A DNA stretch of 64,000 nt from Achromobacter aloeverae (GTDB lineage: Bacteria; Pseudomonadota; Gammaproteobacteria; Burkholderiales; Burkholderiaceae_B): assembly GCF_004121055.1 (NCBI RefSeq), contig NZ_PYAL01000005.1:62001-126000 (forward strand). Direction: 5' to 3'. Positions 1 through 64,000 of this stretch are shown piece after piece. The translations under genes and the position numbers were made by a program. The notes beneath the pieces are model-generated. The model saw nothing but the letters and a program-made list of their open reading frames with translations. It ran no database searches and had not been told where the DNA came from. How positions within the stretch are numbered: position 1 is the stretch's first letter; the number at the start of each line of letters is the position of its first letter.

Positions 1-3
1 GCG

Positions 4-1188
4 ATGACACTGCTTCTGAATCTCGTCTTCCTGCTGCTGGCGCTGCCGGTCACGCTCGCGTGCGTTTATCTGGGCGTCCTGACCCTGCTGTCGGCGCGGC
101 CCGCGCCCATGCCGCCATCGACCCGCCGGCTGCGCTTCGACGTGCTGGTGCCGGCGCACAACGAAACCGCGGTCATCACCCGCACCGTAGGCAGCCTGCT
201 CGCCCTCGACTGGCCGGCCGACCGCTTCCGCGTAATCGTCATCGCCGACAACTGCGACGACGATACGGCGGCCCTGGCGCGCGCCGCCGGGGCGCGGGTC
301 ATCGAGCGTGCCAATGCCGACCTGCGCGGCAAAGGCTACGCGCTGGAATACGGCGTGGAGGAAAGCGGCCGCGACGGCTACGGCGACGCCGTCGTGGTGA
401 TAGACGCCGACAGCGTCGTCTCGCCCAACCTGCTGGAAGCCTGCGCCACCCGGCTGGAGCAGGGCGCCGAGGCGGTGCAGGTGCATTACGGCGTTCTCAA
501 TCCCGATGACTCCTGGCGCACGCGCATGATCGCCATCGCGTACGCCGCCTTCCATGCCGTGCGTTCGCGCGCGCGTGAACGCCTGCGGGTGTCCTGCGGC
601 CTGCGCGGCAACGGCATGTGCCTGAGCCGCGCACTGCTGCAACGACATCCCATGCGGGTGTTTTCCATGGCGGAAGACCTGGAGTACGGCATCCAGCTGG
701 GATTGGGCGGCGTGCGGGTATGGTACGCGGACGAGGCGGCGGCGAATGCCGAGTTCCTGTCCTCGGAGCAAGGCTCGCGCTCGCAGCGGCAGCGTTGGGA
801 GGGCGGCCGCTTCGCCGTGGTCCGCGCGTATGCCGGCCGCCTGCTGATGCAAGGCCTGCGCCGGCGCGACCGCGTCAGCTTCGAGCTGGGCCTGGACCTG
901 CTGCTGTTCCCGCTGGGCTACGTCGGCCTGCAGATAGGCGTCCTGCTGCTGCTGTCCGCGGTGGCAGCGATCTGGCTGCCCGCCATGCTGGGATGGACCT
1001 GGCTGGCGCTGGCCTTGCTGTTGATCCTGGTGCTGCATACCTTGCGTGGCTGGCAGCTGACCTCCCTGGGCCCGCGCGCGCTGCTGGACCTGGCGCGCGT
1101 GCCGTTCTTCATTGCCTGGAAGCTCTTCGTCCTGCTGCGCTACAAGCGCAACAAGGCCTGGGTCAAGACGACGCGCGAGGATAACTAG
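4..1188 (+). CDS. GT2 family membrane glycosyltransferase of an exopolysaccharide locus
   Basis: 394 aa. An N-terminal membrane segment (about residues 3-28) precedes a GT-A catalytic domain. Visible motifs are LVPAHNE (48-54), the metal/nucleotide-binding DAD (134-136), an ED pair in MAEDLEYG (224-225) and QRQRW (261-265), which are the hallmarks of processive or membrane GT2 enzymes. Hydrophobic segments near 300-375 make a C-terminal membrane region. It probably adds a sugar to a lipid-linked repeat unit at the cytoplasmic face of the inner membrane. The sugar specificity cannot be read. The ATG lies at the very edge of the window, so a slightly longer N-terminus is possible. It overlaps the flippase gene by one base, which implies co-translation. 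Confidence 0.85.
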   Translation: MTLLLNLVFLLLALPVTLACVYLGVLTLLSARPAPMPPSTRRLRFDVLVPAHNETAVITRTVGSLLALDWPADRFRVIVIADNCDDDTAALARAAGARVIERANADLRGKGYALEYGVEESGRDGYGDAVVVIDADSVVSPNLLEACATRLEQGAEAVQVHYGVLNPDDSWRTRMIAIAYAAFHAVRSRARERLRVSCGLRGNGMCLSRALLQRHPMRVFSMAEDLEYGIQLGLGGVRVWYADEAAANAEFLSSEQGSRSQRQRWEGGRFAVVRAYAGRLLMQGLRRRDRVSFELGLDLLLFPLGYVGLQIGVLLLLSAVAAIWLPAMLGWTWLALALLLILVLHTLRGWQLTSLGPRALLDLARVPFFIAWKLFVLLRYKRNKAWVKTTREDN

Positions 1189-2468
1189 TGCAGCGCTCCG
1201 GCTCCGCCCTGCTCAAGCTGCTGGGAAGCTCCATCGTCGACCAGGCCATGCTGTCGGCGGCGAACTTCCTGGTTGGCCTCATCCTGATCCGCTACACGCA
1301 CGACACGCAGTACGGCTACTACGTGCTCGGCTTCAACGCCATGATGCTGGCGGTCACGCTCCAGGGCTCTTTCATCGGCACGCCGCTGATCATCCGCCTG
1401 CCCACCTTGACCGAGGCGCAGCGCAGCGCGTGGGTAGGCAGCCTGCTGCGCGACCAGATACGCTGGAGCATGTTCGGCGGCGTGGCCACCTTGGCCGGCG
1501 CCGCGATCGCGTGGGCCATGGGCGCGCTGGATCGCGAGTCGGCACCGGTGCTGGTGGCGGGCCTGGTCCTGGTGCTGTGCCAGCTTTACCGCGAATACTT
1601 CCGCAGCGTGCTGCTGATGGTGCAGCGGACCGTGCCGGTCCTGGCCGCCGACAGCGTCTACGTGGCCTGCCTGATCGTGGGCGGGCTGGCGGCCACCCGG
1701 TTCGCCGCCGCCGCGACCGCCGCGCTACTGGCTGCCGCGGCGGCGGCGCTGGTCGGCGCCGAGCTGCTGCGCCGCATACTCGGTCCCGGCCTGGACCGCC
1801 AGGCCGCGCCGGGCCGCCTCGCCGATATCGCGCGCACGGGCGCCTGGGCCGCCGCCGGCGGCGTCATTTATTGGCTCTTCACCCAAGGCTATAGCTTCGT
1901 CGCGGCGGCCACGCTGGACATCGCCGGCGTGGCGGCGCTGGCGGCGTCGCGCCTGCTGATGATGCCCATCAACGTCATGTCCACCGGCGTGCAGAAGCAG
2001 CTGGTGCCGATCGCATCGGGATGGGTGCACCAGTCGGGCGTGGCGCACACGTTCCGGCGCCTGCTGATCTTCTCCTGCATCATGGGCGTACTGACCCTGG
2101 TCTACGGCGCGGTGGTATGGCTGCTGCGCGACTGGATCTTCGTCGACCTGATGCGCAAGAGCTTCGATTACCGCAATACGCTCCTGCTGATGTGGATCGG
2201 CGTCTTCCTGGTAATGGTGATGCGCGAACCCATCACGCAGTTGCTGGTGTTGAGGCAGCGTTTCCGCACGCTCATGGCCGCCTCGCTGGCCAGCGCGGTC
2301 GTCGCCCTGACCATCAGCTACCTGGGCATGACGCAGTTCGGCACGCGCGGCGCGCCGATAGGCATCCTGGTGGGAGAGGTGCTGAACCTCATCGCCGCGC
2401 TATGGATGGTCCGTCGTGAAATCCGTATCGACCGCCGCGACGCCGGCGCGGGGAACACGCATGACTGA
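1188..2468 (+). CDS. Wzx-like polysaccharide flippase (MOP superfamily)
   Basis: 426 aa, almost entirely hydrophobic, with about 12 predicted membrane segments. The length and the N-terminal pattern (a GSSIVDQAMLSAANFLVGLIL-type first helix) fit O-antigen/capsule flippases of the MOP/MVF superfamily. It would move undecaprenyl-PP-linked repeat units across the inner membrane. The start is a GTG that shares its first base with the stop of the preceding glycosyltransferase. The 3' end overlaps the next gene by 8 bases, so the three genes form one translationally coupled unit. A specific wzx assignment is inferred from context, since members of this family diverge strongly. Confidence 0.75.
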   Translation: MQRSGSALLKLLGSSIVDQAMLSAANFLVGLILIRYTHDTQYGYYVLGFNAMMLAVTLQGSFIGTPLIIRLPTLTEAQRSAWVGSLLRDQIRWSMFGGVATLAGAAIAWAMGALDRESAPVLVAGLVLVLCQLYREYFRSVLLMVQRTVPVLAADSVYVACLIVGGLAATRFAAAATAALLAAAAAALVGAELLRRILGPGLDRQAAPGRLADIARTGAWAAAGGVIYWLFTQGYSFVAAATLDIAGVAALAASRLLMMPINVMSTGVQKQLVPIASGWVHQSGVAHTFRRLLIFSCIMGVLTLVYGAVVWLLRDWIFVDLMRKSFDYRNTLLLMWIGVFLVMVMREPITQLLVLRQRFRTLMAASLASAVVALTISYLGMTQFGTRGAPIGILVGEVLNLIAALWMVRREIRIDRRDAGAGNTHD

Positions 2469-3510
2469 GCCACGCAACGCAACCCTGGACATCGCCAAGG
2501 GCCTGGGCATCCTGCTGGTCGTGTTCGGCCACAACGACTGGGTGATCGCGCATCCGCTCCTGCGCAACGCGATCTATACCTTCCACGTGCCCTTGTTCAT
2601 CTTCCTCGCCGGCATTTTCTTCAAACCCGAACGGCCTCTTGGCCCCATGCTGGCCAGCCGCGCCGATGGCGTCCTAAAGCCCTATTTCGTCGCCTTGCTA
2701 GGCCTGGTGGCGTTTCAAGGCCTCTTCCGCGGCGGCATCAATATCGGACGCATCCAGGGTGTGCTGTACGGCACCGGCGCCACGATAGACTGGCCGCCGC
2801 TCTGGTTCCTGCCCTATCTGTTCCTGATGACCCTGTTCGCCTGGCTTTACTGGCGCGTGGCGCGGCTGGAACGGGCGTCCCCGTGGCATCGCGCCGCGGC
2901 CCTGCTGGTGCTGCTGGCGGCCGGCGTGGCGATCATCCGCGCCGAACACGCCAGCGCGCTGCGCCTGCTGGACCTGCCGCTGGGCAAGGTCGGGCTGCCC
3001 TGGAGCCTGGACCTGCTGCCGCTCGGCGGCTGCTATTTCCTGCTGGGCCGGTGCTGCCGCGATGCCGTGCTGCATACGCAATGGCGGCCGGCCGCCGCGC
3101 TGCTGGCGCTGCTGGCGTTTGCGCTGTTGTTCGGCTACACCGGCGCCACGCTGGACTTCAACGAACGTACCTACGACAACCTGGCCGCGTCCACGGCCTC
3201 GGCCTTGCTGGGCACGTTCCTGGTGCTGCAGTTCGCCGCGGCCGTCCAGCGCTGGTCCCTGGCCACCCGGGCGCTGCGCTATGTCGGAGAGTCCACCCTG
3301 ATATTGCTGCTGCTGCACGGCGTGGTGCAGGTCCGCGTCCTGGAAAAGCTGGACGGCCGCTTCCCCGCGGGCGCGGGTTCGGCCACGCACGGCATGCTCG
3401 CCTTCGCGGCCGCCGTGCTGGTGCCCTTGGTGGTGGGGGAAGTGCTGGCGCGCATACCGCCGCTCGGCGTCCTGGTGCTGCCTCGCCGCAAGGCCCTGCG
3501 AGCAGGATGA
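2461..3510 (+). CDS. Acyltransferase-3 family membrane acetyltransferase (exopolysaccharide decoration)
   Basis: 349 aa from the ATG that overlaps the flippase stop. An in-frame ATG 45 bases further upstream lies deep in the flippase gene and is less likely. The N-terminus (LDIAKGLGILLVVFGH, then FHVPLFIFLAGIFFK) is typical of the acyltransferase-3/NolL-OafA family, with the conserved His in helix 1 and about 10 membrane helices. These enzymes O-acetylate sugars using cytoplasmic acetyl-CoA. In this position it most likely acetylates the repeat unit of the same exopolysaccharide. The acyl group and the acceptor are not determined. Confidence 0.8.
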   Translation: MTEPRNATLDIAKGLGILLVVFGHNDWVIAHPLLRNAIYTFHVPLFIFLAGIFFKPERPLGPMLASRADGVLKPYFVALLGLVAFQGLFRGGINIGRIQGVLYGTGATIDWPPLWFLPYLFLMTLFAWLYWRVARLERASPWHRAAALLVLLAAGVAIIRAEHASALRLLDLPLGKVGLPWSLDLLPLGGCYFLLGRCCRDAVLHTQWRPAAALLALLAFALLFGYTGATLDFNERTYDNLAASTASALLGTFLVLQFAAAVQRWSLATRALRYVGESTLILLLLHGVVQVRVLEKLDGRFPAGAGSATHGMLAFAAAVLVPLVVGEVLARIPPLGVLVLPRRKALRAG

Positions 3511-3514
3511 GTCC

Positions 3515-3538
3515 GGCCAGGTCAGGTCCGGCCTGGCC
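3515..3538. terminator. Hairpin between convergent genes
   Basis: A 7-bp perfect inverted repeat (GGCCAGG ... CCTGGCC, 10-nt loop) sits in the 39-bp gap between two converging genes. It lacks a T-run, so it may work as a weak or Rho-assisted terminator in both directions. Confidence 0.35.
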
Positions 3539-3549
3539 CGCGCGCGAGG

Positions 3550-4770
3550 TCAGAAGATGCGTTCGTTGACGTGTATGACGTCGCCGGGCTGCACGGAATC
3601 GGTCATCTTGACCCGTGACTCCGTGACCTTGCCGGTCAACACATCGGTGCGATTGATATCGATACGGCTGTCCGACGCCCGCGGCGTCAGGCCGCCCGCC
3701 AGCGACAGCGCGCGCATGACGTTCAGGCCATGCTCGACGGGATAGCCGCCCGGTTTCCCGACTTCGCCGTAGACATAGAAGCGCGGCGCGTCAGGCACGA
3801 ACACGACGTCACCCGGCTGCAACTCCGTATCCTGCACCGTCTGCGACGGCGCCTGACGGTTGCTCACGTACAGGTTGATGCGATCCTTGCCGCCATCCGC
3901 GCGGCGCACCAGGGTCACCACATCGGCGGCATCCTTGGACGCGCCGCCCGCCATGGCCAGCAGTTCCAGCACCGACAGATGGCCTTCGATCGGATAGCGG
4001 CCAGGCCGCTCGACCTTGCCCAGCACCGAAACGATGCGGCTGCGCAAGGTCAGCACCTCCACCGCCACTTGCGGGTCCGTCATGAAACCACGGCTACGCA
4101 GGTCCTGTTCGATGCGCCTGCCGATCGCGGCGGGCGTCAGGCCCGACACGCGGATGGTGCCCAGCATCGGCACCACGACGCCCCCATCGGCGTCTATGGT
4201 CACCCGGGCCTGGGCGCCGCCGGTGCCCATGATGTTGATGCCCAGGGTATCGCCGGGACCGACCGCGCCGAGGGCGCCATTGACAGCCTGTCCCACGGCG
4301 TCGTCCCCGGCCGGCATCGGCGCGGTGACGGCCTGCGGCGACTTGCGCGGCGCCGCGGCGCCCGACCCGCCGCCGTAGGAGGTGGATCGCTCAGCGGCCG
4401 GGTAGCGCTCCGTACCGCGATCGCCGCTATGCATATTGGGAGACTGCAAGGGGGCGGCGGGGGTGACGGTCGTCCGGGGCGCCGCCTGCGCGGGGGCGGG
4501 AACGTAAGGACGCTGGGCCGGCGCGGCCGCGGGGGGCGTATAGGTCGGCAGCGGCTGCGCGGGGGCGGCCGGCGTGTAGGCAGGCGACTGGTAGGGCGCG
4601 TTGTAGCGGCCATAGTCGCCGCCCGGCATGGACGGGGAACTCGGCGCGGGTGCCTGTCGCGATGGCACGACAGGGTCCGGAATGGGCAGGTCCTGCGCGC
4701 CGGCGGTCGCCATCACCACGAGCAGTACGCTCGCCCCTGCCATCCGTCCTGCCGCCATCAGACCCGCCAC
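3550..4770 (-). CDS. Wza/EpsE-like outer-membrane polysaccharide export protein with SLBB domains
   Basis: 406 aa. The N-terminus looks like a signal peptide ending near AGA-QD. No lipobox Cys is seen, unlike E. coli Wza. A long Pro/Ala-rich linker (about residues 30-155) follows, then a Poly_export domain beginning GPGDTLGINIMG and two SLBB-type repeats (SVLGKVERPGRYPI and FYVYGEVGKPGGYPV). It should form the periplasmic/outer-membrane channel for the exopolysaccharide. The GTG start has a good Shine-Dalgarno (GGAG, 6-nt spacing). It is divergent from the WecG-like gene, and palindromes lie between them. The Pro-rich linker is unusually long for the family. Confidence 0.85.
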   Translation of the reverse strand: MAGLMAAGRMAGASVLLVVMATAGAQDLPIPDPVVPSRQAPAPSSPSMPGGDYGRYNAPYQSPAYTPAAPAQPLPTYTPPAAAPAQRPYVPAPAQAAPRTTVTPAAPLQSPNMHSGDRGTERYPAAERSTSYGGGSGAAAPRKSPQAVTAPMPAGDDAVGQAVNGALGAVGPGDTLGINIMGTGGAQARVTIDADGGVVVPMLGTIRVSGLTPAAIGRRIEQDLRSRGFMTDPQVAVEVLTLRSRIVSVLGKVERPGRYPIEGHLSVLELLAMAGGASKDAADVVTLVRRADGGKDRINLYVSNRQAPSQTVQDTELQPGDVVFVPDAPRFYVYGEVGKPGGYPVEHGLNVMRALSLAGGLTPRASDSRIDINRTDVLTGKVTESRVKMTDSVQPGDVIHVNERIF

Positions 4771-4880
4771 ATCGCTCTCCGGTCCTTAATTCGTTTGCTG
4801 GTTTTGCCGCATGTAATAGTAGCCGAAGCAAACTGTCACACCAGGGGTTTTTAAATACAATGGATGAATGACTCCCATAC

Positions 4881-4917
4881 GGCGTTACGCCACGGCTTTT
4901 CATACTTACGTATGAAA
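4881..4917. promoter_or_regulatory. Two palindromes in the divergent exopolysaccharide intergenic region
   Basis: The 188-bp gap between the export gene and the WecG-like gene carries GGCGT-T-ACGCC (4881-4891) and TTTCATAC-TTAC-GTATGAAA (4898-4917), the latter a perfect 8-bp inverted repeat. The surrounding sequence is more AT-rich than the genes. These are plausible operators controlling both directions. The cognate regulator is unknown. Confidence 0.45.
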
Positions 4918-4958
4918 CTCTCCGCCCAGGCTTACCGCCATTTGTATCGAGATTCCTC

Positions 4959-5789
4959 TTGTCCAGCCCAGACCCTGTATCCGGACCTCTCGCGCTGTCG
5001 CATGGTGACACGCTGGCGATGCCCAGTGTCCGGCTGTTCGACCTCGATATCGCGGCTGTAACCTTCGACACCGCCGTCGAACGCCTGTCGCGGGCCGCGC
5101 TGCGGCGCGACGGCCACGCCCGGGTGGTGGTCACGCCCAACGTCGATCACCTGACCCGCCTGGACAAGGCGCCGGAATTCCGCGAGCGCTATGGCAAGGC
5201 GGAGTTCATCTTCGCCGACGGCATGCCCGTCGTCTGGGCCAGCCGCGTGCTGGGCAAGCCCTTGCCCGAGCGTGTGACGGGCGCCGACCTGTTCGTGGCA
5301 CTGTGCCGCCAGGCCCAGCGCCAGAAATGGCGCGTGCTGCTGCTGGGCGGCATGCCGGGGACCGAATCGCGCTTGCTGGACGGCTTCGCGCGCTTTTTCC
5401 CGGGCATGGACATCGAAATCGTGGCGCCGTCGATGCGCTTCGACCCCTACGGCGCGGAGGGCGAGTCGTTCGCGGAGAAGGCGCGCGAACACGAAGCCGA
5501 CCTGATTTTCCTGTGCGTGGGCATGCCCAAGCAGGAAAACTGGGCGCTGCACTACGCGCCCACCCTGCCGGGCGGCATCGTGCTGTGCGTGGGCGCCGCC
5601 ATGGAGTTCGCCATCGGCTTGCAGCGGCGCGCGCCGAAGTGGATGCAGCGCATCGGCATGGAATGGTTGTGGCGCCTGGCCAGCAATCCCCGCCGCCTGT
5701 GGCGCCGATACCTGGTGGACGATACGCGCTTCCTGGCGCTTTGCTGGCGACAATGGCGTAATCAACGCGGCTCCGCAGCAACACCGTGA
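4959..5789 (+). CDS. WecG/TagA/CpsF family glycosyltransferase
   Basis: 276 aa from a TTG; an ATG at 5019 (GGTGA 10 nt upstream) would give 256 aa and may be the true start. The diagnostic family block is present: VVTPNVDHL, then the AEFIFADGMPVVW region, then LLLGGMPG and the GMPKQE motif near residue 190. Members transfer a UDP-activated sugar (ManNAcA, ManNAc or glucose) to a lipid-linked acceptor at the membrane surface. It overlaps the next gene by 4 bases. It belongs to the exopolysaccharide assembly set; the donor sugar is not evident. Confidence 0.87.
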   Translation: MSSPDPVSGPLALSHGDTLAMPSVRLFDLDIAAVTFDTAVERLSRAALRRDGHARVVVTPNVDHLTRLDKAPEFRERYGKAEFIFADGMPVVWASRVLGKPLPERVTGADLFVALCRQAQRQKWRVLLLGGMPGTESRLLDGFARFFPGMDIEIVAPSMRFDPYGAEGESFAEKAREHEADLIFLCVGMPKQENWALHYAPTLPGGIVLCVGAAMEFAIGLQRRAPKWMQRIGMEWLWRLASNPRRLWRRYLVDDTRFLALCWRQWRNQRGSAATP

Positions 5790-7075
5790 CAGCTGGGATG
5801 CGGCGGACCGTTGCAGCCGCTAGCCTGGCGCTATGCGGCGCCCAGGCCGTCGGCGCTCCCGGTCCGGCGGACTGGGCGGTGCAGCTCGGAAGCTCGTACC
5901 AGTACCAGAACAACCCGGCGCGCCTGCCCGATTCATCGTCGGACATCCACGGCGCGGGCATCATGGTCAATTCGCTGGGCCTGGGGCTGCGCATGCCCCT
6001 GCTCTCCGATGCCACCCGGCTGGACATCGGCGGCACGGTCGCGGACGCGCGCTATACGGACGACAAGCAGCTCGATCACCAGCCTCGCAATCTCCTGTCC
6101 ACGCTCTACTGGCGGGCCACCCCCTTGTTCGAAGGGCAATTCGACTACGGCTACCAGAACCAGCTGAATCCCTATCTGCCACGCACCTGGCCGGAGCGCG
6201 ACATGCAGGCGAGGGACAAGAAATCGGCGCAGATCGGCCTGCGCGTGACCGACAGGCTGACGCTGCCGCTGTTCAGCGTCTTCCGCAACGGGACGCGCTA
6301 CGACCAGGCCATCAATCAGACGCTCTATGACCGGACAGACACAGGCTGGCAGGCGGCGGCGCAATATGCGGGGGCGGGCCGCTCGATCGCGCAAGCGGGC
6401 CTGCGCCACACCAACACCAGCTACTACGATCGCACCCCGGACCTGACGGCGACCATCGACAACCGGTACACCGACAACGAGGCCTTCCTGGCGGCGCGCT
6501 GGGACTACAGCCCCAAGACGCTGCTGTTCGCGCGCGTCGGCCTGCTCAAGCGCAGCTATGACAACCTGACCGACCGGGACACCAACCTTTTCACTTTCCA
6601 GAGCCGCGCCACGTGGGACTATTCGCCCAAGACCCGGCTGGAATTGCAGCTCTGGCGCCGGCCTTATGCGAACGACGACGATCCCACCGTGCTGTATTCG
6701 ATCCAGACGGGCGGCCTGGCGGCGCTGACGTGGCGGCCGACCGTCAAGACGGCGGTCAGCCTGGGCGTCGAGCACAGCCAGCAGCGCAATACCGCCTACA
6801 CCGGCGGCAACGATGAAAAACTGCAGATCTGGCGCGTGGGCGCGCGCCTGCAATGGCAATCCACCGACAACCTGCGCTGGATCATGGACGTGTACCACGA
6901 TCGCCAGCGCGCGCCCAGCACATCGGACAGCTTCAACCAGAACTTCGTGCGTATCGGCTTCGAATACACCTTCGGCACCCGCGCCAAGGAAGACCTGCGC
7001 CTGCTGATGGAACCTTCCGATTGCGAATGGCGGCGGCCGGAGCTGGCCTTCTGCGATCCCATGAGCGGAAGATAG
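5786..7075 (+). CDS. EpsL-like outer-membrane beta-barrel of an exopolysaccharide system
   Basis: 429 aa with a signal peptide (AAASLALCGAQAVGA). The rest alternates short amphipathic strands rich in Tyr/Trp/Arg (for example YQYQNNPAR, RWDYSPKTLLFARVG, WRVGARLQWQS) and ends in a strand FVRIGFEYTFG, all typical of a barrel. It resembles the EpsL proteins found in exosortase-B-type exopolysaccharide loci. The role is probably outer-membrane secretion or anchoring of the polymer. Start is GTG overlapping the upstream stop; an ATG four codons later is an alternative. No exosortase gene lies in the window. Confidence 0.7.
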   Translation: MTAGMRRTVAAASLALCGAQAVGAPGPADWAVQLGSSYQYQNNPARLPDSSSDIHGAGIMVNSLGLGLRMPLLSDATRLDIGGTVADARYTDDKQLDHQPRNLLSTLYWRATPLFEGQFDYGYQNQLNPYLPRTWPERDMQARDKKSAQIGLRVTDRLTLPLFSVFRNGTRYDQAINQTLYDRTDTGWQAAAQYAGAGRSIAQAGLRHTNTSYYDRTPDLTATIDNRYTDNEAFLAARWDYSPKTLLFARVGLLKRSYDNLTDRDTNLFTFQSRATWDYSPKTRLELQLWRRPYANDDDPTVLYSIQTGGLAALTWRPTVKTAVSLGVEHSQQRNTAYTGGNDEKLQIWRVGARLQWQSTDNLRWIMDVYHDRQRAPSTSDSFNQNFVRIGFEYTFGTRAKEDLRLLMEPSDCEWRRPELAFCDPMSGR

Positions 7076-7077
7076 CC

Positions 7078-7100
7078 CCGGCGCCACGCACGCGCGCCGG
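7078..7100. terminator. GC hairpin between convergent genes
   Basis: CCGGCGC ... GCGCCGG perfect 7-bp inverted repeat in the 39-bp gap between the barrel gene and the oppositely oriented WcaJ-like gene. It has no clear T-run, so termination activity is uncertain. Confidence 0.35.
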
Positions 7101-7114
7101 CCGCCGCGACGACG

Positions 7115-8533
7115 TCAATACGCGTTGCGGTCCCAGAAGATCACCAGCACCGTGCGGACCAGGATCTTCAAATCCAGCTGCAGCGACCAATTGGCGATGT
7201 AGTAGCGGTCGTACTTCACCCGCCGCTGCATTTTCTCGGGCGTATCGGTCTCGCCGCGCAGGCCGTGTATCTGCGCCCATCCGGTAATGCCGGGCTTGAC
7301 GCTATGGCGCAGCATGTAGCCGCGTATCAAGCGCCGGTACAGCTCGTTGTGCTCGGCGGCGTGCGGACGCGGTCCGACCAGGCTCATCGTGCCCGTCATC
7401 ACGTTGAACAGCTGCGGCAATTCATCCAGCGACGTCTTGCGCAGGAAACGGCCGACGCGCGTGACGCGCTTGTCCCCGACCTGGGCCTGGCGCAGGCTGC
7501 CGTCGGCCTCCTTGCCGGACGCCACCGTCATGGAACGAAACTTGTAGACGGTGATGGGCAGGCCGCGTTCGCCATAGCGCTGCTGGCGGAAGATGACGGG
7601 GCCGGGCGACGTCAGCTTGATCGCAATGGCCGCCGCCAGCATGACCGGCGCAAGCGCGACCAGCATCAGGCCGCCGATGACCAGGTCCATCGCCCGCTTG
7701 ATGCTGCGCGACAATCCCACCATGTGCGTCTCGTGCAGCGCCAGCAGGGGCACGCCGGCGATATCGGCGCTGCTGGCGCTCAGCTCGCCCAGGAAAGGCG
7801 ATTCGGGCATCAGGTAGATCGCCGACGTCGAATCGTAGAGCCGGTTCATGAGATCCGCGGTCAGCGGCTTCTCCTTTTCGTCGTCCAGCGTGACGAAGGC
7901 CATGCCGAACTTGCCCGCCTCGATTTGCGGCAGCGCATCGGGATAGCGGCCCAGGTACTTGGGCACGGGCGCTTCGCCATCCCGCGGCGTCACCGGTTCT
8001 TCCGCGTAATAGCCCGCCACGTAGATGCCCAGGATGGGCGAGCGCTGCAGGCGCATGGCCAGCTTGCGCGCTTCCGGTCCCATGCCGAAGAAGACGGCGG
8101 CGCGCCGGCTGGATGGCGAATTATTGATGCGATAGGCGGCCCGCCGCAGGCTGAACAGGCCCAGCAGCTGCAAGGGCAGCGCGATCGCGGCCCATTGCAG
8201 CGTCATCATCCGCAGCCAGTGCGGATCGATCTGCTCGCGCGGCAGGAAGAAGAGGGCGGCCACGCACAGGAACAGGACATTGAACCACCGCATCATGCCG
8301 CGTCCCAGCATCCACCACATATTGCGCGCGCTGATCAACAGCGTGAAGCGCGAATAGATGTAGAAGGCCCCCATGGCCAGGACCGCCGGCACCCAGCTGA
8401 CGAAGACCGGCGACTTGATGCCGTGGAAACCGGCCAGGAGCAGGAAGGCGCCGGCGTTGAGCAGGGCGCAGACCAGCCCCCCGAGGGCCATGAAGGAACG
8501 GTGGGGATGGGTGGGTGGCGCAGGCGAGATCAT
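7115..8533 (-). CDS. wcaJ: Undecaprenyl-phosphate sugar-1-phosphate transferase (WcaJ-like)
   Basis: 472 aa. The N-terminal half has about four membrane helices and a CoA-binding-like domain. The C-terminal bacterial sugar transferase domain shows [16 protein letters not shown], the KFRSM motif, [19 protein letters not shown] and PGITGWAQ, all conserved in polyisoprenyl-phosphate hexose-1-phosphate transferases. It starts repeat-unit assembly by loading a sugar-1-phosphate (usually glucose) on undecaprenyl phosphate at the inner membrane. It lies 20 bases downstream of manC in the same direction, so the two form an operon. Confidence 0.9.
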
Positions 8534-8553
8534 GATGGAGAAATCGTGGAATT

Positions 8554-9972
8554 TCAGCGGCCGTAGACGTCGTCGAACCGCACGATGTCGTCCTCGCCCA
8601 GATAGGGACCGGATTGCACTTCGATCAGCTCCAGATCGATGGAACCCGGATTCTCCAGCCGATGCTTGACGCCCAGCGGGATGTAGGTGGACTGGTTTTC
8701 CGTCAGCAGGAAGACTTCGTCGCCGCGCGTCACGCGCGCCGTGCCCGTCACCACGATCCAGTGCTCGGCGCGGTGATGGTGCATCTGCAGCGACAGGCGC
8801 GCGCCCGGCGCCACCCGGATGCGCTTGACCTGGAAGCGTTCGCCATTGTCGATCGAGTCGTAGCTGCCCCAGGGCCGGTAGACCAGCCTGTGGGCGTTCG
8901 CTTCAGGCCGCCCGGCGGCGTTCAGGCGGGCAACGATGCGCCGCACATCCTGCACCTTGTCGCGCGCGGCCACCAGCACCGCGTCGGCGGTCTCCACCAC
9001 GACCACGTCGTCGACGCCCAGCAGGGCCACCAGGCGCTGGCTGGCATAGGCGTAGACGTCATGGCAATCCTCGGCCACCACGTCGCCGCGCAAGGCGTTG
9101 CCGTCGGCGTCATGCGGCGCCAGCTGCCAAAGCGATGCGAACGAGCCGATATCGCTCCAACCGGCGTCCAGCGGCACCATGGCCACGTCGGGGTCGCGCT
9201 CCATGACGGCGTAGTCGATGGAATCCGAGGGGCAGGCGGTGAAGGCAGCCTTGTCCACGCGCAGGAAATCGCCGTCCTGGCGCGGACCCGCCATGGCGGC
9301 GCGGCAGGCCGCGAGAATATCCGGACGATGCGCTTGCAGCGCCTGCAGATAGCGCGAGGCGCGGAACAGGAACATGCCGCTGTTCCAGAAATACTGCCCG
9401 CTGGCCAGATATGCCTCGGCCGTGGCGGCGTCCGGCTTTTCCACGAAGGCCTCGACGGGGGCCACGCCCTCGCACGGCGCACCGGCGCGGATATAGCCGT
9501 AGCCCGTTTCGGCGTAGGCGGGCTGCACGCCAAACGTCACCAGGCGGCCCGCCTCGGCGGCGGGTCGCGCGGTGTTTACAGCTTCGTGAAAGCGCGCGAC
9601 ATCGGGCACCGCGTGGTCCGAAGGCAACACCAGCAGCAGGGCATCGTCGCCGTCGGCCGTGGCCAGCAGCGCCGCCAAGGCGATCGCGGGCGCCGTATTG
9701 CGGCCGACCGGCTCCAGCAGGATCGAGGGTTCGTGCAGGCCGATCTGGCGCAATTGCTCGGCGACGATGAAGCGGTGTTCCTCGTTCGCGACAAAAATCG
9801 GCGGGAGCCCGGCGAGGGCCGCAATGCGCTCGCAGGTGGCCTGCAATGCCGAGGAATCGCCCAGCAAAGGCAGGAATTGCTTGGGATAGCCCAGGCGCGA
9901 AAGCGGCCACAAACGGGTGCCTGAGCCGCCCACCAGCAATACGGAGCGCAGCTTTAGCGGAGTACTCGACAT
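8554..9972 (-). CDS. manC: Mannose-1-phosphate guanylyltransferase / mannose-6-phosphate isomerase
   Basis: 472 aa, the usual length of bifunctional ManC/AlgA enzymes. The pyrophosphorylase signature GGSGTRLWPLSR and PKQF is at the N-terminus, with VEKPD and the FWNSGMFLF block in the middle. A C-terminal cupin (from RPWGSYDS, with QMHHHRAEHW metal ligands) carries the isomerase part. It makes GDP-mannose from mannose-6-P/fructose-6-P in the cytoplasm and implies mannose or a derivative (fucose, rhamnose, mannuronate) in the neighbouring polymer. First gene of a leftward manC-wcaJ operon read from the 9973-10528 gap. Confidence 0.92.
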   Translation of the reverse strand: MSSTPLKLRSVLLVGGSGTRLWPLSRLGYPKQFLPLLGDSSALQATCERIAALAGLPPIFVANEEHRFIVAEQLRQIGLHEPSILLEPVGRNTAPAIALAALLATADGDDALLLVLPSDHAVPDVARFHEAVNTARPAAEAGRLVTFGVQPAYAETGYGYIRAGAPCEGVAPVEAFVEKPDAATAEAYLASGQYFWNSGMFLFRASRYLQALQAHRPDILAACRAAMAGPRQDGDFLRVDKAAFTACPSDSIDYAVMERDPDVAMVPLDAGWSDIGSFASLWQLAPHDADGNALRGDVVAEDCHDVYAYASQRLVALLGVDDVVVVETADAVLVAARDKVQDVRRIVARLNAAGRPEANAHRLVYRPWGSYDSIDNGERFQVKRIRVAPGARLSLQMHHHRAEHWIVVTGTARVTRGDEVFLLTENQSTYIPLGVKHRLENPGSIDLELIEVQSGPYLGEDDIVRFDDVYGR

Positions 9973-10528
9973 CTGGACTCCCTAGCAAACCGCGGCCGTT
10001 ACACATTTGTTGCGGCGCGGGTACATTCTTCGAGGCAGCGCTGGCGTCCCAGCCTTACGGCCATCGATCTTACAGATGATGCTACGTAACCGATGTAGCA
10101 TGCGAGCGTATCTATATATTTTAATTTAAGTCGCCAATATACTAGAATCGATTGTTGCGGTGCGTGTGTATGAGGGCTGTCACCTTGTCCCGTCCGCCTG
10201 AGACGCAAGGTTATGCTCCAAGAATGCGGCCTAATGTCCCGCAGCTCCGCCTTGCCAACCGTGCGTGGGGCCTATGCAAGGCCACAGAAGAGTTCGACCT
10301 GCCATGGCCTTGACCCGTAATCTTTCATTACGTGGACCCCGGTACGCGCCGGCTGCGATGTTCCGTGCACCCACATTTCGGCCTAAGCCTTCTGGCACCA
10401 TATCCGTGGGCGAGCATTACCCATTTCAGTCCCCCGAAGTTACATCCCAGTCGCGTCCCGCCTCGTTCTCCACGACCGCGTACCGTGCCGGGCCAGGGCG
10501 TCGCTGACGGCGCCGGAGAAGGAGCATC
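9973..10528. promoter_or_regulatory. Divergent regulatory region between manC and the cellulose operon
   Basis: 556 bases with no credible gene. It is AT-rich in the middle (about 10105-10150, with TATATATTTTAATTTAA), unlike the flanking DNA. A perfect 7-bp inverted repeat ATGCTAC ... GTAGCAT with a 9-nt centre lies at 10079-10101 and looks like an operator. Promoters for both the leftward manC-wcaJ unit and the rightward bcs operon must lie here. No single sigma-70 promoter could be fixed with confidence. Confidence 0.5.
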
Positions 10529-10984
10529 GTGGAAAGCGCCATCCTGTCCCACCTCAACGACCGACTCTGCGCCAGCCAATGGCGTGTAGCCCTGGCCGCC
10601 TTCGCACAGGAATTGGCGCAGGACCTGACGCCGCAGCGCCTGCGCGCCTTGATGCGCCGCGCGGGCGAGCGTTTCGCCGCCGCGCACGTGTTGCCGCAGG
10701 CTGCTTCCATCGAAGACTTGCAGGCGGCGATCAATCAGTTGTGGCAGACCGTGGACTGGGGCTGGGTGACCATCACCGAAGCCGATGACCACCTTGCGCT
10801 GACGCACTATTGCGCGCCCTTGCGCGCCGCATTCGGCCCCGAGCACCTGGCGTGGAGCGCCGGCTTCCTGGAAGGCGTCTACGAACTGTGGATGCGCCAA
10901 CTGGGCGCCGACCGCCAATTGCACGTGACACAACCGCAAGCCCCCGACCCGGTCGGGACCATCGTCTACCGCTTCGGCCGGTAG
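10529..10984 (+). CDS. bcsD: Cellulose synthase-associated protein BcsD
   Basis: 151 aa, close to the 156 aa of Komagataeibacter AcsD/BcsD, hydrophilic and mostly helical with no signal peptide. The C-terminal HLAWSAGFLEGVYELWM block resembles the BcsD family. In Komagataeibacter BcsD forms an octameric periplasmic or cytoplasmic ring that helps align glucan chains into ribbons. The GTG start is preceded by a strong AGAAGGAG. First gene of the cellulose operon, 53 bases before the bcsP-like gene. Its presence marks a type I-like bcs operon. The assignment rests on family pattern and position. Confidence 0.78.
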   Translation: MESAILSHLNDRLCASQWRVALAAFAQELAQDLTPQRLRALMRRAGERFAAAHVLPQAASIEDLQAAINQLWQTVDWGWVTITEADDHLALTHYCAPLRAAFGPEHLAWSAGFLEGVYELWMRQLGADRQLHVTQPQAPDPVGTIVYRFGR

Positions 10985-11037
10985 CCATCATCGACTTGCA
11001 GGCCGGGCCCGGGGGGGCCCGCACAGGGGGGTAGCGA

Positions 11038-11838
11038 GTGAACCGCGATACCAGCGATATCACCAGCCTGTACCGGCAGTTCGGGGGGGACCCTGGGCAA
11101 TACCGGGAAATCGGCCGGGCCACCAACGCAGGAATGGCGCGCGAGCGCTGGCCGCTGCTGGGTCACGTGCGGCCGGGTGAGCGCTATGTGCCGCCCAAGG
11201 CCGGCAGCAGCGCCGCCGACCGTCCCGTGGCGGCGGCCAGCTGGCCGCCGCTGGCGATTGCTCCCACCTTGGACCTGTTGCCGTCCGGACAGCCGCTGGC
11301 CGAGCCCGTTCGCCCCGGCTCGGTCGCCAGCGCCGAAGCGGTCGCCGCGCTCATCCACAGCGCGCGCGTCGACCGCCCCGCCCTGGACGCCCTGACGCTG
11401 CCGCCGGTGACCCGCAAGGACACCACGGCGAATGAAGACTCGATCGGCAATGTCGAATTCGTGGCCGCCGCAGCCGCTGCGGCAGCGGTGGCGGCGGCTG
11501 CGCCGGCAGGCCCGGAAATCGGCCCGGATGCAAGCGCCATGGTTCCGGTTGCGGAAACAGCCGTCCCGGAAATGCCCGCCGCGATTACGCCTGCCACGCA
11601 GACGCCGGCCACTACCGTGGCGCCGGCTCCTGCGCCGGCCGCGCCCGCCACCGCCGCCGCCGTGGATCCCGCCCAAGCCAGGCCCCCGACGCCGCCTCCG
11701 CGGGTCGTTACGCCTATCGCCCCCGCGCCAGCCGCGAACACGTCCCTGCACGATGTGTTCGCGCGCCTGGCCCAGGCCCCCCGTTCGGCAGCGGATCCGA
11801 AGACCGATTCGACGCCCCGCAAGACGACGCAAAAGTGA
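11038..11838 (+). CDS. bcsP: Proline/alanine-rich cellulose biosynthesis protein, BcsP/BcsO-like
   Basis: 266 aa. A short conserved N-terminus (DITSLYRQFGG ... YREIGR ... RWPLL) is shared with BcsO/BcsP and recalls the RWPLL end of BcsR. It is followed by a low-complexity Ala/Pro-rich stretch (about 140-235) and a C-terminal LHDVFARLAQ motif. No signal peptide or membrane segment is seen, so it is probably a cytoplasmic accessory factor that binds BcsQ or the synthase. GTG start; it overlaps bcsQ by 4 bases, so the two are translationally coupled. The function of BcsP is poorly known. Confidence 0.65.
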   Translation: MNRDTSDITSLYRQFGGDPGQYREIGRATNAGMARERWPLLGHVRPGERYVPPKAGSSAADRPVAAASWPPLAIAPTLDLLPSGQPLAEPVRPGSVASAEAVAALIHSARVDRPALDALTLPPVTRKDTTANEDSIGNVEFVAAAAAAAAVAAAAPAGPEIGPDASAMVPVAETAVPEMPAAITPATQTPATTVAPAPAPAAPATAAAVDPAQARPPTPPPRVVTPIAPAPAANTSLHDVFARLAQAPRSAADPKTDSTPRKTTQK

Positions 11839-12614
11839 AGACCATAGCCATCGTTTCCGCCAAGGGCGGTGTAGGAAAGACCACGGTAGCCGCCAACCTC
11901 GGCCTGGCGCTGCGCCTGGCTGGCCAGCCCACGCTGGTGGTGGACTTCGATCCGCAGAACGCCTTGCGCTTCCATCTGGGCGCCGACCGCCAGACGGGCA
12001 TCAGCGGCCTGGCGCGCGCCTCGCTGACCGGCGCCCCGTGGCGCGATATCAGCGTCCAGGGCGATTCCGGCGTGCACCTGTTGCCATTCGGCCAGATCAA
12101 CGAAGACGACCGCATCGCCCTGGAACAGCAGATGAACCAGGACAAGCATTGGCTGGCCCGCCATCTGGAAGCACTGGCGCTGCCGGACGACACGCTGGTC
12201 ATCCTCGACACGCCGCCTGGCCCTTCCGCCTACCTGCGCCAGGCCCTGGCCTGCGCCGACCTGGCCATCATCGTGACCTTGCCCGACGCCGCGTCCTACG
12301 CCACGCTGCCCTTGATCGAAAGCCTGATTACGCAGTACTGCGAAGGCCGTCCCGGGTTCCTGGGCCACGCCTACATCGTCAACCAGGTCGACCGGTCGCG
12401 CCCGCTGGCCAAGGACGCCGTGCAGGTCATCCGCAATGCCCTGGGTAACCGCGTCATCGGCGCGGTGCACCTGGACCCGACCGTCGGCGAAGCGCTGGCC
12501 TTCGGCAAGACCGTCATCGAACACGCGCCGCACAGCCAGGCCCGCACCGACCTGGCCGCGTGCACCCACTGGGTGATCCAGCAATTGCGCACCGCCGGAG
12601 GCTCCCGGGCATGA
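11835..12614 (+). CDS. bcsQ: MinD/ParA-like ATPase of cellulose synthesis, BcsQ
   Basis: 259 aa with a deviant Walker A (AKGGVGKTT, residues 9-17), switch II-like ILDTPPGPS and the VDFDPQNALRFHLG block characteristic of YhjQ/BcsQ/WssA. In E. coli BcsQ is needed for assembly and polar localisation of the synthase, in complex with BcsR. GTG start overlapping the bcsP stop by 4 bases, and its own stop overlaps the bcsA ATG by 4 bases, giving tight stoichiometric coupling P-Q-A. Confidence 0.92.
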   Translation: MKTIAIVSAKGGVGKTTVAANLGLALRLAGQPTLVVDFDPQNALRFHLGADRQTGISGLARASLTGAPWRDISVQGDSGVHLLPFGQINEDDRIALEQQMNQDKHWLARHLEALALPDDTLVILDTPPGPSAYLRQALACADLAIIVTLPDAASYATLPLIESLITQYCEGRPGFLGHAYIVNQVDRSRPLAKDAVQVIRNALGNRVIGAVHLDPTVGEALAFGKTVIEHAPHSQARTDLAACTHWVIQQLRTAGGSRA

Positions 12615-14809
12615 AATCCTCGACCACCGAAACCTCGGCCGGCAGCGGCCGCGTTTCCCGCTGGGGCAACCGCCTGCTGTCCTGGCGCATCTGGAAAATG
12701 GGCTGGGCGCGCGTACTGGCCACGGTAGTGTCCTGCATACTCTTCGTGCTCACCGTGGCCGTCGAGATGGACCTGTTCCAGCAGTTCGTCTTCGCCCTCG
12801 CGTGCGTGGTCATGACCTTGCTGCTACACCGGGTGGCGGGCCGCCTGGCCACGCTGGTGATGATCATGCTGTCCATCACCACGTCGGTGCGCTACATGTA
12901 CTGGCGTATCACGGACACCCTCGGCTTTCACGGCATCCTCGACAGTATCTTCGGCTATGGCCTGTTGTTCGCGGAAATCTACGCGCTGGCCATGATGCTG
13001 CTGAGCTACTTCCAGAGCGCATGGCCGCTACGCCGCAAGCCCGCGCCACTGCCGGCCGACATGACGCACTGGCCCACGGTCGACATATTCATCCCCACGT
13101 ACAACGAGCCGCTGGATGTGGTGCGGCAGTCGGTGCTGACCGCACTGGCGATGGATTGGCCGGCCGACCGCTTCAAGGTCTATGTGCTGGATGACGGGCG
13201 CCGCCCTGAATTCCGCGAATTCTGCGAAAAAGCCGGCGCCGGCTACCTGACCCGTCCGGACAACAGGCACGCCAAGGCCGGCAACATCAATGCCGCGCTG
13301 GAAAAGACCGACAGCGACTTCGTCGCCATCTTCGATTGCGACCACATCCCCGTGCGATCCTTCCTGCAGATCTGCATGGGCTGGTTCGTCAAGGACAAGA
13401 AGCTGGCCATGCTGCAGACGCCGCACGTCTTCTTCTCTCCCGATCCCTTCGAACGCAACCTGGACACGTTCCGCAACGTACCCAACGAAGGCGAGCTCTT
13501 CTACGGAGTAGTGCAGGACGGCAACGACCTGTGGAACGCCACCTTCTTCTGCGGCTCGTGCGCGGTGATCCGCCGCTCGGCCTTGCTGGAAGTCGGCGGC
13601 GTGGCCACCGAAAGCGTGACCGAGGACGCGCTGACCGCGTTGAAAATGAACCGCGCCGGCTACAACACGGCCTACCTGGCCGTGCCGCAGGCCGCCGGGC
13701 TGGCCACCGAGAACCTGTCGCGCCACATCGGCCAGCGCACGCGCTGGGCGCGTGGCATGGCGCAGATCATCCGCGTCAACAATCCGCTGCTGGGCAAGGG
13801 CCTGCGGCTGGGCCAGCGCATGTGCTACCTGAGCGCGATGCTGCACTTCTTCTTCGGCCTGCCGCGCGTGATCTTCCTGACCACGCCGCTGGCCTATCTC
13901 TTCTTCCACGCCAACGTCTTCCAGGCCTCGGCCATCATGGTGGCGGCGTATGCGCTCCCCCACATCATCCTGTCCAACCTGACGGGCTCGCGCATCCAGG
14001 GCAAGTTCCGCCATTCGTTCTGGAACGAAGTCTACGAATCGGTGCTGGCCTGGTACATCATGAAGCCCGCGATGATGGCGCTGCTGCGTCCCAAGGCGCC
14101 GCAGTTCAACGTGACGGCCAAGGGCGGCATCATCCGCGAATCGTATTTCGACTGGACGCTGGCGCGGCCCTACGTGGTGCTGCTGGCCTTGAACCTGGCG
14201 GGCCTGATCGTCGGCGTGGTCGGCCTGGTCCTGGAGACCGGCGGCGCCGACCAGCGCTTCACCATCGTGCTCAACCTGGCATGGACGGTCTACAACATCA
14301 TCATGACCAGCGCCAGCGTCGCCGTGGCCGGCGAAGTGCGCCAGCTGCGCAATGCGCCACGCGTGGCGATCACGCTGCCGGCCATGCTGGGCCTGCCGGA
14401 TGGCCGCACCGTCGCGTGCGACACCAGCGATTTCTCGCAGGGCGGGCTGGGCCTGGTCCTGCCCGCGGGCGTGATCGTGCCCACCGGCATGCAGGTCAAC
14501 GTCTCGGTGTTCCGCAACGAGGAAGAGGCCATTTTCCCCGCGCTGGTCACCTTCAGCCAGGGTGGGCGCCTGGGCGTCAGCTTCCGCGACCTGACGCTGG
14601 AACAGGAAAAGGAACTGGTGCAGATGACCTTCGGCCGCGCCGACACCTGGGCCTTGACCTGGGGCAGCATGGCGCCCGATTCGCCCATGGCCGCGCTCTA
14701 CCAGATCACCCACATCGGAATGCGCGGCTTCACGCTGCTGCTGCGCCAATTGCGTGACCGTACCCTCGCGGGCCTGCGTCGTCCCGCGTCCGTGTTCACC
14801 AAGCAATGA
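12611..14809 (+). CDS. bcsA: Cellulose synthase catalytic subunit with PilZ domain
   Basis: 732 aa from the ATG overlapping bcsQ. Membrane helices flank a GT2 domain with DDG (194-196), DCD (242-244), TED (337-339) and QRTRW (375-379), the complete catalytic set for processive beta-1,4-glucan synthesis from UDP-glucose. A C-terminal PilZ domain has both c-di-GMP motifs intact: RNAPR (580-584, RxxxR) and DFSQGG (607-612, DxSxxG), so allosteric activation by c-di-GMP is expected. Inner-membrane enzyme that extrudes glucan to the BcsB crown. Overlaps bcsB by 4 bases. Confidence 0.96.
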   Translation: MKSSTTETSAGSGRVSRWGNRLLSWRIWKMGWARVLATVVSCILFVLTVAVEMDLFQQFVFALACVVMTLLLHRVAGRLATLVMIMLSITTSVRYMYWRITDTLGFHGILDSIFGYGLLFAEIYALAMMLLSYFQSAWPLRRKPAPLPADMTHWPTVDIFIPTYNEPLDVVRQSVLTALAMDWPADRFKVYVLDDGRRPEFREFCEKAGAGYLTRPDNRHAKAGNINAALEKTDSDFVAIFDCDHIPVRSFLQICMGWFVKDKKLAMLQTPHVFFSPDPFERNLDTFRNVPNEGELFYGVVQDGNDLWNATFFCGSCAVIRRSALLEVGGVATESVTEDALTALKMNRAGYNTAYLAVPQAAGLATENLSRHIGQRTRWARGMAQIIRVNNPLLGKGLRLGQRMCYLSAMLHFFFGLPRVIFLTTPLAYLFFHANVFQASAIMVAAYALPHIILSNLTGSRIQGKFRHSFWNEVYESVLAWYIMKPAMMALLRPKAPQFNVTAKGGIIRESYFDWTLARPYVVLLALNLAGLIVGVVGLVLETGGADQRFTIVLNLAWTVYNIIMTSASVAVAGEVRQLRNAPRVAITLPAMLGLPDGRTVACDTSDFSQGGLGLVLPAGVIVPTGMQVNVSVFRNEEEAIFPALVTFSQGGRLGVSFRDLTLEQEKELVQMTFGRADTWALTWGSMAPDSPMAALYQITHIGMRGFTLLLRQLRDRTLAGLRRPASVFTKQ

Positions 14810-17157
14810 AGGACGATAGATCGATGACCCCCAGGCCCGAAGCGCGACCGCTCCTGCTGCGCCGCTCGCGCGTATTGCCCGCCCTGGTATCGGCCCTGCT
14901 ATCGCTGGGCGCGCCGCGCGCCATGGCGGCGCCCGCCGACAATTCCGCGCCGCCGGCCGCCGCGCCCAAGCCAATCCCGGCCGCGGCTGCGCAAGCCGCG
15001 CCGGCCTTGCCGCCCGGCGCCTATACGTACTCGATCCCGCTTTCGCGCCTGAGCGGCCAGACGGCGCTGCCGCTGCGTGGCGTCGACGGCATCAACGGCC
15101 TGGGCTTCGGCCAGCGCATCGACCAGTCCATCATCGGCGCGGATGTTCATCTGAACTACACGTATTCGCCCTCGCTGCTGCCCGACCTGTCGCACCTGAA
15201 GATCATCCTCAACGGCGAGGTGGCCCAGAGCATTCCCTTGCCCAAGGAAACCGCGGCCGATCCCGTTGAACGGACCGTCGCACTGCCGGTGCCGGCGTTG
15301 GCCGAGTTCAACCGGCTCGACATCCAGCTGGTCGGCCACTACACGTTGGGCTGCGAGGATCCGCTGCACTCCAGCCTGTGGGCGGACATCGCCGGCCGCA
15401 GCACGCTGGACCTCACGGTCACGCCGGTCGACCTGCCCAATGACCTCGCGCTGCTGCCCGCGCCGTTCTTCGACAGCCACGACATCCGCCAGCTCAACCT
15501 GCCCATCGTGCTGGGCCGCGCGCCCGACGCCGCACGGCTGGAAAGCGCGGGCATCGTTTCATCCTGGTTCGGCGCGCAGGCGGGCTATCGCGGCGCCAAG
15601 TTCACCGCCAGCATCCAGGACGTACCCGCCCATGGCAATGCCATCGTGCTGCTGCAACAGGGCGACAACCTCCCGGGGCTGCAAGCGCCCGCTGCCCAGG
15701 GCCCGACGCTGGCCATGGTGGCCAACCCCAACGATCCGCATGGCAAACTGCTGCTGGTCATGGGGCGCGATGCCAAGGAGCTGAAGCAGGCCGCCACCGC
15801 GCTGGCATTGGGCAACCAGACCCTGTCCGGCCCAACCGTGCGCATCACCGAGCTGGCGACCCTTTCGCCGCGCAAGCCCTACGACGCGCCGAACTGGCTG
15901 CGCAGCGACAGGCCGGTGCTATTCGGCGAACTGGCCGCGCCGCGCACGCTCAACGTCTACGGCCATCGTCCCGCGCCGATCAATGTCAGCCTGCGCATGC
16001 CGCCCGGCCTGTTCGGCTGGCACAGCGACGGCGTGCCGGTGCAATTGAAATATCGCTATTCGCCGCGTCCCAGCGCGACGCAATCCGTCATGGAAATGGT
16101 GGCCGGCGAGCAGTTGGTGCGCAGCTTCCGTCTCAACGACGGTTCGCCGTCCTTCTACGACAAGCTGTCCAACCAGCCCACGTCCGAAGGCCAGGCGACG
16201 GTGATGGTGCCGCCCTACCTGTTGCCGCCGCTCACCGCGCTGCAATTCCGCTATGTCTACGAATACGCCAAGCTGGGCGAATGCCAGAACAGCATCGTCG
16301 ACAACATCCAGAGCGCCATCGATCCCGGTTCCAGCATCGACATCTCGGGCCTGCCCAAATATGCCGCCATGCCCGACCTGTCGTTGTTCGCCGACGCGGG
16401 GTTCCCGTTCACGCGCATGGCCGACCTGTCGGAAACCGCGGTGGTCCTGCCCGACAACGCCACCGTCGCCGACTACTCGGCGTATCTGACGCTGCTGGGC
16501 ACGATGGGCCAGTCCACGGGCTATCCCGCGACCGGTGTGACGGTGGCCCAGGCCACGCAGGTGGAAGGCCTGAAGGACAAGGACCTGCTGGTGCTGGCCT
16601 CGGGCGCCAACCAGCCGCTGGTCAAGCAATGGAGCGCCTACCTGCCCAATGGCTTTGATGGCGCGCAGCGCAAGTTCGCCCTGTCGGACTGGTTCTCCGG
16701 CGTCGTCAACTGGTTCGGCCCCGATCCGCGCGATCGCAAGCGCACCGCGGACCTGAAGCTGACCTACGCCGGTAGCGGCGCCAACGCCACGCTGGCCGGG
16801 CTGGAGTCCCCCTTGAAATCAGGACGCAGCGTGGTGCTGGTATCGGGCGCCGACAGCGATGGCCTGGATGCGGCGGTCAACGCCGTGCTGGCCAACCGCG
16901 ACACGAACAACAAGGTGGAAGACCTGCAAAGCAAGATCGGCGGCAACCTTACGGTGGTCTCCGGCAAGCAGGCGCTGACCGTGCTCGACGACCAGAACTA
17001 CTACGTCGGCTCGCTGCCGCCGTGGTTGGGCTTGCAGTGGTTCTTCTCCAACCACCCCCTGACGCTGGTCGGCGCCCTGGTGCTCAGCGCCCTCGTCATC
17101 GCCGTACTGCTCTACCTGTCCCTGCGCGCCCGTGCGCAACGCCGCCTCGGATCCTGA
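14806..17157 (+). CDS. bcsB: Cellulose synthase periplasmic subunit BcsB, copy 1
   Basis: 783 aa; an ATG six codons later is an alternative start. Signal peptide (VSALLSLGAPRAMA), two carbohydrate-binding/flavodoxin-like modules, and a C-terminal membrane anchor (LTLVGALVLSALVIAVLLYL). Conserved BcsB blocks include LPLRGVDG, YTYSPSLLPDLSHL, CEDPLHSSLW and KPYDAPNWLRSDRPV. It guides the nascent glucan through the periplasm and in E. coli oligomerises on one BcsA. Directly followed, with 2 bases between, by a second full-length bcsB. Confidence 0.95.
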   Translation: MKDDRSMTPRPEARPLLLRRSRVLPALVSALLSLGAPRAMAAPADNSAPPAAAPKPIPAAAAQAAPALPPGAYTYSIPLSRLSGQTALPLRGVDGINGLGFGQRIDQSIIGADVHLNYTYSPSLLPDLSHLKIILNGEVAQSIPLPKETAADPVERTVALPVPALAEFNRLDIQLVGHYTLGCEDPLHSSLWADIAGRSTLDLTVTPVDLPNDLALLPAPFFDSHDIRQLNLPIVLGRAPDAARLESAGIVSSWFGAQAGYRGAKFTASIQDVPAHGNAIVLLQQGDNLPGLQAPAAQGPTLAMVANPNDPHGKLLLVMGRDAKELKQAATALALGNQTLSGPTVRITELATLSPRKPYDAPNWLRSDRPVLFGELAAPRTLNVYGHRPAPINVSLRMPPGLFGWHSDGVPVQLKYRYSPRPSATQSVMEMVAGEQLVRSFRLNDGSPSFYDKLSNQPTSEGQATVMVPPYLLPPLTALQFRYVYEYAKLGECQNSIVDNIQSAIDPGSSIDISGLPKYAAMPDLSLFADAGFPFTRMADLSETAVVLPDNATVADYSAYLTLLGTMGQSTGYPATGVTVAQATQVEGLKDKDLLVLASGANQPLVKQWSAYLPNGFDGAQRKFALSDWFSGVVNWFGPDPRDRKRTADLKLTYAGSGANATLAGLESPLKSGRSVVLVSGADSDGLDAAVNAVLANRDTNNKVEDLQSKIGGNLTVVSGKQALTVLDDQNYYVGSLPPWLGLQWFFSNHPLTLVGALVLSALVIAVLLYLSLRARAQRRLGS

Positions 17158-17159
17158 AC

Positions 17160-19478
17160 ATGTCCAACGTACAACGCCAAGAATTCACCCAACGCCACGC
17201 GATTGCGAAGTGGTCCGCGCTGTTGATGAGTTGCGTGTTGGGCGCGCAGGCCGTTGCGCAACCCGCCAACCGCGCCGCCGCCAACGCCACCAACGCCGCC
17301 GCGACGCAGCCCGCTGCACAAGCTGCCGCCGCCCCCTTCAAGCCCGACATCACCTACACGCTCGAGCAGCTGGGCGCGCAATACCCGCTCAATCTGCGCG
17401 GCGTGGACGGCAGCAATACCCTGAACTTCAGCGTCCGCAATGACGAAGTGGTGACCGGCGCGCGGCTGGACATGCGCTACACCTATTCGCCGTCGCTGCT
17501 GGCGGATATTTCGCACATCAATGTGCTGGTCAACGACGAAGTCGCCGCGACCATCCCGGTGCCCAAGGAGACCGGCGGCGTCAACCTGCAGCGCACGGTC
17601 GAGATCCCGCCGTACCTGATCACCGCTTTCAGCAATCTGCGCTTGCAGCTGATCGGCCACTACACCATGGACTGCGAGGACCCGCTGCACTCCAGCCTGT
17701 GGGCCAACATCAGCAACCAGAGCAAGCTGGAACTGGCCACCTCGCAGGTGCAGCTGCCCGACGAGCTGGCCAACCTGCCTGAACCCTTCTTCGATCGCCG
17801 CGACCGGCGCGAACTGCAATTGCCCTTCGTTTTCGCGGCCAATCCCGACACCGCCATGCTGGAAGCGGCGGGCGCGGTGTCGTCGTGGTTCGGCGCGTTG
17901 GCGGGCTATCGCGGCGCGCGTTTCACGGCCTCGGTCGGCCAGATTCCCGCACAGGGCAACGCCGTGGTATTGGCTGTCGGCAACAACGCGCCCGGCACCT
18001 CGGGCACGCCGCTGCAAGGCCCCACGCTGGCCGTGACGGCCAACCCGACCGATCCCAACGGCAAGCTGCTGCTGGTGATGGGCCGCAACGCCAAGGAACT
18101 GAAGCAGGCCGCCAATGCGCTGGTGACCGGCAGCCAGGCGCTGACCGGCGCTTCCGCCACCATCACCCAGGTGGCCGACCTGCAGCCGCGCAAGCCCTAT
18201 GACGCGCCCAAGTGGCTACGCACGGACCGTCCTGTCTCATTCGGTGAACTGATCGAGGCCAAGCGCCTGAACGTGTCGGGCTACAGCCCCGACACCATAC
18301 GCATCGACGTGCGCGTGCCGCCGGACCTGTTCGGCTGGCGCGAGGACAAGGTGCCCGTGAACCTGCATTATCGCTACACGCCGCAACCCACGTCCGTGAA
18401 TTCCTCGCTGCTGTTCAGCGTGGACAACCAGTTCGTCAAGTCGATACCGTTGTTCGCGCTGGAACGCATCGCGGACGGCGAGAAGCTGCGCGCCCAGGTG
18501 CTGCCGGATGAAAGCCTGCCCATGCAGGCTCGGCTGGACGTGCCGCTGGAGCTGTTGAAGTCGCGGTCGCAGCTGCAGTTCCGCTACATGTACGACTACA
18601 TCAAGCAAGGCGAATGTCGCGACATCATCATCGACAACGTACGCGGCGCCATCGATCCTGAGTCGACCATCGACGTCAGCGCCTACCCGCACTTCATCGC
18701 CATGCCGGATCTGGCGGCCTTCTCGCAAGCCGGCTTTCCGTTCACGCGCATGGCGGACCTGTCGGAGACCGCGGTGGTTCTCGGCAGCAATGCCGCCGCG
18801 CAGGAATACGGGGCCTACCTGACCGTGATGGGCCGCATGGGCGAGTCGACCGGCTATCCCGCCACCGGCGTCACGGTGGTGCGTGCGCAGCAAGCCTCGT
18901 CGGCGCCGGCCGGCAAGGACCTGCTGGTGATCGCGTCGGGCGCCGACCAGGCCTGGTTGAAGGACTGGGCGGCGCGCATGCCTGCCGCCTATGAAAACAA
19001 CGGGCGCTTCACGGTATCGGACCTGGTCTACCGCGTGCTGGGCTGGTTCCACGTCGATCCACGCCAGGATGAAACGCCGCCGCGCACCGCAATGGCCTAT
19101 ACCAGCAGCGGCGTCAGCGCCGTGGTGGCGGGCTTCGAATCGCCGCGCGAAAGCCAGCGCAGCGTGGTGCTGATCGCCAGCAACCAGCCCCAGGGCCTGC
19201 AGGATGCCACGTCAGCGCTGATCGGCGGGAAGGACTATGACCGCCCCATCCAGGGCAGCCTGGCCGTCATCCGCGGCAAGCAGGTCGACTCGCTGGTGGG
19301 CGACCACCAGTACTACGTCGGCAGCCTGAGTTTCTTCAAGCGCATCGACTGGTGGTTGTCGTCGATCAATCCGAACCTGACGCTGATCGGCGTGGTGGTC
19401 ACGCTGGCGATCGTGCTTGCCATGCTGGCCCTCCTGTTGAGCCTGCTGCGTCGCAAGCCCAAGTCGCCCTCGATCTGA
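17160..19478 (+). CDS. bcsB: Cellulose synthase periplasmic subunit BcsB, tandem copy 2
   Basis: 772 aa from ATG; a long in-frame extension upstream runs inside copy 1 and is not credible. Signal peptide (ALLMSCVLGAQAVAQ), the same blocks as copy 1 (LNLRGVDG, YTYSPSLLADISHI, CEDPLHSSLW, KPYDAPKWLRTDRPV) and its own C-terminal anchor (LTLIGVVVTLAIVLAMLALLL). The two copies are collinear over their whole length but clearly diverged, so the duplication is old and both seem maintained. They may form a mixed periplasmic crown or serve different conditions. Confidence 0.94.
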   Translation: MSNVQRQEFTQRHAIAKWSALLMSCVLGAQAVAQPANRAAANATNAAATQPAAQAAAAPFKPDITYTLEQLGAQYPLNLRGVDGSNTLNFSVRNDEVVTGARLDMRYTYSPSLLADISHINVLVNDEVAATIPVPKETGGVNLQRTVEIPPYLITAFSNLRLQLIGHYTMDCEDPLHSSLWANISNQSKLELATSQVQLPDELANLPEPFFDRRDRRELQLPFVFAANPDTAMLEAAGAVSSWFGALAGYRGARFTASVGQIPAQGNAVVLAVGNNAPGTSGTPLQGPTLAVTANPTDPNGKLLLVMGRNAKELKQAANALVTGSQALTGASATITQVADLQPRKPYDAPKWLRTDRPVSFGELIEAKRLNVSGYSPDTIRIDVRVPPDLFGWREDKVPVNLHYRYTPQPTSVNSSLLFSVDNQFVKSIPLFALERIADGEKLRAQVLPDESLPMQARLDVPLELLKSRSQLQFRYMYDYIKQGECRDIIIDNVRGAIDPESTIDVSAYPHFIAMPDLAAFSQAGFPFTRMADLSETAVVLGSNAAAQEYGAYLTVMGRMGESTGYPATGVTVVRAQQASSAPAGKDLLVIASGADQAWLKDWAARMPAAYENNGRFTVSDLVYRVLGWFHVDPRQDETPPRTAMAYTSSGVSAVVAGFESPRESQRSVVLIASNQPQGLQDATSALIGGKDYDRPIQGSLAVIRGKQVDSLVGDHQYYVGSLSFFKRIDWWLSSINPNLTLIGVVVTLAIVLAMLALLLSLLRRKPKSPSI

Positions 19479-19497
19479 AGCAGGGATGCGGACGACC

Positions 19498-20784
19498 ATG
19501 CCCACGACGATGCTCGCGCCCTCGCGCCCATCTGGCCTGCCTCGCCCGGCTCGCGCCTTCATGCCCGTGGCCTGCGCGTTGCGCCGGGCGGCCGCGTGGC
19601 TGGTGCTGGCGTTGGCGGCCCCCGTGGCGGCGCAGGCAGCCCCGGCCGCCCAGGCGCCCACCTGCGCGCCGCCCGCCTGGTCCAGATGGGACGCCTTCAA
19701 GCAACACTACGTGCAGAAGGACGGCCGCGTGCTCGATGCCAGCACGCCGCGCCAGCACAGTTCATCGGAGGGTATGTCCTATGGCATGTTCTTCGCGCTG
19801 GTGGCGGATGACCGCGAGACGTTCGACCGCCTCTGGCACTGGAGCGTGGACAACCTGGCGGGCGGCGACATCTCGAAGCACCTGCCCGCGTGGTTCTGGG
19901 GCCTGCGCGATGACGGGACCTGGGGCGTGATCGACGCCAACTCGGCTTCGGACGCCGATCTGTGGTTCATCTATGCGCTGCTGGAAGCGGCGCGCGTGTG
20001 GCACAGGCCGGATTACGAGCGCGATGGCAAGGCGCTGCTGGCGCTCGTGGAAACACGCGAAGTCGCCGAATTTGGCGGTCCCGGCGGATTCGGCGCCATG
20101 CTGCTGCCGGGCGCCGATGGATTCGTGCAGCCGAATCAATGGCGCGCCAATCCCAGCTACCTGCCCATGCCCGTGCTGCGCCGCCTGGCGCAAGCATCGC
20201 CGCAGGGCCCGTGGAACAAGATCGCAGACAATACCTTGCGCCTGATCCAGCAAAGCAGCCCACGCGGCTATGCGGCCGACTGGGTAGCCTATGACGTCGA
20301 CAAGGATGGCGTAGGCAAGTTCGGACCCGATCCGGCCAAGGGCGCCGTGGGCAGCTATGACGCCGTGCGTACATACATGTGGGCCGGCATGACCGCGGTG
20401 GACGATCCCTTGGCGAAGCCGATGATGCAAGCCCTGGGCGGCCTCGCGCAAGCCACCGCGCAAAATGGCGTGCCGCCCGAGAAGGTCGATGTCCATACCG
20501 GCGCGCTGTCGGGCACGGGGCCGTTCGGTTTCTCGGCAGCGCTACTGCCTTATTTGCAGGCATCGGGTCAGCAGGAACTGCTGGAAAGCCAGCTTGGCCG
20601 CGTGCGATACGCATGGTACGCAAGCCTGGCGCCAGCGCAGGTGGCACGGCACCAGCCGCCTTATTATGATTACGTGCTCAGCATGTTCGGCACCGCGTGG
20701 CTGGACGGTCGCTATCGCTTCCGGCGTACGGGGCAAATCCAATTAGAGTGGGAGAAATCATGTCCGCACGCCGTCACACGGTAG
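19498..20784 (+). CDS. bcsZ: Periplasmic endo-beta-1,4-glucanase BcsZ (GH8)
   Basis: 428 aa from the ATG with AGGGA 11 nt upstream; an ATG 12 bases earlier is in frame but has no room for a ribosome site. A long positively charged N-terminus leads to a hydrophobic export segment ending near VAAQAA. GH8 features: the catalytic Glu in HSSSEGMSYG (residue 91), WFWGLRDDGTWGVIDANSASDADLW, and the second acid in the GSYDAVRTYMWAGM block. It trims or edits glucan chains in the periplasm. Overlaps bcsC by 25 bases. Confidence 0.94.
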   Translation: MPTTMLAPSRPSGLPRPARAFMPVACALRRAAAWLVLALAAPVAAQAAPAAQAPTCAPPAWSRWDAFKQHYVQKDGRVLDASTPRQHSSSEGMSYGMFFALVADDRETFDRLWHWSVDNLAGGDISKHLPAWFWGLRDDGTWGVIDANSASDADLWFIYALLEAARVWHRPDYERDGKALLALVETREVAEFGGPGGFGAMLLPGADGFVQPNQWRANPSYLPMPVLRRLAQASPQGPWNKIADNTLRLIQQSSPRGYAADWVAYDVDKDGVGKFGPDPAKGAVGSYDAVRTYMWAGMTAVDDPLAKPMMQALGGLAQATAQNGVPPEKVDVHTGALSGTGPFGFSAALLPYLQASGQQELLESQLGRVRYAWYASLAPAQVARHQPPYYDYVLSMFGTAWLDGRYRFRRTGQIQLEWEKSCPHAVTR

Positions 20785-23700
20785 CCCTCGGACTGTTGGC
20801 CGTACTGGCCCATCCGGTGGCTTGGGCGCAGGACGATGCTTCCCGCACACTGGTGGAGCAGGGCCGCTACTGGCGCGCCCAGGGCAAGCCCGAACAAGCC
20901 GCGCAAGCATGGGAGAAACTGCTCCTGGCCGATCCCCGCCAACCCGAGGCGCTGTATGGAATGGCGTCGATAGACGTCGACAAGCAGCAATACGCCCAAG
21001 CGCGCGACTACCTTGCTCGCCTGCGCGCGGCCGCGCCCGACAGCCGGTACGTGCCGCTGCTCGAACAGGACCTGCGGCTGGCCGTCAATCCAGGCAAGGC
21101 CGACATCGACAAGGCGCGCCTGATGGCGCAGGATGCCGCCAACAAGAACGATGCCGCCGCCATGTCCGCGGCCATCGCCCAATACGACAAGGCGTTGGGC
21201 AGCAAGACGCCGCAGGGCGACGTGGCACGCGAGTACTACACATACCTGGGCTACACCAACGGCGGCCTGGATCGGGCCATCCAGGGCCTGCAACGGCTGG
21301 ATCGCGAACAACCCGGCAACCCCGCCGTCATGCTTCCGCTGGCGCAACACATGGCGCGCAACGAACGCACGCGCGCCGAAGGCATCCGGCGCCTGCAGCA
21401 GTTGTCCAGCCGTGCCGACATCGGCGGCGCCGCAACCGAATTCTGGCGCACGGCCCTGACTTGGCTGGGCGCGCCGAGCGCCGAAGAAAAGCCGTTGTTC
21501 GAGTCATACCTGGCCAAGCACCCGGACGACGCGGAGATCCGTGCCCAGATGCAGCAGGTGCGTACCGCCGCCGCCGGCAAGGTCGCCGCCGTGCCTACCC
21601 AGGATCCTCGCCTGGCGCGCGGCTTCGCGGCGCTCAAGCGCGGCGATATGGCAACGGCCGAAAGCGAATTCACTGCCAAGCTGAAGGAAAGCCCGAACAA
21701 CGCCGATGCGCTGGGCGGCCTGGGCGTGGTGCGCATGCAGCAGAACAACCTGCCCGAGGCCGAGCGCCTGCTGGCGAGTGCCGCCGCCCGCCCCGGCGGC
21801 GCCAGTTGGAACAAGTCGCTAAATTCGGCACGCTACTGGAACCTGATCAACCAGGCCAATGCCGCGCAAGACGCCAACGACCTGGCATCGACGCGCAGCC
21901 TGCTGGAACAGGCGTTGCGGCTGGATGCGCGCGAGCCGGCGGGCCGCAATGCCGTGGCGCGCCTGTATGCATCGCAGGGCGACATGGCGACCGCGGAGAA
22001 GGCCTATCGCGCCGTGCTGGCCACCGACAAGAACAACCGCGAAGCGCTCAGCGGCCTGGTGGGCGTACTGGCCCAGACCGGCCGCGCCGACCAGGCCATG
22101 CAGTTGGTCAACAGCCTCGGTCCCGCGCAGCAGGCCGAACTGGGCGACCTGCGCCAGGTACGCGCGGCCGTGGCCGCCGGACGTGCCCGCGCAGCGGAGC
22201 AGCGCGGCGATACCGAAGGCGCGCGCCGGGCGCTGGAAGACGCCTTGCATGACGATCCCAACAATCCATGGACCCGCCTGGAACTGGCGCGCTACTACCT
22301 GGACAAGGGCAACCGCGCCGAAGCGCGGCGCCTGGTCGATGGCCTGTTGTCGTCCAATCCCGATATGCCGGACGCGCAGTACGCCAGCGCATTGCTCTCG
22401 ATGCAGATGGGGGAGTGGAGCAAGGCGCGACAGACGCTGGCAGGCATTCCGCCTTCCAAGCGTACGCCAGCCATGGCGAGCACCGAAGCGCAGGTGAACT
22501 TCCAGTTGCAGGTGCAACGCGCCTCCGACCTGGGCAAGGATGGCCAGACGCAGGAAGCCAGGGCCTTGCTCGCCCGGCTGGAACCCGCGGCGGGACAGAA
22601 CCCGGCACTGGTCGGCGCGATCGCGCAGGCTTACGCGGACGCGGGCGACCCCGCGCGCGGCATGGCTCTGCTGCGCCAGCTGCAAACCGGCCCCGGCGGT
22701 ACCCGTCCCGACGTCTTGCTAGCTTACGCGGGCCTGTTGGTGAAGACGGGGCAGGACGTCGAGGCGGCACGCGTGCTGCGCCAGATCCAGGCTCAGAAGC
22801 TGACGCCCGCGCAGGCTCGCCAGCAGGAAGACCTGGTTTTCCTGTACACCGTGCGCCAGGCCGAATTGCTGCGCCAGCGTGGCGACGTTGCAGAGGCTTA
22901 TGACGTACTGGCTCCCGCGCTGAAAAAACGTCCCAACGATCCCTTGGTCGTGGCGGCGCTGGCACGCATGTATGCCGAGGCGGGCGACAACGCCAAGGCG
23001 CTCGAGCTGTACAACAACGTGCTCGCCAACGAACCCAATAATCCCAACCTGCTGCTGGGCGCCGCACAGGTGGCGTCGCAGGCGGGCGATACCCGCTACG
23101 CCAACAACGCGCTGGAGCGCGCCGTCGCGGCCGCGCCCAACGATCCCGACATCCTCGCCGGCGCGGCTCGCGTCTACCGCGCTAACGGCAAGACCGGCAA
23201 GGCCGCCGATCTGCTGGCCTCCGCCATCGCGATAAAACAGCAAACCGAGCAGACGCAGGTGGCCATGGCGCCAGCCTATGCCGATACCGGCGTGCCGGCC
23301 AATCCGTTCCGCTCGCGTTCGAGTTCGAGTGTGCCGCCCGCGGCCATGGACGCCACCGTGCAATCCATGCCCGTCGCGCCATCGACCGACCTGGCCGGCA
23401 CGCCCGGCAATCCGCAACAGGCCGCGACACTGCTGGCGCTACCCGCCGGCCGTCCGGCGGCCGCGGCGCCCACGCCACCAGCGATGCCCGATTACATGGC
23501 TTCCTCGGCTCCGGCCCCGGCCTCCACCGCCGCCGTCCCGCAGGACGTCGTGGTGGCGCGCCCGCTCACGCCGGGCAGTTCGTCGCAGTCCATCACCGTG
23601 CCGCAAGCGCCGGGCGCCGCATCGATGGGCAACGCGCCGACAGGATCTCCATCCGATCTCGTCGCGATGCAGAACGACCTTCGGGAGATACGGGAAGAGC

Positions 23701-24863
23701 GCTCGCCGGAAATTCGCGTCGGCGCGTTCGTACAGTCCAACAACGGCGCGGACGGCATGAGTCGCCTGACCACGGTGCAAGAACCGGTGGAAGTCCGCCT
23801 GCCCCTGGGCGAAGGCAAGCTCTCCTTGCGCGCTACCCCCGTGCAGCTCAACGCCCGTTCGGTGGGCAGCGATACGTACAACAGCAGCCAGTTCGGCGCG
23901 GGTCCGGTTGCCACCCTGGCGCAGCAGGCAGGCCTCGTGGGCGCGCCCGGATCGCAGAAGGACAGCGGTGTCGGCCTGTCGGTAGGCTATGAAACCAAGA
24001 ACCTGACGGCGGACATCGGCACCACGCCGCTGGGCTTCGAACGCAATAACGTGGTGGGCGGCGTCGACTGGAAAGGCACCATCGACCCCGCGGCGGGCAG
24101 CTGGTATTCGGTGGGTGCCTCGCGCCGTGCCGTCACCGACAGCCTGCTGTCGTTCGCGGGCGCGCGTGACTCGCGCACGGGTGACACCTGGGGCGGCGTC
24201 ACGGCGTCCGGCGTATCGGGCCAGATCGGCACCGATAAGCCGACATACGGCGTGTACGGCTATGGCTCATGGCAATATCTCGACGGTAGCAATGTCGCGT
24301 CGAACACCCGGGCCGAAGTCGGCGGCGGTGTCTACCGCTACCTGGTGCGCGACAATGACCGGCTGTTGACGGCGGGCTTGAACCTCGGCGCCACGTTCTA
24401 CAACCGCAACGAACGCTTCTTCACCTACGGCAATGGCGGCTACTTCAGTCCGCAGGAGTTCTACGCGTTGAGCGTACCGATCACCTGGGCCGAACGCCTG
24501 GACCGCTTCAGCTACAAGCTGCAAGGGTCGGTCGGCATCCAGCACTTCCATGAAAGCAGCGCCGACTATTTCCCGACCAGCTCGTCGCGCCAGGCGGCGG
24601 CCGTGCAAGCCGCCGCGGCGCTGGGCCTGGGCGATGGTGCGGTCTATTCAGGACAATCCAAGACAGGGGTAGGCTATAACGTGGCCGCCACGGCGGAATA
24701 CCAGCTGGCGAACAACTGGTTCGTCGGCGCGACCGTCGCGGCCGACAACGCCAGCGACTACCGCCAGTATGCGGGCGGCCTGTACCTGCGCTACACGTTC
24801 TACCCGCAAACCCGTCCCATGGACATGCCGGTGGTGCCCTATCGCTCCCCATACAGCCGATAA
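20760..24863 (+). CDS. bcsC: Outer-membrane cellulose export protein BcsC (TPR plus beta-barrel)
   Basis: 1367 aa from the ATG with GGGAGA upstream, inside the end of bcsZ. Signal peptide ending AWAQD. Roughly residues 30-850 are repeated TPR helices (many ALxxLGxxxxAxxxL patterns). A Pro/Ser/Ala linker (about 850-970) leads to a C-terminal BCSC barrel of about 350 residues, rich in Tyr and Gly, ending YLRYTFYPQTRP. It binds peptidoglycan and forms the exit pore for cellulose. Last of the core bcs genes; the acetylation genes follow 33 bases later in the same direction. Confidence 0.94.
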   Translation: MSARRHTVALGLLAVLAHPVAWAQDDASRTLVEQGRYWRAQGKPEQAAQAWEKLLLADPRQPEALYGMASIDVDKQQYAQARDYLARLRAAAPDSRYVPLLEQDLRLAVNPGKADIDKARLMAQDAANKNDAAAMSAAIAQYDKALGSKTPQGDVAREYYTYLGYTNGGLDRAIQGLQRLDREQPGNPAVMLPLAQHMARNERTRAEGIRRLQQLSSRADIGGAATEFWRTALTWLGAPSAEEKPLFESYLAKHPDDAEIRAQMQQVRTAAAGKVAAVPTQDPRLARGFAALKRGDMATAESEFTAKLKESPNNADALGGLGVVRMQQNNLPEAERLLASAAARPGGASWNKSLNSARYWNLINQANAAQDANDLASTRSLLEQALRLDAREPAGRNAVARLYASQGDMATAEKAYRAVLATDKNNREALSGLVGVLAQTGRADQAMQLVNSLGPAQQAELGDLRQVRAAVAAGRARAAEQRGDTEGARRALEDALHDDPNNPWTRLELARYYLDKGNRAEARRLVDGLLSSNPDMPDAQYASALLSMQMGEWSKARQTLAGIPPSKRTPAMASTEAQVNFQLQVQRASDLGKDGQTQEARALLARLEPAAGQNPALVGAIAQAYADAGDPARGMALLRQLQTGPGGTRPDVLLAYAGLLVKTGQDVEAARVLRQIQAQKLTPAQARQQEDLVFLYTVRQAELLRQRGDVAEAYDVLAPALKKRPNDPLVVAALARMYAEAGDNAKALELYNNVLANEPNNPNLLLGAAQVASQAGDTRYANNALERAVAAAPNDPDILAGAARVYRANGKTGKAADLLASAIAIKQQTEQTQVAMAPAYADTGVPANPFRSRSSSSVPPAAMDATVQSMPVAPSTDLAGTPGNPQQAATLLALPAGRPAAAAPTPPAMPDYMASSAPAPASTAAVPQDVVVARPLTPGSSSQSITVPQAPGAASMGNAPTGSPSDLVAMQNDLREIREERSPEIRVGAFVQSNNGADGMSRLTTVQEPVEVRLPLGEGKLSLRATPVQLNARSVGSDTYNSSQFGAGPVATLAQQAGLVGAPGSQKDSGVGLSVGYETKNLTADIGTTPLGFERNNVVGGVDWKGTIDPAAGSWYSVGASRRAVTDSLLSFAGARDSRTGDTWGGVTASGVSGQIGTDKPTYGVYGYGSWQYLDGSNVASNTRAEVGGGVYRYLVRDNDRLLTAGLNLGATFYNRNERFFTYGNGGYFSPQEFYALSVPITWAERLDRFSYKLQGSVGIQHFHESSADYFPTSSSRQAAAVQAAAALGLGDGAVYSGQSKTGVGYNVAATAEYQLANNWFVGATVAADNASDYRQYAGGLYLRYTFYPQTRPMDMPVVPYRSPYSR

Positions 24864-24896
24864 CGCGCACACAGCCATTTTTCAGGAGTCATCGAC

Positions 24897-25556
24897 ATGA
24901 TTGCCTCAGTACTCGCAGGTCTTACCATCCTGGTCGTGGGCGACAGCCACCTGGGATATCCCGGCTATCTGATCGACACCCTGCAAGACAACCTGCTGGC
25001 CAATGGCGCCAAGCAGGTGCATACCGTCGGCGTGTGCGGCTCGACGCCCGCCGACTGGCTGACCGCCACGCCCGGCACCTGCGGAGGCGCCGAGCGTATC
25101 GGCAAATCCCCCATGGTGCGCAAGGAAACCATCAGCACCACGCCGATTTCGCAGCTGCTGGCCACCGACAAGCCCGATCTCGTCATCGTCGTGATGGGAG
25201 ACACCATGGGGGGCTATGGCAAGGACGTATTTCCCAAGACCTGGGCCTGGCAGCAGACCACGGGGCTGACCAAGGCGATCGCCGCGAACAAGACCGCCTG
25301 CGTCTGGGTGGGCCCACCCTGGGGCAGCCCTGGAGGCAAGTACAACAAGACCTTCGGCCGCGTGCAGCAGGTGTCGTCGTTCCTGGCGACCAACGTCGCG
25401 CCATGCGAATACATCGACACCACGAAGATGTCCAAGCCCGGCGAATGGGGCAGCACCGATGGCCAGCACTTGACCACCACCGCCTACAAGGCCTGGGGCA
25501 AGGACATCTCGGACGCTCTCGTCCAATTGCCCGGCGTGAAGAAACTGAAGCAGTGA
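24897..25556 (+). CDS. wssF: SGNH-hydrolase-fold protein, WssF-like, copy 1
   Basis: 219 aa, the length of Pseudomonas WssF (cellulose acetylation). The N-terminal beta-strand ends in GDSH (residues 15-18, nucleophile Ser), with MGDTMGG as the central block and DGQHLT near the C-terminus as the Asp-x-x-His pair, so the SGNH set is complete. The fold begins at the N-terminus, with no room for a cleavable signal peptide, so its compartment is unclear. It is followed by a close paralogue. The role in handling acetyl groups for cellulose is inferred from position and family. Confidence 0.7.
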   Translation: MIASVLAGLTILVVGDSHLGYPGYLIDTLQDNLLANGAKQVHTVGVCGSTPADWLTATPGTCGGAERIGKSPMVRKETISTTPISQLLATDKPDLVIVVMGDTMGGYGKDVFPKTWAWQQTTGLTKAIAANKTACVWVGPPWGSPGGKYNKTFGRVQQVSSFLATNVAPCEYIDTTKMSKPGEWGSTDGQHLTTTAYKAWGKDISDALVQLPGVKKLKQ

Positions 25557-25607
25557 GAACCATGCGCCCTACGGCAGGTGAGGGCGCAGCAATGAGGAGT
25601 CCGTAGC

Positions 25608-26270
25608 ATGCCTTTGTCCGCCCTGGCGGGTTTGTCCCTGCTGGTCATAGGCGAAAGCCACCTGACCTTGAACAACTATCTGCGCGAGCCCCTGCAGCAG
25701 GCCCTGCTTGCCCAGGGGGCCGCCCACGTGCACACCATCGGCGCCTGCGGCGCGAGCCCCGCGCGCTGGCTCAAGGCCACGCCCGTGGATTGCGGCGCTG
25801 ACCAGGTCGACAACAAGCCCGCTGTCGTATTGGGCAAGGAAGCGCGCACCACGCCGATCACCGACCTGATCCAGAAGGACAAGCCGGACGTCGTCATCGT
25901 CATCATGGGCGACACCATGGGCTCCTACGACAAGCCCGTGTTTCCCAAGACATGGGCGTGGCAGGAAACCACTGGGCTGACCAAGGCCATCGCCGGCACC
26001 AACACGACGTGCGTATGGGTGGGTCCGGCGTGGGGCACCGAAGGCGGCCCGTATTCCAAGAACGCCCCGCGCACGATGGAGTTGTCCAAGTTCCTGGCGT
26101 CGAACGTGGCGCCTTGCACCTACATCGATTCGTTGAAGTTTTCCAAGCCGGGCGAGTGGCAGACCCTGGACGGCCAGCATTTCACGCAAACGGGCTATGC
26201 GGCCTGGACGAAGGCCATCGTCGCCGCCCTCGATGCGTCTCCCGCCATTACGAAGCTGAAGAAAAAATGA
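25608..26270 (+). CDS. wssF: SGNH-hydrolase-fold protein, WssF-like, copy 2
   Basis: 220 aa with a GAGGAG ribosome site. Collinear with the preceding gene (shared FPKTWAWQ-TTGLTKAI, CVWVGP-WG, MGDTMG, KPGEW, DGQH). The first block reads GESH instead of GDSH: the nucleophilic Ser is kept but Asp is Glu. Otherwise the Asp-x-x-His motif is intact. Like copy 1 it has no export signal. It ends in an ATGA overlap with the AlgF-like gene. Tandem duplication followed by divergence suggests two partners or two acceptors in the acetylation pathway. Confidence 0.7.
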   Translation: MPLSALAGLSLLVIGESHLTLNNYLREPLQQALLAQGAAHVHTIGACGASPARWLKATPVDCGADQVDNKPAVVLGKEARTTPITDLIQKDKPDVVIVIMGDTMGSYDKPVFPKTWAWQETTGLTKAIAGTNTTCVWVGPAWGTEGGPYSKNAPRTMELSKFLASNVAPCTYIDSLKFSKPGEWQTLDGQHFTQTGYAAWTKAIVAALDASPAITKLKKK

Positions 26271-26938
26271 AGAACCCGCTGATTCTGCTGGCGCTTGCCG
26301 CCACGCTGTCCGCAACCGCCGCGGACGCTGCCGAGGTCCCGCTCTACGAGACCGGCCCCGCCGAGGACTCGTCCTTCGTGCGCTTCGTCAACGGCGGCCA
26401 GCAGCCGCTGGAAATCGTCGCCACCGGATCGAATGCGCGGCTGACCTTGGACACGGCCAAGCCCGCCTCGGATTTCCTGCCCATACGCGCCGGCAAGCCC
26501 ATCGAGGGCGCGCTGGTGCGTGGCGGCGCCAAGCGCAATGTATCCGTCACGGTGCAGCCTGGTGAATTCGCCAGCGTCGTCGGCCTGGACGATGCGGCGG
26601 GCGGCCTGCGCACGGTCGTCGTGCATGAACAGCCGGACGACTTCAACGCCCTGAAGGCTTCCGTCGCGTTCTACAACCTGGACGCGCAATGCGCCTCGGC
26701 CGCATTGCTGGCCGCGGGCCGCAACATCGTCTTGCTGGACCAGGTGCCGGAAGGGCAGTCCAAGCGCCGGCAGATCAATCCCGTGCCGCTGAGCGTGCAG
26801 TTGTCTTGCGCGGGCCAGGCCGTGGGGCAGCCACTGGACCTCGGCACCTTGGAGGCCGGGCAACGCTACACGGTATTCCTGGTGCCGGCGGGCAAGCAAT
26901 CGAGGATATTCCAGGCGACCGACACGGTGGCGCGTTGA
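26267..26938 (+). CDS. wssG: WssG/AlgF-like periplasmic acetylation protein
   Basis: 223 aa from the ATG overlapping the previous stop; a longer in-frame reading upstream is an artefact in the SGNH gene. Signal peptide (LILLALAATLSATAADA), then a two-lobe beta-rich protein starting VPLYETGPAEDSSFVRFVNGG, the typical AlgF opening, and ending in a second beta domain (YTVFLVPAGKQSRIFQ). AlgF/WssG pass acetyl groups between the MBOAT protein and the periplasmic transferase. It is separated from the MBOAT gene by an antisense deacetylase gene. Confidence 0.85.
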   Translation: MKNPLILLALAATLSATAADAAEVPLYETGPAEDSSFVRFVNGGQQPLEIVATGSNARLTLDTAKPASDFLPIRAGKPIEGALVRGGAKRNVSVTVQPGEFASVVGLDDAAGGLRTVVVHEQPDDFNALKASVAFYNLDAQCASAALLAAGRNIVLLDQVPEGQSKRRQINPVPLSVQLSCAGQAVGQPLDLGTLEAGQRYTVFLVPAGKQSRIFQATDTVAR

Positions 26939-26975
26939 CATGGCGACCCGGCGCGCCGCCGCCTTTCGGGGCGCG

Positions 26976-27836
26976 TCACCGGCAAGCGGGTATCGGCAGC
27001 GCGTGCTGCGTCCCGTCAGCAATGGTGTAAGGACGCTGGTAGATGGGGTCGGTAAAGGCCTCGGCAGGATCGGCGAACGTCCAGCCGTTCCTTTCGAACA
27101 TGGCCAGGATATCCGGCAGCACGATGGTATTCAGGCCATTGGTATGCAGCAGCAACACCTGCACCGGACTGCGGCCCAGGCGCTGCTGCCATTGCGCCTG
27201 CTGTTTCCGCACTTCCTGCCACAAGCGATCGAGATAAGGCTTGCGGTATTGATCGACGTCCAGCTTGGGATTCTTGTTGGCCGCGGCAATGAAGCGTTCG
27301 CTGTAGTTCCAGTCGTCGATGGTGATCGTGACGGGCGCCACGCCATAACCGTGTTGCGCCAGCAGGTTGTAAAGCCGGTTGCGCCGTTCAGGCGTGCTGC
27401 CTTCGTTGAGATAGGGCAGGCGCAGGCGCGGGCACCAGCCCGGCATCGTGTTCACCAAGGCCTGGTCGCGCAGCACGTCCTGCATGAAGGCCTCGGGCGT
27501 CGTGTCATCCAGGAATCCGCGATGGGTATAGGTGTGGTCACCGATGCCGTGGCCAGCCGCGCCCCAGGCGCGCACCAGCGCCAATCCTTCCGGACTGTCG
27601 ACGAATATGCCGGCCGGAAAGATCATCGCGCGGACGCGATGCTTGGCCAGCGTCTCCAGCAGATAGGCGTTCCACTGCGCGGCGCGAGGCTCGATGCGGG
27701 GATCCAGGCCATCGTCGAAGGTAATGGCCACGCGTTGCGCCATGGCCTGGCAAGACAGCAGGCCCAGTATCGCGAACCCCAGCGTGCGGCATATCGCGGC
27801 AAGAATCCGTTGGAAGAATATCGGCTGGCGCATCAT
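26976..27836 (-). CDS. CE4 polysaccharide deacetylase on the opposite strand of the acetylation module
   Basis: 286 aa from the first of two adjacent ATGs; a TTG 54 bases upstream would extend it. An N-terminal membrane/signal segment (ILAAICRTLGFAILGLLSCQAMA) is followed by the NodB motifs: TFDDG, GDHTYTH (metal His pair), RLPYLNEG (motif 3) and LLLHTN (motif 5). CE4 enzymes remove N- or O-acetyl groups from polysaccharides, including chitin oligomers, peptidoglycan and acetylated xylan. It sits head-to-head with the MBOAT gene and tail-to-tail with wssG. Acting on acetylated cellulose would be the simplest reading but is inference. Confidence 0.85.
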   Translation of the reverse strand: MMRQPIFFQRILAAICRTLGFAILGLLSCQAMAQRVAITFDDGLDPRIEPRAAQWNAYLLETLAKHRVRAMIFPAGIFVDSPEGLALVRAWGAAGHGIGDHTYTHRGFLDDTTPEAFMQDVLRDQALVNTMPGWCPRLRLPYLNEGSTPERRNRLYNLLAQHGYGVAPVTITIDDWNYSERFIAAANKNPKLDVDQYRKPYLDRLWQEVRKQQAQWQQRLGRSPVQVLLLHTNGLNTIVLPDILAMFERNGWTFADPAEAFTDPIYQRPYTIADGTQHALPIPACR

Positions 27837-27920
27837 GGCGCCGATTCTAATCCTGCCTTCCCTTCCTCCGCTATCGCGCGGTGGGACCAACCGTCACATT
27901 GACAGAAAAATAATCGAGCA

Positions 27921-29330
27921 ATGGTCTTCGCCTCCCTGGAATTCCTGACGCTGTTCCTGCCGGCGTTCCTCGTCGTATACGCCCTGGCGCCGCAACGCGC
28001 GCGCAACTTCGTGCTCCTGGTCGGCAGCTGGCTTTTCTACAGTTGGCTCAAGCCCATCTACCTGCTGCTGCTCGTTTCGGTAACGGTGGTGGCCTGGGGC
28101 GGCGGCCTGCTGATCGAGCAATCACGCGCGGGCCGAGGGCGCAAAGGGCTGCTGGTGCTGCTGCTGGCAGCCAATGCCGGCGTGCTGTGCTGGTACAAGT
28201 ACGCCAACATCCTGGTCTCCACCTTCAACGACCTCATCGCCATGCGGGGCGCCATGCCACTGGCCTGGGAACGCGTGGCCCTGCCGGCGGGCCTGTCCTT
28301 CTTCGTGCTGCAAGCCGTGTCCTACCTGGTCGACGTCTACCGCAAGGACGTCCGCGCCGAACGCAGCTTCATCGACTTCGCCGCGTACAAGGCGATGTTC
28401 GGACAGCTCATCGCGGGCCCCATCATTCGTTGGGCCTGGGTCGACAAGGAAATGGCCCACCGCACGATGGACTGGGAGAACTTCTGCCTGGGCGCGCGCC
28501 GATTCATGGTCGGCATGAGCATGAAAGTGCTGGTCGCCGACACGCTGGCGCCCGTGGTCGATGCCGCATTCGCGCTGCATCAGCCATCGCTGGCCGATGC
28601 GTGGATAGGGTGCGGCGCCTACACGCTGCAACTGTTCTTCGATTTCGCCGGCTACAGCGCGATGGCGATAGGCCTGGGCCTGATGATGGGTTTTCACCTT
28701 CCCGAGAACTTCAATCATCCCTATCTCGCGCGCAGCATCCAGGACTTCTGGCGCCGCTGGCACCTGTCGCTGTCGAGCTGGATCCGCGACTACCTCTACA
28801 TCCCCATGGGCGGCAATCGTGGCGGGGTGTGGAAGACCTATCGCAATCTGCTGGTGACCATGGGCATCGCCGGACTGTGGCATGGCGGCGAAAGCTGGAA
28901 CTTCCTGCTTTGGGGCCTGGCGCACGGCGTCGCGCTGGCGGTGGCGCGGGCATGGAGCGGCAACGGCCTGCCCGTCGTTCCATCATGGCTGTCACGCGTC
29001 CTCACGCTGCTTTTCGTCATGCTCGCCTGGACGATTTTCCGGGCCGCGAATTTCCACGCCGCCCTGGCCATGTATCGCGGCCAGTTCGGCCTTAACGGCA
29101 TCGCGCTGGGCGATTCCCTGTCGTACGTGCTGCGCCCCGCGCATGGCCTGGCGGCGGCGCTGGGGGTATTGTGCGTCGTATTGCCGGCGCTCCAGCCGTG
29201 GTGGTCATCGCGACCCCCGACGCGCCTGCGGGTCTTCTGGAGCGCGCTGTGGCCCGTGGCGGGCTTCCTGCTGGCGTACGCGCTGATCGCCGCGCGCGGC
29301 GCCGTGCCTTTCCTCTATTTCCAGTTCTGA
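27921..29330 (+). CDS. wssH: MBOAT membrane O-acyltransferase, WssH/AlgI-like
   Basis: 469 aa, about 11 membrane helices. Typical AlgI/DltB-family blocks are RWHLSLSSWIRDYLYIPMGG, then GLWHGGESWNFLLWGLAHG with the essential His of the family. Upstream NHPYLARSIQDFW and FFDFAGYSAMAIGL are also conserved. It takes acetyl from cytoplasmic acetyl-CoA across the inner membrane for transfer to cellulose. The gene is 84 bases from the divergent deacetylase gene, so its promoter is probably in that gap or it is read through from upstream. It is followed 10 bases later by the wssI-like gene. Confidence 0.9.
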   Translation: MVFASLEFLTLFLPAFLVVYALAPQRARNFVLLVGSWLFYSWLKPIYLLLLVSVTVVAWGGGLLIEQSRAGRGRKGLLVLLLAANAGVLCWYKYANILVSTFNDLIAMRGAMPLAWERVALPAGLSFFVLQAVSYLVDVYRKDVRAERSFIDFAAYKAMFGQLIAGPIIRWAWVDKEMAHRTMDWENFCLGARRFMVGMSMKVLVADTLAPVVDAAFALHQPSLADAWIGCGAYTLQLFFDFAGYSAMAIGLGLMMGFHLPENFNHPYLARSIQDFWRRWHLSLSSWIRDYLYIPMGGNRGGVWKTYRNLLVTMGIAGLWHGGESWNFLLWGLAHGVALAVARAWSGNGLPVVPSWLSRVLTLLFVMLAWTIFRAANFHAALAMYRGQFGLNGIALGDSLSYVLRPAHGLAAALGVLCVVLPALQPWWSSRPPTRLRVFWSALWPVAGFLLAYALIAARGAVPFLYFQF

Positions 29331-29340
29331 GGCGGACACG

Positions 29341-30486
29341 ATGAATACTCGTCCCGAACAACCGCCCACCGCCAATCCCAGCATGTTGAACCGGCGTACG
29401 TCCCGTCTCGCGGGCGTGGTGCTGGTGGCCTTCATGGGCGCCGCCGTCATCAGCAATGCCTGGTGGACGTGGACGGGAGATCACACCTTCCTGCCCGACG
29501 ATCTCTCTACCCATCGCATTCTCGACGGCGGCGTGACCCACGACATGTCCTTGCGCCTTGCGGACATGGACTTCAGCAGCGAGGCGGCCCGGCTCCAGCG
29601 AGGGCTTGGATGGCTGACGCTGCGCGACCTCGGGGAACGCGTACGGCGCGGCTGCCCGGGATGGCTGTTCCTGGGCGATGAATTGCAGGTGCATGCCGAC
29701 GCCGAGGCCAACGAAAAGTCGCGCGCCGACATCGTGGTCCAGCTGGGGCAGGCGCTCGCCAAGCGGGACATCAAGCTGCTGGTCGCGGTGGTTCCCGATA
29801 AAAGCCGCATCGAAGCCGCGCGCCTGTGCGGCCTGCACCGGCCGGCCGCGTTCGAGGGCCGCCTGGCGCGGTGGGTCCAGACCCTGCAAGGGCAGGGCGT
29901 GCAGACGCTGGATCTAGGCGCGGCGCTGTCCGGGCTGGGACAGGACGCCTATTACCGAACCGACACGCACTGGACCGAAGCAGGGGCGGGAGCCGCGGCG
30001 AACGTTGTCGCCGATCAGGTGAAGCGTAGCGGGGTGCCCTTGCAGCCGCCCCAGCGCTATCGCGTCACGGCCTTGCCGCCGGCGCCGCGGCCCGGTGACC
30101 TGGTACGCCTCGCCGGGGTCGATTGGCTCCCCGCCCGTTTGCAACCGCCTGGCGAGATCGTTGAACAACATACCTGGACCGTGGAGGCAGCCGCCGCCGC
30201 GCCGGCTGCCAGCGCCGACGACCTGTTCGGCGACAGCGGCCTGCCGACCCTCGCGCTGATCGGTACGTCCTTTTCGCGCACGTCGGCGTTCGTGCCGCAA
30301 CTGTCCCAGGCGCTCGGCATCGCCGTGGGGAATTTCGCGCGTGACGGCGGCAAGTTCGGCGGCGCCGCGCAGGCGTATTTCAAGAGCGCCGCCTGGAAGC
30401 AGACGCCGCCGCGCCTGGTCATCTGGGAGATGGACGAACGGGATCTGCAAGCGCCGCTCACCGCGGAAGACCAGGTGCGTTTCTAG
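29341..30486 (+). CDS. wssI: Periplasmic cellulose acetyltransferase, WssI/AlgJ-like
   Basis: 381 aa. N-terminal membrane anchor (LAGVVLVAFMGAAVIS) and an AlgX/AlgJ SGNH domain. Catalytic features are the Asp-x-His motif in YRTDTHWTEAG (about residues 206-216) and a nucleophile Ser in LIGTSFSR (about 303-310). The C-terminal IWEMDERDLQ is the usual end of this family. It should place acetyl groups on the glucan in the periplasm. Last gene of the cellulose/acetylation region; no clear rightward Rho-independent terminator follows. Confidence 0.86.
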   Translation: MNTRPEQPPTANPSMLNRRTSRLAGVVLVAFMGAAVISNAWWTWTGDHTFLPDDLSTHRILDGGVTHDMSLRLADMDFSSEAARLQRGLGWLTLRDLGERVRRGCPGWLFLGDELQVHADAEANEKSRADIVVQLGQALAKRDIKLLVAVVPDKSRIEAARLCGLHRPAAFEGRLARWVQTLQGQGVQTLDLGAALSGLGQDAYYRTDTHWTEAGAGAAANVVADQVKRSGVPLQPPQRYRVTALPPAPRPGDLVRLAGVDWLPARLQPPGEIVEQHTWTVEAAAAAPAASADDLFGDSGLPTLALIGTSFSRTSAFVPQLSQALGIAVGNFARDGGKFGGAAQAYFKSAAWKQTPPRLVIWEMDERDLQAPLTAEDQVRF

Positions 30487-30600
30487 CTTCCAGAAACGCG
30501 CTTTCCAGGAATGGCGGTTCCAGGTTGGCGCTTGTGGGCGCCGCTATTCGTCCGCGCGGCTTTCTTCCCTGGGAAAAACGTCGCGGGCGGTCTTTTCATA

Positions 30601-30760
30601 CGCGTGGTTTTCCACGTTTTCCAGGCAGTTTCCCCCAGGGACTCCACAGGGTTTTCACAGGCTTTCCCACACCTTGTCCCCAAGGATGTTCCGCAGGTTT
30701 CCACAGCATACCCTCAGCCTGCCCCCAGGCTTTTCCCCAGGCTTATCCCCAAACCGGGCA
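30601..30760. other. Gene-free stretch with degenerate DnaA-box-like repeats
   Basis: Between the wssI-like gene and the DUF4148 gene, about 160 bases carry many short related words: TTTTCCACG (30608-30616), GTTTCCACA (30697-30705), TTATCCCCA (30744-30752), plus repeated TTTTCC, CCACAGG and CCCCAGG. They resemble TTATCCACA with one to three mismatches. This may be the left flank of the origin region. No ORF here is credible. Confidence 0.4.
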
Positions 30761-30761
30761 G

Positions 30762-30790
30762 AAAAAAAGCCCCGCATTTCGCGGGGCTTG
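30762..30790 (-). terminator. Rho-independent terminator of the DUF4148 gene
   Basis: Read leftward: a perfect 9-bp stem (AAGCCCCGC / GCGGGGCTT, 5-nt loop) followed by a run of seven T. It lies about 60 bases past the stop of the leftward DUF4148 gene and would not terminate rightward transcripts, since the T-run is only on the minus strand. Confidence 0.85.
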
Positions 30791-30850
30791 AGCCTGCACG
30801 GCGTCATCGAGTTCTATTTGTGCGCCGTCCTTGCCTGTGATTTGTGCGTA

Positions 30851-31123
30851 TCAGGCGAATTCGGTGCGTCCGCTGTCGTCACCTTCGCTGACCTTCACGC
30901 CTTGTTGGAAAACCGCATTGTCGATATCGCCCTTCATGTCGATGCCGGCAGCCTTGGCCTGCTCGAGCTCAGCCTGCACTTGAGCGCGGCTCGCACCTTC
31001 ATCGGCTTGGCCATAGACGCCTTCGAAAGGAACATTGTCGACATCGCCGATCGGGGTGCCCGCGTGGGCGGCGCCGGCAATCAGGGCCAGGGAAACAGCA
31101 ACAGCGCTAGCTAGGATCTTCAT
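30851..31123 (-). CDS. Small exported DUF4148-type protein
   Basis: 90 aa from the ATG with GGAG 7 nt upstream; a longer upstream reading lacks such a site. Clear signal peptide (ILASAVAVSLALIAGAAHA-GT). The mature part of about 70 residues contains SRAQVQAELEQAKAAG, the core motif of DUF4148, common in Burkholderiales periplasmic proteins of unknown function. It is acidic, with no Cys. It lies alone at the left edge of the origin with its own terminator, and its promoter must be within the 31124-31350 part of the origin region. Confidence 0.82.
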   Translation of the reverse strand: MKILASAVAVSLALIAGAAHAGTPIGDVDNVPFEGVYGQADEGASRAQVQAELEQAKAAGIDMKGDIDNAVFQQGVKVSEGDDSGRTEFA

Positions 31124-31350
31124 TTCAAACTCCAGTCCGGTTAAGCCGGTCCAGGGGGCGGTACCCACCGCGCGCCTGCTGGACCGTCGCTCTATGGACT
31201 GCATTGTGCGCTTCACCGAATCTAGGATAAACCCTAGCTATCGAAAAAGATTTATCCAAAAAATCGACTAATAGTCGGACCGCATGACGGATTGGGTGCC
31301 CGGATGAGGCACTCGAAGGGGACAGCCATCACCGGCGCGAGCAAAAGTGC

Positions 31351-31582
31351 TGTGGATAACCTCTAAGCGGCGGACTTGTGCACACCGTGTGGAACGAATC
31401 TGGACAAAACCCGCTTTCAGGGCCGTCCCGAAAAGTTGCTCAACTTTGCCCAGCGCCGGAAACAGACTTCCTCCACATCTGAAAAGCCACGTAAGCCACT
31501 GAAATTCAAACCCTTTCTGCTGTTGATGCAGTTATCCACAGACACCCACCATAATCATTCTTTTTATATAGAAAAGAAGGTG
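31351..31582 (+). repeat. Origin module A
   Basis: First of two collinear copies. It opens with TGTGGATAA, has TTGTGCACA at 31376, CCGAAAAGTTGCTCAACT at 31428-31445, GTTGATGCAGTTATCCACAG at 31522-31541 and ends in an AT-rich stretch TTTTTATATAGAAAAGAAGG. It aligns without gaps to module B at an offset of 708 bp; by hand count about two-thirds of 210 positions match, with the DnaA boxes and the AT-rich end best conserved. Confidence 0.85.
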
Positions 31583-32058
31583 TGAAAACATTCTTTCCCC
31601 TCGGCCACCGCCCACCCCACCCCGTGAGAACAGTAGGTTCAACAGAATTTTGGGGACATATAAGGCCTGCCGGAGACATGTGATGTCTTCCACCAACGCT
31701 CCTGTTCACCCGCAAACGTATTTCCCGTCCCACAGCGTGATGGCGAAGCCACCCGGACGCCCGAGGTACACCCTCGGCGACCAAATCGCGCCAAAGCGTG
31801 GATAACCAGGTCCCTGGGCGTTAGCCAGCTATCAGGAGGCAGGGAAATCGCCAGCCATGTCCTGACCCTGCGTACTGAATGCGCATTTTTGCGTAGCCAG
31901 AGGGGGCGTTTGCTCTTTTATCCACAGAATCGACGAAAAAACGGGCTCGGCCCGTGCAAATTGGGCTGATCCGCCGCGCGACGCAGCGCCCTTATCCACG
32001 AACGCAGCGCCATCCCGCAGGATGGCTGTACAGCAAAGGCAAGGAATGCGTGAAGTCC

Positions 32059-32291
32059 TGTGGATAAGCACTAAGTCGCCTACATGTGCACAGCATGTGG
32101 ACGGTACAGGCATAAATACCGCTTTCGATGTCGAACCGAAAAGTTGCTCAACTACCGTTCACACGCCAAACAGAAGCGCTGCACAAGCAAAAACGTCCGT
32201 AAGTTTCTGAAATCCCGAACGTTTCCGTAGTTGATGCAGTTATCCACAGACCTTATCCATCATTAGTCTTTATATATAGAAGAGATAGGTG
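32059..32291 (+). repeat. Origin module B
   Basis: Second copy of the origin module, in the same orientation: TGTGGATAA at its left end, ATGTGCACA at 32084, CCGAAAAGTTGCTCAACT at 32136-32153, GTTGATGCAGTTATCCACAG at 32230-32249 plus an adjacent TTATCCATC, then TTTATATATAGAAGAGATAGG. The spacing between its two perfect DnaA boxes (181 bp start to start) is identical to that in module A. Confidence 0.85.
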
Positions 32292-32506
32292 AACAACTTA
32301 GGAAGCGGAACTCCGGGGACAAGGATGCGCGGACCAAGTCGCCATCCGATGGCTTGTTTATCCCGGGATATCCAATGCCAACGGCACGGACCCGCAGGCA
32401 TTGGTCTCTTCTTGACACCTGGGCGAAGAAAAGGGCAGCGCGAGGGCCTAACCCTTGCCTGCCCTTTTGGTGCGTAACCTGGACCCGGCCCATGGTCCTC
32501 GGCAAG

Positions 32507-32548
32507 AAAAAGCCCCTTCAGGGCCATAGCGTGCCTTGAAGGGGCCTT
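32507..32548 (-). terminator. Rho-independent terminator of the aminotransferase gene
   Basis: Read leftward: GGCCCCTTCA(A)GGC stem pairing with GCC(C)TGAAGGGGC, then TTTTTCTT. It lies about 60 bases beyond the stop of the leftward aminotransferase gene and shields the origin from its transcription. A perfect DnaA box at 32561-32569 lies between the stop codon and this hairpin. Confidence 0.8.
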
Positions 32549-32609
32549 TCAGGTTGGGGGTTATCCACACCCGTGCGCGATCTGGTGGCCGACCGCGTAC
32601 TTTGTACGT

Positions 32610-33809
32610 TCAAACGCGCTGCAGTTTTTCCAGGGCCGCGTCCAGCGTCTCATCCCGCTTCGCGAAACAGAAGCGGACCAGGCGGTGATTGGATTCGGGC
32701 GCGTCCGGCCGTTGATAGAACGCGGAGATGGGGATAACCGTTACCCCATGATCCACGGTCAGCCACCGGGAAAAGTCCGCCTCGGGCAGGTCCGAGATGG
32801 CCGAGTAGTCCGCCATGAGGAAAAACGTGCCGGGGCTGGGCAGGGGTTTGAAGCGCGTCTTGGCCAGTCCTTCGCTAAGACGGTCCCGCTTGGCCTGGTA
32901 GAACGCCGGCAGGTCCATGTACGGCTGCGGGTCTTTCATGAATTCGGCCAGGGCGAACTGCATGGGGGACGAGACGGTGAAAACCATGAACTGGTGCACT
33001 TTGCGCAGTTCGAGGCTGAGCTGGCGCGGCGCGCAGCAATAGCCGATTTTCCAGCCGGTGGTGTGATACGTCTTGCCGAAGGATGAGATGACGAAGGTAT
33101 GTTCGGCCAGCAGGGGACGGCGCGCGAGGCTGGCGTGGGGCTTTCCGTCGAACACGATGTGTTCATAGACTTCGTCGGATACCAGCAGGATGCCCGTGTC
33201 TCGCACGATTTTTTCGAGGGCATCCAGGTCGCTTTCGTCCAGGATGGCGCCGGTAGGGTTGTGCGGGAAGTTCAACATCAGCAGCCGGCTTTTCGGCGTG
33301 ATGGCGTCTCGAACACGCTGCCAGTCGATACGGTAGTACGGATCTGTCCCGGTCGGCGCGCGTAGCGGAACCGGAACGGCCGTCGCTCCCGCCAGGCGGA
33401 TCGCGGGCAGGTAGGAATCGAAGCAGGGCTCGATGACGATGACTTCGTCGCCGGGACCCACGGCGGCCATGACCGTGGCCATCAAGGCCTCGGTTGCGCC
33501 ACTGGTGACCGTGATTTCCGTTTCGGGGTCGTAGGCGTGGCCGTACAGCGCCTTGGTCTTGGTCGCGATGGCTTCGCGCAGCGAAGCCACGCCCGGCATG
33601 TAGGGATACTGGTTGTGGCCGTCGGCCATGGCCTTGTCGACCAGCTTGAGCAGGCGCGGATCGGGATTGAAGTCCGGAAAGCCTTGTCCCAGGTTGACCG
33701 CCTTATGTTCGACGGCCAGGCGGCTCATGACGGTGAAAATGGTGGTGCCCACGTCGGGCAACTTGGATCGGATCATGGTGTGTCGGTTGGGGGTTGTGAC
33801 GTGTGGCAT
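32610..33809 (-). CDS. PLP-dependent methionine-type aminotransferase (YbdL-like)
   Basis: 399 aa from the ATG with GGTGGGA 6 nt upstream; an ATG five codons earlier and one eleven codons later are weaker. Fold-type I class with SKLPDVGTTIFTVMS, LGQGFPDF, SGATEALMA, NFPHNPTG, SDEVYEH and the PLP-lysine in SSFGKTYHTTGWKIGY. The whole length matches E. coli YbdL, which uses methionine, histidine and phenylalanine with 2-oxo acids. It may act in methionine salvage or recycling of 2-oxo-4-methylthiobutyrate. It stands alone, transcribed toward the origin, between two DnaA-box clusters. Confidence 0.88.
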   Translation of the reverse strand: MPHVTTPNRHTMIRSKLPDVGTTIFTVMSRLAVEHKAVNLGQGFPDFNPDPRLLKLVDKAMADGHNQYPYMPGVASLREAIATKTKALYGHAYDPETEITVTSGATEALMATVMAAVGPGDEVIVIEPCFDSYLPAIRLAGATAVPVPLRAPTGTDPYYRIDWQRVRDAITPKSRLLMLNFPHNPTGAILDESDLDALEKIVRDTGILLVSDEVYEHIVFDGKPHASLARRPLLAEHTFVISSFGKTYHTTGWKIGYCCAPRQLSLELRKVHQFMVFTVSSPMQFALAEFMKDPQPYMDLPAFYQAKRDRLSEGLAKTRFKPLPSPGTFFLMADYSAISDLPEADFSRWLTVDHGVTVIPISAFYQRPDAPESNHRLVRFCFAKRDETLDAALEKLQRV

Positions 33810-34136
33810 GAAGTATCCCACCATTGCCAGGCCTATGTGGGATGTCGCGACACGATGCCAGGAGATAGGCGGCCGTCGCCGCTCATGGCGCGCGCCGCGG
33901 GGGCTGGTTGAAAAAAAGCCACATAAGGGTAAACAGCACGTTGTCCGTGTCGGGGGCGTCTGAGTATGCTCGATCAGCAGTGATATTCATGCCGGGCGTC
34001 ATTATCTCTTCGCTGAACCTCGGTCCACCCCTGAGACACGGCGGGCAATAGAGTAAGCATGGCCGCTTGCGGTTGGAAAAAGCGCATTTTTGAATAACAC
34101 CGCCTACCGTACCGTGTTTCTAGAGGAAGTGAGTAT
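33810..34136. promoter_or_regulatory. Intergenic region with candidate cold-shock gene promoter
   Basis: 327 bases without a gene. A possible sigma-70 promoter for the cold-shock gene is TTGCGG (34067-34072), 17 bp, TTGAAT (34090-34095), giving a leader of about 35-40 nt. A clear ribosome site GAGGAAGTG precedes the ATG. Nothing else recognisable is seen. Confidence 0.35.
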
Positions 34137-34337
34137 ATGAAGGGCAAAGTGAAGTGGTTCAACGCTGACAAGGGCTATGGTTTCATCACGCCCGATGAGG
34201 GTGGCACGGACGTGTTCGCCCACTTCTCGGCAATTCAAGGCCGCGGCTACCGTAGCCTGAATGAAGGCCAGGACGTCGAATTTGAAGTCAAGGAAGGCCC
34301 GAAGGGGCCCCAGGCGGCGGAGATCCGTCCGCTCTAA
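34137..34337 (+). CDS. cspA: Cold-shock domain protein (CspA family)
   Basis: 66 aa single cold-shock domain. RNP-1 (KGYGFITP) and RNP-2 (DVFAHFSAI) motifs are intact, and the start [17 protein letters not shown] is canonical. Binds single-stranded nucleic acid and acts as an RNA chaperone. Strong Shine-Dalgarno and its own terminator just downstream. Which paralogue it is (cold-induced or constitutive) cannot be told; its place beside the origin gives high gene dosage in fast growth. Confidence 0.95.
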
Positions 34338-34376
34338 CCCGGGTAATCCGTTACCCGCGCCGGGTCAGCCGGCAAC

Positions 34377-34411
34377 AAACGCCCCGAGGCCTTTTGGTCC
34401 GGGGCGTTTTT
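34377..34411 (+). terminator. Rho-independent terminator after the cold-shock gene
   Basis: AAACGCCCCG pairs with CGGGGCGTTT, with an extended inner stem (GGCC TTTT GGTC) and a TTTTT tail. It ends about 75 bases after the stop codon. The A-run on the left arm may also allow leftward action. Confidence 0.88.
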
Positions 34412-34439
34412 CATTGCCCTGTGTTCGCGGCCTTGATTA

Positions 34440-34828
34440 TGTGCATAACTATGTGAGTAACTGTGGGAGTTCGATGGATAAGCGCCAGGATTCGGACGCC
34501 GTTGCGGATCGGAAACTGGCCGCCTGAGAGATATCCCCGGATGCAGTTATACACAGCTTGAGCACGCTTATCAGGGGGCGCCGCGTGGCGTTCGCGGATA
34601 GCCGTTCGGGGTCGGATGGGTAATCTTTATAGGGAATTTTGTAAAACAGCGCCGGTTTTTGCCGCTGAGTTGGCATTTTTTCCCATTTGCATGGGCCCCA
34701 CTCGAGGCCTGCCCAGGGCATGAGCTTGGAGGCGGCCTTACGTTATTCACAAAACTATCCCCAGGCTTGTACGGCTTCCCGGACGCTGCGCGAGTTGGCT
34801 CCGTTGTATGGGTCCAGGCTGTGGATTA
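34440..34828. other. Second DnaA-box cluster of the origin region
   Basis: No gene. DnaA boxes fitting TTATNCACA: TGTGCATAA (34440-34448), TTATACACA (34547-34555), TTATTCACA (34743-34751), and near-match TGTGGATTA (34820-34828). The one at 34547 sits in ATGCAGTTATACACAG, the same context as in origin modules A and B. AT-richer tracts occur around 34618-34650 (TCTTTATAGGGAATTTTG). It may be an auxiliary initiation or DnaA-titration site. Confidence 0.6.
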
Positions 34829-35116
34829 CTTTGTCCCCAGTCTTGATTTGCTCTGGGGCGATGGCGCACTTCTTTGCTTCATCAATGAATGCTGTCCGCG
34901 CTCGCGTGTCTGCATCCCCAGGCCAGAGGATACTGGGTGAAGATGTCGCGTGATTTCTCAGAATAGCCGTGGGGACTATTCATGGCACTGGGATGGCGCT
35001 TGCTCCGCTGAGTCCGTCATTGCCCGTGATGGAGGAGGGGACATCACGGATTCAGGGCGGCGTTTGGTTTTGCGCTACAGCGGATCGGTCCTTTGGCTTA
35101 GGACATCTCTCAGCCT

Positions 35117-35132
35117 TGTTTCACGTGGAACA
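35117..35132. promoter_or_regulatory. parS: parS site 1 (one mismatch)
   Basis: TGTTTCACGTGGAACA, one base off the universal parS palindrome TGTTTCACGTGAAACA. ParB-binding centromere site; parB is 5.5 kb to the right. Confidence 0.85.
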
Positions 35133-35263
35133 TTGATAGTCGGTCGCCGGGTGGGACAGCGGACGCGCCGGGCGGGGTACCACTCCGGTCGCAAGCGCGG
35201 AAGCCATCTCGGGAGTATAGGGAATCCTTTGGCGCGAAGGCCCCGGATGGCCGCGGCGGCCGA

Positions 35264-35279
35264 TGTTTCACGTGAAACA
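35264..35279. promoter_or_regulatory. parS: parS site 2 (perfect)
   Basis: TGTTTCACGTGAAACA, a perfect match, extended to an 18-bp palindrome by flanking A and T. It is probably the main ParB nucleation site. Confidence 0.95.
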
Positions 35280-35686
35280 TCAACTCTAGTTAGAGGACCT
35301 GTTCTAGTTATGGATAGAACGAGTGTCGCCGCGTTCCCGCGTGTGGGAATGGCGCACCGCTCGCACCATGCGGGCCCGTGTCCTCATCCGTGTGGCGGCC
35401 AGGTGCTGGGCATAGGTCTTGGTTAGCGCGAGAATCTCGGCCGACGGCCAGGAACGTGTCGGTGGGCTGCAACATGAGGGTGCTCGCAGCGTGGAATATG
35501 CTGCCGATGGCTGGATAGCGGACTCCAGCGCGGCTAGAATCTATCCTTCGCATCGCCGTCGTGTAGGGAGACCCGGGCCGTCGCATTTACGGCGGTGGTT
35601 GAGGGGTGGGCATCCCGGTTAGCTGAGCGGCGTTGGGTGAGCTTCAGTTCAATCCCGATCGATCCGGCATGGTTTGAGCAGCCGGT

Positions 35687-35702
35687 TGTTCCACGTGAAA
35701 CA
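35687..35702. promoter_or_regulatory. parS: parS site 3 (one mismatch)
   Basis: TGTTCCACGTGAAACA, one substitution in the left half-site. Confidence 0.85.
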
Positions 35703-36247
35703 CCTCCCTTGGCTCTGTCACTACGGCGACTTCGTGGGCGGGCGGCCCCCTGACCGCGCGAAGCCTCAGAAATCCATGGCCTAACGACGCATGGGCATGC
35801 GAGCGCGTTAGGACATCATGCGTTATGTGTAGGCAAAGTTCGTAGTGTCCGCGTATGTGTCCATACGGGGCGTTCCGGTGACGACGGTAGCGGCACTGAC
35901 ATGGTCTTGCGTCTAGCGGGTAGCGGGAACGTGATCAGCCATACCGCGTTCAGACACACCGATAGGACGCCACACCTCCGTCGAGAAGGGGTAGGACGTT
36001 GTCAGCTCGCATATATCAGTGGACCTGCGGGAGAGGAGGGCGGTATGCCGCAGGACATTGAGCAGCACTGAGGACCGCGCTGCCTCCGACCGGTGCATTC
36101 GGTCCTCGCTGTGTTGCCGTTACGCAAGGCGCAGTATCCGCGTGACCCGGGTGATCAATCCCTTTCTTGCCTTGTCCGCGGCGGCGGCAAGGCGGGGGAG
36201 GGGCAGGGATGGCGGTGTTAGCCCCCCAGCCTTAGACATCCATCCAC

Positions 36248-36263
36248 TGTTTCACGTGAAACG
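36248..36263. promoter_or_regulatory. parS: parS site 4 next to the mnmG promoter
   Basis: TGTTTCACGTGAAACG, differing only at the last base. It directly abuts the -35 region of the proposed mnmG promoter, so ParB binding could affect transcription of the mnmG-rsmG-parAB unit. Confidence 0.85.
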
Positions 36264-36292
36264 TAGCAAGGCCGCCGCCACGAATTTATAAT
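36264..36292 (+). promoter_or_regulatory. Candidate mnmG promoter
   Basis: A perfect -10 hexamer TATAAT (36287-36292) with a weak -35 (TAGCAA) 17 bp upstream. The transcript would start near 36300, giving a leader of about 25 nt before the mnmG ATG. No strong Shine-Dalgarno is seen before mnmG. Confidence 0.6.
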
Positions 36293-36324
36293 CCTCCCCT
36301 ACAGCTCTTTATCTGATTTGCAAA

Positions 36325-38241
36325 ATGGATTATCCGCGTGAGTTCGACGTGATTGTGGTGGGCGGCGGCCATGCCGGAACGGAAGCCGCCTTGGCATCCG
36401 CCCGTGCTGGCGCCAAGACGCTGCTGCTCACCCACAATATCGAGACCCTGGGGCAAATGTCCTGCAATCCCTCCATCGGTGGGATAGGCAAGGGACACCT
36501 GGTCAAGGAGATTGACGCACTCGGCGGCGCCATGGCGATCGCCACGGACGAAGCGGGTATCCAATTCCGCATCCTGAACGGTTCCAAGGGACCTGCCGTC
36601 AGAGCCACCCGCGCGCAGGCCGACCGGGTCCTTTACCGTAAGGCCATCCGTACCCGCCTGGAAAATCAGCCGAATCTCTGGCTGTTCCAGCAAGCCGTGG
36701 ATGACCTTATGGTGGAAGGCGACCGGGTCACCGGCGCCGTAACCCAGATCGGCTTGAAGTTCTTCGCGCGCAAGGTCGTGCTGACCGCGGGCACCTTTCT
36801 CAATGGCTTGATCCACGTCGGCCTGCAGAACTATTCGGCGGGCCGCGCCGGCGATCCGCCGGCCATATCCCTAGGCCAACGGCTGAAGGAACTGAAGCTG
36901 CCGCAAGGCCGGTTGAAAACGGGCACCCCGCCTCGCATCGATGGCCGCACCATCGACTACAGCGTCCTGGAAGAGCAGCCGGGGGACCTGGATCCCATCC
37001 CTGTTTTCTCGTTCATGGGATCCGCGGCCATGCACCCGCGGCAACTGCCTTGCTGGATCACCCATACCAACAGCAGGACCCACGACATCATTCGCGGCGG
37101 CCTCGATCGTTCGCCCATGTACAGCGGCGTCATCGAAGGTATTGGACCTCGCTATTGCCCGTCGATCGAAGACAAGATTCATCGCTTCGCCGACAAGGCC
37201 AGTCACCAGGTCTTCCTGGAACCGGAAGGCTTGGACACGCACGAGGTCTACCCCAACGGCGTGTCGACCAGCCTGCCTTTCGATGTCCAGCTGGACCTGA
37301 TCCACTCCCTGCCCGGCCTGGAAAACGCGCACATTCTTCGCCCAGGCTACGCCATTGAATATGACTACTTCGATCCACGTGGACTGAAGTCGACCCTGGA
37401 GATCCGCGCGATATCCGGGTTGTACTTCGCGGGCCAGATCAACGGTACGACCGGCTATGAAGAGGCGGGCGCGCAAGGCTTGCTGGCCGGCGTAAACGCG
37501 GCGCTGGCCGCACTGGGGAAGGAACCCTGGACCCCGCGCCGCGACGAGGCCTATCTGGGGGTATTGGCGGACGATCTCATTACCCGTGGCGTCACCGAGC
37601 CCTATCGCATGTTTACTTCGCGCGCCGAGTACCGGCTCAGCTTGCGCGAAGACAATGCGGACTTGCGGCTCACCGAGACAGGCCGACGCCTGGGGCTGGT
37701 GGACGATACCCGTTGGGACGCGTTCAACCGCAAACGCGATGCAGTCGAAGCTGAAATACAGCGCTTGCGGTCTACCTGGGTCAACCCGCGCATATTCCCG
37801 GCCGATGTCGCCACACCCTTGCTGGGGCAAGCCATTGAACGTGAGTACTCACTATCAGATCTTCTGAAGCGGCCGAGCGTGTCCTATCGGCAGCTGATGG
37901 ACGCCCGCAACACCGACGGCAGCCTGCTCGCCGGTCCCGGCGTCGAGGACACCGAGGTCGCGCAGCAAATCGAGATCCAGGTCAAATACGCCGGCTACAT
38001 CGCTCGCCAGCAGGACGAGGTGCAAAAGCACCTGACCCACGAGCAGCAGCCGATACCCGCCGACATCGACTACGACGCCGTCACCAGCCTCTCGTTCGAA
38101 GTCAGGCAGAAGCTGAAGACGCACCGTCCCGAAAACATCGGCCAGGCCGCTCGCATTTCCGGCGTCACGCCGGCGGCGATCTCCTTGCTGCTGATACACC
38201 TCAAGCGCCTGCATTACGGCTCGCGCAAGCACGCCGCATGA
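36325..38241 (+). CDS. mnmG: tRNA uridine-5-carboxymethylaminomethyl modification enzyme MnmG (GidA)
   Basis: 638 aa. N-terminal FAD-binding [13 protein letters not shown], followed by [21 protein letters not shown], the [11 protein letters not shown] block and the C-terminal helical domain that binds MnmE. With MnmE it forms cmnm5U34 in tRNAs that read NNA/NNG codons. First gene of a tightly packed unit: rsmG overlaps its end by 4 bases. Its place next to the origin and parS sites matches the gidA locus of related Bordetella-type chromosomes. Confidence 0.97.
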
Positions 38242-38981
38242 GCCCCGTCCGGACGCCCGGAGCGGCATCTTTGAACGCGGCCGCGCGCGGCGCCTCGGCG
38301 CCGGCCAGGCCTTCGGCCACGGATCCGGCCGCGCGCGTGCGCGCGTGCTGCGCAGAACTGGATCTGGACGTCAGCGATCTCCAGGTCCGGCAGCTCCTGG
38401 ACTATCTCGCGCAGCTGCAACGGTGGAACCGCACGTACAACCTGACCGCCTTGCGCGATCCCGAGCAGATGCTCGTGCACCACGTTTTCGACAGCTTGGC
38501 CGTTGTCGCGCCGCTGGACCGCGCCATGCCCGCCAATGGCAAGCTCTATGACATCGGCGCGGGCGCCGGCCTGCCAGGCGTCATTCTGGCCATCATGCGG
38601 CCGGCCTGGCGTATCAGCTGCGTGGACGCCGTCGAGAAGAAAACCGCCTTCGTACGCCAGATGAGCGGCGTGCTCGGCCTGTCCAATTTGCAGGCCGTGC
38701 ATGCGCGCGTCGAGCAACTGGAACCGGCGGCCTGCGATGTCGTCACGTCTCGCGCATTCGCTTCCTTGCGCGACTTCGCCGACCTTGCCGGACGTCATGT
38801 GGCCGACGATGGTACCCTCGTCGCCTTGAAGGGAAAAAAGCCGGACGATGAGATCGGCGAGCTGCAGTTGCAAGGTGCATGGCGCATCGAGGACATCCAG
38901 CCCATCGCGGTGCCGGAACTCGATGCGCAGCGCTGCCTTATCTGGATGCGCCGCGCGAGCGGCAGCCTAGGAACCCCATGA
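38238..38981 (+). CDS. rsmG: 16S rRNA m7G527 methyltransferase RsmG (GidB)
   Basis: 247 aa; SAM-binding motif [16 protein letters not shown], then [13 protein letters not shown] and [10 protein letters not shown], typical of RsmG. Methylates G527 of 16S rRNA; loss gives low-level streptomycin resistance in other bacteria. The first ~35 residues are Ala/Arg-rich and not conserved, so the true start could be a little later, but the ATG overlapping mnmG is the natural choice. Overlaps parA by 4 bases. Confidence 0.94.
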
Positions 38982-39778
38982 GCACTACTCCCCCCAACAA
39001 ACCCGCGCGGGTATTTTGCATTGCGAATCAGAAGGGCGGTGTCGGCAAGACCACGACCGCCATCAACCTGGCCGCCGGCCTGGCCACGCATGGCAGGCGT
39101 GTGCTGCTGGTCGATCTCGATCCGCAGGGGAACGCCACCATGGGGAGCGGCATCGACAAGAGTTCGCTCGAATCCAATCTCTATCAAGTGCTGATCGGCG
39201 ACACCACGATCGCCAATGCCCGCGTGCGCTCGGAGGTCGGCGGCTACGACGTGTTGCCGGCCAACCGAGAGTTGGCGGGCGCCGAGATCGACCTTGTCCA
39301 GATGGAAGAGCGCGAACGCCAGCTCAAGGCCGCGATCGACACGGTCGCCGATGACTACGACTTCGTCCTCATCGACTGCCCGCCCACCTTGTCCCTGCTG
39401 ACCCTGAACGGGCTGGCCGCGGCGCATGGCGTCATCATTCCCATGCAGTGCGAATACTTCGCGCTGGAAGGCCTGTCCGATCTCGTCAACACGATCAAGC
39501 GCGTGCATCGCAACATCAATCCCGAACTGCGCGTCATCGGCTTGCTGCGCGTGATGTTCGACGCGCGCATGACCCTGCAGCAGCAAGTGTCCGCGCAGCT
39601 GGAGGCGCACTTCGGCGACAAGGTGTTCTCGACCATCGTGCCGCGCAACGTGCGCCTGGCCGAAGCGCCCAGCCATGGCCTGCCCGGTGTGGTCTATGAC
39701 CGCGCATCGCGCGGCGCGCAAGCCTATATCTCGTTCGGCGCGGAGATGATAGAACGCGTCAAGACACTTTCCAGTTGA
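38978..39778 (+). CDS. parA: Chromosome partition ATPase ParA
   Basis: 266 aa from the ATG overlapping rsmG; an upstream in-frame ATG lies inside rsmG. Deviant Walker A QKGGVGKTTTAINL, DLDPQGNATMGSGI, and VLIDCPPTLSLLTLNGL. Short form without an N-terminal HTH, so a Ia-chromosomal/Soj type. It moves ParB-parS complexes of the origin by ATP-dependent binding to the nucleoid. parB is separated from it by one acetyltransferase gene. Confidence 0.95.
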   Translation: MSTTPPNKPARVFCIANQKGGVGKTTTAINLAAGLATHGRRVLLVDLDPQGNATMGSGIDKSSLESNLYQVLIGDTTIANARVRSEVGGYDVLPANRELAGAEIDLVQMEERERQLKAAIDTVADDYDFVLIDCPPTLSLLTLNGLAAAHGVIIPMQCEYFALEGLSDLVNTIKRVHRNINPELRVIGLLRVMFDARMTLQQQVSAQLEAHFGDKVFSTIVPRNVRLAEAPSHGLPGVVYDRASRGAQAYISFGAEMIERVKTLSS

Positions 39779-39783
39779 CCCCT

Positions 39784-40578
39784 ATGCAAACGATCGATGC
39801 CGATATGGCCGTGGCCACTCGCGATCCGCTCACCGCGCGCATGGAAGAAGCCGCGCTGAACGCGACCGTGGTTCGCGAACAGATGCTCTATGACGGCTGG
39901 CTCATGCGTTGGGCCAACGCCAAGGCGCGCCGCGCGCGCAGCATCAATCCCATCGCCGCGCCGTTGATCGATATCGAGGAAAAGCTGGCTTTCTGCCGGG
40001 CGCATTATCAGCGTGTCGGACGACCCCTGATTTTCCGCATCAATTCGGCATGCGCGGATGCCGGGCTGGATGCACGCCTGGCGCAGCGCGGTTACGCGCG
40101 CATCGATGAAACGCTGGTCATGGCGGTCGAACTGCCCGCGTCCCGGCCTTCGACGGCGCCGGTGCTGCGCTACGAGACCGGCACGCCCGAGCAGTTCGCC
40201 GAGGTCACCGGCGCCTTGCGCGACTATGGCGCCGAGCATGTGCGCGAGCATCGACAGCGCCTGTCCGACATCGCCGTGCCCAGCGCGCGCGTACTCGCGC
40301 GCGACGCCGACGGCCGCATCGTCGGCGCTGGCCTGGCGGTAATGGATGGCGGCCTGGTGGGCGTGTTCGACGTCGTCGTGGTCCCCGAGGCGCGGCGTCG
40401 GGGCTACGGCCGTGCGCTGGTGGAGCACCTGCTGGCGCAAGGCGTGACGCATGGCGCACGCCACGCCTACCTGCAGGTCGAATCGGGTAATGAGGCCGCG
40501 CGCAAACTGTATGGCGCGATGGGGTTCGCCGAGCGCTACCGTTATTGGTATCGCGCGCCGCAAGCACCGCAAGAGTAA
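39784..40578 (+). CDS. GNAT acetyltransferase between parA and parB
   Basis: 264 aa from ATG; a TTG at 39775 overlapping the parA stop is the alternative. N-terminal ~120 residues form a partial GNAT-like half (QMLYDGWLMRWANAKARRARSINP), and the C-terminal GNAT half has the acetyl-CoA motif VPEARRRGYGRALVEHLL and YLQVESGNEAARKLYGAMGF. It fits proteins with a degenerate N-terminal plus active C-terminal GNAT domain. Substrate unknown. Its position inside the par unit, with 22 bases to parB, is notable, but related functions in segregation are unproven. Confidence 0.85.
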   Translation: MQTIDADMAVATRDPLTARMEEAALNATVVREQMLYDGWLMRWANAKARRARSINPIAAPLIDIEEKLAFCRAHYQRVGRPLIFRINSACADAGLDARLAQRGYARIDETLVMAVELPASRPSTAPVLRYETGTPEQFAEVTGALRDYGAEHVREHRQRLSDIAVPSARVLARDADGRIVGAGLAVMDGGLVGVFDVVVVPEARRRGYGRALVEHLLAQGVTHGARHAYLQVESGNEAARKLYGAMGFAERYRYWYRAPQAPQE

Positions 40579-40600
40579 CCAGCTTCGCAAGGATAGCTAT

Positions 40601-41515
40601 ATGGCGACAAAAAAACCTAAAGGCTTGGGGCGCGGGCTCGATGCTCTACTGGGCGCCGACGCGCCGGCCATCGAGACCTTGGGCAAGAAGGAAGTCAAGG
40701 AAGAGGGCCCTCCCTCGGTATTGCCGGTCACGCGGATGCGCGCCGGCAAGTACCAGCCCCGCACGCGCATGGACGAAGGTGCGCTGACCGAGCTGGCGGA
40801 TTCGATCCGCACGCAAGGCATCATGCAGCCCATCCTGGTGCGGGCCCTGCCGGACCTGCCTGGCGAGTATGAAATCATCGCCGGCGAGCGCCGCTTCCGC
40901 GCCGCCCAATTGGCCGGGTTGAAGGAAGTGCCCGTCCTCGTGCGCGATGTGGCCGACGAAAACGCCGCGGTGATGGCGTTGATCGAGAACATCCAGCGCG
41001 AAGACCTCAATCCGTTGGAAGAAGCGCAAGGCGTGCGTCGCCTGCTGGACGAGTTCGGGCTGACGCACGAACAGGCGGCCCAGGCGATCGGTCGTTCGCG
41101 GTCGGCCACCAGCAACCTGCTGCGCCTGCTCAATCTCGCCGCGCCGGTACAGACCATGCTGCTGGCCGGCGACGTGGACATGGGACATGCGCGCGCCTTG
41201 CTGGCCGTCGATGCGGCGACGCAGATACAGCTGGCCAACCTGATCGTCGCCAAGCGCCTGTCGGTGCGCGAGGCGGAAAAGCTCGTGACCGCGGCCGGCA
41301 TGGCGGCGGAGCCCGTCGAACGCAAGAAGAAAGCCGGCGTTTCACGCGACGTCACGCGGCTGGAGGAAGCCTTGTCCGATTTCCTCGGCACGCGTGTCGC
41401 GTTGAAGATCGGCGCGCGCGAGCGTGGACAGATCGTGATCGATTTCCACGGCTGGGATCATCTGAATGCGCTGCTTGAAAAGCAGGGGATGTCCGGCGTC
41501 CTCGACGAGGCCTGA
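40601..41515 (+). CDS. parB: Chromosome partition protein ParB
   Basis: 304 aa from the ATG with AAGGA upstream; the longer reading frame is inside the GNAT gene. N-terminal GLGRGLDALLG (ParA-activating segment), the CTPase/ParB-N box GERRFRAAQLAG and NIQREDLNPLEEA, an HTH (HEQAAQAIGRSRSATSNLLRLL), and a C-terminal dimer domain. Binds the parS sites 5 kb upstream and spreads as a CTP-dependent clamp. The asparaginase gene starts 2 bases after its stop. Confidence 0.96.
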   Translation: MATKKPKGLGRGLDALLGADAPAIETLGKKEVKEEGPPSVLPVTRMRAGKYQPRTRMDEGALTELADSIRTQGIMQPILVRALPDLPGEYEIIAGERRFRAAQLAGLKEVPVLVRDVADENAAVMALIENIQREDLNPLEEAQGVRRLLDEFGLTHEQAAQAIGRSRSATSNLLRLLNLAAPVQTMLLAGDVDMGHARALLAVDAATQIQLANLIVAKRLSVREAEKLVTAAGMAAEPVERKKKAGVSRDVTRLEEALSDFLGTRVALKIGARERGQIVIDFHGWDHLNALLEKQGMSGVLDEA

Positions 41516-41517
41516 GC

Positions 41518-42552
41518 ATGTCCACACAGCCCCACCTGTCCGCGCGGACCGCAAGCAGCGATGATTCCCAGCCCTTGATCGCCGTGCTCGCCACGGGCGG
41601 CACCATCGCTGGCGTGCAGGCTGCCGCCACGGCCTCGTCCTACGTGGCCGGCAGCATCTCGGTCGAGCAGCTCATGGCCTCCGTGCCGCAGCTCGCCGGC
41701 CTGGCGCGCCTGCGCACGGAACAGGTTGCCAATGTGGGCAGCCAGAACATGACACACGCCGTGTGGCAGGCGCTGGCGGCGCGCGTCGACATGTTGGATG
41801 CCGATGACGAGGTGCAAGGCATCGTCATCACGCATGGCACCGACACGCTGGAGGAAACCGCTTTTTTCCTCGGCCTTACAGCGCCCGCGCGCAAACCGCT
41901 GGTGCTGGTCGGCGCCATGCGGCCCGCCACCGCGCTGAGCCCGGACGGACCCGCCAACCTGTATGCGGCCGTGGCGTTGGCGCGCCATCGCCTGGCGAAG
42001 GGACGCGGGCCGCTGGTGGTCATGAATGGCGACATCCACGCCGCGCGCGACGTACAGAAAGTTGCCGCCAGCGGCATCAACGCCTTTGCTTCGCCCAATG
42101 GCGGCCGCGTCGGCGTGATGGTCGGCGTGGACCCCCTGTTCCACGGCCCCGCGCAGCCCGCGCCTGAACGCTATCCGTTGGATACCCTGGGCCCGGCCGC
42201 GCAATGGCCGCGCGTGGCCATCGTGCATGCGCACGCGGATTTGCAGGCGGACGTGGTCGATGCGCTGGCGGCCTTGTACGACGGCCTGGTGCTCGCCGGC
42301 GTGGGGGACGGCAACGCGACGGATGCCGCGATCGACGCGCTCAAGCGCGCGGCCGCGCAGGGCGTGGCGGTCGTGCGAGCCAGCCGCACGGGTAGCGGCT
42401 ACGTCGGCCGTGGCGCCGAGATCGACGATGACCAGGCCGGCTTCGTTGCCGCGGGCGATCTATCGCCGCAAAAGGCGCGCGTGCTGCTGATGCTTGCGTT
42501 GACGCGCACCCGGGATCCCGCGCGTCTGCAGGCCATTTTCGACAATCGCTGA
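41518..42552 (+). CDS. Asparaginase (type II-like)
   Basis: 344 aa. Catalytic Thr in VLATGGTIAG (about residue 29) and second Thr-Asp in ITHGTDTLEETAFFL (about 104-107), plus VGAMRP and DGPANLY, all conserved. No signal peptide, so it appears cytoplasmic despite type II-like sequence. Hydrolyses L-asparagine (possibly also glutamine) to aspartate and ammonia. Apparently read as the last gene of the mnmG-parB unit; it converges with the DeoR gene 46 bases away. Confidence 0.92.
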   Translation: MSTQPHLSARTASSDDSQPLIAVLATGGTIAGVQAAATASSYVAGSISVEQLMASVPQLAGLARLRTEQVANVGSQNMTHAVWQALAARVDMLDADDEVQGIVITHGTDTLEETAFFLGLTAPARKPLVLVGAMRPATALSPDGPANLYAAVALARHRLAKGRGPLVVMNGDIHAARDVQKVAASGINAFASPNGGRVGVMVGVDPLFHGPAQPAPERYPLDTLGPAAQWPRVAIVHAHADLQADVVDALAALYDGLVLAGVGDGNATDAAIDALKRAAAQGVAVVRASRTGSGYVGRGAEIDDDQAGFVAAGDLSPQKARVLLMLALTRTRDPARLQAIFDNR

Positions 42553-42598
42553 ACGCGCGCGGCGGCGCGCACGCAGCCTGTTGCGTTCGCTGCGGATA

Positions 42599-43372
42599 TC
42601 ACGCGATCACTATTTCTCCCACGGCGGCAGCCAGCGCATCGTAGCCCTCCTGGCCCTGCGTACGCCGATTGGTGAAGACCGTCGTGATGCGCTCTGCCGG
42701 CCAGTAGGAGACGCGCGCCGTCGCCCCCAGCCGGGTATCGTCGGCCATCACCAGGACCTGGCGCGCATTGCCCGCCATCGCGCGCGCGACTTCCGCGCTG
42801 GCCAGGTCGTCATGTGCCGCGCCGTGGCGCGCATCCAGTCCGACAGGGCAGAGCAGGGCGGCATCGGCGCGAAAGCGATGGATCTGCGCGACGGTATGCT
42901 CTCCCTGCGTGGCATCGGCATGCGGCGCCAGTTCGCCGCCCAGCACTAGCACGCGCCTTGCCTGCGCACCGCCCTCACGCGTGGCGGCCCGCAGGCGCAA
43001 GGCCACGACGAAGGCATTGGTGACAATAAGCAGATCTTCGATCGCCGCCAGCGCATCGGCCACGTAAAGTGCCATTTCGCCCGCCTCGATGAACACCGTC
43101 TGTCCCGGCTGCACGCGCGCCGCGGCCGCGCGTGCGATCAACCGTTCATGGCGTCCGGCGGCGCCTCGCGCGCCCGCGGCCGCTGACGCGGGATCAAGCG
43201 ATACCACGCCGCCGTGCGTCCGCCGCAAGGCGCCCTGTGCTTCCAGCTCGATGAGATCACGCCGCACGGTCTCGCGCGACACGCCCAGTTCCTCGACGAT
43301 GCGGTCCGTGGTCACGCTGTGCAAGGTGGCCACGATGTTGCGTATGCGCCGGTATCGGTCTTCCTGCCACAT
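42599..43372 (-). CDS. DeoR-family transcriptional regulator
   Basis: 257 aa from the ATG with GGAGCG upstream; a far longer reading upstream is over the pseudogene and is artefactual. N-terminal HTH (RIVEELGVSRETVRRDLIELEAQGALRRTHGGV), then a DeoR sensor domain with the sugar-phosphate-like binding segment (VFIEAGEMALYVADAL, VLVLGGEL). Probably represses a sugar- or acid-catabolic gene. The adjacent ThDP pseudogene may be the relic of its target, divergently placed. Confidence 0.88.
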   Translation of the reverse strand: MWQEDRYRRIRNIVATLHSVTTDRIVEELGVSRETVRRDLIELEAQGALRRTHGGVVSLDPASAAAGARGAAGRHERLIARAAAARVQPGQTVFIEAGEMALYVADALAAIEDLLIVTNAFVVALRLRAATREGGAQARRVLVLGGELAPHADATQGEHTVAQIHRFRADAALLCPVGLDARHGAAHDDLASAEVARAMAGNARQVLVMADDTRLGATARVSYWPAERITTVFTNRRTQGQEGYDALAAAVGEIVIA

Positions 43373-43494
43373 GGATCGCTCCGTATCTGTCGGATGCGTC
43401 CGTGTTTCCGCAAGCCCGGGCGGGCTCCGACCCGGCCTATGTTTGCAGAGTTGCCATGAGGTGTCCAGGCGCGGTGTCCAGGCGCCGGCATGGC

Positions 43495-43919
43495 CGCGCG
43501 GCCATGCGGGAACTTGCGCAGCGTTGGCAGGCGCCCGTGGCATTGTCGTTTCGCCGCCATGACCTGTTTCCCGCCACGCACCCGCTGTACGTGGGAGAAC
43601 TGGGGCTGGCGAACCCGGCGCGCGCCCGCCGATGGCGTGGACTTCGCCGAGGTCGTGCACAGCGTGGCGCGCCATGCACCGGCCGACGTCGCGATCTGCG
43701 TGGACGCCGGCACATTCGCCGCGCCGGTCTACCTGCACTTCCCCTTTGTTTATCCGCAGCGGCTGATGGCGCCCATCGACGGCGCCATGGGCTACGGCGT
43801 GCCCGCGGCCGTTGCCACGGCGCTGCGTCGTGGCAACGGCCGAGATCGTCTGCATGGTCGGCGACGCCAGCTTGCAGTGCGTGCTGCCGACGACGACGAA
43901 AATCCCCCACATCGTTTGA
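43495..43919 (+). pseudogene. Decayed ThDP-dependent decarboxylase/acetolactate synthase-like gene
   Basis: Three pieces of one enzyme in three frames. Piece 1 (about 43504-43630): LAQRWQAPVALSFRRHDLFP and HPLYVGELGLANP, the central-domain motif of ThDP enzymes. Piece 2 (about 43631-43831): VDFAEVVHSVARHAPADVAI, CVDAGTFAAPVYLHFPF and GAMGYGVPAAVATAL, the ThDP-binding domain. Piece 3 (about 43839-43919): AEIVCMVGDASLQC, the GDG-like metal/ThDP motif. The N-terminal domain, a stretch between pieces 1 and 2, and the C-terminus are missing. The end merges with the tRNA-Tyr promoter. Confidence 0.8.
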
Positions 43920-43944
43920 CAAGCAAAACAAACATCTCCATAAT
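43916..43944 (+). promoter_or_regulatory. Strong sigma-70 promoter of the tRNA-tuf operon
   Basis: TTGACA (43916-43921), 17-bp spacer, CATAAT (43939-43944). It is followed about 15 bases later by tRNA-Tyr. The TTGACA overlaps the last codons of the pseudogene. Confidence 0.85.
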
Positions 43945-43959
43945 CTCGAATTCTCCGCT

Positions 43960-44046
43960 GGAGGGGTGCCCGAGTGGTTAAAGGGGGCAGACTGTAAATC
44001 TGTTGGCCTTGCGCCTACATTGGTTCGAATCCAATCCCCTCCACCA
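43960..44046 (+). tRNA. tRNA-Tyr (GTA)
   Basis: Acceptor GGAGGGG pairs with CCCCTCC, followed by A and encoded CCA. Anticodon GTA at 43994-43996. A long variable arm (class II tRNA) is present. Member of the Tyr-Gly-Thr-tuf array. Confidence 0.97.
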
Positions 44047-44443
44047 GAATTCTTCAGCGGCATGTGAAAGCGTGTCGTAGCAGGGACGGTAGCAAAGCAG
44101 TAGCGGTGGTGAGCGAGCGCGGTGTTGTTTCAGCGATGCTTGCTCCCAGACCGAAGTGGATGACCGAATCCAGGCGCGGTTTGCCTGGATTTGCAATGTC
44201 TGGCGTATGCTTTGCGCCTTTGCCGGGTGCGGCGGTCGGGATGATTCCTGGCGGCGGTTCCTGCAGCAACCTGCGGAATGTTGGGGCGGAGAGCGTAGTG
44301 GCAGGTATCGTGGTCGGTATCGGCTTTGTTGTGGCAGGAAGCCGCGCCGTCGTGTGACGGTGAGTTGTTTGGCAGTGGTTGTACAGGCAGTAGGCAAGTA
44401 GTAGTAAGTAGTACCAGTCGTCGCAGTGCGGGCTGAGGGTAAC

Positions 44444-44517
44444 GCGGGTGTAGCTCAATGGTAGAGCAGAAGCCTTCCAAGCTTACGACGAGGGTTCGAT
44501 TCCCTTCACCCGCTCCA
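44444..44517 (+). tRNA. tRNA-Gly (TCC)
   Basis: Acceptor GCGGGTG pairs with CACCCGC, discriminator T, CCA encoded. Anticodon TCC at 44476-44478. The T-arm GGGTTCGATTCCC is regular. The 397-base gap before it, between tRNA-Tyr and tRNA-Gly, holds no gene; it is unusually long for such an array. Confidence 0.97.
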
Positions 44518-44601
44518 TGCACGCTGGCACGCAGTAGTTGTTGTGCAGTAGTTGTCAAGAAATCGGCAGTACCGTACGGCAGTTAAACGTACAAGATTTT
44601 C

Positions 44602-44676
<75 letters not shown>

Positions 44677-44723
44677 ATTTTTGTGTCTTCTCTTAGTTCG
44701 CACATCCAGGTCAGGAGTCAGCC

Positions 44724-45914
<1,191 letters not shown>

Positions 45915-45925
45915 GCATAAAAGCG

Positions 45926-45963
45926 ACAAAAGCGAGGGGGCGAAATGCCCCCTTTGCTTTTGT
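45926..45963 (+). terminator. Terminator of the tRNA-tuf operon
   Basis: ACAAAAGC-GA-GGGGGC, loop GAAAT, GCCCCC-TT-TGCTTTTGT: a long stem with a TTTT-rich right arm 12 bases after the tuf stop. Confidence 0.75.
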
Positions 45964-45976
45964 CCGCAATATTCCC

Positions 45977-46006
45977 TTTACACGGGAATAGAAAAGGTAG
46001 TACTAT
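45977..46006 (+). promoter_or_regulatory. Promoter of tRNA-Trp-secE-nusG
   Basis: TTTACA (45977-45982), 18-bp spacer, TACTAT (46001-46006). It is placed just after the tuf terminator and 164 bases before tRNA-Trp. Confidence 0.65.
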
Positions 46007-46169
46007 GGATGGTTCCGCGAGGTTCCATCCTTCGTTTTTGAAGGTCGGGTGTCCAAGCAGGGTAATTCACGTCATAAGTGCATCACATACAAGTGGTGCA
46101 TTCATGTGGTGAGGCCTGTGGAAACACGCTCGGAAAGCTGTGCGGGCACAGTGGAAAAAGCCCAGCTGT

Positions 46170-46245
46170 AGGGGTATAGCTCAATTGGCAGAGCGTCGGT
46201 CTCCAAAACCGAAGGTTGTAGGTTCGATTCCTACTGCCCCTGCCA
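46170..46245 (+). tRNA. tRNA-Trp (CCA)
   Basis: Acceptor AGGGGTA with TGCCCCT, discriminator G, CCA encoded. Anticodon CCA at 46203-46205. It lies upstream of secE as in E. coli and relatives. Confidence 0.97.
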
Positions 46246-46370
46246 CCACAGCGCTGGCCAGTGGTTATGTTTTCCGACCATGAGCCCGGCTTCCGCCGTC
46301 CCGCCTTCGTCCCCGTGGACTTCCGGAAAATATCGCAAGTCGCGCGCTTACGGCGGACTTGACTAGCAAA

Positions 46371-46751
46371 ATGTCCAATACCAGCGTAGAAACTGTAACT
46401 AGTACCACGGATCGCCTCAAGCTGGCTCTGGCGGTGCTCGTCATCATTGCTGGAATCGTCGGGTTTTCGGTGCTCAGCGAGCAGCCCATGCCGGCTCGCA
46501 TCGGCGTTTTCGTCGGTGGCCTGCTTCTGGCCGCCCTCATTGCCTGGTTCAGCGAACCTGGCCGCCGCACGTTGAGCTTCGCCAGCGAGTCCTATAACGA
46601 AGTCAAGCGGGTGTCCTGGCCCACGCGCAAGGAAACGACGCAGATGACGGGTATCGTCTTCGCGTTCGTGGCCGCAATGGGTATCTTCATGTGGGTGCTC
46701 GACAAGGGCATCGAATGGATCATTTACGGCCTGTTGTTGGGCTGGAAATAA
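46371..46751 (+). CDS. secE: Preprotein translocase subunit SecE
   Basis: 126 aa from ATG; a TTG 12 bases earlier is less likely. Three membrane segments (about residues 17-37, 44-62, 93-117), as in E. coli (127 aa), and the conserved cytoplasmic loop [17 protein letters not shown]. Clamps SecY in the inner-membrane translocon. Ten bases before nusG, forming the universal secE-nusG pair. Confidence 0.96.
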
Positions 46752-46761
46752 GGGACGGCAA

Positions 46762-47295
46762 ATGAGCAAGCGTTGGTATGTCGTCCATGTGTATTCCGGC
46801 ATGGAAAAGAGCGTCCAGAAGGCGCTGATCGAGCGCATCGACCGTGCGGCTCTGCAAACCTCTTTCGGCCGTATTCTCGTGCCGTCCGAAGAAGTGGTCG
46901 AAATGCGCGGCGGACAAAAGTCGATCTCCGAACGGCGGATCTTTCCCGGCTATGTGCTGGTTGAGATGGATCTGACCGACGAGACCTGGCACCTGGTGAA
47001 GAACACCAACCGCGTCACCGGCTTCCTGGGTGGCTCGGGCAACCGTCCGTCGCCGATTTCCGAGAAGGAAGTCGAAAAGATCCTCTCCCAGATGGAAGAG
47101 GGTGTGGAAAAACCGCGTCCCAAGATCCTCTTCGAAGTGGGTGAAATGGTACGCGTCAAGGAAGGTCCGTTTGCTGACTTCAACGGCAACGTCGAAGAAG
47201 TCAACTACGAGAAGAGCAAGGTGCGTGTGTCCGTCACCATTTTTGGTCGCGCCACGCCCGTCGAACTGGATTTCAGTCAGGTCGAAAAGACCTGA
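46762..47295 (+). CDS. nusG: Transcription termination/antitermination factor NusG
   Basis: 177 aa. NGN domain ([33 protein letters not shown]) and C-terminal KOW domain ([22 protein letters not shown]). Couples RNA polymerase with Rho or with ribosomal protein S10. AGGGACGG ribosome site. Confidence 0.98.
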
Positions 47296-47360
47296 TTTTT
47301 CAACCCCGGGGAGCCGTCCGCTTGCGCGGTAACGGCGTTTGAACCCGCAAGGAGCAAAGC

Positions 47361-47792
47361 ATGGCGAAGAAGATCGTCGGCTTTATCAAGCTGCAAGTGC
47401 CGGCTGGTAAGGCTAACCCCTCTCCCCCGATCGGTCCGGCGCTGGGTCAGCGCGGCCTGAACATCATGGAATTCTGCAAGGCGTTCAACGCCAAGACGCA
47501 GGGCATGGAGCCCGGTCTGCCGATTCCGGTGGTGATCACCGCTTTCGCGGACAAGAGCTTCACCTTCGTGATGAAGACGCCGCCCGCGACCATTCTGATC
47601 AAGAAGGCCGCCGGTGTGCAAAAGGGTTCGCCCAAGCCCCATACCGACAAGGTCGGCAAGCTGACGCGCGCCCAGGCTGAAGAAATCGCCAAGACCAAGG
47701 AACCCGACCTGACGGCCGGCGACCTGGAAGCCGCCGTTCGCACGATCGCGGGCAGCGCCCGCAGCATGGGCATCACCGTGGAGGGCATCTGA
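47361..47792 (+). CDS. rplK: 50S ribosomal protein L11
   Basis: 143 aa. [20 protein letters not shown] and [19 protein letters not shown] are canonical. Binds 23S rRNA in the GTPase centre. AAGGAGC ribosome site. Two bases separate it from rplA. Confidence 0.98.
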
Positions 47793-47794
47793 TC

Positions 47795-48499
47795 ATGGCA
47801 AAACTGTCCAAGCGTACCGCCGCTCTGCGTGAAAAGATCGATCGCACCAAGCTGTATCCGGTTGCCGATGCCCTGAACCTGGTCAAGGAAACCGCCACGG
47901 CCAAGTTCGATGAGTCCATCGACGTCGCCGTGCAGCTGGGTATCGACCCCAAGAAGTCGGACCAACTGGTCCGTGGTTCCGTGGTGCTGCCGGCCGGTAC
48001 CGGCAAGTCCGTGCGCGTCGCCGTGTTCGCCCAGGGCGACAAGGCTGAAGCCGCCAAGGCCGCCGGCGCCGACATCGTCGGTCTGGAAGACCTGGCTGAC
48101 CAGATCAAGGCTGGCCAAATGGACTTCGACGTGGTCATCGCCTCGCCCGACACCATGCGTGTCGTCGGCGCCCTGGGTCAGATCCTGGGCCCGCGTGGCC
48201 TGATGCCGAACCCCAAGGTCGGCACCGTGACGCCCGACGTCGCCACCGCCGTGAAGAACGCCAAGGCAGGTCAGGTGCAGTACCGCACCGACAAGGCCGG
48301 CATCATTCACGCCACCATTGGCCGCGCCTCCTTTGGCGTGGAACAACTGCAAAGCAACCTGGCTGCCCTGGTCGACGCCCTGCAAAAGGCGCGTCCGGCT
48401 GCTGCCAAGGGCGTGTATCTGCGCAAGCTGGCCGTCTCGTCCACGATGGGCGGCGGTGCTCGCGTCGAAATCGCCTCGCTGTCCGCCACCGCCGCCTAA
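47795..48499 (+). CDS. rplA: 50S ribosomal protein L1
   Basis: 234 aa. [12 protein letters not shown] at the start and [15 protein letters not shown] in the second domain are family signatures. Forms the L1 stalk; in enterobacteria L1 also represses its own L11-L1 mRNA. The start overlaps the ribosome-loading region of rplK's end. Confidence 0.98.
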
Positions 48500-48777
48500 G
48501 CGGTCGCTGTTCAGCAAACGAACTTTGGGCTGCGTCCGGTCAACCGGCCGGACGTTGCTGTCAAAGACCGCTGGAGCGGATGCCGGCGGTCCTCGTTTCC
48601 CGGCAACGGGAAGGGAAGGCCCGGCCTCTGCTTAATCCCGAAGCCCGTCTGGTTCGGATCCAGCGTAGACGGCGTCCCATGGAAGAATTCTTTACCTGAA
48701 GAACTCGACCAGGTCGCCGCATTCGGTTGACGCCCAGGGATTATCCCCGAAGCGTCTTTTGATGGAGTGTTCAAACC
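48500..48777 (+). promoter_or_regulatory. rplJ leader region
   Basis: 278 bases before rplJ with no ORF. Several inverted repeats are visible (for example CCGGTCAACCGGCCGG and TTCCCGGCAACGGGAA near 48536-48612). The position matches the L10-leader autoregulatory RNA, where the L10-L7/L12 complex binds and blocks translation. No internal promoter was fixed. Confidence 0.5.
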
Positions 48778-49308
48778 GTGAGTCTCAATCGCCAAGAGAA
48801 AGCAGTGGTGATCGAGGAAGTCTCGGCGCAGGTCGCCAAGGCTCAATCGATTGTCATCGCCGAGTACCGTGGTCTGGACGTCGCCTCTGTCACCGTACTG
48901 CGCAAGACTGCGCGTGAATCGGGCGTGTACCTGCGTGTTCTGAAGAACTCGCTGGCTCGTCGCGCTGTTGCTGGCACGGCCTTCGAGCCGATCGCCGAGC
49001 AACTGACCGGTCCGCTGATCTATGGTATCAGCGTCGATCCGGTAGCGCCGGCCAAGGTCCTCGCTACTTTCGCCAAAACCAACGACAAGCTGGTTATCAA
49101 GGGCGGCTCCCTGCCGGGCAGCCTCTTGAGCAAAAACGGTGTAGAGGCCCTGGCCTCGCTGCCGTCCCGCGAAGAGTTGTTGGCCAAGCTGCTGGGCACC
49201 ATGCAAGCCCCGATCGCGCAATTCGCACGTACGCTCAACGAAGTTCCGACCAAGTTCGCCCGCGGCCTCGCTGCCGTGCGCGATCAAAAGGAAAAGGCCG
49301 CGGCGTAA
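48778..49308 (+). CDS. rplJ: 50S ribosomal protein L10
   Basis: 176 aa, GTG start. [20 protein letters not shown] and the [19 protein letters not shown] block are canonical; the C-terminal helix is the L7/L12 docking site. Stalk base and autorepressor of the rplJL unit. Confidence 0.97.
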
Positions 49309-49386
49309 TCGCTGCTGCCCTGGACTTCGCTGTACGACCGAGCGACAACCAAACCCTGGCATTACCAAAATCTGGAGTTCTTAAAA

Positions 49387-49767
49387 ATGGCCCTTAACAA
49401 AGCTGAAATCCTTGACGCCATCGCTGGCCTGACCGTTCTCGAACTGTCGGAACTGATCAAGGATCTGGAAGAGAAGTTCGGCGTGTCGGCTGCTGCCGCC
49501 GCTGTTGCCGTTGCCGCCCCCGCTGCTGGTGGCGCCGCCGCTGCCGCTGAAGAGCAGACCGAGTTCACCGTCGTCCTGGCTGAAGCCGGCGCGAACAAGG
49601 TCAGCGTCATCAAGGCCGTTCGCGAACTGACCGGTCTCGGTCTGAAGGAAGCGAAGGACCTGGTTGACGGCGCTCCGAAGCCCGTCAAGGAAGGCATCGC
49701 CAAGGCTGACGCCGAAGCCGCCAAGAAGAAGCTGGAAGAAGCCGGCGCCAAGGTCGAAGTCAAGTAA
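49387..49767 (+). CDS. rplL: 50S ribosomal protein L7/L12
   Basis: 126 aa. N-terminal dimer domain, Ala/Gly-rich hinge (about 34-54), C-terminal factor-binding domain with [20 protein letters not shown]. Ribosome site GGAG 11 nt before the ATG. Confidence 0.98.
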
Positions 49768-49782
49768 GACCTGCGTTGACTT

Positions 49783-49819
49783 GCCCGGGGACAGTGCAGT
49801 TTGCCGTCCCCGGGCTTTT
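49783..49819 (+). terminator. Attenuator between rplL and rpoB
   Basis: Stem GCCCGGGGAC / GTCCCCGGGC with a TTTT tail, just after rplL. The site matches the partial terminator that in E. coli lowers rpoBC expression relative to rplJL. Confidence 0.8.
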
Positions 49820-49825
49820 GCGTTT

Positions 49826-49866
49826 CCAGAAAACCCTTTTTCCGCAGGGTCAGAAGGGTTTTCTGG
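49826..49866 (+). promoter_or_regulatory. Long perfect hairpin upstream of rpoB (candidate RNase III site)
   Basis: A perfect 13-bp inverted repeat, CCAGAAAACCCTT and AAGGGTTTTCTGG, with a 15-nt loop, placed 70 bases before the rpoB ATG. In E. coli this intergenic region holds an RNase III processing hairpin; the position suggests a similar role. Confidence 0.55.
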
Positions 49867-49935
49867 AGTCGTATATCAGTGGTATCACCCCGGGCCGTGG
49901 TTTGACGGCCCATGCAACCTCGAGTCGGAGTGCTC

Positions 49936-58298
<8,363 letters not shown>

Positions 58299-58345
58299 GC
58301 CGTACCCCGGCTGCCGCCACCGCAAGGTGGCTGGCGGCGGACATG

Positions 58346-58387
58346 AAAACCCCATGCAGCCTATGCGCTGGATGGGGTTTTTTTTTA
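58346..58387 (+). terminator. Terminator of the rpoBC operon
   Basis: AAAACCCCAT pairs with ATGGGGTTTT; an inner CAGC/GCTG pair extends the hairpin; a T-run of nine follows. About 50 bases after the rpoC stop. Confidence 0.92.
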
Positions 58388-58426
58388 TCCCTTTGGGAGC
58401 GTTGTTCTGGCCACGGGCGTTCGTGA

Positions 58427-59371
58427 TCAATGTCGCTGGCTGACCCACGCCGCCAAACGCCGCAACCATTCCTCGCACATTGCGGTCAACGCGCGTGAAG
58501 TACTTGCCAGCAGCCGCCACGCTCGCGATGCGACGCGCGTAAAGGTGGACGGGCCATCGGTGGAACGGCCATCGGTCGCGGAGTCCGGGCCTGACAGCCC
58601 TCCGAACACGAAGATTTGCATGTGGCTGTTCCCTGCGCCACTGTGGATGCTTTGCACGCCGGGGTCTTGCCTCTGCGCACCTTGCTCGTGGGCATGCGCG
58701 GGCGAGGCGCCGGCCTCTGGCGTCGGCGAAAGCGCCCCGGCGTCCGCCGATCGAGGGCGCCGCGAAAGAATCTCCTCCATCGCGATCGAAAAGCGTGTGC
58801 TGGATCGCGATGACGTGGATGCCGCCTTGGCGAAATCCCACCCACCGCGCACGCCTGGCGCCAACTTGGACTCGCACTGCGGTTTCCAGTAGTCGTCGTC
58901 GTCGTCGATGGCGCCGAGTTCCGCGTTCCATGGCACCGGATCGTCCAGGCGTATCGGGGAATACCCATGGACTGGTGTGTCCCAAGCATCGGCAAGCGAT
59001 CCCCGGTAGGGCTTTCCATCGATGATCACGCTAGGCAAGAGTACTGCCTCGCCATCCGGGGTGGACCCCAATGTCGCCCGCGCGACGCCTTGTCGAACCT
59101 GGACCGTGGCGAGATTCGCATCCGACGGCGGCCGTGACCGTGACCGTGACCGCGACCGCGCCGGCGAGGCGCCGGCGGGTGACCAGCTGGTGCTGGCCCG
59201 CCGGGAAAGGCGCGCTGGCCTGGCGCGCATCGTGACGATGACAGGCACGGTGTCCGCATCCTGCGCCGTACCATTCTCCGAAGGGCAGGGCAGTGGCGGA
59301 GGCGTATCGTCAAACACGTTCGGCGCTAGCGGCAGGCGCGAGAAACCGGAAGCGTTGGTGTCCTGGAGCAC
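58427..59371 (-). CDS. Unrecognised protein with Pro- and Arg/Ser-rich segments
   Basis: 314 aa from a GTG with AAAGGA upstream; an ATG 72 bases earlier (338 aa) has no ribosome site. I recognise no family. Visible: an N-terminal Ser/Pro-rich part (VFDDTPPPLPCPSE), an Arg/Ser repeat SRSRSRSR encoded by a GTGACC-like hexamer array at 59131-59160, an acidic DDDDD run in the middle, and a more hydrophobic, Trp-containing C-terminal part (SRAWRLLASTSRAL). No signal peptide or membrane segment. Its DNA is less biased than the flanking ribosomal and polymerase genes, as in acquired or fast-evolving genes. It may be a secreted or surface protein; this is speculation. Confidence 0.6.
   Translation of the reverse strand: MLQDTNASGFSRLPLAPNVFDDTPPPLPCPSENGTAQDADTVPVIVTMRARPARLSRRASTSWSPAGASPARSRSRSRSRPPSDANLATVQVRQGVARATLGSTPDGEAVLLPSVIIDGKPYRGSLADAWDTPVHGYSPIRLDDPVPWNAELGAIDDDDDYWKPQCESKLAPGVRGGWDFAKAASTSSRSSTRFSIAMEEILSRRPRSADAGALSPTPEAGASPAHAHEQGAQRQDPGVQSIHSGAGNSHMQIFVFGGLSGPDSATDGRSTDGPSTFTRVASRAWRLLASTSRALTAMCEEWLRRLAAWVSQRH
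59131..59160. repeat. Short hexamer repeat inside the unrecognised gene
   Basis: Tandem CGTGAC/CGCGAC units encoding alternating Arg and Ser. Unit length is a multiple of three, so copy-number change would alter length without a frameshift. Confidence 0.7.
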
Positions 59372-59453
59372 GGCGATTTCCTTTTCACCCGGAGGGTGAG
59401 CCCGATAGGTGAGCCCATAGGCGGCCAGCCCGATAGGCGGCATTGGAAATCGG

Positions 59454-59483
59454 GTAGGTAAAAATTCCTACAGGACAGTTCCT
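59454..59483 (-). promoter_or_regulatory. Possible ECF-type promoter and hairpin upstream of the unrecognised gene
   Basis: On the minus strand a GGAAC word (59483-59479) lies upstream, followed by the inverted repeat GTAGG...CCTAC (59454-59471). GGAAC is the usual -35 core of many extracytoplasmic-function sigma factors. It is about 108 bases before the chosen start. Weak evidence. Confidence 0.25.
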
Positions 59484-59566
59484 TTCCGGAAGGTCGCACC
59501 CGGGATACAGGCGTCCCCTGGATGGCCGGCATGCCCCTGAAGGCCGCCGGCCGCCTGGTCCAGGCG

Positions 59567-59980
59567 TCAGCGCGCCGGCGTCATGGCCGCTTTGGCGCTA
59601 CGGAACACGGGCCCCCATTGCGGATGGCCCTGCTCATTGGGCGCCAGTTCGAACGAGGGATCGATCTGCAGGATGCGCAGGAAGCTGTCCTCGCAAAGCT
59701 TGCGGTAGTTGCTGACGCAGTAACTGAACGCCTGCAGCTTTATCGCCTCGACCTGGATCGCCGTGGGCGCGCCGGCCAGGTCGGCGGACGTGGCCACGCC
59801 GCGGATCACTTCACCGTAATGGCCGGCCTGATATTGATCGCGCACCCGTTGCAGCGCGTCCAGCGCCGCCTGCGTGGGCGGGGTGCCTTGCGGCTGAACG
59901 GCCGGCAGCGTACAGGCCGCGAGGGCCGAGACCAGGGAGATCGCGCAAATACGACGAGTGACACGGGCGACGGTTTTCAT
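59567..59980 (-). CDS. Small lipoprotein resembling TssQ (T6SS-associated)
   Basis: 137 aa from the ATG giving a standard lipoprotein signal (ISLVSALAAC, lipobox Cys); a longer reading upstream is unlikely. The mature part has one TPR-like helix pair (RVRDQYQAGHYGEVIRGV) and the conserved block KLQAFSYCVSNYRKLCEDSF ... DPSFELAPNEQGHPQWGPVF, which I associate with TssQ-type lipoproteins of Burkholderiales type VI secretion loci. No other T6SS gene is in the window, so the link is family-based only. Divergent from the pseudokinase gene. Confidence 0.65.
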   Translation of the reverse strand: MKTVARVTRRICAISLVSALAACTLPAVQPQGTPPTQAALDALQRVRDQYQAGHYGEVIRGVATSADLAGAPTAIQVEAIKLQAFSYCVSNYRKLCEDSFLRILQIDPSFELAPNEQGHPQWGPVFRSAKAAMTPAR

Positions 59981-60217
59981 GATGCCTACAGAGGTGCTCC
60001 AGATGCATGCGGGCCGCGCAATGCCACGATGGCCCGTGGTGTCGCCGATCATATATGCTTCCGTCCCCTCGCGGCGCGCCGAAGGAACTCATCCTTATGC
60101 GTTGTCGGCGGCGCGCCACGTTTTCCCTAGGCCGACAGGCTTCCCCGGCTTTATCTCCCCCATTTCTCCCATGTTTGGACGGGGCGCCGTTTCCTCGTCG
60201 CGGCGGTGCGCTTTATC

Positions 60218-61783
60218 ATGAGCGACTTGGCTCCGGAGTTTCCTTCCATCATGTCTTCTAGTGCCGCTTTCGCCACGTCGCCCGTGCCGGGCGGGGATAA
60301 TTTTGGCTTGCGCCCATTGGACGCCATCGCGGCCACGTCGGCCGGCGGCGTGCCTCAATCGCGTATCCACCGCATCCTCGCAGATCTGGAGTCGCCCCTG
60401 GCGGCGCTGCACGAACAGGGACTCGTGCACGGGGCGCTTACGCCCGCGACCATCGGACTGGACGTGCATGGCAAGGCGCATCTGATGCCGCTGCCGGCGG
60501 CCGCCGCGGACGGCCTGGCGGCGCAGGGCGAGGAGCCCGAGGAACCCCGGTCGGGTTATGCCGCGTTCGAACAATATGCCGACGACGCGCTATTGCCGCG
60601 CGGCCCCTGGACGGATGTCTACGGCCTGAGCGCGGTCGCCTGCCAGCTGATCACGGGCGCGCCGCCGCCGGACGCCGAAGCGCGCCGCGATCACGACGAC
60701 TATGTACCGCTGGCCCAACGCATGCCGGCAGGCTACGACGCGGCTTTCCTTGCTGCGATCGACGCCGGCCTGGCCATGGCCGCCGCGCGCCGGCCGAATT
60801 CGATACCGGCCTACCTGGCCTCGTTCGGCGGCATGGAACCGGCGCCTGCCATGCCGGCGCTGGCTGAACCCGAGGTGGTGATGGTGCAGGAGGAGTACGA
60901 CGACGAGGAAGATCCACTGGACACGTTGTCGCGCCGCCGCCGGCGCCTGCCATTCTGGGGCCTGTTTCTCGCCTTGCTGGTGGCCGTGCTGGCCTTGCCC
61001 ACCTGGCTATGGATGAGCAGCGGCAAGGACTCGGCCGGCAATCGTCTTTCCGCGCCCGGCGGTGGGTCGTCCGTGTCGTCGTCTCTCGGCTCGCCGTCTT
61101 TCGTGCCGCTGACCCAGCGCGACGGCCGGCAAGGCGCAACCAGTCGGCTCGGCGGCGATGACGGAAGCGCCATGCCCGCGAGTGGCGGGGCGCCGGCGGC
61201 CACGAACTCGGCGAATACCGACGCGGCCGACAGCCAGGGCCGGCCGGCCGGCGCCGCCCCGACGGAGAGCGGCGCAACCGGGGAACGAATGGCGGAACGC
61301 GCAGGGGAACGGACGGCCTCGGCGGCGGAAAAGTCCGGGCCCGATGGCGGCGCCGGTGAGCCGACATCCTTGGCGCAGGCGGGCGGATCGAGTGCGCCAG
61401 GGGCCGGTGCGCCTTCGGCGCAGGCCGAAGGCCATGACGCCGGCGGCGCGCCCCAGCCGTATCGATCGACGGTGACGCTGGGCGGCGGATCCAGCCCCGC
61501 GACGGCCGACGCGGCTTCCGCGGCCGCTGCGGGACAAGCCGCCGCGCCCAGGCCAGCCAAGCCGGCCACGGGGACCCCCGTCCCGGTACGGATCGACGTC
61601 CGTCCCTGGGGACAGATCGTGATCGACGGCGTGGTGCGGGGCGTCAGCCCCCCGCTCAAGGAGCTGCGGCTGCCTCCTGGCACCTACGCCGTGACGATCA
61701 GGAACACCGGGCTGCCCAGTCATCGGATGACGCTGGAAGTGAAGCCGGGCACCCCCGCCGTGATTTCGCATGTGTTCAATTAG
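60218..61783 (+). CDS. Pseudokinase C-lobe, membrane segment and PEGA domain protein
   Basis: 521 aa from an ATG with GGTG upstream; a GTG at 60206 or an ATG at 60251 are alternatives. Residues about 45-225 resemble only the C-lobe of Ser/Thr kinases: GLVHGALTPATI replaces the HRDxxxxN loop, no DFG is seen, but YAAFEQY (APE region) and GPWTDVYGLSAVACQLITG (subdomain IX) are kept. A glycine-rich loop and catalytic Lys are absent. Then one membrane helix (about 247-269), a long Gly/Ala/Ser linker, and a C-terminal PEGA domain (about 445-521). A catalytically dead, membrane-anchored sensor or scaffold is likely. Confidence 0.75.
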   Translation: MSDLAPEFPSIMSSSAAFATSPVPGGDNFGLRPLDAIAATSAGGVPQSRIHRILADLESPLAALHEQGLVHGALTPATIGLDVHGKAHLMPLPAAAADGLAAQGEEPEEPRSGYAAFEQYADDALLPRGPWTDVYGLSAVACQLITGAPPPDAEARRDHDDYVPLAQRMPAGYDAAFLAAIDAGLAMAAARRPNSIPAYLASFGGMEPAPAMPALAEPEVVMVQEEYDDEEDPLDTLSRRRRRLPFWGLFLALLVAVLALPTWLWMSSGKDSAGNRLSAPGGGSSVSSSLGSPSFVPLTQRDGRQGATSRLGGDDGSAMPASGGAPAATNSANTDAADSQGRPAGAAPTESGATGERMAERAGERTASAAEKSGPDGGAGEPTSLAQAGGSSAPGAGAPSAQAEGHDAGGAPQPYRSTVTLGGGSSPATADAASAAAAGQAAAPRPAKPATGTPVPVRIDVRPWGQIVIDGVVRGVSPPLKELRLPPGTYAVTIRNTGLPSHRMTLEVKPGTPAVISHVFN

Positions 61784-61845
61784 CCACGCTCAAGGCCGCC
61801 TATGCGTGGAAGAAGGGCTCCTTGGCCTTTATAGCGCGGGGCCCT

Positions 61846-61874
61846 TTGACAGATCCGCGGATCTGGGCTAATCT
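61846..61874 (+). promoter_or_regulatory. Candidate promoter of the rpsL-rpsG-fusA operon
   Basis: Perfect -35 TTGACA (61846-61851), 17-bp spacer, -10 TAATCT (61869-61874, 3/6). It gives a leader of about 300 nt before rpsL; the 400-base gap 61784-62183 holds no other gene. Confidence 0.6.
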
Positions 61875-62183
61875 CACGGGCTCACTGAGTTATATGCGCG
61901 CAGTGGTTTTCCCGTGCGCGCAGTCTGCGCAGTTTGTCGACCCCACGCATCGTGTTGCCCACAGCGGCGCAATGCGATGCCCGGCAAGCGCTGCAAGGCA
62001 GTGAAGCAAGATTCAGCAAGACCCGCTCTTTTACGTATACGCGTCAGGGGCGGTTTTGCGCGAACCGCCTCCCCGGCGTCCGGCGATGTCCCCGTGCATC
62101 ACCGAGCGGCGGGCCAAGGTTCAAGCAGTACGGTACGTCAGTACTCTTACCCCCCGTAGTACGTAAAAGGGATTTCAAAGGTC

Positions 62184-62561
62184 ATGCCTACCATCAGCCA
62201 ACTCGTGCGCAAGCCGCGCGAAGTCAGCGCCGCCAAGAGCAAGAGCCCCGCGCTCGAAAACTGCCCGCAGCGGCGTGGCGTGTGCACCCGCGTGTACACC
62301 ACCACCCCCAAGAAGCCTAACTCCGCTCTGCGTAAGGTCGCCAAGGTGCGCCTGACCAACGGTTACGAAGTCATTTCGTACATCGGCGGCGAAGGCCACA
62401 ACCTGCAAGAACACTCGGTCGTGCTCGTGCGCGGCGGCCGTGTGAAGGACTTGCCGGGTGTGCGTTACCACATCGTCCGTGGCTCGCTCGACTTGCAAGG
62501 CGTGAAAGACCGCAAGCAAGCACGTTCGAAGTACGGCGCGAAGCGCCCCAAGAAGGCCTGA
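62184..62561 (+). CDS. rpsL: 30S ribosomal protein S12
   Basis: 125 aa. [18 protein letters not shown] and [19 protein letters not shown] show the wild-type Lys residues at the two classic streptomycin-resistance positions, so the allele looks drug-sensitive. First gene of the str operon. Confidence 0.99.
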
Positions 62562-62661
62562 TAACCAGGCCGCAGTCCGCCGCCGGAACATCGGTCATCC
62601 GATTCCAGCCGCTGGACCGTGCAGCCGTCTGCGTTCCCAGGAACGGCAACGGCACGTAAGG

Positions 62662-62684
62662 GGCCATCTAGGTTATGGATGGCC
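62662..62684 (+). promoter_or_regulatory. Hairpin in the rpsL-rpsG gap
   Basis: GGCCATC and GATGGCC, 9-nt loop, in a 174-base gap; a second small repeat CCGCG/CGCGG follows at about 62690. In E. coli S7 represses translation from the same intergenic region, so this may be the S7 target. Confidence 0.4.
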
Positions 62685-62735
62685 GTGGCCGCGGAACATC
62701 GCGGTTCAACTGAACTGACACATTAAGGAAGCACA

Positions 62736-63206
62736 ATGCCCCGTCGTCGCGAAGTACCCAAGCGCGAGATTCTGCCCGATCCCAAGTTCGGCAGCGTCGA
62801 GCTCGCCAAGTTCATGAACGTCGTCATGCTGGACGGCAAGAAGGCCGTCGCCGAGCGCATCGTCTATGGTGCCCTCGAGCAAGTGCAAGCCAAGACCGGC
62901 AAGGAGCCGATCGAGGTTTTCAGCCTGGCGATCAACAACATCAAGCCGATCGTCGAAGTGAAGAGCCGCCGCGTGGGCGGCGCCAACTACCAAGTGCCGG
63001 TTGAAGTGCGCCCCGTGCGCCGCCTGGCCTTGGCCATGCGTTGGTTGCGCGAAGCCGCGAAGAAGCGCGGCGAGAAGTCGATGGATCTGCGTCTGGCTGG
63101 CGAGCTGATCGATGCCTCTGAAGGTCGTGGCGCCGCGATGAAGAAGCGCGAAGACACGCACAAGATGGCCGAGGCCAACAAGGCCTTCAGCCATTTCCGC
63201 TGGTAA
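62736..63206 (+). CDS. rpsG: 30S ribosomal protein S7
   Basis: 156 aa. [20 protein letters not shown] start, [16 protein letters not shown] and the C-terminal [20 protein letters not shown] are canonical. Ribosome site AAGGAAG. Confidence 0.99.
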
Positions 63207-63224
63207 TTTAAGGATTAAGCAACC

Positions 63225-64000
63225 ATGGCCCGCAAAACCCCGATCGAGCGCTACCGCAACATTGGCATCTCTGCGCACATCGATGCAGGGAAAACCACCA
63301 CGACCGAACGCATCCTGTTCTACACGGGCGTCAATCACAAGATTGGCGAAGTGCATGATGGCGCCGCCACCATGGACTGGATGGAACAGGAACAGGAACG
63401 TGGCATCACCATTACGTCGGCCGCGACCACGGCGTTCTGGCGTGGCATGGCTGGCAACTATCCTGAGCACCGCATCAACATCATCGACACCCCGGGGCAC
63501 GTCGACTTCACCATCGAAGTCGAACGCTCCATGCGCGTGCTCGACGGTGCTTGCATGGTTTACTGCGCGGTGGGCGGTGTGCAGCCCCAATCGGAAACCG
63601 TGTGGCGTCAGGCCAACAAGTATGGCGTGCCCCGCCTGGCCTTCGTCAACAAGATGGACCGCACCGGCGCCAACTTCTTCAAGGTCTACGATCAGCTGAA
63701 GGGCCGCCTGCGCGCCAACCCCGTGCCCATCGTGATCCCGATCGGCGCCGAAGACACGTTCGCCGGCGTGGTCGACCTGATCAAGATGAAGGCCATCCTG
63801 TGGGATGAAGCCAGCCAGGGCACCAAGTTCGACTACGCCGACATTCCCGCCGAGTTGCAAGCGACGGCCGAGGAATGGCGCGAGAAGCTGGTCGAGTCGG
63901 CCGCCGAGTCGTCCGAAGAGCTGATGAACAAGTACCTGGAAACGGGTTCGCTGGAAGAAGCCGAAATCAACAGCGGCATCCGTCAGCGCACCATCGCTGG
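63225..64000 (+). CDS. fusA: Elongation factor G (5' part; cut by the window end)
   Basis: 258 codons are visible of about 700. G1 [17 protein letters not shown]2 [16 protein letters not shown]3 DTPGHVDF and G4 [10 protein letters not shown] are intact. AAGGA ribosome site, 18 bases after rpsG. Catalyses ribosomal translocation. Confidence 0.98.

Follow-up and report, generated by a model that had tools for sequence, protein, structure and literature searches.

Tandem modules with an Escherichia coli-class oriC layout in Achromobacter aloeverae and their recurrence among relatives

Bacterial chromosomes, in the textbook view, have one origin of replication each. In Achromobacter aloeverae a 64,000-nucleotide stretch (assembly GCF_004121055.1, contig NZ_PYAL01000005.1, positions 62,001 to 126,000; hereafter the window) contains two closely spaced clusters of DnaA boxes that resemble one another, which raises the question of whether they are two origins, two parts of one origin, or an origin accompanied by a site of another kind. 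A sequence-only reading had described an internal duplication giving two potential initiation or unwinding sites in an origin devoid of dnaA. The analysis presented here bears out the duplication and the two candidate sites, adds the complete E. coli-class layout of each copy, which that reading had missed, and shows the duplication to be not peculiar to the window genome but recurrent through the window's family.

The two copies are collinear and, at an offset of 708 bp, match without gaps at 141 of 210 positions over 31351–31560, the very figure obtained earlier by hand, and at 161 of 239 positions (about 67%) over 31350–31588. The latter interval is the far module, module d (+ strand); the near module, module p (32058–32296, + strand), adjoins an aminotransferase gene, and a module HMM recovers the two with E = 7.6e-57 and E = 8e-57, respectively, both having been part of its training set. 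In a scan of 19,700 offsets (300 to 19,999) with a 238-base slice, the 708-bp offset yields 160 matches vs. 89 for the runner-up and a background mean of 58.6 (sd 6.7), and a BLAST search with copy 1 against the whole genome recovers copy 2 (E = 9.4e-24) and no third copy at E ≤ 0.001. Five shared words recur at this distance: TGTGGATAA at 31351 and 32059, CCGAAAAGTTGCTCAACT at 31428 and 32136, GTTGATGCAGTTATCCACAG at 31522 and 32230, TTATCCACA at 31532 and 32240, and TATATAGAA at 31565 and 32273, with TGTGGATAA and TTATCCACA 181 bp apart inside each copy. Allowing one mismatch, the whole window has 18 DnaA-box matches vs. 4.2 expected, and 10 of them fall in 31252–32737. The additional boxes reported between the copies are confirmed at 31797–31805 (− strand, one mismatch), 31918–31926 (+ strand, exact) and 31992–32000 (+ strand, one mismatch), and are found in four, four and three of four congeners, respectively; a further exact box downstream of module p (32561–32569, + strand) is present in the congeners G003 and G004 and absent from G002. 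Stretches of 8,000 bases identical to named records identify G003 as Achromobacter sp. HZ34 and another relative, G034, as Candidimonas humi.

The internal order of each module, from an R4-like box through weaker boxes, an IHF-like site and an R1-like box to an AT-rich predicted unwinding element with trio-like triplets, appears to be that of E. coli oriC. In module d the R4-like box lies at 31351–31359 (− strand, exact TTATCCACA), the IHF-like site at 31492–31504 (− strand, one mismatch to WATCARNNNNTTR), and the R1-like box at 31532–31540 (+ strand, exact); in module p the corresponding elements occupy 32059–32067 (− strand, exact), 32200–32212 (− strand, one mismatch) and 32240–32248 (+ strand, exact), and in both the IHF-like site starts 40 bp before R1. 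The distance between R1 and R4 is 180 bp in E. coli K-12 and 181 bp in both window copies, and it falls between 178 and 182 bp in 88 of 89 copies where both boxes have at most one mismatch each. When modules from relatives were aligned (35 at first, later 42), the best IHF match fell at a single alignment column in 39 of 42, and 31 of 42 had a site with at most one mismatch vs. 4.8% of shuffles that preserve base content only. Between R4 and R1 of E. coli itself there are four IHF-like sites with two mismatches, one of them 31 bp before R1 and distinguished from the other three by its location, which we take to agree with that of the known IHF site. The distance from IHF site to R1 is mostly 39–40 bp in the window's family and 31 bp in all four genomes of family f31, which puts the site in the window's family about one helical turn further from R1 than in E. 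coli or f31. Weaker boxes, scored at up to two mismatches and counted without a control, occur in the R4 orientation at three positions (17–20 of 42 modules) and in the opposite orientation at two (11 and 15 of 42). GATC is absent from both modules. As for the proteins such a layout would call upon, the genome's IhfA and IhfB exceed their NCBIfam cut-offs, and its DnaA is 49% identical to that of E. coli and retains the domain IV stretch GRDHTTVLHA.

Outside R1 both copies turn AT-rich (31541–31590 in d, 32249–32300 in p), the first 40 nt beyond the box being 68% and 70% AT vs. 48% and 52% between R4 and R1. For the DnaA-trio or BUS pattern we relied on the accessible part of PMC8287927, from which we also infer the strand that bears the trios: both window copies carry at least three NAN trios within 16 bp of the box, in trio-like runs of 6 (spacer 10, module d) and 4 (spacer 14, module p). 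Trio-like runs of at least 3 are found in 33 of 42 modules vs. 28% of base content-preserving shuffles, a contrast to be read in light of the looseness of the pattern. Both copies therefore have the R1/R4 geometry, the IHF site near R1 and the AT-rich stretch outside R1 of an E. coli-class oriC, and each of them offers a putative unwinding site, as proposed earlier.

Conservation sets the modules apart from their surroundings. In four congeners (G000, G002, G003 and G004) mean pairwise identity is 0.77 in module d and 0.82 in module p, vs. 0.34 in the spacer and 0.63 and 0.47 in the flanks, and the best-conserved parts are the AT-rich ends, at 0.90 (31537–31576, d) and 0.94 (32257–32296, p). 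Since both modules, AT-rich ends included, are conserved far above the spacer, selection seems to maintain both, and with them the stretches that would have to open. That the second copy is merely a decaying relic of a duplication is thus scarcely credible: the copies are only 67% identical and worn copies do exist in some relatives, as a relic might suggest, but both copies stand far above the spacer in all four congeners, and 28 of 43 examined pairs have the full set of elements on both sides. The offset itself behaves differently. The figure of exactly 708 bp holds in the window and is no conserved one, the corresponding spacing being 653–802 bp in five congeners; given its variation among congeners and genera, we discard it as a functional distance. 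To the left of module d, an inverted repeat, GGATAAA ... TTTATCC at 31225–31257, lies upstream of a DUF4148 gene (Pfam) and is the same in the four congeners save for one base in G003.

Could the modules instead be the halves of one bipartite origin, acting jointly, for instance by looping? Two DnaA-box clusters with a spacer between them, and three spacer boxes shared by three or four of four congeners, would be in keeping with such an arrangement, which we nevertheless judge quite unlikely. In the portion of PMC4285127 available to us, bipartite origins such as those of Bacillus subtilis and Helicobacter pylori have their unwinding element in one part only, whereas here an AT-rich end is found in both. 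Moreover, the distance between modules ranges from 0.36 to 4.7 kb in most of the two-copy genera examined, the spacer sequence is not conserved, and many relatives possess a single module. In the window the predicted unwinding element is not confined to one cluster and dnaA is not the spacer gene, and because either copy by itself shows the full layout of an origin, with R1/R4 spacing and IHF site, the usual sense of bipartite does not fit.

The position of the locus on the chromosome is consistent with an origin, at limited resolution. As the earlier reading held, dnaA does not adjoin the modules: the best match to it is found about 65 kb off on the same contig, outside the window. To the right of the modules come the aminotransferase gene and a cold-shock protein gene (34137–34337, + strand; Pfam CSD PF00313 above cut-off, NCBIfam CspE and CspA below theirs), then mnmG (gidA; 36325–38241, + strand; TIGR00136, 888 bits), rsmG and a gene for a ParA-type ATPase. 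Four parS-like sites, one of them perfect, lie at 35117–36263 ahead of mnmG. The sequence-only reading had proposed the GC-skew minimum as a check, and this held in part: cumulative skew within the window is lowest at 31–33 kb, but in G002, a one-contig genome of the same genus, the absolute minimum is 92 kb from the modules. There, mean skew over 40 sampled stretches of 19 kb is −0.025 to one side of the modules (5.256 Mb) and +0.022 to the other (p = 2e-6), and the sampled curve bottoms out near 5.19 Mb and peaks near 1.81 Mb. Across a contiguous 400 kb the curve reaches its absolute minimum at 5.163 Mb and dips a second time close to the modules. With the minimum 92 kb off and a dip near the modules, skew supports the neighborhood and not the exact base: it narrows the origin down to no better than about 100 kb, too coarsely for global skew to serve as proof of position.

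This leaves room for an origin elsewhere, with the modules as accessories, either at the dnaA locus or at a third, weaker DnaA-box cluster between the cold-shock gene and mnmG (34430–34840), to the left of the parS-like sites. The unsharp skew minimum, the adjacency of mnmG to oriC in E. coli and the partial conservation of the third cluster, several blocks of which are identical in three congeners, can be cited for it. The cluster, however, has one-mismatch boxes only and no R1/R4 geometry, and its identity per 60 bp (0.36–0.70) falls short of the 0.77 and 0.81 that the modules reach in these three congeners; dnaA, in turn, sits at 5.323 Mb on the rising arm of the G002 skew curve. We therefore regard an origin at either place as very unlikely.

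The reading we favor, and hold to be probable, is that the locus consists of two complete oriC cassettes of the E. coli class, arranged in tandem as direct repeats, either of which may be able to open. DnaA would load from the two strong boxes of a module, IHF would bend the module DNA, and the AT-rich stretch outside R1 would open; either module could fire and, at the speed at which replication forks travel, the first fork would copy the other module within about 1 second. As the modules are less than 1 kb apart, the first fork would pass through the other before the second could act, so that the pair would function as a single origin able to unwind at either of two sites, in a winner-takes-all fashion. 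It is also important to note that two modules are not needed, since many relatives, such as all 41 g4 genomes with a match, have one.

The strongest rival to this tandem-cassette reading, which we consider unlikely, makes one module the working origin and the other a binding site for DnaA, with or without IHF, that controls the amount or nucleotide state of DnaA in the manner of datA or of titration. Both copies have the several boxes and the IHF site this would take, and a possible setting for it is seen in genus g65, where two genomes (G225 and G230) have a partial copy directly after dnaA (L072 8331–8509 and L163 1607–1785) that lacks R4 and has an exact IHF site and a poor R1 with two mismatches, at which the match ends; in G225 it is about 60 kb from the other module. 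SeqA was not found in the window genome, so another brake may be needed, and datA works through IHF according to the abstract of PMC13036160. Against a control site stands the conservation of the AT-rich, trio-bearing ends, the best conserved of all (90% and 94%), although a titration site would have no use for an unwinding element; furthermore, it is mostly R4 that has been lost from worn copies, with R1 retained.

The tandem arrangement of the window is one instance of a wider pattern. In the window's family, the exact-box pattern is found in 156 of 268 genomes, with no control match among the matches listed, and a sequence model finds a module in 224 of 268, so that the conservation in relatives suggested earlier as a check is seen both in the four congeners, for both modules, and across the family. 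The model was trained on modules with boxes 174–189 bp apart plus seven HMM-found copies and so leans towards such modules. At least two matches were counted by hand in 73 of the 268 genomes, in 22 of 39 genera; the 73 include two doubtful genomes, G248, where both matches are weak, and G009, whose second copy is an artefact that overlaps the first match on the opposite strand. Some genera are uniformly two-copy (the window genus, 6/6; g2, 10/10; g65, 11/11; g28, 5/5), others uniformly one-copy (g4, 41/41 genomes with a match; g58, 15/15; g15, 9/9), and still others mixed (g57, with two copies in 4 of 10; g29, in 3 of 9; and g5). The exact pattern is seldom found beyond the family: an order-wide sample has it in 10 of 300 genomes (six of the window's family, four of f31) and a class-wide sample in 6 of 229, the window genome included, with control matches in 2 genomes of the latter. 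This rarity does not support a common ancestor with E. coli oriC, and wide homology across the class is set aside as unsupported. Family f31, perhaps Burkholderia-like, has one exact-box module in each of four genomes (L157–L160), in which the IHF site is as far from R1 as in E. coli; in two of its genomes, G544 and G515, the module lies beside mnmC.

Most examined pairs are direct repeats within the 0.36–4.7 kb range, and in a few genomes the copies are 60–90 kb apart. The two modules of G103, G104 and G108 are inverted and separated by 67–88 kb; G103 and G104 belong to small-genome species of genus g57, their distant inverted second module is full, and that of G103 adjoins a sulfide:quinone reductase-like gene (model match below cut-off). 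In G035 the modules are inverted on either side of the aminotransferase gene. The single module of g4 lies some 5.6 kb from the aminotransferase gene, a gap that proved to be no rRNA operon (no tRNA or rRNA match at two g4 loci); in G008 it holds, judged by eye, transporter and two-component genes (L040 2830–8375), and similar distances of 5.5–5.7 kb occur in some other genera.

Wear is unevenly spread over the modules. Among 43 examined two-copy genomes, mostly picked for having two matches, both copies have R4, R1, spacing and IHF site in 28, a tally that disregards the place of the IHF site (55 bp in G007d, 26 bp in G233p), and in 15 a copy fails on some element. Over the 86 copies the failures concern R4 or spacing in 14, the IHF site in 5 and R1 in 2; worn copies thus mostly keep the R1/IHF/DUE half and lose R4, which may in part reflect the easier detection of the R1 end. 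In E. coli, to go by the consulted part of PMC6127211, the left half of oriC (R1, IHF site and DUE side) is the minimal region for unwinding and DnaB loading.

How old, then, is the duplication? In four species of the window genus the near copies cluster in one clade and the far copies in a second, which makes the duplication older than those four species, in line with the earlier surmise of an old event. A single family-wide duplication with lasting near and far identity can be discarded: in an approximately unbiased (AU) test on 46 rows from 23 hand-picked two-copy genomes, one clade of all far copies was rejected (p = 0.0002), a result that fresh duplication and exchange between copies would give alike. 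Of seven genera tested, four had all picked copies in one clade (G103/G104, G013/G244, three g65 genomes and three window-genus genomes, with starred support for G103/G104 only), and in the other three one clade was not rejected (p = 0.11–0.31). The trees conflict on the window genus: its six copies form one clade in the 46-row tree (92/83), whereas the 102-row tree groups its near copies with the modules of g4 and g15, both single-copy genera (88/79), and keeps its far copies separate. These trees are consistent with recurrent duplication or with exchange between copies, and not with a single ancient event followed by stable copies. Tentatively, and as a possibility we would place below an even chance, the whole may be cast as a family whose chromosomes can have two complete, independently competent E. 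coli-class origins, arising repeatedly by local duplication or exchange and retained in every examined species of several genera, with some pairs tens of kb apart and inverted and some second copies shrunk to R1, IHF site and DUE in the likeness of a left-half oriC.

We found no description of paired oriC cassettes in these bacteria in the literature, mostly that outside subscription journals. A family in which the cassette has been repeatedly duplicated and retained supplies natural one- and two-copy relatives for weighing the cost and benefit of a second origin, and the presence of two candidate start sites in many relatives raises the question of how a chromosome copes with both. Worn copies, for their part, give a hint as to the half of an origin that selection preserves longest. 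Two boxes 178–182 bp apart together with an IHF site also make an origin ruler for the window's family and family f31, of use where at least one Burkholderia paper, in its accessible text, leaves the origin position open (PMC4948915).

That paper, as far as its available part goes, leaves the exact origin position on chromosome 1 of Burkholderia cenocepacia open and mentions a second DnaA-box cluster; the origin shares DnaA boxes, an IHF site and an AT-rich block with the window, but its authors call it dispersed, and the accessible text describes no paired R1/R4 cassettes (PMC4948915). With bipartite origins the locus shares two DnaA-box clusters and a spacer, but each window cluster is a full set and finishes in an AT-rich stretch of its own, whose conservation in four congeners is at least 90%, and where dnaA is the usual spacer gene, the window spacer lacks it and is the least conserved stretch. 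datA and DARS have DnaA boxes and IHF sites, as the window modules do, and are not known to contain an unwinding element; both modules, in contrast, keep a conserved AT-rich end. E. coli oriC differs in that the window has two cassettes, neither with GATC and in a genome where no SeqA was found, in that the IHF site is about one turn further from R1, and in that the aminotransferase and cold-shock genes come before mnmG. It nonetheless shares with each of them the R1–R4 distance (180 vs. 181 bp), the IHF-like site inside R1 and the AT-rich stretch outside it, and, with the locus as a whole, the nearby mnmG.
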